A stretch of DNA of 33,730 nucleotides from Flexilinea sp. (GTDB taxonomy: Bacteria; Chloroflexota; Anaerolineae; Anaerolineales; Anaerolineaceae). Location: the NCBI GenBank assembly GCA_026645735.1, contig JAPKMT010000035.1:1-33730 (forward strand), given 5' to 3'. Both the position numbers and the translations under genes were made by a program. This document shows positions 1 to 33,730 of the stretch, piece after piece (positions within the stretch are counted from its first letter, which is position 1; every line of letters starts with the position of its first letter). Below the pieces are notes generated by a model. That model ran no database searches, had not been told where the DNA came from, and was given only the letters and a program-made list of their open reading frames with translations.

Positions 1-998
1 CTCTGTTTCTTTTTCCGGATATCCTCCATCTGAGCAATCAGATTTTCAATTGCAACTTTGGTAACCGTTCCCAGACCCATAATGTAGTTAATCGGTGCAT
101 AAATGTTTTCAGTTGGTACATGGATGTGCATGCGATACATACCATCACCCTCACCAACCTGGATGGACGTGCCGATATCCGAAAGCCGATCATAAAAAGG
201 GGCGAGGTTTAATTCGTTTTTCGGGACAAAATCCACAACGACTTCAAAATCCTGCCCCGGTTCAATGGATTCGGCTTCTTCTTCCTGACTCATTAATGAG
301 AGCGGTTTGATTTCAACTATGTTTGGATTGACATCCAGTGGTTCATTTTTAAGCCAGCGCAAGAATCCCTCGAAAATAAAAAATAGACCTTTTCCTCCCG
401 AATCCACGACTCCAGCCTGTTTCAAGACCGGAAGCAGTTCCGGAGTATAATCGACAGATTGATTCGCTGCTTGAACAGTCCGTTCAAAAAGATCTTTAAA
501 GTCGCTGCAAACGGCAAGGTCTGCTTCAACAGAATTTGCAGTGTCTTTCAAAACCGTCAGGATAGTTCCTTCCACCGGTCGAACGACACCTTTATATGCA
601 GTATTCTTTGCTTCCGTCAGCGCTTTTGAAAAAAGTGCCAGGTCCATCACAGGCTGTTCATCCATTGCTCTGGAGAAACCGCGCCAAAACTGAGAAAGAA
701 TAACGCCACTGTTGCCGCGAGCACCCATTAATGCACCCTGAGCAATGGAACGCAAAATCACTCCGGCATTTTCTTCTTGTGAAGATGCAATTTCATTCCA
801 GCCGGCTTGCATGGTTAACAACATATTGGATCCGGTATCGCCATCCGGAACGGGAAATACATTCAATGCATTGACGATCTGCTGATTTGTTTTCAGCCAT
901 TGTGTTCCGGCTTCAATCAGCGATTTAATTTGTTGTCCGCTCATCACGGTTAATTTGTCATTATTTTGAATGACATTATTTTTGGATTGTAACTCCAT
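1..998 (-). CDS. fakA: DAK2/DegV-type fatty acid kinase FakA (YloV family), C-terminus cut by window edge
   Basis: The reading frame runs from ATG at 998 to the window edge without a stop, about 332 residues. It shows the hallmarks of the DhaL/DAK2 kinase domain: NVFPVPDGDTGSNML near residue 48, which is the Mg-ATP aspartate motif of dihydroxyacetone kinase L and FakA, and GARGNSGVILSQ near residue 90. A middle domain follows; the DegV-like C-terminal part expected in this family would lie outside the window. FakA phosphorylates fatty acids held by the FakB (DegV) carrier for phospholipid synthesis. The start has a good ribosome-binding site (AGGAG, 5-6 nt upstream). It lies 37 nt after the Asp23/Gls24 gene, reproducing the well-known yloU-yloV gene pair of Gram-positive bacteria. 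The family is certain; the substrate is inferred from the family. Confidence 0.88.
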   Translation of the reverse strand, partial: MELQSKNNVIQNNDKLTVMSGQQIKSLIEAGTQWLKTNQQIVNALNVFPVPDGDTGSNMLLTMQAGWNEIASSQEENAGVILRSIAQGALMGARGNSGVILSQFWRGFSRAMDEQPVMDLALFSKALTEAKNTAYKGVVRPVEGTILTVLKDTANSVEADLAVCSDFKDLFERTVQAANQSVDYTPELLPVLKQAGVVDSGGKGLFFIFEGFLRWLKNEPLDVNPNIVEIKPLSLMSQEEEAESIEPGQDFEVVVDFVPKNELNLAPFYDRLSDIGTSIQVGEGDGMYRMHIHVPTENIYAPINYIMGLGTVTKVAIENLIAQMEDIRKKKQ

Positions 999-1035
999 GT
1001 TTCTCCTATGGCATGTTGCTCAGATTGCACCCTGA

Positions 1036-1392
1036 TTAATCAGGATTGCTGACTCGCAGTCCTCGAACATGGACATTGACATTTTCGACAGTTAACCCGG
1101 TTTGACTTTCAATCTGATAAGAAACATTATCCGCAACACTCGAAGCCACAGAAGTGATTCTGGTACCATATTCGACAACTATATATAAATCAATTGCGAC
1201 GGTTTTCCCATCATATTGAATACTGACGCCTAAAGTCGGATCTTTAATAATTGCGTTTGCCAATCCGGCTGCTTTATTTTTGGGAGCTAAACCAACAAGG
1301 CCATAAGATTCCAAAGCCGCATAATAAGCAATTGTTGATATTGCCCGGTGTGATATAAAGATATTGCCTTTGTTTGTTGCTTCATCGCTCAT
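1036..1392 (-). CDS. Asp23/Gls24 family envelope stress response protein (YloU-like)
   Basis: A 118-residue protein of the usual length for the family. The central stretch (VSIQYDGKTVAIDLYIVVEYG) and the C-terminal VNVHVRGLRV are typical of Asp23/Gls24 (DUF322) proteins, which have no transmembrane segment or signal peptide. It lies directly upstream of the FakA/YloV-like gene on the same strand, the conserved yloU-yloV order, so co-transcription is likely. Its biochemical role is not settled; members are linked to the cell envelope and to fatty acid or alkaline stress. No strong ribosome-binding site is seen before the ATG (upstream reads AGCACCTT), so the start is taken from homologue length. 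The 276 nt between this gene and the next minus-strand gene hold nothing I recognise. Confidence 0.88.
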   Translation of the reverse strand: MSDEATNKGNIFISHRAISTIAYYAALESYGLVGLAPKNKAAGLANAIIKDPTLGVSIQYDGKTVAIDLYIVVEYGTRITSVASSVADNVSYQIESQTGLTVENVNVHVRGLRVSNPD

Positions 1393-1668
1393 AAGGTGCT
1401 TTATCCATTTCTCTATTGATCTTTTGAAGAAAGAAGCATGTCTGTCATTTTCGATTCAGACCATCCTGCAAATTTTTATTTAGCTTATTTTAACAGGAAT
1501 ACAACTGATTGGAAATTAATCGTGAATTCCGCAAGATACAGTTTGAATCACCCAATAAACAGAAGATTCTCATGCAAGAATGAATCATTCTCTGAACAAA
1601 ATTTTACAAGGGTACATTTCTGTCAATTGTGTTGAAAACTGATTTCGAAGGAATCGAATTTCGAAAAC

Positions 1669-2391
1669 TCACACGGAATTTCGTTTTGAATTCCGGATTG
1701 TCTTCCTTGCCTGCGCACACATTCGGGTGAATCCGGTGATTTGATACCAGGCTTTCTGATGACTTTTTTCATCTGAATAAATGGTCGAGATCGGAACCCA
1801 GCCAATTTTCCATCCCCGGGCCACGCATAACGTGATCATCTCAACCATAAAATTAAACCCTTTTTCTTTTGAACTTAGAACTAACGGAATAAATTCTTTG
1901 TCAACAAGGCGGTATCCGGATTGATTATCCGGCAGATTGGTCCCGACCGCCCAGGATAAAAGCAATTTCCCGATCGTATTTGGAATTCTCCGCCGCAAAG
2001 GAATCTCTCGATAATCACGATACCCTATTACCAAATGATGATGATTTGTCAGATAATCCTGAATCAGGCGATCAATCTCGCAAGGTAGATGCTGACCGTC
2101 GGCATCCAGCATTACCACCGCATCAAATCCTTGTTCCATTGCCCAGGATAAACCATCTTTGATCGTTTGTCCAACGCCCATGTTATATCCTCGTGACAGG
2201 ACTGTCACGCCTTTTTCCTCTGCAATTTGTTTGGTTAAATCCTTGGATCCGTCATCCACAACGATAATGGCAGATATATGCTTCTTCAATTCATCCAACA
2301 CACCGCCAATATGTTTTTCTTCATTATAAGCCGGCAATAAAGCTGCGATCTTTTCCATAAGCTCATCCTTCAGTCGAAACTCTTCCTTCAT
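1669..2391 (-). CDS. Family 2 glycosyltransferase (polyprenyl-phosphate sugar transferase-like)
   Basis: A GT-A fold glycosyltransferase. It has LLPAYNEE near the N-terminus, VVDDGSKDLT as the nucleotide-binding aspartates, MLDADGQH as the DxD metal motif, and DNQSGYRL, typical of dolichol/undecaprenol-phosphate mannosyl- or glucosyltransferase-like enzymes. No transmembrane tail is visible, so it is probably a cytoplasmic or peripheral enzyme making a lipid-linked sugar for envelope glycans. Two starts are credible: ATG at 2391 (GAAGGG upstream) and ATG at 2358 (AAGGA, 7 nt upstream), the latter placing MEKIAALLPAYNEE at the N-terminus as in most relatives. The open frame continues upstream to 2511, but that part is read from an intergenic repeat element and is not coding. 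The donor and acceptor cannot be told from sequence. Confidence 0.85.
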   Translation of the reverse strand: MKEEFRLKDELMEKIAALLPAYNEEKHIGGVLDELKKHISAIIVVDDGSKDLTKQIAEEKGVTVLSRGYNMGVGQTIKDGLSWAMEQGFDAVVMLDADGQHLPCEIDRLIQDYLTNHHHLVIGYRDYREIPLRRRIPNTIGKLLLSWAVGTNLPDNQSGYRLVDKEFIPLVLSSKEKGFNFMVEMITLCVARGWKIGWVPISTIYSDEKSHQKAWYQITGFTRMCAQARKTIRNSKRNSV

Positions 2392-2433
2392 TATAACCCT
2401 TCCATAAACCGAAGAAAATATTTGAATTTCAAA

Positions 2434-2557
2434 GCAGCAATTCGAAACATGCGAAGAAGTATATGTTGTTGTGTTGTTTTTGCGCTTCGCGCAAAAACAA
2501 CACAACAACAAGTTTTCTCAAGCGATTCGAAAGGTCGGTGCAAATTTCGAATTATTA
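2434..2557. repeat. Palindromic repeat element, copy A
   Basis: Left end CAGCAATTCGAAACATG and right end TTTCGAATTATT frame a perfect hairpin at 2464-2510. It has 22-bp arms (2464-2485 with 2489-2510) and a TTC loop. The arm reads GTTGTGTTGTTTTTGCGC on its inner side (type 1 arm). It lies between two divergent genes. Confidence 0.85.
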
Positions 2558-2672
2558 ATTTCAAAGGAATATATCGATTAAAGAGAGAAAAATCATATTT
2601 TCGGTTTTCGACTCAGAGATTAATTCAAAAGCACAATCAATAATCCTTCTCGAAATATTGAAATTATGTCAT

Positions 2673-2712
2673 TTGACAGGTTACTTATCCGTGTAATATC
2701 GATTATGATAAT
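2673..2712 (+). promoter_or_regulatory. Candidate promoter of the first EAL protein gene
   Basis: TTGACA at 2673-2678 precedes TAATAT at 2694 by 15 nt. Alternatively TTACTT at 2681 is 17 nt before TATGAT at 2704. Either would start transcription some 20-40 nt before the ATG at 2742. The two overlapping readings make the exact hexamers uncertain. Confidence 0.4.
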
Positions 2713-2741
2713 ATGGACGGCAATTTACAGGAGTGATTCAA

Positions 2742-5642
2742 ATGAATGATTCAATGAAAAAAATATTCGGTTATTTCATTTTGTCATTTTCCCTGATACT
2801 CGTTCTGATCCCATTATTTAGAATACAGGCTAAACCGCTGCAAGAATCGAAAAAGATCCGTGTCGGATATTACGTTCTGGATGGATATCATAATTTCGAC
2901 AAAAATGGCAACCGCTCCGGTTATGGATATGATTATCTTCAAGAGATAGCCAACTATACAGGATGGAGTTACGAATATGTCGGAGGAACGCTAAATACCT
3001 GTATTCAGAATTTAAAAAACGGCAACATTGATTTGCTTTCGAACGTCCAATATTCAGATGAGTTAGCTGAGGTTTTTGATTATTCATCTCAAAGTATTGG
3101 AACCAGTTATGGAACGCTTTCTGTTAGAAGTGATAATACGACCTATGCGCTTGAAGATTATGACAGTTTTAATGGAATGAATGTCGGAATCCTTTCAGGC
3201 GATTACCATAATGCGCAATTTTCTGCCTTTTGCCAGGAACACAACCTGAAAATTTCAACAGTTCTATTTTTCGATGCGGGAGTGATGGAAAAAGCTCTTC
3301 AAGCCGGCAAAGTGGACGGGGTTGTCAAAAGCAATTTTCTAAAAAAAGAAAATGAAAAAATCATCGCTCAATTCAACACCAGGCCATTTTATTTTGTGGT
3401 TAAAAAAGGCAATACCGAACTGCTTCAGCAGCTCAACAAAGCAATATCCGAAATTACAACCAATAATCCCGGTATTGAATACCATCTATACGAAAAGTAT
3501 TACGCATCAGAAAGAACTGCCCTTTCTCTGACTAAAGAAGAAGAAGATTTTCTGAAGAAAAAAGGAACAATAAAAGTTGTATCCTCACCTGGAACGTTCC
3601 CGCTGATTTCGCAGTATGAGAATGGGCAGAAGGGGATTTTTATCGACATCATCAATCTAATGTCGAAAGATTTAGATATCAGTATGGAAATCATCCCAAC
3701 AAACTCTTACAATGAATCACTCCAAAAAATTCGGAATGGTGAAGCAGACATCATTTTAGATATTGACCATAATTATTCATGGGCAGAAGAGAATCATGTT
3801 GATTTGACAACTCCTTACCTTTCCATGCCAATCAGTATGGTCACACGCGATGAACCATTGTCTGAAAATCCATCGATTGCAATTGTGGACGGATATATTT
3901 TCAGCAACAGAGATGTTCAAACGCTATATCCCGGGAGCAAAATAGTTCGGCATGAATCCTCACAGGAAGCGTTGGATGCCGTCAATGATGGAGAACAGGA
4001 TATTACCTATGTCTCCAGTTATTTATATCAGAGACAAAAACTGGATCGAAAATATCAAAAATTAACATCCGATTTCAGCAACAGCTTTAATACCGATATT
4101 TCGATGGGTATCAACGAAAATCAGGAAAAAATTTTTACGATCATATTGAACAAAGAACTCGGTTATATCGGCAATGAACAGATTCAATCTATTGTCCGGC
4201 AAAACACATTAATTGAATCAAAACCGACAACTATCAGCGATTTATTTTATGACCATCCGAAACCTTTCCTGGCCTCCATTGGGGTATTATTCTTTGGTGT
4301 AATCGGTATTTTAGCTTTCTACTCGAAATCCAAATTAAACTCAGAAAAACGGATGGAAATTTTGGCTTATGGTGACGAACTGACCGGGTTAAAAAACCGT
4401 CATTGGCTGGAAAAAAATTCCCATTCCCTTTTATTGTCGGATCGCTATACGCAATATGCGATGATTTCTTTTGATATCAATCGATTCGACATTATCAATG
4501 AATGTTATGGCAGAGAAACCGGTTATGAAATTATTCGAAATATCGCTGAAGGACTGAAGTCATTTCAATCGGAAGGTGTAATCGCAGTCCGCTCAAAAAA
4601 TGATAATTTCCTCTGTCTCCTGCCGTACAATACCAAAGAAGATCTGCTGCGATGGATCAATCAGATAAAAAGAAATTACAGCAGCTTTCAGTCGGAAGAT
4701 AAAAACATTCTGATCACAATGAACTTTGGCGTTTTCATGATCCCGGATGGGAAAGCGGATATCACCAGTGCCATCGATAACGCTGATACAGCCAGACATG
4801 AAGCAGAAGTGGCCCCGAATGCCATCGTTTTCTATGATGATGAAATGAGAGACCGACTGGCTTTAGAGAAAGCCATCGAAAACATTCAGGAACGAGCATT
4901 GAAAGATGGTGAATTTCAAGTTTATTACCAACCAAAATTTGATATTCGGGATGACACTTTAACCGGTGCAGAAGCCCTCATCCGCTGGAGCAGTATGGAC
5001 AAGGGTTTTATGGTGCCCTCTCAGTTTGTTCCTCTTTTTGAAAAAAATGGCTTCATTATCCAATTGGATTTCTTCGTTATGGAAGAAGTCTGCAAAATGA
5101 TTCGAAAGAGAATGGATTCGAACCAGAAAATCGTACCAATTTCAATTAACCAGTCCAGAGCACATCTGACACAAAGCCAGTATGTCCAGCAGCTTCGAGA
5201 TATGGTCCAAAAATATAATATCCCGCCCAAACTGATTGAACTGGAACTAACCGAGACGGCTTTCTCAGATGCTGCAGCCGCGAAGGAAATTCTAAATCAG
5301 ATGAAAAAAATTGGATTCCTGACGTCGATCGATGATTTTGGGTCCGGATATTCATCGCTGACACTGCTGAATGATATTCCACTGGATATTCTGAAAATTG
5401 ATAAATACTTCCTGACAAAGTCAGAAGATTCAGAAAGAACACGGTTAATCATCGAAAAAATTGTTGAGATGGCAAAACTGTTAAAAGTAATCGTGATTTG
5501 TGAAGGCGTCGAAAAACAGAAGCACATCGATTTTCTGAAGCAGGTGGGATGTTATTTTGCCCAAGGTTACTTCTATTCCAAACCGATCTCGCAGAAGTCA
5601 TTTGAAAGTAAGCTGGATGATAATACCTGGAATAAACAATAA
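2742..5642 (+). CDS. Membrane c-di-GMP phosphodiesterase: double SBP_bac_3 sensor, degenerate GGDEF, EAL
   Basis: About 966 residues. An N-terminal signal/anchor (about 7-28) is followed by two extracytoplasmic type 3 solute-binding domains (about 35-255 and 265-495), a transmembrane segment (about 510-530), a GGDEF fold (about 545-705) and an EAL domain (about 715-960). The GGDEF signature is replaced by RSKNDNF, so cyclase activity is unlikely. The EAL part keeps the catalytic pattern: EALIRW, SINQS, ELTETAF, IDDFGSGYSSL, LKIDKYF, CEGVE and the late QGY. This predicts hydrolysis of c-di-GMP controlled by a small ligand (amino acid-like for this sensor family) bound outside the membrane. ATG at 2742 follows ACAGGAG by 9 nt; the GTG at 2733 sits on that ribosome-binding site and is rejected. 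A close paralogue lies at 7542-10412. Confidence 0.92.
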   Translation: MNDSMKKIFGYFILSFSLILVLIPLFRIQAKPLQESKKIRVGYYVLDGYHNFDKNGNRSGYGYDYLQEIANYTGWSYEYVGGTLNTCIQNLKNGNIDLLSNVQYSDELAEVFDYSSQSIGTSYGTLSVRSDNTTYALEDYDSFNGMNVGILSGDYHNAQFSAFCQEHNLKISTVLFFDAGVMEKALQAGKVDGVVKSNFLKKENEKIIAQFNTRPFYFVVKKGNTELLQQLNKAISEITTNNPGIEYHLYEKYYASERTALSLTKEEEDFLKKKGTIKVVSSPGTFPLISQYENGQKGIFIDIINLMSKDLDISMEIIPTNSYNESLQKIRNGEADIILDIDHNYSWAEENHVDLTTPYLSMPISMVTRDEPLSENPSIAIVDGYIFSNRDVQTLYPGSKIVRHESSQEALDAVNDGEQDITYVSSYLYQRQKLDRKYQKLTSDFSNSFNTDISMGINENQEKIFTIILNKELGYIGNEQIQSIVRQNTLIESKPTTISDLFYDHPKPFLASIGVLFFGVIGILAFYSKSKLNSEKRMEILAYGDELTGLKNRHWLEKNSHSLLLSDRYTQYAMISFDINRFDIINECYGRETGYEIIRNIAEGLKSFQSEGVIAVRSKNDNFLCLLPYNTKEDLLRWINQIKRNYSSFQSEDKNILITMNFGVFMIPDGKADITSAIDNADTARHEAEVAPNAIVFYDDEMRDRLALEKAIENIQERALKDGEFQVYYQPKFDIRDDTLTGAEALIRWSSMDKGFMVPSQFVPLFEKNGFIIQLDFFVMEEVCKMIRKRMDSNQKIVPISINQSRAHLTQSQYVQQLRDMVQKYNIPPKLIELELTETAFSDAAAAKEILNQMKKIGFLTSIDDFGSGYSSLTLLNDIPLDILKIDKYFLTKSEDSERTRLIIEKIVEMAKLLKVIVICEGVEKQKHIDFLKQVGCYFAQGYFYSKPISQKSFESKLDDNTWNKQ

Positions 5643-5667
5643 TTGTCTGAAAGTCCGCAATTTTTTT
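5641..5667 (+). terminator. Weak candidate terminator after the first EAL gene
   Basis: AATTG (5641) and CAATT (5658) can pair around a 12-nt loop, followed directly by a run of Ts to 5667. The stem is short and AT-rich. It sits in the 66-nt gap between two convergent genes. Confidence 0.3.
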
Positions 5668-5708
5668 AAGGATTTCTCTTCCATCAAGTCATTAATAATG
5701 TCCGAATT

Positions 5709-7439
5709 CTAATGACTGAAACCATTTACCTTAAGACTGCCGTTTTCCATGGATAGATTATACCGAAAGACACAGCTTTTCCCATGGTGTTTGGCTTCAT
5801 ATAATGCGATATCAGCTTTCCGAAAAAGCACTTCATAAGTGATTCCATCTTCCGGACACTCTGATATTCCGACACTGCAACTGATTGAGAAGTTTTGATC
5901 GAAATGGTTGATTTGACTGGCTGCCAGAGAACACAGATTACGAGCTAAAGCCACTGTATTATCCAATGAAGTGATGTTTTTTAAGAAGACTGCAAATTCA
6001 TCACCGCCAACTCGTCCAACTATGTCAGTCGATCGGAAAGTCTCATAGAGCAACTTCCCCATTTCTTCCAACACCATGTCACCAATCTGGTGTCCATACG
6101 TATCATTGACGTTTTTGAAATTATCCAGATCAATAATCATCAATGCATGTTTTTCCACGGAATGGTTTTCCTGCAGGAAACTTTGGATAGACTGTTCTGT
6201 GTGCTCTTTATTCAGCAATCCGGTCAATGAATCGTGCTCCGATTTTCTTTTTAAAGCCAGTTCTTTATTTTTTTGTTGATGGATGTCCATCACAAAGAAA
6301 AATCCCAGGATTTCATTTTGAACCTGATCCGTAAACAAATATAAAGCTGAAAGCGCCCAAATCATCTCATTCGCTGCGTTGAGCCGCCGGTGCTCCATTT
6401 TTATTTCTGTCAATCCATGATGAACAGCATCTATCACCGATTGCCAGTTGTATGTTTTCAGATACTGCTGCCGATCTTCCGGATGAATCACTGTACCGAC
6501 AATCAGATTCAGATCATCAGAGTATTTTTCGGAAATAAGCCCTTGAAACCGGTTCAGACAATCCCCTTCCATTTTCAAAATACGATTCTTTGAAAAGTTG
6601 ATTTCATAGGAAGCCAGCGCATTCGATAAAAGCGCCGATCGATATTGATTTTCTCTTATAAACGCGAGTTTTGCATTCATTTCTCTGGTGACATCGGATT
6701 CGAAACCAATAATGCGCATGGAATTTCCTTCAGGATCAAGAATATTCGTTAAAGAAAGTCTGATCCATATTTCCATGCCAATTCGGTTTGCCCGAATCAC
6801 TGCTGACGAAAAAAGAGCACCATCAGAAATTTTTTGAAAAACTCGATAAAATTCATCAACGGACTCCGGATGGATGACACCCTGCTGGACGATGGATTCC
6901 GGAACATTTTCCATCTTCTGAGGCAGCCCTAAAAGAATGTCCGCTTCAATAAGTGATTGTGATATTTTTGTCCGAGGATCATAATCAAAAATAACAATCG
7001 ATGTCGTTGTCAGGGCGATGCGAAACCGTTCTTCCGACAGGAAAGCTTCTTGTTCCATCTTTTTTTGGATGCCGATATTCTCTCCGGAACAATGAATTCG
7101 AAATTCTCCATCAAAGTTTTCAATAGTACCCCGAATTTGTGTCCACAAAATAGATAAATCGCGGCATATCCAGCGTATTTCTGATTCAAAGCGAGATGAT
7201 CCATCCTGGAATGCATTCTCAATAACCGCTCCCAATCGTCGTAAATCGTCCGGATAAAGGATGCTTTGAATCGTCAAGTCCCCATCATCAGCGAATGAAT
7301 GGTCATTGATCCCCAATAAATTGAGAAAGAACGAATTCAAATGGAGGAATTTCAGTTTGCCTTCCAGATTATAGGAAAGATCAAACAAAATAATCGGATA
7401 TTGATCGAGCAGTTCCTGTCTTAGTTCATCTTGAATCAA
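5709..7439 (-). CDS. PAS-containing diguanylate cyclase (intact GGDEF)
   Basis: About 576 residues. The first 400 look like three successive PAS-type sensor segments; WIRLSLTNILDPEGN and GFESDVTREMN are typical PAS/PAC edges. A C-terminal GGDEF domain follows (about 405-570). VGGDEFAVFL is intact near residue 476. RSTD lies five residues before it, matching the RxxD inhibitory site for product feedback. DLDNFKNVNDTYGH is the conserved metal- and substrate-binding segment. No signal peptide or membrane segment is seen, so it is a cytoplasmic enzyme making c-di-GMP. No ATG is near the N-terminus; TTG at 7439 has AGAGG 6 nt upstream and is preferred over TTG at 7445, which abuts the ribosome-binding site. 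It is about 100 nt downstream of the second EAL gene on the same strand, so the two may be co-transcribed. Confidence 0.9.
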   Translation of the reverse strand: MIQDELRQELLDQYPIILFDLSYNLEGKLKFLHLNSFFLNLLGINDHSFADDGDLTIQSILYPDDLRRLGAVIENAFQDGSSRFESEIRWICRDLSILWTQIRGTIENFDGEFRIHCSGENIGIQKKMEQEAFLSEERFRIALTTTSIVIFDYDPRTKISQSLIEADILLGLPQKMENVPESIVQQGVIHPESVDEFYRVFQKISDGALFSSAVIRANRIGMEIWIRLSLTNILDPEGNSMRIIGFESDVTREMNAKLAFIRENQYRSALLSNALASYEINFSKNRILKMEGDCLNRFQGLISEKYSDDLNLIVGTVIHPEDRQQYLKTYNWQSVIDAVHHGLTEIKMEHRRLNAANEMIWALSALYLFTDQVQNEILGFFFVMDIHQQKNKELALKRKSEHDSLTGLLNKEHTEQSIQSFLQENHSVEKHALMIIDLDNFKNVNDTYGHQIGDMVLEEMGKLLYETFRSTDIVGRVGGDEFAVFLKNITSLDNTVALARNLCSLAASQINHFDQNFSISCSVGISECPEDGITYEVLFRKADIALYEAKHHGKSCVFRYNLSMENGSLKVNGFSH

Positions 7440-7541
7440 AATCAACCTCTGATATATAAATTTTTGATTGAATTTCCTTTATCCCACACGAATCCCAGTA
7501 ATTCGAAATTTGGAAAAGCCTTTTGAGAAAAAAAGAAAACC

Positions 7542-10412
7542 TTAAAGGATCAGCATGAAGTCATTGATCGGAATCGGTTTCGAAAAAAGGAATCCCTGAC
7601 CGAATCTACAGCCGATACTCATCAGGAAATCAGCCTGATCCTGTTTTTCCACACCCTCACAAACAACCTGGATTCCCAAAGTATGAGCCATTTCAACAAC
7701 CAGATGAATGATTTCACGTGTTTTTTTCGAATTATTGGACTCAGTTAAAAAATTCCGATCGATTTTCAAGGTGTCCAGAGGAATGCGGTTCAGCATAGTT
7801 AAAGATGAATACCCGGCGCCAAAATCGTCGATTGAAATTCGATAATTCAGTTCTTTGGCCTGGTTTAATATATTTTCCACATCATCAATTTCAGAAATCG
7901 CCGTTTCAGTTAATTCGAGTTCAATCAAACCATCCGGAATTGAATATTTTTGGATAATCTCACCCAACCGGTAAATATAATGTTTCTCAGAAAGATGAAC
8001 GCGCGACTGATTGACTGATATTGGAACGACTTTTTCACCGGCATCGATCCGGGAACGAATAAATTTGCAGACTTCTTCCAAAACAAAAAAGTCCAATGGA
8101 ATGATAAAGCCATTTTTTTCAAAAATCGGAATAAAATCGGCTGGCAGTCTGAATCCATGAACCGGATCATTCCAACGGATTAACGCTTCAGCCCCGATTA
8201 TGGAATTCTCTTCCATGTTATATTTTGGCTGGTAATATACTTCAAATTCATGTTTTTCGAGAGCAGATTCCTGTTTTTCTTCGATAGTCTTATAGATTCG
8301 CAGTTTGTCCCTTAAGTAATCATCAAAAAATACAATACCAGAGGATATATTTCTGGCTTCCCTGCGCGCCGTTTCAGCATTATCAATGCAAGCCATGATA
8401 TCCTGATCGTTATCGGAAAGCATGTAAACACCAACATGAATTCCCAATTTAATTACAGTATCATTTTCGCTGTATGAATTCTTTTTCGATTTGATTTCGG
8501 TAATTTTCTTTTCAAGAATTTCTCTGGAATGATAAGGAACCAGACAAAGGAAGTGATCAGCCTTGACTCTCGTACAAATCATACCGGGAACTTCAATAGA
8601 CTGAAGCGTATCTGCCATATATTGAATAATCTGATCACCGGTTCTCCTTCCATAATATTCATTGATGATATCAAAACGATCCACATCGAATGAAATAAAG
8701 GCAAATTTTTCTGATCGGTTCTCTCCAATGATTCTTCCCGCATTTTTTTCCATCCAGTGAAGGTTTTTTAATTGCGTCATATCATCGACAAAAGCCAGGT
8801 TAAAGATCTGTTTTTTGTCCCTCTGATGCGAATCGATCCGATATGCCAATAAATACAAAAACAGGATTGGAAAAACAAGAAAAATAAAGAAAGCATAAGC
8901 AGGTTGTGTATTGATAAAATCAATCAATCGAATCTTTTGCGGCGCGATGAACACGTTTTGATTGATGATTGCAAATCGTTGGAATGAACTGATTGAATTG
9001 ACTGCCTTCCTCAAAATTTGAATCAATCGCGGATCCGCATATTGACTGACAGCATATGAATATTGAAAAGTGAATCCTTGATTGGGATCAATCATTAAAT
9101 CGCGGTATTTCATCTTCCCCAGATTTTTCTGAGCCACCCAGATATTCATGAAACTGACGTCCTGTATGCCTGAATTCAGTGCATCCAGACATGCTTTATC
9201 ACTTTCGAAATAGTTTACTTCTGAATCGCGAAATATTGAACTCAACGATGAGGAAAGCGGAAGAAAACCGATCGGTTCAGCAATTTTGATATGATTTTCC
9301 GTAGAGAATGCGTGGTTCTTTCTGAAAACCGCTACAACTTGATTTTCGAGGAACGCAGGGGATAACTGTAATTTGTTTTTCTCTGCAAACCCCTCATCAA
9401 TTAAAAAATCTCCGATGATGTCAGCTTCATTTTGCTGGAGCTTGTTCAGCGCTTCTTCTAATGAGGTGACCATAACTGGTTGAATTTCGACATGCAGGTC
9501 TCTGGCAGTTTTTCCCAAAAAATCAGCAATGATCCCATGCAAAGAACCGTTTTGATAATAAGATACCGGATCTCTGTCAGGAGAAGCAATCACACGAAAA
9601 ACTTTTTTTTCTGAAAGAAAATCCATTTCATCTTTTGTGAGATTTAAGACTTCACTGTCCGCATGGAAAAAGTATTTCTCAAACAAACGAACTGCAAATA
9701 ATGGTTCATGCAGGCTGATCGAATCCATCGCGCGATTTAATTCACTCAGCAGACGATCATTGTCTTTTCTTACAGCAAAATAAAAAGGCCGCATTGAAAA
9801 ACGAGCAATAACCCTGGCCTCGGGGAAAACCGTTAGTGAGGAAGAAAGAATTCCATCAATTTCTCCATTTTTCAAAGCCAGATAGAGGTTTTCTTTAGAA
9901 TATTCATGCAATTCGGGTAAAAAATCGAATTCAGACATGTTTTCCGTAAGAGGTTTTATAAATTTTGATCCCTGGATAACACCCACTCGAAATTTTGCAG
10001 GAAATACCTGGGCCATTGAATTCATCGGAAAATTTTCTTCTAAGACTGAAATAACTGCATATTCAGTTCCGGATGCTTTAAGGGAAAATGAAAAAACGTT
10101 TTCGGTTTCCGCAGTTTTTTCGACATAATTGACAAGATCAATTTCTCCAGATGCAAGAAGTTGAAGACATTCTTCATAATCACATTGTTTAAAAGAAAAA
10201 TCCCACTCAGCATATTGACTGATTTTCTGTAAATAGTCAAAACCAAAACCGTGATAAATTCCAGATTCATCCTCTTCCTGAAAATGATCCATTGAAAAAT
10301 AACCTACCTTCACAAGCCGCGGAGATGGAACGAAAGTTATAAATATTAAACTAAAAAATAAATCAAGACAAATGACCATTACCCACAAAAGTTTTTTGCT
10401 GCAAATTTTCAT
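7542..10412 (-). CDS. Membrane c-di-GMP phosphodiesterase paralogue: double SBP_bac_3, degenerate GGDEF, EAL
   Basis: 956 residues with the same order as the gene at 2742-5642: signal/anchor (about 7-28), two solute-binding domains, a membrane segment near residue 507, a GGDEF fold and a C-terminal EAL domain. The GGDEF signature position reads RVKADHF, so this domain is also degenerate, probably retained as a regulatory or dimerising fold. EAL residues are conserved: EALIRW, SVNQS, ELTETAI, IDDFGAGYSSL, LKIDRNF, CEGVE and FGQGF. The two paralogues align along the whole EAL part, including the phrase IRWxxxxxGF, but their sensor domains are much less alike, suggesting duplication followed by a change of ligand. 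The start is ATG at 10412; upstream GAAAG is only a weak ribosome-binding site. Confidence 0.92.
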   Translation of the reverse strand: MKICSKKLLWVMVICLDLFFSLIFITFVPSPRLVKVGYFSMDHFQEEDESGIYHGFGFDYLQKISQYAEWDFSFKQCDYEECLQLLASGEIDLVNYVEKTAETENVFSFSLKASGTEYAVISVLEENFPMNSMAQVFPAKFRVGVIQGSKFIKPLTENMSEFDFLPELHEYSKENLYLALKNGEIDGILSSSLTVFPEARVIARFSMRPFYFAVRKDNDRLLSELNRAMDSISLHEPLFAVRLFEKYFFHADSEVLNLTKDEMDFLSEKKVFRVIASPDRDPVSYYQNGSLHGIIADFLGKTARDLHVEIQPVMVTSLEEALNKLQQNEADIIGDFLIDEGFAEKNKLQLSPAFLENQVVAVFRKNHAFSTENHIKIAEPIGFLPLSSSLSSIFRDSEVNYFESDKACLDALNSGIQDVSFMNIWVAQKNLGKMKYRDLMIDPNQGFTFQYSYAVSQYADPRLIQILRKAVNSISSFQRFAIINQNVFIAPQKIRLIDFINTQPAYAFFIFLVFPILFLYLLAYRIDSHQRDKKQIFNLAFVDDMTQLKNLHWMEKNAGRIIGENRSEKFAFISFDVDRFDIINEYYGRRTGDQIIQYMADTLQSIEVPGMICTRVKADHFLCLVPYHSREILEKKITEIKSKKNSYSENDTVIKLGIHVGVYMLSDNDQDIMACIDNAETARREARNISSGIVFFDDYLRDKLRIYKTIEEKQESALEKHEFEVYYQPKYNMEENSIIGAEALIRWNDPVHGFRLPADFIPIFEKNGFIIPLDFFVLEEVCKFIRSRIDAGEKVVPISVNQSRVHLSEKHYIYRLGEIIQKYSIPDGLIELELTETAISEIDDVENILNQAKELNYRISIDDFGAGYSSLTMLNRIPLDTLKIDRNFLTESNNSKKTREIIHLVVEMAHTLGIQVVCEGVEKQDQADFLMSIGCRFGQGFLFSKPIPINDFMLIL

Positions 10413-10685
10413 ATCGCGGCTTTCTTTGATCTACAAAGTAAATCAATGGAAAAATGGAATTGGTTTTGCTGATCAATCAATTGATATTGCCACTGCAGGA
10501 AGGGAAAATCCTATTTCTATTTTATATCTATTTTTATTTTATTCGTAAGTCAATCATGAAATTGGTAACGCCGAAACTCCCGAATAATCAAGACAAAAGT
10601 CAGGATCGATCCCAATTCCTGCCGTGGCAATTGGACAGAAATATTTTTTCATTCCCCGGCAGGTCAACGCAAAGTGCCAGTTTCG

Positions 10686-10803
10686 TAATTCGAAATATTG
10701 ACTTGCTATTCGAATTAATCGGGATAAACTTGTTGTTGTGATATTTTTGCGCTTCGCGCAAAAATATCACAACAAAGAATCCTCTCCATATTTCGAATTG
10801 CTG
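10686..10803. repeat. Palindromic repeat element, copy B
   Basis: Ends AATTCGAAATATTG and CCATATTTCGAATTGCTG enclose a hairpin at 10733-10775 with 20-bp perfect arms and a TTC loop. The inner arm reads GTGATATTTTTGCGC. Compared with copy A, TTG has become ATA on the left and CAA has become TAT on the right, so pairing is kept. Confidence 0.85.
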
Positions 10804-10816
10804 TGCCGGTTATATA

Positions 10817-10845
10817 TTGACTTTTTAAAATCATTATTATATAAA
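10817..10845 (+). promoter_or_regulatory. Candidate sigma-70-type promoter for the DUF5343-like gene
   Basis: TTGACT at 10817-10822, a 17-nt spacer, then TATAAA at 10840-10845. It would give a leader of about 170 nt before the ATG at 11024. The leader contains CACAA/TTGTG pairing near 10970-10985. No other gene lies between, and the rest of the 610-nt gap 10413-11023 is explained by repeat copy B. Confidence 0.45.
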
Positions 10846-11023
10846 TACTTAAGTTCTGCATTCGGCGAAAACAATGTGGAGCGGTGTCTGGCTCGGAATA
10901 TGCTGAGAACGTTCCTACTATACAGCATTATCGTTCCCTGTCAATATTTTTGATGAAAACATCAACCTGACCACAAGGCTTTGTGAGGAATTACTCCACA
11001 AAAAATCCAGAAAGGAAACACTC

Positions 11024-11740
11024 ATGGCAAAAAAACAAAAAGGCGACCTCATTTCTGACATCGCTGAATCCCTGATTTCCGGTAAAGGGCCGGATATCCA
11101 GAATCTGATTGAATCGGTTACCGATAATTTATCTCAGACAAAAAAAAATCCCACCTATCCGACGCTGACTGCATCAAACTGGTCAGAAATTCGGGATCGC
11201 TTTAAGAAAAATGTGCCTGCAACAATCACGAAAAAGTGGATAGCCGATGTTTTGGATATCACAACTGCCAATGCTGAAAAAAGTATTTTTCCGGATCTGC
11301 AGCTAACAGGGATTATCAATGCATCCGGGAAAACAACCGACCGTGCGAAAGCATTATCCAGCGATACCAGTTATGCCCGGGCATGTGCGAAAATTCTGAC
11401 ATCTGTTTATCCGGAATCGCTGCTGGAAATGGATACATCAACCAAGACAGCTCAAAATAAAATTGTTGCATGGTTTAAGAAAAACGCCGAGGCATCTGAT
11501 TCAACAGCAAAACGGATGAGCAACTTCTATTTACTCCTGCATGATGCAACGGCCGAAGATGAAGAAAGCAGCACAAAAAAAACACCGGATAAAAAAGATT
11601 CATCATCCAAGTCCGGCAGCAATTCCTGGATCATTAATGTCCGCATGGAATTTCCTTCTCTGAACGCGGCAAAACAGTTTGATGAGATTCTCACCAAAAC
11701 TGCTGAACAGGTTCATGCAAAAATTGAGAATTTGAAATAA
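11024..11740 (+). CDS. DUF5343-like hypothetical protein
   Basis: 238 residues, soluble, with no signal peptide or membrane segment. Residues about 40-175 resemble the DUF5343 pattern: a Tyr-Pro-x-Leu lead, an alpha-helical DNA-binding-like segment, a LTGIINASGKTTDRAKAL phrase (relatives have 'lGLIdedGkPT'), then ARACAKILTSVYPESLLEMD. A Ser/Lys-rich linker (about 176-200) joins a short C-terminal alpha/beta piece beginning WIINVRMEFPS. The assignment is from memory of the family pattern, not a search. The start has AAAGGA 8-9 nt upstream. It stands alone, flanked by repeat elements on both sides, with its own promoter candidate and a hairpin followed by Ts downstream. The function is unknown; the domain order hints at a nucleic-acid or partner-binding accessory protein. 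Confidence 0.7.
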   Translation: MAKKQKGDLISDIAESLISGKGPDIQNLIESVTDNLSQTKKNPTYPTLTASNWSEIRDRFKKNVPATITKKWIADVLDITTANAEKSIFPDLQLTGIINASGKTTDRAKALSSDTSYARACAKILTSVYPESLLEMDTSTKTAQNKIVAWFKKNAEASDSTAKRMSNFYLLLHDATAEDEESSTKKTPDKKDSSSKSGSNSWIINVRMEFPSLNAAKQFDEILTKTAEQVHAKIENLK

Positions 11741-11748
11741 CTCAACGA

Positions 11749-11826
11749 CAATTCTGTTTCCTTACCATCCAATCTGTATTAATGTCAATTCCAGATCCGG
11801 AGTTCGGGAAACAGAATTGCTTTTTA
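11749..11826 (+). terminator. Long-loop inverted repeat followed by T tract
   Basis: CAATTCTGTTTCC at 11749-11761 pairs perfectly (13 bp) with GGAAACAGAATTG at 11807-11819, and CTTTTTAATC follows. The 45-nt loop is unusually long for a rho-independent terminator. The position, 9 nt after the DUF5343-like stop codon, and the T tract support that role. Confidence 0.5.
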
Positions 11827-11900
11827 ATCATAAAAACAAGTTCAGACCCGTTTGTTCCAATAATTTGAAATTAAGGCCATCGTTACAAACAAACAGTACC

Positions 11901-11985
11901 GATTCCAAATATGGAAAGAAATATTTGTTGTTATGTAATGTTTTCTCTTTTTATTCGAAATACATGTCCATATTTCGAATTGCTG
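11901..11985. repeat. Palindromic repeat element, copy C (degenerate, hairpin lost)
   Basis: The left end (ATTCCAAATATGGAAAGAA, then TTGTTGTTATG) and right end (CCATATTTCGAATTGCTG) match the family, but the central palindrome is missing. The element is about 85 nt instead of 120, consistent with deletion of most of the hairpin. Confidence 0.65.
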
Positions 11986-12027
11986 AATAAACAGAAGAAA
12001 AATTATCAGTCTGGAATCCAGACTGGA

Positions 12028-14049
12028 TTATGCCAGATGGTTTTGATCTTTCGGGAGATTTCCGACTGTATAAATCTGAATCGCACCATCCGAATAATAT
12101 GGGCAGACGGAAATACATCGACCGCAACCACTGCATTTTTCAGGCTGAACTTGCGGGAAGAATCCCTCTCTGCCAATAACAGTAACTTCTTTAAAAGCTT
12201 GCTCAGGACATACAGCCACACATAAATTGCAGCGTATACATGCAGAATAATTCACCTGAGCCAGACCAATTCGATATTTTCGCTTTTCAGTCGCTTTGAA
12301 CGGAACAATCGCTCCGCTGGGACAGCTTGCACCACATTCAGTACAGGCAGGGTCGCAGTAATGACCCATATAATAGATAAACGGTGTGTTGAATCCCTCC
12401 CACCCGCTTTCATAAACCGATGGTTTGATGATGTTCTGCGGACATGCCAAGGCACATTGGCCGCAGCGTATACACAATTTCAAAAAAGTTTCTGGTTCTG
12501 TTTCATCCGGACGCAAGCTGCCAGGCGGACGCAGTACATTCCCAGGTCCAGGGATCAGTGCTTTTTCTTTCAATGTCATCAGTCCTGCAGCAGCAGATCC
12601 CATCAGAATTGTCCCAACTAATTCGCGCCTTCCCGCATCAAATTCATTATGAAATCGAAAAACCTTTTCTTTGTGGAAATCAATGGCGAACTTTGGACAG
12701 ACGTCAGCACATTCCATGCACAGAATACATTCTGCTGGATCCGAGCGAAAACCGTTTTCGGCGTCAATGGCGCCTGTCGGGCAAGTTTTTGGACACTTAT
12801 CGCATTGAGAACAGGCATGTTGATCTACATGTCGTTTTTTGAAGGAGAATTTCGACAAAAGGGCGAGCAGTCCACCAAGCGGACAGATATAACGGCACCA
12901 AAATCTCTTCTCGACAAAATTCAAAATCAGTGCAAAAAACATCGGCAGGGCAGACAACCACCAGAATGCACCGATAAATCGAAATGCCCGTAAGAATCCT
13001 TCATTGAGATATTCTGAGGCTGGTTTGAAAATTAATAGTACCGGTTGAATCGCCATCGAAATCGGATCCAGCCAGAGAAAGGCCAGACTGCCAAATATTG
13101 CCATAATAATAAAAACAATCAAAAAAATCCATTTAAAGCGCCGAAGATTTTGAGAACCGATTATGCGATCATTTTTTCCATAAGATTGAAGGATAGTACC
13201 TGTCGGACAGATCCATCCGCACCAGAAACGGCCAAGAAACAAAGTCAGGATTAAGATCAGTAATGCCGGCCAATATTCGATTAATACTTTCCGACTGGCA
13301 ATCGATGTCAGGATTGCCTGAAACGGATCAGCTAGAGAAAATAAATGATTGGGCAGAAAACTGAGTGAAATTCCTGTGACAGACAGAAACATCAGAATCA
13401 GGAACAGACATAAAAATAATTTATTGAAAAAGCGGCGGTTTAATACCTGATTGCGGTTGTATTTCTTAACACGTTGTCCAATGTTCAATCCAAGACTTTC
13501 CGTAAGCGCACCGGTTGGACAATACCGGATGCATTGATTACAGGAATCACATTCCCTGGAAGGCTTTCCATCATTCGTAGAGACGAAGCGCTGATTTCCT
13601 CTGCCATAAAAATCAATAACTTTTTTCCCTTTTGTTTGACAGACCTGGACACAATTTCCGCAGGAGATGCAGTTCGCTTTGGGAATATCTATCACTTTTA
13701 CAGGTTTTTGAATACCATAATGCGCTGCAAGTTTCTGTACTTCCGGGAGAGCAGGACAGAGAGACAGCAAAAAATTAGCCATTTCTGCCCGCGCATCAAT
13801 GGCTTCGATAGAATCCGTAAAAATTACCATGCCATCTTCAACCTTCGTGTCACACGAAGTGACAATTTTTCTGGTTCCATCGGGGAAAACCACAGAAACC
13901 AGGCACATGCGGCATGCACCGGAAGGAATCAGATTTTCAATATGGCAAAAAGCAGGAATTTCAAATCCATTGGCTTTTGCTGCCTGTAAAATCGTATTTT
14001 CTTCATCGGTCTGAATTTTCAGATGATTTATCGTAATAGCTGTCATCAT
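12028..14049 (-). CDS. NuoG N-terminus / NapH-like membrane / NapG-like polyferredoxin fusion
   Basis: 673 residues. Order: a NuoG-type [2Fe-2S] domain (C35-x10-C46-x2-C49-x16-C66); a helical segment (SLCPALPEVQKLAA) where the His-ligated cluster motif of NuoG/HydA is absent; two [4Fe-4S] motifs (CISCGNCVQVCQT from 127, CDSCNQCIRYCPTG from 167); a NapH-like region with about four membrane segments and two WCxxICPxG motifs (about 280 and 395); a ferredoxin pair (about 425-460); an internal Tat-like GRRELVG followed by a hydrophobic stretch (about 485-505); and a NapG/MauM-like tail with four more [4Fe-4S] motifs. This suggests about eight [4Fe-4S] clusters plus one [2Fe-2S] in one membrane electron wire. 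Its ATG overlaps the stop of the NuoF-like gene (TAATG), so translation is coupled. No [FeFe]-hydrogenase H-cluster motif is present. The redox partners are inferred. Confidence 0.88.
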   Translation of the reverse strand: MMTAITINHLKIQTDEENTILQAAKANGFEIPAFCHIENLIPSGACRMCLVSVVFPDGTRKIVTSCDTKVEDGMVIFTDSIEAIDARAEMANFLLSLCPALPEVQKLAAHYGIQKPVKVIDIPKANCISCGNCVQVCQTKGKKVIDFYGRGNQRFVSTNDGKPSRECDSCNQCIRYCPTGALTESLGLNIGQRVKKYNRNQVLNRRFFNKLFLCLFLILMFLSVTGISLSFLPNHLFSLADPFQAILTSIASRKVLIEYWPALLILILTLFLGRFWCGWICPTGTILQSYGKNDRIIGSQNLRRFKWIFLIVFIIMAIFGSLAFLWLDPISMAIQPVLLIFKPASEYLNEGFLRAFRFIGAFWWLSALPMFFALILNFVEKRFWCRYICPLGGLLALLSKFSFKKRHVDQHACSQCDKCPKTCPTGAIDAENGFRSDPAECILCMECADVCPKFAIDFHKEKVFRFHNEFDAGRRELVGTILMGSAAAGLMTLKEKALIPGPGNVLRPPGSLRPDETEPETFLKLCIRCGQCALACPQNIIKPSVYESGWEGFNTPFIYYMGHYCDPACTECGASCPSGAIVPFKATEKRKYRIGLAQVNYSACIRCNLCVAVCPEQAFKEVTVIGREGFFPQVQPEKCSGCGRCISVCPYYSDGAIQIYTVGNLPKDQNHLA

Positions 14050-17003
14050 TACTCTCTTTTTTGATAATGGACTGCATGGTCATCACAAACCTGAAAACAT
14101 AACCCGCAAGCAACACACAGCGTAGCATCAATTTTTCTTGCGGTCTGATCCGAACCGGCAATTGCCTCAGTCGGACATACTTGCTGACAGCGACCACAGC
14201 CGCTACAGCGATTTGTATCAATTAAATAAACTGAGAATGCCTGACACCGTCCACCGGGACATTCGCCAATGCAGTGAGACTCGTATTCTGCAGCAAACGC
14301 ATTCATCGATGATAAAACCATGACAGGCACATTCTTGCCAAAATTACACTTTGCTCCAATTTGTATCTGGATGGCAATTTCTTTTAAACGAACCAGCGTC
14401 TGCTTTTCAGCTTTATTTTGAAGCAACGAATCCAACAAGCTGATCAGCAGTGGAATTCCGGCCAGACAGACTACACAGCTTCCACAGGATTCCTTTTCGG
14501 CAAACTTTAAACGGTTTTGTACCTCCTGAACCATGCAGCTATTTTCCGGAAAGCTGTGAATCACGGATCCGAGAAATGCTCTGCCATCTTCGAACTGGAT
14601 GTAATCGTAGGGTATATCCAGCTGATCAACCGGGATGATCGGTCCAAAGGGAGAACCAACTTGTACAGCCTTGATTGGATGATGAATTGGAACCCCGCCA
14701 ATTTTTTCAACCAGTGTTTTTATGGACATTCCAAGCTGAATTTCTGCAATACCGGGATGACTGACTGCACCCGTCAGTGATACCAGTGTTGTACCGCTGC
14801 TTTGTACTGAGCCCATTCTGGAAAACCATTCTGCACCATAATTCAAAATAAAAGGGATGCAGCTCCATGTCTTGACATTGCAAACAACCGTTGGTTTTCC
14901 TCTCAATCCGGAAACTGCCGGATATGGCGGTTTTTGCCCGGGTTCTCCAATTAGTCCTTCCATGGCGTGAATCAGATTCATTTCTTCACCGGAGATATAC
15001 GCACCAGCAGCCGGTTGAATGACAACATCCAAACAATAACCGCTGTTTAAAATATTATTACCAACCAGCCCATGTTCCGCTGCATCATGAATAGCTTTCT
15101 CCATCATTTTCACGGCACTCGCGTATTGCTTTCTTATGTAAAGGTATCCTTTGGATGCATGAACTGCATAGGCGCTAATGATCAAACCTTCCAGGATCAA
15201 ATGCGGATTGGAACACATTAATGCCTGATCCTCAATCGAACCAGGATCCCCCGCATCCCCATTGACGATTACATACTTCGTTTCACTTTCCGTGGATCTG
15301 CAGCTATCGAGTTTTTTCCAGGTTGGAAAGCCTGCGCCGCCCCTTCCGCGCAAATTCGCTTTTTTTATTTCTTCAATAATTTGATCCGGATCAGAGGATA
15401 ACGCATTTACCAACGCCTGATAGCCTCCATGGCAGATGTAATCCTCCAAAGATTCCGGATCTAAATCCATCTCGGACTCCGTCAATACACGGGTTTGATA
15501 TGAAAAAAAAGGGATTTCTTTTTCAAGCAGAATGATTTTTTGATTTTCCGGATTCCGGTAAAGGAGTGATCGGATCAAATTTCCATTCATTAATGTTTCG
15601 TCAACGATTTGCTGAACATCTTCCGGTTTGACGTTGACATACAGAACTTTGGCTGGCAGCAGCATGACCAGCGGACCTTGTCCGCAGAAACCGCTGCAGC
15701 CGGTTCGCTTAAGCACAACAGCTTTTCCAATTGGCAAAGATGCAAGGATGCGTTGAAATTCTTCAAAAACTTTCTGACTACCCTGAATCATGCAGCCATC
15801 TCCCAAACATACCGAGATACAGGGAAGTTGATCATCCCCTTCCTGATCCGATATTAATTTTTTAAGTAAGGGATGAATTGAATGAATATCAAATTTTATT
15901 TTTTCAGTATCACCGGTTTCTTCTTTTAAATTGGGTTGGATTTCGGCTGAAATTTCGGGCGCTGATTCCTCAGAAATGGGTGATTCTGAGAAAAGATGAG
16001 AAACCGTTAAGAATTCCGCCTCATAGGCGTTGGCAGAACTTCTCTCAGCGATGACTTTAGAATCCTCCATAAGAGATTTGGAAACAACATTTTTTTCCGC
16101 TTTAAGTGATGCAACAGTCCCCTGCTCCAAATCAGAAATCCGCTCCAGCCCGAGTTGATCAAGCTCATGGGGAGGCCGAATTTTGAGTGTACCGGGGATC
16201 AGAACTGGCAAAAAATCCGGGCAAACAGATAAATCTGTTTCCCGAAACTCATCCGCTTGCCGTTCAGCATCGTTTTTTGCGTCAAATGAAAATGAATGCA
16301 ATCGGATGAAATCAGAGCTTGAAGCAACCTTTTCATCCGACTGATTTTCAACTACGGTTGTTGCCTCGATAGCTTTAATAACAGTATCATGAGGAGTGGA
16401 ATCAGGTTTGACAGATTGAACAAGGCAATCCTTCTCCGGATGAACATTCTCCGTCTGTTTACTACTGTCGAACGATTTTTCAAATGGACTTCCAGGATGA
16501 ATTTCGGTTTTTTGTTCCGTGTCCCTTTTTTTTGTTAACTTACGTAATCCCAGGAGGAAAGCACCCAATAAAGTATCGCCAAGTGTGTTTTTTTGAGGAT
16601 CGGATGATTGCGATTGGCTCTTTTTTTCATCCAGTTCTTCCGCTGCAGGAGGTTGATCCACAAAAAAGAGACCGGATTTTTTCAATTCAGAAACAAAATG
16701 ATCGATGATGTTGTCCACATCCAGTAAGCGTACCTTTGTCAGCGATTGATTTGTCGGTGATAGTATTACTACGGGACCGAATGCAGAAATTTCGTTGATG
16801 GCTGTTTCCATCATATCCACGTTGATTTTTACATTTCTTTTCTTGACAGCTTTTTCAAAAGCTTTTAATAGATTTACTTCTTCAAGTCCTTCTCCATCTT
16901 CAAATAAGCATATCGTGACGGTTGGTTTAGCAGGATCATGATCCTGATACATTTGACGTGTCAGCTGGTTTAATAATTCAGATAATTGCTCTTGATTATT
17001 CAT
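14049..17003 (-). CDS. NuoF-like FMN/Fe-S flavoprotein fusion with extra N-terminal domains and ferredoxin tail
   Basis: 984 residues, much longer than usual NuoF/HndC (about 430-630). Order: an N-terminal domain (about 1-115) shaped like a thioredoxin-type ferredoxin but without its cysteines; a low-complexity acidic linker (about 115-375); a real thioredoxin-like [2Fe-2S] domain (CLGDGC near 398, CSGFCGQGP near 434); a 51-kDa flavoprotein core (GRGGAGFPTWKKL near 552, SLBB domain, ESCGSCVVC near 837 for the N3-type cluster with a later GAKCNFG cysteine); and a C-terminal pair of [4Fe-4S] ferredoxin motifs (CSGCGRCQQVCP, CVACGLCFQVCD). The FMN/NADH pocket differs from canonical NuoF: NADE is NGDA, GEETAL is GEEMNL and NNVET is CNVKT. 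It probably oxidises NAD(P)H or a related donor and feeds the downstream fusion. No clear ribosome-binding site is seen at 17003. Confidence 0.88.
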   Translation of the reverse strand: MNNQEQLSELLNQLTRQMYQDHDPAKPTVTICLFEDGEGLEEVNLLKAFEKAVKKRNVKINVDMMETAINEISAFGPVVILSPTNQSLTKVRLLDVDNIIDHFVSELKKSGLFFVDQPPAAEELDEKKSQSQSSDPQKNTLGDTLLGAFLLGLRKLTKKRDTEQKTEIHPGSPFEKSFDSSKQTENVHPEKDCLVQSVKPDSTPHDTVIKAIEATTVVENQSDEKVASSSDFIRLHSFSFDAKNDAERQADEFRETDLSVCPDFLPVLIPGTLKIRPPHELDQLGLERISDLEQGTVASLKAEKNVVSKSLMEDSKVIAERSSANAYEAEFLTVSHLFSESPISEESAPEISAEIQPNLKEETGDTEKIKFDIHSIHPLLKKLISDQEGDDQLPCISVCLGDGCMIQGSQKVFEEFQRILASLPIGKAVVLKRTGCSGFCGQGPLVMLLPAKVLYVNVKPEDVQQIVDETLMNGNLIRSLLYRNPENQKIILLEKEIPFFSYQTRVLTESEMDLDPESLEDYICHGGYQALVNALSSDPDQIIEEIKKANLRGRGGAGFPTWKKLDSCRSTESETKYVIVNGDAGDPGSIEDQALMCSNPHLILEGLIISAYAVHASKGYLYIRKQYASAVKMMEKAIHDAAEHGLVGNNILNSGYCLDVVIQPAAGAYISGEEMNLIHAMEGLIGEPGQKPPYPAVSGLRGKPTVVCNVKTWSCIPFILNYGAEWFSRMGSVQSSGTTLVSLTGAVSHPGIAEIQLGMSIKTLVEKIGGVPIHHPIKAVQVGSPFGPIIPVDQLDIPYDYIQFEDGRAFLGSVIHSFPENSCMVQEVQNRLKFAEKESCGSCVVCLAGIPLLISLLDSLLQNKAEKQTLVRLKEIAIQIQIGAKCNFGKNVPVMVLSSMNAFAAEYESHCIGECPGGRCQAFSVYLIDTNRCSGCGRCQQVCPTEAIAGSDQTARKIDATLCVACGLCFQVCDDHAVHYQKRE

Positions 17004-17054
17004 TTTAAATTTTTCTTTTCAGTCAATGGATAGGTAAAGATTTCAAGCAGGATA

Positions 17055-17564
17055 TTATCTGCTTTTTCTCCCTGGGACAAAGCCTAAGTTCTTCAACGTC
17101 ATTGTATCAAAAAATAAATCAGATAAAATCTTTTCAGCTTTTTCGGCAGTTACTCGGGTATACACTTGATGATTAATAACAATAATCGGACCGAATCCAC
17201 ATAAACCCTGACAAGGAATCGTCTCTACAGAAACATTGATATCTGTGCCAATGGTTTTCTTTTCTGCAATCATCTGTTTCATTTTTTCATATAAATATAG
17301 ACTCCCTTTTTCACTGCAGCCAAATCCTCCACATATACGAATAATATTTTTATTCCCGAAATCCGAAGCAAACTCATCATAAAAATGAAGTATTTTGTTT
17401 ATTTGAATCCGGGTGGCAGCAAATTTCGACAATAGAACCGGATACGCTTCCTCCGGAATACAGCCAAATTCTTCATGGATCTTCAACAAAGTCGGAATAA
17501 GCCCTCCGGGATCGGACGCGTGGCTTTCAATAATCTCATCAATTATTTTATTGCTTCCTTTCAT
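17055..17564 (-). CDS. NuoE-like thioredoxin-fold [2Fe-2S] subunit
   Basis: About 169 residues, the normal size for NuoE/HndA. An N-terminal helical part with GGLIPTLLKIHEEFGCIPEEA (relatives have 'ALIPVLQEiQ..fGyIP') is followed by a thioredoxin-like domain holding the four cluster cysteines as CGGFGC and CQGLCGFGP. In complex I and bifurcating hydrogenases this subunit pairs with NuoF near the NADH/FMN site. It lies 51 nt before the NuoF-like gene, on the same strand. ATG at 17564 has GGAG 6 nt upstream and is preferred; an ATG at 17576 adds four residues. The family is clear; the assembled complex is inferred. Confidence 0.9.
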   Translation of the reverse strand: MKGSNKIIDEIIESHASDPGGLIPTLLKIHEEFGCIPEEAYPVLLSKFAATRIQINKILHFYDEFASDFGNKNIIRICGGFGCSEKGSLYLYEKMKQMIAEKKTIGTDINVSVETIPCQGLCGFGPIIVINHQVYTRVTAEKAEKILSDLFFDTMTLKNLGFVPGRKSR

Positions 17565-17621
17565 TTCATGCTCCATGATTCCATTGATGAATCTTTTTTT
17601 TGATCGATGATTTAAAAGTTT

Positions 17622-18899
17622 TTATTTTTCTCCGGAATAGGCACAGCGAAAACCACGACTGTTGGAGATGGATGTTTCTGAATTTCCGGATCGGACAGAA
17701 ACACGCACATACCAGGCTTTGCTGCCATAAGATCCGCCACGCAGAACCCTGTAGCTTCCATTTTCAGGGCCTTCCGGATCGGAAATCAACGCATTTCCGA
17801 TATCCTGATAATAGGTATCCGAATACCAGTCGGAAATCCATTCCCACACATTGCCGGACATATCCAGCACTCCGTAAGGACTTTTTCCAGCCAGATATTT
17901 CCCGACTTCGACAGTATCACCAATTTGGTTGTCAAAATTCAAACGGTATTCATCCGGTGGGATGTGTCCCCAGGGATAGATACGATCATCATTTCCCTTG
18001 GCAGCCTTTTCCCATTCAGCCTCTGTTGGAAGGCGTTTTCCTTTCCAATTACAATACACAACCGCCTGAGTCCAGTCCACATTAACCACTGGAAAATTTG
18101 CGTAAGCCGGATTCTGATAATAATCCGAACGACTTTTCGTATTTTTTTCTGCCGGCTCCGTACAAATTCCGGAATCAACACACAATTGATAGGCCTGATT
18201 GGTCACCGTTGTCTTATCGATCCAAAAATCGTTCAGCCAGACTGCATGCAGCGGTTTTTCATCACTATGCGCATCCGCAGCATCGGATCCCATCATGAAA
18301 TCTCCGGCTGCAATTTTCACCATCCCCGCTGTGACTGGAACTTCACTGGCTTTCGGTTGAATACCTGCAGCAGTTAATTCAGAACCGGTCGGCGGAGGAA
18401 CAGTCCATAAAATCAAGGGTGTTTGCGTCGGCACAATCGTTTCGGTAGGATATCGAGTTGCAGACGGAGTAATCAGCTGCGCCAACAGAAGCAATCTTTT
18501 CTCAGACTGAATCCTGTCAACCACTAATGTTGCAGATTGATCTTCCAATTCTGAAGAAAATGAATCCAAACCGGTAATTGTTTTTTCCAAAGCTTCAATT
18601 TGATTGGCATGAAGTGCACTAACAGCGGTTTGTTTCATCCAAACCATTTCCAATTGCTTTTGCGTATGAACATAAAAAGCATACCAGACAATTGAAGCAG
18701 AAATCAATCCAACAACAATTCCATAAAATAACATCCAACTGAAACCGTTTTTTTCCTTCTTATTTCTACGACGCAGCAGTTTGATTCTGTGGGCTGAGGG
18801 GATCAGTACCGGTTTTTCCTCTTCGGGCATCTCCGTATTAACATGCGGATGGATAGAATTGGAGTTTTTTTGTTCAACTTGATTGTCTTTTTCTTCCAT
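17622..18899 (-). CDS. Membrane-anchored SUMF1/formylglycine-generating enzyme-like domain protein
   Basis: 425 residues. A charged cytoplasmic N-terminus with RRRNKKEK is followed by one membrane segment (about 53-75), a coiled-coil-like stretch (about 80-135), a Thr/Pro linker (PTETIVPTQTP) and an FGE-sulfatase domain (about 190-425). The fold marks are MVKIAAGDFMMGSD, PVVNVDWTQAVVYCNW, RLPTEAEWEKAA, GNVWEWISDWY, RVLRGGSY and the ending SRGFRCAYSG. The catalytic domain would face outside the membrane. No sulfatase or other obvious client is in the window, and many members of this fold are not true formylglycine enzymes, so activity is uncertain. It lies about 57 nt before the NuoE-like start and probably opens the operon. 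The start has AGGAC about 7 nt upstream. Confidence 0.88.
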   Translation of the reverse strand: MEEKDNQVEQKNSNSIHPHVNTEMPEEEKPVLIPSAHRIKLLRRRNKKEKNGFSWMLFYGIVVGLISASIVWYAFYVHTQKQLEMVWMKQTAVSALHANQIEALEKTITGLDSFSSELEDQSATLVVDRIQSEKRLLLLAQLITPSATRYPTETIVPTQTPLILWTVPPPTGSELTAAGIQPKASEVPVTAGMVKIAAGDFMMGSDAADAHSDEKPLHAVWLNDFWIDKTTVTNQAYQLCVDSGICTEPAEKNTKSRSDYYQNPAYANFPVVNVDWTQAVVYCNWKGKRLPTEAEWEKAAKGNDDRIYPWGHIPPDEYRLNFDNQIGDTVEVGKYLAGKSPYGVLDMSGNVWEWISDWYSDTYYQDIGNALISDPEGPENGSYRVLRGGSYGSKAWYVRVSVRSGNSETSISNSRGFRCAYSGEK

Positions 18900-18978
18900 C
18901 GAACTTGTCCTGATGCCCTGAAATCTTTGTCCCTTCTCTCATTTTACTGCAAATTATGCTCCTGAATTTGTTTTTTAC

Positions 18979-19100
18979 CAGCGAATCGAAATATGGGGAG
19001 AATTATTTGTTGTTGTGTTGTTTTTGCGCAAAGCGCAAAAACAAAAGGACGATAAATTGTTTGCTTTATTCCAATGGTTCGTTAAAATTTTGAATTGCTA
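18979..19100. repeat. Palindromic repeat element, copy D
   Basis: Ends CAGCGAATCGAAATATGGGG and TTTTGAATTGCTA. The hairpin at 19018-19044 has a 12-bp stem with loop AAA. The left arm is full type 1 (GTTGTTGTGTTG), but the right outer arm has decayed, so outer pairing is lost. Confidence 0.75.
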
Positions 19101-19132
19101 CCGCAGCATACTTAAATTAGAATAATAAAATG

Positions 19133-19176
19133 AATGGGATTATGACTTTCTCTTGAGAGAAAACCATAATCCCATT
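19133..19176. terminator. Strong bipartite hairpin, candidate bidirectional terminator
   Basis: AATGGGATTATG (19133-19144) pairs with CATAATCCCATT (19165-19176). Inside it TTTCTCT (19147-19153) pairs with AGAGAAA (19156-19162), with a 2-nt internal loop on each side and a 2-nt apex. T-rich sequence flanks it in both directions. It is unlike the repeat family around it. It would end transcripts of the minus-strand secreted-protein gene that stops at 19485, after reading through copies F and E. Confidence 0.5.
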
Positions 19177-19208
19177 TTATACGATTTTTGCTGATTTCAT
19201 CTACGAAC

Positions 19209-19331
19209 CAGCGATTCAAAATATGGATTGGCTTTTCGAATAAAGAAAGAAAATATGTTGTTCTTATGGTTTAGCGCTTCGCGCTAAACCATAAGAACAA
19301 CATAGAATTCTTTTTATATTTTGAATTGCTG
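19209..19331. repeat. Palindromic repeat element, copy E
   Basis: Ends CAGCGATTCAAAATATGG and TTGAATTGCTG. The hairpin at 19254-19304 is the longest perfect one here, with 24-bp arms and a TTC loop. The arm is type 2 (GTTCTTATGGTTTAGCGC), different in sequence from type 1 but equally self-complementary. Confidence 0.85.
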
Positions 19332-19338
19332 CTACAAA

Positions 19339-19440
19339 CCAGAGATTTAACATATGGAAAAAATAATCGTGATGTGTTGTTTTGGCTCTTCGAGCCAAAA
19401 CAACACAACGAGTAAGAATTCTCCATTTTTCCGATTCCTG
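19339..19440. repeat. Palindromic repeat element, copy F
   Basis: Begins 8 nt after copy E. Ends CCAGAGATTTAACATATGG and CCATTTTTCCGATTCCTG. The hairpin at 19373-19407 has 16-bp perfect arms (TGTGTTGTTTTGGCTC) with a TTC loop. The inner GGCTC/GAGCC replaces GCGC/GCGC of other copies, another compensated change. Confidence 0.8.
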
Positions 19441-19484
19441 ATCCATGAACGCCAATCGGAACCATGCCGCATTGGATCAGGACA

Positions 19485-21761
19485 CTATTGAACTACGATG
19501 GAGACCGGTGCGGACATCATCTGCTGCTGCGGTATTTCGAGTTTCCAGCTATAGACACCCGGCGTTAACGCCTCCGTTGGAATATAATACGCCTCTCCGC
19601 CGGTGCAATTCACTCCGCTTTCACCGCAGATCAACGGTCCAAATACCACTTCCTGCCCATCGCTTCGAATCAGCCGGATCTTGTAATAGACCAGATTTAC
19701 CGCGGTTGTGCCCCCTCCATCCACCACTTTCCAGCGGAACAGCGGCCGGGTGGGCACCGTCTCTCCTTCTGCAGGACTGAGGGTCAGAACCTGCGCGCTT
19801 TCACCGACACTGAATACCAGGCGCGCCGATTGACCCGGCATGCCCTGACCCGAAAGCGGCGTGACCTCAATCTGATAATTCAATGCCTCCGGAATCACGG
19901 TGAATCGAAGCGTACAGGCTGTGCCGTCGCACCAGGATGCATCCCGCGGTTTGCTCGTATCCAACAGAACCTCCTGCTGGGAGCCCCATAACTTGATCTT
20001 GAAGGACAGGACGGCTGTACCCGGATCCGTCCACTGGATTTCCGGCGCTGTCTTCGGAATCGTCCCACCATTTTCAGGGGCGATAAATCGTATCGCTTCA
20101 GCCGGCATTACGATTGAGAAGTTGGCGCTGGCAGATCCCCACAGAACTCCGGCCGGTGTCCCGCCGGATATCTTCCACGAATACAATCCGCTTCCGGGAA
20201 ATTTGAATCCCGGCGCAAAGTAGCAATAATCATAGTTGCAGTTTGCTTTGTCAACCGGAACATCCAGCAGCACGATTCCAGTGGCATCGTATGCCGTCAG
20301 CCAGTACGCTCCGGCTCCGGTTATGGCGCGCCAGATGAATGTCGGAATGTCAGTCTGAATCGCTCCGACAGGATATGTCGGCGTCGGATAGGTGTTGGCA
20401 TATGTCTCCGGTTGCCATCCGCTCGCACATGTCGAACAGATTATTGAGAATTGCAGCGGATTCGACCAATGGCTGACAGACGTCTCGCTGTAGCCGCGAA
20501 CCGACCAGTAATAATTGCCGGTTGGCAGTTTCAGATCCACCACGATGGCACATCGTTCCACATCACAGGTAAAGCCTTCCACGTTCCAGGACCGATCCAT
20601 CATCACTTCGCCCGTCGATGAATTATTAACCCGGATGCGATATTCATACACATAATCCTCGACGTTGGAAAACTCAAAACGGATTTGTTCCGGATCATCC
20701 AGTTGACCACTCGGCAGGTATCCTTCCGGCGTGTTGATATTGGGATTCACCTGGAATTCCATCGGACTTGAGTTCGTCGAACCAATCGTATTGGTTGCGA
20801 CCACATACCATGAATATTTCCCTTCGGAAGGCAGTGTTGTTGCGATCGTGCAATGACCGCCCAGACAACTGGCATCCGATGCCGACAGGTTCAGCTCGCC
20901 GCTGCCTCCCCCTTCCAGCGTCCACACCACCTTGTAGGACTCGGCGTTGGATGATGGCAGCCATGTGAAACTTAAGGAGCGTGTCGGATGTTCTCCACTC
21001 GGACTTTCCAGAATCGGCGCCGATGGAGCTGTATCTAATGACAGAATCGTAAAGGGAATGGGATCGGTATTAAGATCTACTCCTCCTAAATCTCCAAAAA
21101 TCTGCCAGGTGTAATTTCCGGGAGGTAATGTTTTTTGATACTGACAAAGCCCTTCGGAACAGGAATAAAGCTGCATCAACCAAAAGCCATTCTCCTTGAA
21201 TCCGAAATGGGGTTCCTCATCAGTACTTCCGCTGACCTCATATTCCCACGCAAAGTTGATCATGCCGGGGGAACTGGAAAATCCTGCGTTCGGTGTAATC
21301 GGAGTGATAGACTCCAGAACGGCATCTTCCCCACCCGGGGGCAGCGTAGCGATCTCAAAAAACGGTAAATCTTCCATAACCCCGATTTCCCAATCCGGGA
21401 TCGGCGTAGCGATTTCGAAAAACGGTAAATCTTCAATTAATCCGATATCCCAGGTGGGAACCGCTGTGGCAATCGGGAAAAACGGTTCAAACGGCATCAC
21501 TTGCCAGACCGGTGCAGGCTCGGTCGGCGGCGGTGGCGGAGGAGGTGGTGCCGTTGCGATCGGCATAATCGGCTGTATCGGGAGCATTTCCACAACTTTG
21601 AATTTTGGCGTCGGTGTCGGGGTAGCTGTCTTCACCAAAAAAAGCTGATTGGGAATCTTGATCGTCAAGTTGTCGCTTGCTTTACTGATGATTCCAATAT
21701 CAGCAAAAAGAAACATGAGAATGATCAGTAAAAACAGACCTGATCGAAATTTTATTTTCAT
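19485..21761 (-). CDS. Secreted multidomain protein with Pro-rich tandem repeats and C-x4-C beta-sandwich repeats
   Basis: About 758 residues. The signal peptide is MKIKFRSGLFLLIILMFLF, followed by a TPTPTP/poly-Pro region and tandem units around EDLPFFEIATP (residues about 40-150). About six beta-sandwich, Fn3-like domains follow. Each has a cysteine pair (CSEGLC, CLGGHC, CDVERC, CNYDYC, CDGTAC, and CGESGVNC last), then a G-x-Y-x-W-x-V/I/L strand such as GKYSWYV or GNYYWSV. The pairs probably form disulfides outside the cell. No enzyme motif, membrane tail or sorting signal is visible. ATG at 21761 follows GGAGG by 4 nt; upstream frame to 21803 has no support. It is paralogous to 22184-23863. 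Its 3' part is visibly richer in G+C than the neighbours. A role as surface or matrix adhesive or scaffold protein is inference. Confidence 0.85.
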   Translation of the reverse strand: MKIKFRSGLFLLIILMFLFADIGIISKASDNLTIKIPNQLFLVKTATPTPTPKFKVVEMLPIQPIMPIATAPPPPPPPPTEPAPVWQVMPFEPFFPIATAVPTWDIGLIEDLPFFEIATPIPDWEIGVMEDLPFFEIATLPPGGEDAVLESITPITPNAGFSSSPGMINFAWEYEVSGSTDEEPHFGFKENGFWLMQLYSCSEGLCQYQKTLPPGNYTWQIFGDLGGVDLNTDPIPFTILSLDTAPSAPILESPSGEHPTRSLSFTWLPSSNAESYKVVWTLEGGGSGELNLSASDASCLGGHCTIATTLPSEGKYSWYVVATNTIGSTNSSPMEFQVNPNINTPEGYLPSGQLDDPEQIRFEFSNVEDYVYEYRIRVNNSSTGEVMMDRSWNVEGFTCDVERCAIVVDLKLPTGNYYWSVRGYSETSVSHWSNPLQFSIICSTCASGWQPETYANTYPTPTYPVGAIQTDIPTFIWRAITGAGAYWLTAYDATGIVLLDVPVDKANCNYDYCYFAPGFKFPGSGLYSWKISGGTPAGVLWGSASANFSIVMPAEAIRFIAPENGGTIPKTAPEIQWTDPGTAVLSFKIKLWGSQQEVLLDTSKPRDASWCDGTACTLRFTVIPEALNYQIEVTPLSGQGMPGQSARLVFSVGESAQVLTLSPAEGETVPTRPLFRWKVVDGGGTTAVNLVYYKIRLIRSDGQEVVFGPLICGESGVNCTGGEAYYIPTEALTPGVYSWKLEIPQQQMMSAPVSIVVQ

Positions 21762-21873
21762 AGACCCTCCAATCTTGAAATCCAATTTGCTATTGCAGTG
21801 CATATTTACAGTTTATTTCATGCGTTAATGACATGAAAAAGCTATTTCACACTTTAAAAAAACGGTTTGACTT

Positions 21874-21943
21874 CAGCAATTCAATATTTTTGTTCGGTTT
21901 TTAAAATCAAGCGAGAAAGTTCCCACTCACTATTAAATTGCTG
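21874..21943. repeat. Possible degenerate palindromic repeat element (copy L)
   Basis: CAGCAATTCAATATTTTTG on the left and ACTATTAAATTGCTG on the right resemble the inverted ends of the family, 70 nt apart, with no central hairpin. It lies in the 422-nt gap upstream of the secreted-protein gene, which otherwise holds only the terminator at 22073-22131. The match is weak. Confidence 0.35.
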
Positions 21944-22072
21944 ACCTGACTTCCGATTCCGAAAGTTCTTGTTAACTTCATTATCCGATTTTTCAGTTGT
22001 TTATACAATAGAAAATGATTTCCCGGACAAGACTGAAGAACCAATTCTTAAAAATCAAATACCATCAGGAAT

Positions 22073-22131
22073 CAAAAAAGACTCATCCCCCGCTGTCCCT
22101 TTCACGGGAGATTCGGAATGAATGAGTCTTT
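22073..22131 (-). terminator. Rho-independent terminator of the second secreted-protein gene
   Basis: Read on the minus strand, AAGACTCAT and ATGAGTCTT (9-10 bp, outer arms at 22078-22086 and 22122-22130) enclose a GC-rich inner region, followed by a six-T run at 22079-22074. It lies about 50 nt after the stop at 22184. Confidence 0.7.
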
Positions 22132-22183
22132 CTTTTGTTCGGTTGCGTCTTATTTTGGTTAATTCTTTTTCGTTGAAAAAATC

Positions 22184-23863
22184 CTATTCGACTGTAATCA
22201 CGGCCGGTTCACTGGATGCATTGAGCTCAGGACTAAACACAGTCCAGGAATAGGCACCCGAAGGCAAAGCATCCGTCGGGATGAAAAAGGCTTCATTCTC
22301 AGTGCAAGTCAGCCCGGATTGGCCGCAGGAGACCGGACCAATCTGTGCTGTATTGCCATCTGAACCGGTGACCTGAATGACAAATGTCAATGTATCGCCC
22401 GTAGACTGCGGAATTTTCCAACGGAAAAGCGGTCTTGGCTGAACGGTCGAATTATTTTTAGGATAGATAATTTCAATCGTCTGTGAAACATCGGATACGG
22501 TGAAATTTAAAGAAGCCGACGCAGCCTGTGTTCCATAGGTGGAATTTGGAGTCACCTCAATTCGATACTGTCCGGCAGGGATCGATGAAAACTCCAGGGT
22601 ACATTGAGTGCCATCACACCATAAGGTTCCCCGATCCATCATCGTATCCAGCAAAATCTGATTGTTACTATCAAAGATGACAACAGAAAAATTTTCAACG
22701 GATGATCCGGAATCAGTCCATACAATCTCAGAGCCGCTTGACCCGATCACTCCGCCATCAACAGGACGGATAAAGGAAATCGCCTGAGGAGCATCTACCA
22801 GCGTAAATGTTGTACTGGCGGAACCCCAGGTGACACCCGTGTTTGTCCCGCCGGTTACCTGCCAGGAATAATTCCCGGCTGCCGGCAGCGAAAATCCGGC
22901 AGAAAACGTGCAGGTTTCATAATTGCAGATCGAGCTGTCGCTCGTATTGTTGTAGAGCACTTTTCCACTGGCATCATACAGCGTGATCCAATAGAAATTC
23001 GCGCCGGTCAGCGTCCGCCATTGGAAAACCGGAATCAGGTCAGCAATTGAGCCGGTAGGACTGACCGGAGTCGGCACGGTATTGGTCTGAAAAGCAGATA
23101 CGGTCGGAGAAACAGGGCTTGTGTATGAAGAGGTCCCTTCGGAACCGGTACTGTAACCGCAGGTTGTACAATAGACATAAAATCCAAGTTCATTCGACCA
23201 GTTACTGGCGGAGTTATCGCTGTATCCGCGAACACGCCAGACATAATTTCCGCCAGGCAGAAATGTATCGGTGGTGATTGAACATTGATATGCTTCGCAG
23301 GAAATCTCATCCACGCTCCAATAGCGATCCATCACAACGCGTGAAGAATAGACATCCAGCACCCGGATGCGGTATTCTTTGACATTATCCTGAACATCGG
23401 TGAAAGTGAACGTGGTGAAGCGGTTATCGTATACGGTACCGGATGGAGAATAGGCGTCCGGCGTTGAAATGTTGGAATTTAAAGTGAAATCAATCGTGTC
23501 CGAATTGACCGTACCTTCCGTATTGACTGCGGCGACATACCAATGATATTCCCCTTCAAATGGCAGCGTGGTTGAAACCGCACAGCGCCCTCCGCCGCAG
23601 CTTGCATCCGAAGCGGAAAGCGGCAAATTTCCGGAATCACCGTTGTCCGAATTCCAATAAACGGTGTAATTGTCGGCATTGGCAGCAGGATTCCAATAGA
23701 ACGTAATCGTCCGCGAAAAATTGTCATATCCTCTCGGGCTGACCGGATTGGGTTTGTCCGGTACGGCCATGAACGCCGGTTCGGCAGCGGCTGCAAAGAA
23801 ATTACCTGTCACACTGATGACAATGATCGATACAATGATCGCGATTTTAAGTTGATTTTTCAT
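22184..23863 (-). CDS. Secreted multidomain protein with C-x4-C beta-sandwich repeats (paralogue)
   Basis: About 559 residues. The signal peptide is KNQLKIAIIVSIIVISVTG with likely cleavage after FFAAAAEP. Five domains then share the order and motifs of the larger paralogue at 19485: CGGGRC, CEAYQC, CNYETC, CDGTQC and the final CGQSGLTC, each followed by a G-x-Y-x-W or G-Q-Y-R-I strand. Phrases such as RVRGYSDNSASNWSN and SWQVTGGTNTGVTWGSAS have direct counterparts there. It lacks the Pro-rich tandem region. ATG at 23863 has AGGAAGG about 6 nt upstream; the frame continuing to 23944 is not supported. It ends in its own terminator, so it is probably monocistronic. It lies downstream of the small LuxR-type gene, with repeat copy G between. 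The function is unknown; it is probably an extracellular structural or binding protein. Confidence 0.85.
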   Translation of the reverse strand: MKNQLKIAIIVSIIVISVTGNFFAAAAEPAFMAVPDKPNPVSPRGYDNFSRTITFYWNPAANADNYTVYWNSDNGDSGNLPLSASDASCGGGRCAVSTTLPFEGEYHWYVAAVNTEGTVNSDTIDFTLNSNISTPDAYSPSGTVYDNRFTTFTFTDVQDNVKEYRIRVLDVYSSRVVMDRYWSVDEISCEAYQCSITTDTFLPGGNYVWRVRGYSDNSASNWSNELGFYVYCTTCGYSTGSEGTSSYTSPVSPTVSAFQTNTVPTPVSPTGSIADLIPVFQWRTLTGANFYWITLYDASGKVLYNNTSDSSICNYETCTFSAGFSLPAAGNYSWQVTGGTNTGVTWGSASTTFTLVDAPQAISFIRPVDGGVIGSSGSEIVWTDSGSSVENFSVVIFDSNNQILLDTMMDRGTLWCDGTQCTLEFSSIPAGQYRIEVTPNSTYGTQAASASLNFTVSDVSQTIEIIYPKNNSTVQPRPLFRWKIPQSTGDTLTFVIQVTGSDGNTAQIGPVSCGQSGLTCTENEAFFIPTDALPSGAYSWTVFSPELNASSEPAVITVE

Positions 23864-23966
23864 ATGCACCTTCCTGTTGGTAAAACGAGATTCAGGAGAA
23901 TTTTGTTTCACCCCTCCCCAAAATTTCATTGATGATTGACTCATCTCTCCATTATAGCCCCTGCCG

Positions 23967-24070
23967 GTGAATCGAAATATGGAATGGCTTTTCGAATCGA
24001 TCGAGAAAATTTGGTGTTCTTATGGTTTTGCACTTCGCGCAAAAAACACCGCAACAACAATTTTGCTCCT
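23967..24070. repeat. Palindromic repeat element, copy G (hybrid arms)
   Basis: The left end GTGAATCGAAATATGG is typical. The left arm is type 2 (GTTCTTATGGTTTTGCAC), but the right arm is type 1-like (GCGCAAAAAACACCGC, AACAACAA), so only the inner part pairs. The right end runs into the last codons of the LuxR-type gene and is not clear. Confidence 0.7.
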
Positions 24071-24071
24071 T

Positions 24072-24455
24072 TCATTCAAAAGAGGTCTCCCGGCTATAGA
24101 GAGCAATTAATTCATTACGTGTGTCCACTCGCAATTTTTTCTTGGCTTCCTTGATGTGATAATTGACGGTATCCGTACTGATCCGCATGGCGACCGCAAT
24201 CTGACTGGCGGATTCGCCGCATGCCAGGCGCCCTACGATTTTTATCTGCTGAGGAGTCAATAAATCGAACAGCGTCTTCCGGCTCTGACCATAGATGACA
24301 ACCCATGCATCGATTTGCAGCACCTTCGGCGTCTCATAGCGAAATGGAAATTGCCATTGATGATCCTTCATTTTTTTCAGGATTTCGTCCTTTGAGGCAT
24401 CTGTTTTGCTGAAAAGCACGTTCGTTCCGTCGCATATGTAGATCAATTGTGTCAT
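24072..24455 (-). CDS. Small LuxR-type (GerE) HTH transcriptional regulator
   Basis: 127 residues. The C-terminal half (about 62-122) is a LuxR/GerE helix-turn-helix: LLTPQQIKIVGRLACGESAS, then MRISTDTVNYHIKEAKKKL, then ARG/Leu-rich VDTRNELIAL. The N-terminal 60 residues are not a recognisable receiver or PAS domain; they may be a small sensor or dimerisation piece. The start has AGGAT 5 nt upstream. The promoter is close to consensus and is covered by an inverted repeat (24483-24511), suggesting control at its own promoter. Neighbouring genes on the same strand are the secreted-protein genes, possible targets, but this is inference from position. Confidence 0.85.
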   Translation of the reverse strand: MTQLIYICDGTNVLFSKTDASKDEILKKMKDHQWQFPFRYETPKVLQIDAWVVIYGQSRKTLFDLLTPQQIKIVGRLACGESASQIAVAMRISTDTVNYHIKEAKKKLRVDTRNELIALYSRETSFE

Positions 24456-24482
24456 TTTTATCCTGTATTATTTAGAATTTTT

Positions 24483-24511
24483 GTTCTATAATTTTTATTA
24501 AAATATAGAAC
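24483..24511. promoter_or_regulatory. Inverted repeat, candidate operator of the LuxR-type gene
   Basis: GTTCTATA (24483-24490) and TATAGAAC (24504-24511) are perfect 8-bp inverted arms, 13 nt apart. They span the -10 hexamer and the expected start of transcription. A dimeric regulator bound here would block RNA polymerase. Confidence 0.5.
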
Positions 24512-24530
24512 ACTTTTACTTGCCTGTCAA
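24502..24530 (-). promoter_or_regulatory. Promoter of the LuxR-type gene
   Basis: On the minus strand TTGACA (24530-24525), a 17-nt spacer, then TATATT (24507-24502). Five or six matches in each hexamer and ideal spacing. The leader would be about 40 nt. Confidence 0.65.
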
Positions 24531-24634
24531 TGTGCTTTTTGGCATTTTTCAGAAACAAAATTTCTAAATAATAACCAAAATAGTGCTTTTCTATCTGCCC
24601 CATTACGAATATTTTTGTCTAATAATCTGGAATA

Positions 24635-24666
24635 AAACAAAAAACAGACTCTTTTCAGTCTGTTTT
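24635..24666 (-). terminator. Rho-independent terminator of tRNA-Pro
   Basis: AAAACAGACT (24641-24650) pairs with AGTCTGTTTT (24657-24666) around a 6-nt loop. Read on the minus strand it is followed by TTTGTTTT. It lies 27 nt after the tRNA 3' end. Confidence 0.75.
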
Positions 24667-24692
24667 CATTTCCCCGGCTAAAGGATTTTTTG

Positions 24693-24767
24693 TCGGGGCA
24701 CTGAGATTTGAACTCAGGACCTCTTGCACCCCATGCAAGCGCGCTAGCCGGGCTGCGCTATGCCCCG
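24693..24767 (-). tRNA. tRNA-Pro (anticodon GGG)
   Basis: A full cloverleaf can be drawn on the minus strand: acceptor CGGGGCA/TGCCCCG, D arm GCGC/GCGC, anticodon stem CTTGC/GCAAG with loop ATGGGGT (anticodon GGG), T arm CTGAG-TTCAAAT-CTCAG, and discriminator A. The 3' CCA is not encoded (ACA follows), so it must be added. It has its own promoter upstream and terminator downstream. Confidence 0.93.
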
Positions 24768-24780
24768 TACAACGTAACTT

Positions 24781-24808
24781 ATTATACACGCTTTTTTTGT
24801 TTCGACAA
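24781..24808 (-). promoter_or_regulatory. Promoter of tRNA-Pro
   Basis: On the minus strand TTGTCG (24808-24803), a 16-nt spacer, then a perfect TATAAT (24786-24781), 13 nt before the tRNA 5' end. Confidence 0.6.
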
Positions 24809-24824
24809 GGAAAATGCCTGGACG

Positions 24825-24870
24825 CCAGAAATTCGAAACAGGGATACTGTTATGTTCTTTTTTGCGCTTC
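24825..24870. repeat. Palindromic repeat element, copy H (left half only)
   Basis: CCAGAAATTCGAAACAGGG, then TGTTATGTTCTTTTTTGCGCTT without any right arm. The element is broken at the loop, so it is a truncated copy. Confidence 0.55.
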
Positions 24871-24910
24871 ACATATAAGATTTATTTGATAAATGATTCA
24901 TGGATGGTTC

Positions 24911-25030
24911 TGTCATTGCGATCATAGAGAAGCAATCTTTTTTCGTATAGCACACTTTGCATATTGTTTAGGAGATTGCCACGCCCTTGCAGGGCTCGTC
25001 CCTACAGGACTCACAAGGTTCGCAATGACA
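24911..25030. repeat. Dispersed repeat with TGTCATTGC ends, copy 1
   Basis: It starts TGTCATTGCGATCATAGAG and ends TTCGCAATGACA, so its ends are inverted repeats of each other. The inside carries AAGCAATCT and GGAGATTGCCACGCCCTTGC. Repeats of this kind (tgtcattgcga...tcgcaatgaca) are widespread in intergenic DNA of many bacteria. It is non-coding. Confidence 0.75.
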
Positions 25031-25061
25031 AATAGAGCACCTGTGTGCATTACATGGCACC

Positions 25062-25161
25062 TGTCATTGCGATCATAGAGAAGCAAACTCTTTTCGAACA
25101 GCGTCCTTTACACAATACAGCGTGGAGATTGCCACACCCTTGCAGGGTAATAACAATGACA
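25062..25161. repeat. Dispersed repeat with TGTCATTGC ends, copy 2
   Basis: It begins TGTCATTGCGATCATAGAG, contains GGAGATTGCCACACCCTTGC and ends AACAATGACA. It is a shorter direct copy of the repeat 31 nt upstream. Both lie in the 434-nt gap between tRNA-Pro and the antitoxin gene, which has no other feature apart from copy H and the tRNA promoter. Confidence 0.72.
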
Positions 25162-25201
25162 GGTTTCATCCATCCTAACCGTCAACTAAAAATTGGCAAT
25201 A

Positions 25202-26197
25202 CTATATTTGGAGCTCCTGGGCATATTGGTAGGAAATAATTTCACCATCTTTCGTATTTCGATACCCTTTTTCCTGATGGGAGAAATCCTGGATTTGTCT
25301 GGCACTGTATTTTAGGAACTTATTCTTGACAAATGCGAGAGCCGCCAGTTCTGAAGTGGAGAAAACTGTCCAATCAGGCTCGCTACTGGTGTAGACTTCG
25401 CCAACAAAATCGCCAAAAGCTTGTTCCTCGCTTGATATTTGTTTGTCCCATTCTAAAATGGCAGTCAGCCAGGTATTAAATTGATCAGGGACTGGGCCAT
25501 AATAGGCGTGGGCGTAACGAGCTCCGGAAATTGAAACACCATTCTCTTTAAAGTGTTTAAAATCCGCATAGAACAGCAGTTTATTGAGCTTTGTTTTCAA
25601 AACCTGATCTTTATAACAGAAAAATTTGATCGCCTGGAACAGTTTATTGGCATTAAAGCGAATGAATCCGCTCAATAAGCTCGGAGAATAACTGCCGAAT
25701 TGCTCAATCGCTTCTTCAAGCAAATCCCCGCAATCTCGTTCTTTTTCCTGGAGACGTTGAATGATCCGATTCCTGCTATATTCGGAAAGCAATTCTGGTT
25801 TTTTTTCCAGAAATTGTAATAAATTAGCCGGTTGCATACTCAATCGGATAACCTGATCATGGGCTTCAGATTGCAATGCTCCATTTTCATACCGATTTAA
25901 AGAAGCGATTCCAATTCCAAGAATTTCACTCAATTCTTTTTGAGTGAGTCCTAACTCCTTGCGATATTTTTTGATCTCTTCTGGCTGCACCATTCCTTTT
26001 CTATTTCGATATTCACGATAGGCTGCATCCAATGGATCATAATCGGGGCGAGGGATTTCAAAATCCTCGCCACATTCTTCACAATGATAATACTCCATAT
26101 GAAGAGGGATCATTTCACCCCGGATGTCGATCTCTTCAACTTTGTTCACAAATTTTTGTTCAGTTTCTTTTTCGCAATTTGGACAAAACGTATTCAT
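25202..26197 (-). CDS. Antitoxin: MqsA-type zinc finger, XRE HTH and Panacea (SocA-like) domain
   Basis: About 331 residues. The N-terminal zinc finger has CPNC near residue 5 and CEEC near residue 40, as in MqsA. An XRE-type HTH (about 75-125; LGLTQKELSEILGI, SLNRYENG) follows. The C-terminal Panacea domain (DUF4065; about 180-325) has KLNKLLFYADF and YAHAYYGPVP. Panacea is a versatile toxin-neutralising domain; MqsA-type HTH proteins repress their own operon. The gene lies 42 nt after the MqsR-like toxin gene on the same strand, in mqsRA order. ATG at 26197 has GAGG about 8 nt upstream and puts MNTFCPNC at the N-terminus; ATG at 26224 has no ribosome-binding site. Carrying both neutralising modules in one protein is notable. 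Confidence 0.88.
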   Translation of the reverse strand: MNTFCPNCEKETEQKFVNKVEEIDIRGEMIPLHMEYYHCEECGEDFEIPRPDYDPLDAAYREYRNRKGMVQPEEIKKYRKELGLTQKELSEILGIGIASLNRYENGALQSEAHDQVIRLSMQPANLLQFLEKKPELLSEYSRNRIIQRLQEKERDCGDLLEEAIEQFGSYSPSLLSGFIRFNANKLFQAIKFFCYKDQVLKTKLNKLLFYADFKHFKENGVSISGARYAHAYYGPVPDQFNTWLTAILEWDKQISSEEQAFGDFVGEVYTSSEPDWTVFSTSELAALAFVKNKFLKYSARQIQDFSHQEKGYRNTKDGEIISYQYAQELQI

Positions 26198-26239
26198 TGC
26201 TTTTGCCTCATCTTCTTTAATCATCGCTAATACTTTTTT

Positions 26240-26611
26240 TTATCTACGAAACGGGTAGTTCAAAGGGTTTTCTGAAAGATGGAATGAATAACAAACGGCC
26301 CGTTCATTCCCGTTGTTGTAAGTAACAATCTTAAGTTTGATGTAAATCTCAATTGAATCAATGTTTTTGCCAAAAATCCAATAATAACCGGGATGATACG
26401 CATCGGGATTGGGACCAGATGAATAATCCTCCATAGCAACCGAAAGAATTATTTCGTCGCGTATTCTGGCAGTAATTCCCAAATCTCTTAGTGCTTGAAC
26501 GTTCTTATAATGTCCTTTGACAAAATAGTAACCTTGACCCATCAGTTCCTTAAAGTCTTTCAGAAAAATAAGGATTTGACGACGTAGTTCTTCTTCTGAA
26601 AAACTTTCCAT
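26240..26611 (-). CDS. MqsR-like toxin of a type II toxin-antitoxin module
   Basis: 123 residues, soluble. ALRDLGITARIRDEIILSV, the SGPNPD...HPGYYWIFGK region, IEIYIKLKIV and CYSFHLSENPLNYPFR fit a compact RelE/MqsR-like ribonuclease fold. The general pattern (helix, 'evIl.L...dY..GP.pD', W-x-FGK, E-x-YIKLK, SFH) is one I know from toxins annotated as MqsR family. Such toxins cleave mRNA. The start ATG has GAGG 5-6 nt upstream. Its downstream neighbour is the zinc-finger/XRE/Panacea antitoxin, and a palindrome sits just upstream of its promoter, as expected for an autoregulated module. Catalytic residues were not assigned. Confidence 0.75.
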   Translation of the reverse strand: MESFSEEELRRQILIFLKDFKELMGQGYYFVKGHYKNVQALRDLGITARIRDEIILSVAMEDYSSGPNPDAYHPGYYWIFGKNIDSIEIYIKLKIVTYNNGNERAVCYSFHLSENPLNYPFRR

Positions 26612-26649
26612 GTACGCCTCAATGATTGATCTTTTACAGGTCTGATGTT

Positions 26650-26678
26650 AGTATATCAAATAATAAATATAATGTAAA
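26650..26678 (-). promoter_or_regulatory. Promoter of the toxin-antitoxin module
   Basis: On the minus strand TTTACA (26678-26673), a 17-nt spacer, then TATACT (26655-26650), giving a leader of about 30 nt before the toxin ATG. Confidence 0.6.
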
Positions 26679-26680
26679 TA

Positions 26681-26696
26681 TTTATCAATTGATAAA
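26681..26696. promoter_or_regulatory. 16-bp perfect palindrome, candidate operator of the toxin-antitoxin module
   Basis: TTTATCAATTGATAAA is a perfect palindrome ending 2 nt upstream of the -35 hexamer. A dimeric XRE-type repressor such as the antitoxin could bind it. The remaining DNA to 26849 shows nothing else I recognise. Confidence 0.5.
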
Positions 26697-26849
26697 AGGA
26701 ATGAATTAATAATTCGTGAATTGAAAAAGTTAATGCAAAGAAATTGAAGGAAATAAAGTCCGAATAGAGTCTGTATTTAATTTGTGAACTCATTATTAAT
26801 ACAGGGAAAGAATGATATGACTTTGCGCTGCTTTTGCGCAGGATCCAGC

Positions 26850-26895
26850 CTCCTGCTGATAGGATCCCGATGACGTAGGATCCTATCAGCAGGAG
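26850..26895 (-). terminator. 18-bp perfect hairpin after pepV
   Basis: CTCCTGCTGATAGGATCC (26850-26867) pairs perfectly with GGATCCTATCAGCAGGAG (26878-26895), loop 10 nt. It lies 10 nt after the pepV stop. No T tract follows on the minus strand, so it may act as an mRNA 3' end stabiliser or a rho-aided terminator rather than a classic terminator. Confidence 0.5.
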
Positions 26896-26905
26896 CAAAA
26901 GAATA

Positions 26906-28297
26906 CTATTTTGCCAGCTCGTACATCGCCATGGCACAGATCACACAATGATCGATAAAGGCGTCAATGGTGACATGTTCATCCACATTATGGACATTGG
27001 AAGCTTCAGCACCCGGAAATTCCGGGCCAAAGGCTACGAATTGCTTTCCCAGCGCTTTGGCATAGGTGCCGCCGCCAATGGTGAATGCTTCGGTTTTTTG
27101 ATCCCCGGTGACATCACGATAAACCTGCAAAAGTTTTTTGACCACATCGCTGTCCTTTGGAACATAATGCGGTTCAGAGCATTCAACCAGCTGATATTGC
27201 AAACCAAAGCGCGCTACCATCGGTTCATATTTGCTCTTCAGTTCACTTAAAGAGCTGGTTACCGGGTAACGGATATCGATGCCAAGCCAACTTGTGCCAG
27301 CCGTCAATTCGATATAGCCCAAATTCAGACTTAACCCGCCGGAAATCTCATCACGATATGCTAATCCCAGGGTTGTACCATCCGGTTCTCTTCGGATCTG
27401 ATCGCGCACAAAGAACAACATACTGCCAGCCTTTTCACCCAGGAAACGGCACAAAATGATGGATGTCGAAACGATGGCATTGACACCTTTCTCCGGTGTA
27501 CTGCCATGCGCTGCCAGTCCTTTGACCACCAGGATGACGTCTCCATTCGCATCGCTTGAAACTTCAGCGCTGTACCCCAGCGTATCAGCGGCTTGAATGG
27601 AATCTTTCAGCGCCTGCGCAGCTACTTTTTTGCCATCCAGTTTGGTGATACATTCGGAACATACGGCATTGAATGCGACACCGCCTTTGATTTCCAAAAT
27701 GGGAGTCTCTTCGATCGGGAAAATCAATTTTGTCCAGAAATTACCTTTTTCACCATAGATGAGCGGATAGTCGCCATCGGGAGTGAATCCCATGGAGGGA
27801 ACCGGTCGATGCGCAGCGTAGTATTTCATACAGGATGAGCCCTGTTCTTCATTGGTCCCGATGATGAGACGAATATTCCGTTTGATCGGCAGACCAAGAT
27901 CACGGATAATCCGCATTCCATACAAAGCAGCGGTCACGGCGCCCTTGTTATCCACTACACCGCGGCCATACATGCGGTCGTTCTTGATGACCAGTTCAAA
28001 AGGATCAGTGGACCACCCCTTGCCTGCCGGAACAATATCCAGATGTGCCAGCACACCGATCGATTCATCAAAGTCGCCGTATTCAATAGATCCGGCATAA
28101 TTATCAACATTGTCTACTTTAAAACCATATTTTTCGCCCTGTTTCAGCGCAAGTTCCAAAACTCGGGCTGGCTCCGATCCGAATGGCAGACCGGGTGCCT
28201 CCTCACCACGCACACTGTTCACAGAAATAATTTCTGCTAAATCCTGAAACATTTCTTTTTGATAAGCCAAAAATTTCTCTCGAATTTGTTCTTTCAT
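26906..28297 (-). CDS. pepV: M20 family dipeptidase PepV
   Basis: 463 residues, the normal size for PepV/Sapep dipeptidases. The two-zinc site is visible: GVLAHLDIVPAG (His, with the Asp two residues later), GRGVVDNKGAV (bridging Asp), GTNEEQGSS (Glu-Glu), FTPDGDYP (Asp) and the late SNVHNVDEHV (His). A lid domain follows the first half (AAHGSTPEKGVNA). The enzyme hydrolyses dipeptides in the cytoplasm, feeding amino acids from peptide uptake. ATG at 28297 lies 9 nt after GAGGGG; the ATG at 28306 abuts that site, so the shorter form is chosen. A TATAAT lies at 28332-28327. Confidence 0.92.
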   Translation of the reverse strand: MKEQIREKFLAYQKEMFQDLAEIISVNSVRGEEAPGLPFGSEPARVLELALKQGEKYGFKVDNVDNYAGSIEYGDFDESIGVLAHLDIVPAGKGWSTDPFELVIKNDRMYGRGVVDNKGAVTAALYGMRIIRDLGLPIKRNIRLIIGTNEEQGSSCMKYYAAHRPVPSMGFTPDGDYPLIYGEKGNFWTKLIFPIEETPILEIKGGVAFNAVCSECITKLDGKKVAAQALKDSIQAADTLGYSAEVSSDANGDVILVVKGLAAHGSTPEKGVNAIVSTSIILCRFLGEKAGSMLFFVRDQIRREPDGTTLGLAYRDEISGGLSLNLGYIELTAGTSWLGIDIRYPVTSSLSELKSKYEPMVARFGLQYQLVECSEPHYVPKDSDVVKKLLQVYRDVTGDQKTEAFTIGGGTYAKALGKQFVAFGPEFPGAEASNVHNVDEHVTIDAFIDHCVICAMAMYELAK

Positions 28298-28326
28298 GAT
28301 CTTCATCCCCTCAATTTGATAATAGT

Positions 28327-28332
28327 ATTATA
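28327..28332 (-). promoter_or_regulatory. Candidate -10 element of pepV
   Basis: A perfect TATAAT on the minus strand about 30 nt before the ATG at 28297. No -35 hexamer is recognisable 16-18 nt upstream. Confidence 0.35.
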
Positions 28333-28362
28333 TTCCATCAAATCATTCCGGCTATTTGTTTT

Positions 28363-28486
28363 CAGCAATTCGAATTATGAGAGGTATTATTTATTGTTGT
28401 GTTGTTTTTGCGAGGAGCGCAAAAACAACACAACAACCGGTTTTTCCTGATTGACCCGAATAGCAAATCGATTTTTCGAATTACTG
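28363..28486. repeat. Palindromic repeat element, copy I
   Basis: Ends CAGCAATTCGAATTATGAG and TTTTTCGAATTACTG. The hairpin at 28394-28436 has 19-bp perfect arms of type 1 (TTGTTGTGTTGTTTTTGCG) and a 5-nt AGGAG loop instead of CTTCG. It lies between divergent genes. Confidence 0.85.
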
Positions 28487-28503
28487 AAGAAAGATCTCCT
28501 CAG

Positions 28504-28512
28504 TGGTAAAAT
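28504..28512 (+). promoter_or_regulatory. Possible extended -10 of the glycosyltransferase gene, suggesting a leaderless mRNA
   Basis: TGGTAAAAT fits an extended -10 (TG-n-TAnnnT). The ATG at 28519 is only 6 nt further, about where transcription would start, and no ribosome-binding site precedes it. There is no convincing -35. Confidence 0.3.
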
Positions 28513-28518
28513 CTTTTC

Positions 28519-29829
28519 ATGAATCCATTCCTGCGCAAGATTTCCAGAAAAATTCCCAATCCAATTCTCAGCCGATTGACATACCTTTATTCATCCGGTA
28601 TAAAATCCGCTTTCTTTCGGAAACCTCAGTATGAGGATGAAATCTTGCGAAAAATGTCATTTTACACGAATCAGAAAGCACCCAAAAGGCTGTTGATTGA
28701 TGTAAGCCACCAGGTCTATTCTTCCCAAAAAAGTGGCATTCCGCGAGTTGTCAACAAAATTTCTACTGCCCTTCTGCAAACAGATCAGTCTGATTTTTCA
28801 TTCGAATTTGTGATGATTCTGAACGGAGAACTCTATTCAGCCCGCAGATTTACGGAAAGAATTCTGTCTCTCGAAACAGGTTCACTGGGAATTGACGAAA
28901 AGATTAAGCTACAAAGAGGGGATCAGATTCTGATCCTGGATAATGCATGGGACAAATTGCCTTCCTACCTGCCCTATTTTGAAAAAGTAAAAGCGCTTCA
29001 GGGGAAAATCGGCACTGTCGTCAATGATCTTTTACCGACACAGCATCCGGAATGGTTTCCAAAGGACTTTTTAGCGGTTTTTCTGAATACTTTGCCGTTG
29101 ATCTGCCAATGGAATGATCTGCTTTTCTGCATATCAGAAACAACGCGAAACGATATGAGAGAATGGACGCAGCGCAACTGTCCGCAGGAAATCAGTCGCT
29201 TACAATTCCTTACCTTTACACAGGGAGCTGAAATCGGAGAAACTGACGCGCAGAAATCGCCAATTCGCGAGTCATTGCAGCAATTCTTACAGAACGCAAA
29301 AAATGAAAAAGCGTGCATATTCGTTCAGGTCAGTGTAATTCAGCCGAGAAAAGGTCAGGATTATGCGCTGGATGCCTTTGAGAAATTGTGGAAGCAGGAT
29401 GAAAATTATCGGCTCGTTTATGTCGGCAGCAAAGGCTGGATGGCGGATGAATTATACGAAAGAATTCTGAATCATCCGGAAGCCGGAAAGCGATTCTTCT
29501 ACACAGGGAGAGCCAGCGAACCGGAATTGGTTGAAATTTTGGATCAATCCACTGCCCTGATTTCACCCTCACGCGGAGAAGGATATGGGCTGCCGGTGGT
29601 TGAAGCCGCCTTGCGCGGTCTGCCGGTACTTGTCAGCGATATACCCATATATCATGAAGTGGTTGGAGAAGGCGGATTGTTTTTCTCACTGGAGAACATA
29701 GACTCACTTTGCGATTGCGTGCGCGAAATCAGCCAATGGACGGATGCAATGCGGAAAGAAAAAGCGGCAAAAGTACCTGTCGGAACCTGGCAGCAAGGCG
29801 CAAGCGAATTGCTTGCCGGTTATTTATAA
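28519..29829 (+). CDS. Family 4 (GT-B) glycosyltransferase
   Basis: 436 residues. The C-terminal half is a GT-B donor-binding domain: VSVIQPRKGQDYALDAFEKL, LVYVGSKGW, FFYTGRASEPELVEIL, then the E-x7-E signature SPSRGEGYGLPVVEAALRG with PVLVSDIPIYHEVVGEGG. The N-terminal half has IDVSHQVYSSQKSGIPRVV, typical of mannosyltransferase-like relatives acting on polysaccharides. It is cytoplasmic, with no membrane segment. It may add sugars to capsule, O-antigen-like or envelope glycans; the sugar is unknown. It ends 29 nt before alr on the same strand, so the two may be co-transcribed. No good ribosome-binding site is seen at the ATG. Confidence 0.87.
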   Translation: MNPFLRKISRKIPNPILSRLTYLYSSGIKSAFFRKPQYEDEILRKMSFYTNQKAPKRLLIDVSHQVYSSQKSGIPRVVNKISTALLQTDQSDFSFEFVMILNGELYSARRFTERILSLETGSLGIDEKIKLQRGDQILILDNAWDKLPSYLPYFEKVKALQGKIGTVVNDLLPTQHPEWFPKDFLAVFLNTLPLICQWNDLLFCISETTRNDMREWTQRNCPQEISRLQFLTFTQGAEIGETDAQKSPIRESLQQFLQNAKNEKACIFVQVSVIQPRKGQDYALDAFEKLWKQDENYRLVYVGSKGWMADELYERILNHPEAGKRFFYTGRASEPELVEILDQSTALISPSRGEGYGLPVVEAALRGLPVLVSDIPIYHEVVGEGGLFFSLENIDSLCDCVREISQWTDAMRKEKAAKVPVGTWQQGASELLAGYL

Positions 29830-29858
29830 GATCCTTGAATGATTCAGTGTGGCAATTT

Positions 29859-30974
29859 ATGAAACAGAAAATTTATGAAAATTGGGTTGAAATTGATTTA
29901 GAAGCGATTCAAACGAATATTCGCCTGATTCGCAAAATATCCGGTTGTCCGGTAATCGCGGTCATCAAGGCAAATGCCTATGGTCATGGTGTTGTGCCGG
30001 TTGCACAGGCAGCTTTGGATGCCGGAAGCAATTTTTTTGCTGTTGCCCGATTTTGTGAAGCGATGGAACTTAGAAATGCAGGATTTCAAATCCCCATCCT
30101 GCTGTTTGGAAGATTGTCCCCCAAAAATGCTGTTGAAGCAGCCTCAAAAAATATACGTGCTGCCATCTTCTGCCGGGAACAAATCGCCGAACTTACGGAA
30201 GCGCTCGGTGCAAACGGCAAGAAATTGCTCGTTCATGCAAAAGTGGATACTGGAATGGGACGACTTGGGATCCTTGCCGATTCAGGTCTTGAACTCGTAC
30301 AAGCGATTCATAACGCCCCGGAGTTGGAGATAGAGGGCTTGTATTCACATTTTGCCCGAGCCGATGAAGAAGATCCAGCCACAACCGATCTGCAGATCGA
30401 GCGATTTGATCTGCTGGTCAATTTACTGACCCATAACGGTTTAAGGCCCAAAATCGTGCACACTGCGAATTCAGCCGGCGCATTATTTCACCCAGCCGCC
30501 TGTCGCTATGACATGGTCCGTGGCGGGATCGCGATCTATGGGTTACATCCCTCATCGCAGACCAGACTGCCCGCAGGATTTTGTCCGGCTTTAACCTGGA
30601 AAGCACAAATCATTTCGATAAAAACACTGCCAGCCGGATCGGGAATCAGTTACGGGCACAAATATACGACGAAACAAGACGGAGATCGGATTGGCGTCAT
30701 TCCTGTCGGTTATGCGGATGGTTATCGTAGAATTGCCGGAAATATGGTTCTGGCAGGCGGCCGACGGCTACCGGTTTTAGGAAACATCTGCATGGACCAG
30801 TGCATGATTGATCTGAACCGAGTACCGGATGTCCAACCAGGAGATGAGGTTGTTCTCATCGGATCCCAGGGAAGCGAGACCATCACGGCTGAGGAAGTGG
30901 CTGAACGGTGGGGGACAATCAACTATGAAGTAACCTGCGGAATTGCCAACCGCGTAAATCGCATTTATTGTTAA
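29859..30974 (+). CDS. alr: Alanine racemase
   Basis: 371 residues, full length. The PLP lysine is in VIAVIKANAYGHG near residue 36, and the second catalytic base is the tyrosine of SGISYGHKYT near residue 265. Other family marks are DTGMGRLGI, YSHFARADEED, HTANSAG, DMVRGGIAIYG, PVGYADGY and GNICMDQCMIDL. It interconverts L- and D-alanine for peptidoglycan. The N-terminal sequence KQKIYENWVEIDLEAIQTNI matches the family start, so ATG at 29859 is used although its ribosome-binding site is weak; an in-frame GTG lies at 29847, and the frame further upstream overlaps the glycosyltransferase and is not coding. Confidence 0.95.
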   Translation: MKQKIYENWVEIDLEAIQTNIRLIRKISGCPVIAVIKANAYGHGVVPVAQAALDAGSNFFAVARFCEAMELRNAGFQIPILLFGRLSPKNAVEAASKNIRAAIFCREQIAELTEALGANGKKLLVHAKVDTGMGRLGILADSGLELVQAIHNAPELEIEGLYSHFARADEEDPATTDLQIERFDLLVNLLTHNGLRPKIVHTANSAGALFHPAACRYDMVRGGIAIYGLHPSSQTRLPAGFCPALTWKAQIISIKTLPAGSGISYGHKYTTKQDGDRIGVIPVGYADGYRRIAGNMVLAGGRRLPVLGNICMDQCMIDLNRVPDVQPGDEVVLIGSQGSETITAEEVAERWGTINYEVTCGIANRVNRIYC

Positions 30975-30976
30975 TA

Positions 30977-31094
30977 AGCAACAATTCGATTGTCCTTTCA
31001 AATAAATAAAGAAAATATATTGTTCTTATCGTTTTACACAAAGCGCAAAACGATAAGAACAATATTAAAATACTTTTCATATTATAAATTACTG
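30977..31094. repeat. Palindromic repeat element, copy J
   Basis: Left end AGCAACAATTCGATTG and right end ATTATAAATTACTG. The hairpin at 31017-31065 has type 2 arms (ATTGTTCTTATCGTTTT), perfect except for two A-C mismatches next to an AAA loop. Compared with copy E, GG/CC has become CG/CG with pairing kept. It lies 2 nt after the alr stop and ends 17 nt before the recJ start. Confidence 0.83.
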
Positions 31095-31111
31095 ATTAAC
31101 AAGGATCCGCT

Positions 31112-32824
31112 TTGGCTAATTCACTTTATCGATGGAACCTCTATCCTGAAATTCCGGTGGATATATCGGAAGCCTTATCCGCATATCCACGAATACAAAG
31201 AAAACTGCTTTTCAATCGAGGCATATGCACAGCGCCGGATGCCAGTATCTTCCTCAGACAGCAAGGGTCATTGTATGATCCCTTTCTGCTGGAGGATATG
31301 GACAAGGCGGTCAAAACCATTTTTTCCGTAATTCAAGAGGGAAAATCCATCGCGATTTATGGTGACTATGATGTCGATGGGGTCACGGCAACCAGTTTGC
31401 TGGTTCAGGTCTTGCGAAAGTATCATGCGGACGTACGGGGGTATATTCCGAACCGATTTGAAGAAGGATACGGTGTAAATATGGATGCCGTTCAGATCCT
31501 TCACGATGAACAAATCCAGTTAATGATCACAGTGGATTGTGGAATTCGATCCGCAAAGGAAACCGATTTTGCCAAATCGTTGGGGATGGAGGTTATCATT
31601 TCAGATCACCATGAACCGTCTGATGAACTGCCAATGGCTGCGGCAGCAATTTTATGCCCGAAAAAAGCCTCTGATTCCTACCCGGACAAAAGTTTGGCTG
31701 GTGTCGGACTGGCATACAAAATTGCAGAAGCACTGTTGAAAACTGAACCAATGGATGGAATCTCTGCGGATGACTGGCTGGATCTGGTGGCAATTGGAAC
31801 CGTCGCCGATATGGTCCCATTGGTTCATGAAAATCGAAGCCTGGTAAAAAAAGGAATTCAAAAATTACAGCAAACCGTCAAACCCGGGATTCAGGCGCTC
31901 GCCGATGTCTCCGGTATAAAACTGTCCGGCTTGAAAGCTTCCAATATCGGTTTTGCATTAGGACCGCGCTTAAATGCAGCCGGCAGGCTGGAAACGGCTA
32001 AACTGTCCTTTGATTTGTTGATGAGCGGAAATTATGAAGAAGCACGCAATTTTGCCCTGGCATTGGACGAGCAAAACAAATTCCGGCAGGAATTAACAAA
32101 AGACACACAAGAAAGCGTCATCTCAAATATCGACTCTCAAAAAATTCCGGATCTGATTGCGGCATCGGATCCTGCCTTCAATATGGGGATTGTCGGACTG
32201 GCAGCTTCCAGACTGACTGAAAAATATTATCGGCCGGCGATTGTCGGTGCCAGCGGTGAAGAATTCACGCGGGCATCCTGCAGAAGCATACCGGAATTTC
32301 ATATTACCCACGCATTGGATCAATGCGCCGATCTGCTGGAACGTCACGGCGGTCATGCAATGGCCGCAGGGTTGACTGTGAAAAATGAAAACTGGAACAA
32401 ACTGATCGACCGGCTGCTCGAAATTGCTCAGCATGATTTATACGGGAAAGACCTTTGCCCATCGAAAACGGCCGACATGGAAGTCTCACTGGATTATTTA
32501 CAGGGATTTGTTCTGGACCAGATTGCAGAAATGGAACCTTTTGGTTACAGTAATCCGGAAGCTGTTTTTATCGTCAGAAATCTGCAAGTAAAATCTGCCC
32601 GACCTGTTGGAACAGACCTGAACCACCTGCGTCTGTCGTTGATCTCAGAAAACAATATCAGCATCGATGGCATCGCGTTCCGACAATCCAGTTGGGCTGA
32701 AGATATGCCCGCCAAAATTGATGTTCTGTGTTATTTTGAGAAAAATGTCTGGCGCGACCGGGAAAGCCTGCAGCTGAATATCATTGACATCCGTCCTGCT
32801 GATGAAAATGGCAATAAAAAATAA
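31112..32824 (+). CDS. recJ: Single-stranded-DNA-specific exonuclease RecJ
   Basis: 570 residues, normal for bacterial RecJ. DHH-family motifs are AIYGDYDVDGVTAT, MITVDCG, ISDHHEPSDELP and VAIGTVADMVPL. The DHHA1 domain includes GPRLNAAGRL and ERHGGHAMAAG, and an OB-fold C-terminus starts around LQVKSARPVGTDLNHLRLSL. RecJ degrades single-stranded DNA 5' to 3' in recombination and mismatch repair. The start is TTG at 31112, with AAGGAT about 6 nt upstream; MANSLYRWNLYPEIP matches the usual N-terminus and no ATG is close by. It is downstream of alr, separated by repeat copy J. Confidence 0.95.
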   Translation: MANSLYRWNLYPEIPVDISEALSAYPRIQRKLLFNRGICTAPDASIFLRQQGSLYDPFLLEDMDKAVKTIFSVIQEGKSIAIYGDYDVDGVTATSLLVQVLRKYHADVRGYIPNRFEEGYGVNMDAVQILHDEQIQLMITVDCGIRSAKETDFAKSLGMEVIISDHHEPSDELPMAAAAILCPKKASDSYPDKSLAGVGLAYKIAEALLKTEPMDGISADDWLDLVAIGTVADMVPLVHENRSLVKKGIQKLQQTVKPGIQALADVSGIKLSGLKASNIGFALGPRLNAAGRLETAKLSFDLLMSGNYEEARNFALALDEQNKFRQELTKDTQESVISNIDSQKIPDLIAASDPAFNMGIVGLAASRLTEKYYRPAIVGASGEEFTRASCRSIPEFHITHALDQCADLLERHGGHAMAAGLTVKNENWNKLIDRLLEIAQHDLYGKDLCPSKTADMEVSLDYLQGFVLDQIAEMEPFGYSNPEAVFIVRNLQVKSARPVGTDLNHLRLSLISENNISIDGIAFRQSSWAEDMPAKIDVLCYFEKNVWRDRESLQLNIIDIRPADENGNKK

Positions 32825-32855
32825 AAAAACGAATCGATGAGCACAAGGATTCGTT
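32821..32855 (-). terminator. Rho-independent terminator of the last glycosyltransferase gene
   Basis: AACGAATC (32828-32835) and GATTCGTT (32848-32855) pair around 12 nt. On the minus strand a seven-T run follows. It lies about 60 nt after the stop of the minus-strand glycosyltransferase and touches the recJ stop codon. On the plus strand no T run follows. Confidence 0.7.
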
Positions 32856-32915
32856 CCAATATTACGATTCGAAAACGCTATTTTTACATTCCAACAGCGC
32901 GCTCTGCCAGGGTCT

Positions 32916-33599
32916 TTAATCCACAAAGCGATATTTTATCAGCGTCCAAACAGCGATAAAACCATCCCGGGCTTTAATCTTTTTCCCTTCTGTGTAATAG
33001 CGGGGAGTGAATTCTATTGGAACTTCATATAAACGAAAACCGCGTTTCAAGACTTTTGCAGTAAACTCCGGTTCAAAATCGAAACTGCGGGAATGAAGCG
33101 GTATATCCCGAATCATGGATACTTTAAATAACTTGTAACCGGTTTCCATATCGGACAGAATATTGTTATACAAAATATTCGTCAGAAATGTCAGCAGGCG
33201 ATTTGCCACCATATTCCAGAATAAAATCGGGCGGCGAGCTCCTCCCAAAAAACGGGAACCATATACAATATCGGCAATGCCGTCTTCAATCGGTTTAATC
33301 AACTTCGGGTAGCAATACGGATCATATTCCAAATCCGCGTCCTGGATAATGGCATATTCACAGTGCGCATTCTGTATCCCTTTTCTGACAGCAGCACCTT
33401 TTCCTTCATTTTTTTCGCTGGTAATGACGCGTACCAGCGGATCGGACCCATATCCCTTTAATATCTCTTTTGTCCCATCCGTTGAACCATCATCCACGAC
33501 TAAAATCTCTGTAGCCAAATTCGTTGCCTTGACCCTGGAAATTATCTCTTTCAGCGTTTTCTCTTCATTCAAAACCGGAATTATGACAGTTAAGTCCAT
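32916..33599 (-). CDS. Family 2 glycosyltransferase (DPM1/polyprenyl-phosphate glycosyltransferase-like)
   Basis: About 227 residues. The GT-A motifs are VIIPVLNEEKT, LVVDDGSTDGT, NEGKGAAVRKG, IQDADLEYDP (DxD) and the late GYKLFK and FEPEFTAKVLKRG. These are typical of dolichyl/undecaprenyl-phosphate sugar transferases, which load a sugar onto a lipid carrier. No membrane tail is seen. ATG at 33599 has AAAGG about 7 nt upstream and places MDLTVIIPVLNEE at the start; the frame continuing to 33668 has no ribosome-binding site. It ends in a good terminator. Confidence 0.9.
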   Translation of the reverse strand: MDLTVIIPVLNEEKTLKEIISRVKATNLATEILVVDDGSTDGTKEILKGYGSDPLVRVITSEKNEGKGAAVRKGIQNAHCEYAIIQDADLEYDPYCYPKLIKPIEDGIADIVYGSRFLGGARRPILFWNMVANRLLTFLTNILYNNILSDMETGYKLFKVSMIRDIPLHSRSFDFEPEFTAKVLKRGFRLYEVPIEFTPRYYTEGKKIKARDGFIAVWTLIKYRFVD

Positions 33600-33676
33600 G
33601 TGCAACCTTTCCACCTTCAAAGTTGTTGTTAGTATAATCGAAAAAAAAAAGTCGCGAAAGGTCGTCACTCAACATT

Positions 33677-33730
33677 CAGCGATTCAAACTATGGGGAGAT
33701 TTATATATTGTTGTGTTGTTTTTGCGCAGA
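33677..33730. repeat. Palindromic repeat element, copy K (cut by window edge)
   Basis: CAGCGATTCAAACTATGGGG followed by the type 1 left arm TTGTTGTGTTGTTTTTGCGC and the first loop bases; the right half lies beyond the window. Confidence 0.75.

Follow-up and report, generated by a model that had tools for sequence, protein, structure and literature searches.

A putative membrane-spanning relative of HydBC/BfuBC-type NADH modules, built around a NuoG-NapH-NapG fusion protein and apparently derived in Flexilinea

The supply of low-potential electrons to reductive dehalogenases is called elusive or largely unresolved in the accessible part of PMC5928378. Several described systems are comparable to the operon presented below. 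The dual Sec/Tat polyferredoxin PFD of MLMS-1 (Q1NSB0; Tooke et al. 2017, PMC5449189) is a single NapH-NapG chain with four clusters outside the cell and a twin arginine that immediately precedes TM5, a helix of weak hydrophobicity. Tat-dependent export of its C-terminal domain was shown by reporter fusions, and homologues were noted in chloroflexi; no NuoG domain, NuoEF partner or substrate is described in the accessible text. In Sulfurospirillum multivorans, NapH and NapG chemistry probably feeds an extracytoplasmic reductase, PceA, but there NapG and NapH are separate genes, the electrons come from menaquinol and no NADH module takes part, according to the available part of PMC4585668. RdhC (PceC) has the CX3CP core in common with NapH, while carrying a covalent-FMN domain and lacking both NapG and the two [4Fe-4S] motifs of NapH (PMC5928378, same part). 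For the MsrQ-like flavinylation clusters, the part of PMC8238504 seen proposes NuoF-type NADH entry into an extracytosolic pathway in 31 gene clusters, with an MsrQ-like membrane carrier and a flavinylated protein instead of NapH-NapG. Finally, the Bfu enzymes (HydABC-type, including Wor-Bfu) are covered by PMC9304861, whose accessible text names Mbh and Nuo as the membrane-bound types and gives reductive dehalogenation as a use for the NADH plus ferredoxin that Mbh-Bfu, a membrane-bound hydrogenase, produces; neither "dehalogenase" nor "NapH" appears there as a word (0 occurrences each).

Here, we analyzed a stretch of 33,730 nucleotides from Flexilinea sp. (GCA_026645735.1, contig JAPKMT010000035.1, positions 1-33,730, forward strand), hereafter the window. 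As the original prediction had it, an SUMF1-like protein, NuoE, a long NuoF and a NuoG-NapH-NapG chain are encoded by four genes in a single minus-strand unit. The chain has 673 residues; two of the gene junctions are spaced by 45 and 51 bp, and the third is a TAATG overlap. The features are as follows.

11024-11740, plus strand: DUF5343 gene, convergent, associated with the module across the window genus but outside the operon (domain search, loci)
12007-12025, minus strand: hairpin of 8 pairs with a T-run, directly after the fusion stop codon; probable transcript end
12028-14049, minus strand: NuoG(N-terminal)-NapH-NapG fusion, 673 aa (domain models, alignment)
12073-12492, minus strand: NapG-like polyferredoxin, residues 520-659, four [4Fe-4S], predicted extracytoplasmic (TIGR00397, alignment)
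12568-12630, minus strand: internal twin arginine R474-R475, then the weakly hydrophobic TM5, residues 476-494 (motif, hydropathy)
12673-13437, minus strand: NapH-like domain, residues 205-459, four TM helices (TIGR02163, PF12801, hydropathy, AF2 helices)
13480-14043, minus strand: NuoG/BfuA-like domain, residues 3-190, predicted cytoplasmic (PF13510, NCBIfam HydA/NuoG matches, alignment)
14049-17003, minus strand: NuoF/HydB-like subunit, 984 aa (Pfam/NCBIfam, PDB match, alignment)
16689-16937, minus strand: extra N-terminal thioredoxin-like domain of NuoF, residues 23-105, no cluster ligands (profile match)
17055-17576, minus strand: NuoE/HydC-like [2Fe-2S] subunit, 173 aa (PF01257, four ligand Cys aligned)
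17622-18899, minus strand: SUMF1/FGE-like protein, 425 aa (FGE-sulfatase, 190 bits)
19133-19176, minus strand: hairpin between the FN3 and SUMF1-like genes; probable FN3-gene terminator (a similar one at the same place in F. flocculi)
19485-21803, minus strand: FN3-repeat protein, 772 aa, N-terminal hydrophobic segment, probably secreted (domain search)
22184-23944, minus strand: second FN3-repeat protein, 586 aa (domain search)

The same genes are present in Flexilinea flocculi, the fusion ORF at 77% identity. Comparison of the two gave dN/dS values of 0.12 for the fusion, 0.22 for NuoF, 0.20 for NuoE and 0.12 for the SUMF1-like gene, so the operon genes are under purifying selection. The F. 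flocculi copy, the low dN/dS and the occurrence of the NuoG-NapH fusion in 20 genomes exclude a chance ORF. The searched proteins of the window include no H-cluster, molybdopterin subunit or proton pump, in agreement with the original prediction, and no complex I Q-module or antiporter-like subunit either. A hydrogenase reading was considered and rejected: the two other NuoF-type genes of this genome lie on other contigs, beside [FeFe] hydrogenase group A genes scoring 457 and 520 bits with TIGR02512 (cut-off 406). In the open PMC literature searched, we found no description of the operon; the accessible parts of PMC6129605, PMC5736913 and PMC3971608 do not describe it, and the "NapH" matches in the first of these are to strain NaphS2. 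The locus had been proposed as a candidate new complex; NapH-NapG, however, is already a known fused family (PMC5449189, accessible part).

The window fusion shares its NapH-NapG architecture with PFD and adds an N-terminal NuoG domain with [2Fe-2S] and 2[4Fe-4S] motifs, with NuoE and NuoF genes alongside. Model matches run in order along the chain (Fer2_4 at residues 3-79, NuoG/HydA N-terminal to about 190, NapH at 205-459 and MauM/NapG at 474-659); the NuoG, NapH and NapG models stay below their whole-protein cut-offs, as expected since each covers only part of the fusion. In the NuoG-like domain, C35/46/49/66 are the [2Fe-2S] ligands and C127-137 and C167-177 those of two [4Fe-4S] clusters. 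The NapH-like domain carries CX3CP at C277/281 and C385/389 and two [4Fe-4S] motifs (C413-423, C441-451), and four more follow TM5 (C526-536, 565-576, 604-614, 639-649). In total, 36 Cys make up one [2Fe-2S] motif and eight [4Fe-4S] motifs, and another 4 Cys form the two CX3CP pairs; the [4Fe-4S] number matches the "about eight" clusters proposed earlier. The window protein has all 40 cysteines, and so have those of F. flocculi and G754. Among the 17 whole homologues of this domain make-up apart from the window's, 13 have all 40 and four have 39. The protein resembles a wire, about nine Fe-S clusters long, that leads from a cytoplasmic NADH-type enzyme to the cell exterior.

The placement of the last clusters depends on the internal Tat motif. 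TM5 has a hydropathy of 1.17 versus 2.0-2.8 for TM1-4, and the RR before it occurs in 18 of the 20 NuoG-bearing and 27 of the 29 NuoG-less rows of our alignment. G176, the sole NuoG-bearing row without a NapG domain, is also without RR, and TatC was found in the window's genome. The motif should therefore place the last four clusters outside, and Tat-dependent export of the C-terminal domain is predicted by analogy with the MLMS-1 homologue. Two AlphaFold2 models of the fusion reached pLDDT 52 and 57.5, too poor to show topology. Only two parts of them are passable, the [2Fe-2S] domain of NuoG and the helices of NapH (190-225, 256-280, 300-318 and 352-379, modest confidence).

On the NADH side, the NuoF matches are Complex1_51K (142 bits), NADH_4Fe-4S (65 bits) and Fer4, and NuoE matches 2Fe-2S_thioredx (PF01257) at 92 bits. 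PF01512, PF10589, Fer4, PF01257 and PF13510 thus pass their cut-offs, while SLBB (21.7 bits) stays below 27; we take the InterPro domains of Bfu (51K, SLBB, NADH_4Fe-4S, Fer4) to be equivalent to these Pfam entries. The best PDB match of NuoF is 9mqx_B (3e-145), followed by HydB-type chains such as 7p5h_B (1e-141). NuoF keeps the ligands of a thioredoxin-type [2Fe-2S] cluster, N3, the C915/C920 pair and two C-terminal [4Fe-4S] clusters. Together, 18 cysteines of NuoF and 4 of NuoE, present in the window as well as in F. flocculi and G754, correspond to the ligands of six BfuBC clusters, C915/C920 being assigned, by inference, to the partly non-Cys [2Fe-2S] of BfuBC. The extra thioredoxin-like domain matches a profile of the relatives' true [2Fe-2S] domain (i-E 5e-10). 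Judged from these features, the NADH half resembles HydBC/Bfu modules. It shares with them the BfuBC cluster ligands, the BfuA-like domain and, in several relatives, an AOR neighbor (PMC9304861, accessible part), and differs in that a transmembrane wire continues the chain of the BfuA-like domain and that the window has lost a Glu of the NADH site. The pairing of an NADH-input half with NapH-like and NapG-like domains put forward earlier is thus matched by the Pfam and NCBIfam hits.

The NuoG-NapH fusion was found in 20 genomes, 18 with the whole NapG part, and every one of the 20 loci has NuoF beside it. The suggested search for this domain order elsewhere thus succeeded, and outside the window genus the catalytic gene varies. 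In 11 of the 14 loci there, the gene immediately upstream of NuoE encodes a homologue of reductive dehalogenases (RDH) (including G710, where it is cut by the contig, and G538, where its frame is interrupted). The remaining three have a gene for a tungsten-type enzyme of the aldehyde oxidoreductase kind (AOR) and no whole RDH gene, although G868 retains a fragment of one. Among solved structures, PceA is the closest to the RDH homologue (3.6e-58); the Tyr/Asn/Arg equivalents are kept in 15/15 rows and the eight Fe-S cysteines in all 14 rows reaching them. By pattern, a Tat signal is present in 11/13 RDH-like proteins and in 13/14 YdhX-like proteins, the ferredoxin partners of AOR.

We somewhat favor the view that the operon encodes a complex that works without quinones and carries electrons between NADH in the cytoplasm and extracytoplasmic enzymes, with the window copy derived and probably redox-active. 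The complex would be related to the NADH module of the electron-bifurcating type (HydBC/BfuBC) and would span the membrane, its third subunit joining a BfuA/NuoG-like domain to a dual Sec/Tat polyferredoxin. Electrons would pass from NADH to FMN in NuoF and the NuoF/NuoE clusters, then through the NuoG [2Fe-2S] and two [4Fe-4S] clusters to the cytoplasmic clusters of NapH, and then across the membrane to the four NapG clusters outside and on to an extracytoplasmic enzyme. Outside the window genus, this enzyme would be the Tat-signaled RDH homologue and/or AOR with its Tat-signaled ferredoxin partner. We infer the outward flow, the physical complex and the substrate; the domains, ligands, Tat motif, operon partners and the nesting of the window genus are read from the sequences themselves. 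The cytoplasmic NADH-type module and transmembrane polyferredoxin wire, as originally proposed, agree with the domains, ligands and internal Tat motif. If so, Bfu-type modules would extend to a complex apparently facing both sides of the membrane, and the gene set is concrete enough for expression or knock-out. A bolder version, which we consider improbable, is that in the intact Anaerolineae form the exergonic transfer from NADH to an outside acceptor (e.g., an organohalide) drives the endergonic reduction of cytoplasmic ferredoxin, i.e., flavin-based bifurcation across the membrane; this would mean quinone-free, pump-free energy conservation in a respiration-like process via one Sec/Tat-inserted Fe-S wire.

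The flow could also be inward, with an outside AOR-type enzyme oxidizing a compound and the wire reducing NAD+ (perhaps ferredoxin), as in an inverted Wor-Bfu-like enzyme. AOR and its Fe-S partner indeed adjoin NuoE-NuoF with no RDH gene there in G1032, G968 and the cut locus G550, a soluble Wor-Bfu enzyme has been described (PMC9304861, accessible part), and nearly all partner ferredoxins examined (13/14) carry a Tat motif. However, the RDH homologue beside NuoE in most loci is a reductase by family, none of the three AORs examined has a Tat motif of its own, and AOR is unmatched in the seven window-genus genomes searched. We regard inward flow as improbable as well.

As for quinones, MenD did not exceed its cut-off in any of 15 genomes, and MqnA/D-type (PF02621) matches above the Pfam cut-off, weak and partial, occurred in three, including the window's (29.5 bits). 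A quinone acceptor, one of the options originally offered, is thus unlikely, although the weak MqnA/D-type matches count in its favor. NapH might nevertheless exchange electrons with menaquinone, and the complex would then act as a NapGH quinol dehydrogenase or as an unusual NADH:quinone oxidoreductase that does not pump. The fusion matches NapH/NapG models; NapGH acts as a quinol dehydrogenase, and in Sulfurospirillum quinol-derived electrons probably reach PceA through a NapGH-like pair (PMC4585668, available part). Against these points stand the MenD and MqnA/D results and the direct cytoplasmic donor provided by the fused NuoG with its ever-adjacent NuoF, which make quinone chemistry unlikely. 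The preferred system would probably need no quinone. The operons pair an NADH-side module, a transmembrane Fe-S wire and a PceA-like enzyme in genomes with MenD below cut-off, and may show how outside enzymes receive electrons without quinones.

The window genus departs from this arrangement. Neither RDH nor AOR was found in the seven genomes searched; in the window's own genome, the best RDH match has 58.7 bits against a cut-off of 160, and AOR has no match. That a catalytic gene might always belong to the operon elsewhere, a possibility raised at the outset as counting against a new complex, is borne out outside the genus (14/14 loci) and not within it (0/6). In the window NuoF, Ala584 replaces the nicotinamide-contacting Glu of N(A/G)DEGDPG, so the NAD(H) site is not intact; in the aligned relatives outside the genus it is. 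This Glu is absent in 6/6 NuoF of the genus, but present in 8/8 aligned outside relatives and in both hydrogenase subunits of the window's own genome. FMN loop and/or clusters are also lost in three NuoF of the genus (G520, G724, G176), and NuoE was found in only 3/6 loci. It is thus doubtful that the window complex oxidizes NADH: the cytoplasmic NADH-type module of the original prediction stands, but its NADH site is altered. Since RDH and AOR are missing and the Glu is lost, we view the window copy as a derived version, with wiring intact and donor site altered, which probably remains redox-active and gives electrons a way out to the cell surface.

Alternatively, in this genus the complex could be a relic or have a non-NADH role (e.g., an FN3-linked scaffold or sensor), its redox function being ancestral only. 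The NuoF losses, the absence of the NuoF core and NuoG within the stretch examined in G627, the loss of NapG and the Tat motif in G176, the addition of ligand-less thioredoxin domains, the missing RDH and AOR and the FN3 genes upstream in all six loci would fit. In contrast, the window, F. flocculi and G754 keep the 40 fusion cysteines, the 18 NuoF cluster cysteines and GRGGAGFP, and dN/dS between the first two is low. We consider a relic or another role unlikely.

The tree was built from the 20 NuoG-bearing rows and 29 NuoG-less rows (19 of 20 order matches, L118 being omitted, G168, G089, four further records, G627, G820, G833 and G803). G382 (L090/L095) was omitted for want of a called fusion ORF and G550 on account of a fusion sequence that stops after 223 aa; the 1267-codon NuoF-fusion frame of G609 was trimmed to its last 676 residues. 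For three genomes (G556, G1032, G968) NuoE, and for G803 the wire gene, were located by tblastn or during tree building. The window genus nests inside the RDH/AOR-bearing lineages, as sister to such lineages with support 97/96; four of its 11 genomes in the order-level sample gave no match at all. NuoG and NuoF are jointly missing in G820, G803 and G627; on the tree, a joint lack of NuoG and NuoEF occurs at three positions. No NuoE or NuoF was labeled near NuoG-less NapH-NapG genes in the stretches examined, some only 3-5 kb long. In a test of joint absence, run without G833, whose contig ends upstream, 4/4 independent pairs changed in the same direction (p = 0.125); with four pairs it cannot reach 0.05, and the NuoF trait was entered by hand and equals the NuoG trait. 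In G820 and G803, the wire adjoins AOR and RDH without NuoG/NuoEF; thus, NADH is not the sole donor in the wire family. These joint absences, together with one genus missing RDH/AOR, make a natural module-swap series. DUF362 lies beside NuoG-less genes, by Pfam in 5/5 loci and judged by size and place only in the others.

The SUMF1-like protein has one hydrophobic segment (about 53-71), and its FGE domain is probably outside the cell. Its gene adjoins the module in two of six window-genus loci (the window and F. flocculi only), no SUMF1 match was labeled in the 14 outside loci, and it is one of 16 PF03781 matches in the window's genome. The copper-binding Cys pair near RGGS, which we take to be the motif of a true FGE, was sought in the protein, but RGGSYGSKAWYVRVS has no Cys there. 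A core-subunit role was therefore rejected; the SUMF1-like gene, originally counted within the complex, is a local, non-conserved addition. Inclusion of the FN3 genes in the module transcript is unlikely in the window, where a 585-bp gap with strong hairpins intervenes. Terminator-like sites in the region numbered 13 versus 7.4 expected, and not every hairpin is a terminator, as similar palindromes occur elsewhere in the window. As a separate observation, the FN3-to-module gap in G176 measures 26 bp.

The operon, proposed from the sequence as a SUMF1-like gene followed by NuoE, NuoF, and a NuoG-NapH-NapG fusion, was found on the minus strand. Its genes are separated by 45 and 51 bp, except that NuoF and the fusion overlap in a TAATG. 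Each of the domain names given in the original prediction was supported by Pfam and NCBIfam.

Genes of the operon
17622-18899 (-), SUMF1-like
17055-17576 (-), NuoE
14049-17003 (-), NuoF, 984 aa
12028-14049 (-), fusion, 673 aa

The four genes probably form a single transcript, since the SUMF1-like gene is preceded by strong hairpins and the fusion stop codon is directly followed by a smaller one. The isolate Flexilinea flocculi has the identical gene order, with 64-92% protein identity to the window, and its neighbours also match (two FN3 genes upstream, DUF5343 downstream). Pairwise dN/dS between the window and F. flocculi was 0.12-0.22 across the four operon genes, which points to purifying selection. 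The FN3-repeat genes (19485-21803 and 22184-23944) stand apart from six other genes used for comparison (dS to F. flocculi 0.94-1.25, GC3 0.34-0.41): their dS is far lower (0.50 and 0.43) and their GC3 higher (0.56 and 0.50). By these values they look as if very highly expressed, and the two proteins are perhaps major surface or sheath proteins.

The fusion combines three parts.

Parts of the fusion protein
Residues 3-190, NuoG/HydA-type part: one [2Fe-2S] and two [4Fe-4S] motifs
Residues 205-459, NapH part: four TM helices, two CX3CP pairs, two [4Fe-4S]
Residues 474-659, NapG part: four [4Fe-4S]

All 40 cluster and CX3CP cysteines are kept in 13 of 17 other whole homologues of the same architecture, and 39 in the remaining four, which belong to families f132 and f134. 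Tooke et al. 2017 (PMC5449189) describe a NapH-NapG "polyferredoxin" in which Sec handles the earlier helices and Tat then inserts the last one, with export demonstrated by reporter fusions. Like that protein, the fusion has a twin arginine (R474-R475) immediately before a weakly hydrophobic fifth helix. Across 49 aligned rows, this position reads RR in 45, KR in two, FR in one, and RF in one, the last being genome G176, whose NapG domain is gone. Given this motif, the homology to a Sec/Tat polyferredoxin, and the presence of TatC in the window's genome, the NapG clusters would most likely lie outside and the NuoG domain inside. AlphaFold models of the fusion were too weak to support the topology.

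The best PDB matches of NuoF were 9mqx_B and then the HydB-type subunits 7p5h_B and 8a6t_B, and the HydB ligand set is present. Measured against the description of the HydABC-type bifurcating (Bfu) family in PMC9304861, the cluster ligands of the window's module match a BfuBC core joined by a BfuA-like domain. None of the six NuoF proteins of the window's genus retains the Glu of the NADEGDPG loop (Ala584 in the window). That Glu is kept in 8/8 relatives aligned from outside the genus, and the [FeFe] hydrogenases of the window's genome, confirmed as such by family matching, have it in both of their NuoF-type subunits. Read from the motif, this Glu may correspond to a residue of the Glu-Ser-Glu triad that contacts nicotinamide in complex I, where the E. 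coli E95Q mutant makes more reactive oxygen, as stated in the portion of PMC11677225 consulted. The long N terminus of NuoF contains an added thioredoxin-like domain without ligands. Three genomes, G520, G724, and G176, have two such domains; their NuoF further lacks the FMN loop, cluster ligands, or both, and a NuoE gene was not found next to it.

Three overlapping draws, of 400 genomes from the phylum, 400 from the order, and 396 from the class, gave 5 matches at 1e-60, 67 at 1e-40, and 11 at 1e-90, respectively. The same fused domain order does recur in other genomes. In all, NuoG is fused to NapH in 20 genomes: six of the window's genus, five of genus g226, and three, two, three, and one of families f100, f129, f132, and f134. 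Eighteen of these fusions are whole, G724 is cut by a contig end, and G176 lacks NapG; one further fusion beyond the 20, in G550, is cut after 223 aa. Of the 11 genomes of the window's genus in the order draw, seven matched; G615, G621, G706, and G748 gave no match. NuoF adjoins the fusion in 20/20 loci (in G609 both share one frame), and NuoE is present in all 14 loci outside the window's genus.

In 11 of these 14 loci the next gene upstream of NuoE encodes a reductive dehalogenase (RDH) homologue, cut by a contig end in G710 and with its frame broken by a stop in G538. A gene of the tungsten-type AOR family follows further upstream in nine of the 11; in G710 and G879 the sequence ends short of it. 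In the other three (G868, G1032, and G968), NuoE is preceded by AOR and YdhX-like genes. A catalytic gene in the operon elsewhere, which the original prediction had named as counting against it if always present, thus occurs as RDH or AOR in 14/14 loci outside the window's genus, while within the genus neither an RDH over the cut-off nor an AOR match of any score was found in the seven genomes searched. The AOR gene beyond an RDH homologue is usually accompanied by genes for a YdhX-like ferredoxin, for ThiF, and for a small membrane protein, and four loci of g226 and one of f100 add a small cytochrome c. In G868, a short RDH-like fragment (L179:12671-12826, residues 409-460) between AOR and NuoE is apparently the remnant of a lost dehalogenase gene.

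The RDH-like protein scores above the TIGR02486 cut-off and matches PceA at 3.6e-58. Equivalents of PceA Tyr246, Asn272, and Arg305 are kept in 15/15 RDH-like rows and the eight Fe-S cysteines in all 14 rows that reach them. A Tat motif was detected by pattern in 11/13 RDH-like and 13/14 YdhX-like proteins, and in none of the three AOR N termini examined. After the Tat signal, near residue 95, the RDH-like proteins (L132:6510-7910 and relatives) have a CxxC...HxxxxH segment resembling a C2H2 zinc finger, with both Cys kept in 14/14 rows covering it.

In a tree of the NapH-NapG columns alone (49 rows), the 20 NuoG-bearing rows and four NuoG-less ones grouped in one clade (100/99), and the NapH-NapG genes paired with DUF362 fell outside it. 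The window's genus (seven rows) was sister to g226 plus f100 (97/96), within lineages bearing RDH and/or AOR. The simplest reading is that both enzymes were lost in the window's genus, on a tree with an insecure root and a long branch for G176. Two NuoG-less clade members, G820 and G803, lie beside AOR and RDH without NuoE or NuoF; in G820 and in G833, NuoG may have been either lost or never acquired. In G627 the NuoF core and NuoG are missing together, and the contig ends just upstream; here a thioredoxin-like N-terminal piece runs directly into NapH-NapG (L136:10891-13293), an arrangement that may be genuine or an artefact of assembly. NuoG and NuoEF behave as one plug-in module, and a formal test of their joint absence went the same way in 4/4 pairs (p = 0.125), too few events for significance. 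At loci L181 and L182, a NapH-NapG wire that lacks any NADH module is adjoined by repeated AOR/ThiF/RDH-like cassettes. NuoG-less fusions adjoining DUF362 came from Anaerolineales and an LCP-89 bacterium (L146, L159, L161, L144, L012, and similar loci). Because Tat-type DUF362 genes, Pfam-checked, adjoin NuoG-less NapH-NapG in 5/5 loci, these proteins with a Tat-like N terminus are suggested to be its redox partners.

MenD exceeded the cut-off in 0/15 of these genomes (weaker matches in nine) as compared to 7/14 controls. For PF02621, three matches passed the cut-off, all weak and partial (26.8-38.1 bits), one of them in the window's genome. Thus, of the "unknown acceptor or quinone" originally proposed, quinone use is unlikely. 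In the window's copy the wire is intact and selected, with donor and acceptor uncertain. The most economical reading is that NADH, perhaps also ferredoxin, would feed electrons from inside through a direct wire to RDH-like or AOR-type enzymes outside, without quinone and without a pump. Since the RDH homologue, the most frequent neighbour, is by family a reductase, outward flow is preferred; its main rival is inward flow from AOR through the wire. Organohalide reduction may be coupled to ferredoxin reduction, as electron transfer from NADH to an organohalide would be strongly exergonic and the Bfu ligand set is present in the module. In the open PMC literature, we found no description of an NADH module combined with a NapH-NapG wire, and the accessible portions of the Bfu (PMC9304861) and polyferredoxin (PMC5449189) papers do not mention NuoG-NapH-NapG with NuoEF. 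The operon is a new combination of already known parts, not new chemistry.

Elsewhere in the window, two SBP_bac_3-GGDEF-EAL proteins of similar layout (2733-5642, +; 7542-10412, -) flank a PAS-GGDEF gene, forming a local cluster of cyclic-di-GMP enzymes. The gene at 25202-26224, whose product combines MqsA-type antitoxin, HTH, and SocA/Panacea domains, adjoins a 123-aa ORF without family; the two are perhaps a toxin-antitoxin pair. The window and F. flocculi also share a REP- or MITE-like family of mostly intergenic palindromes, with arms of ~19-30 nt often ending TTTTTGCGC / GCGCAAAAA around a short loop.

Palindromes
Window: 2464-2510, 10733-10775, 19005-19057, 19254-19304, 28394-28436
F. 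flocculi (L009): 9-71, 2237-2283, 4829-4871, 7128-7176

None lies by the NuoE-NuoF gap of the window, and one does in F. flocculi.
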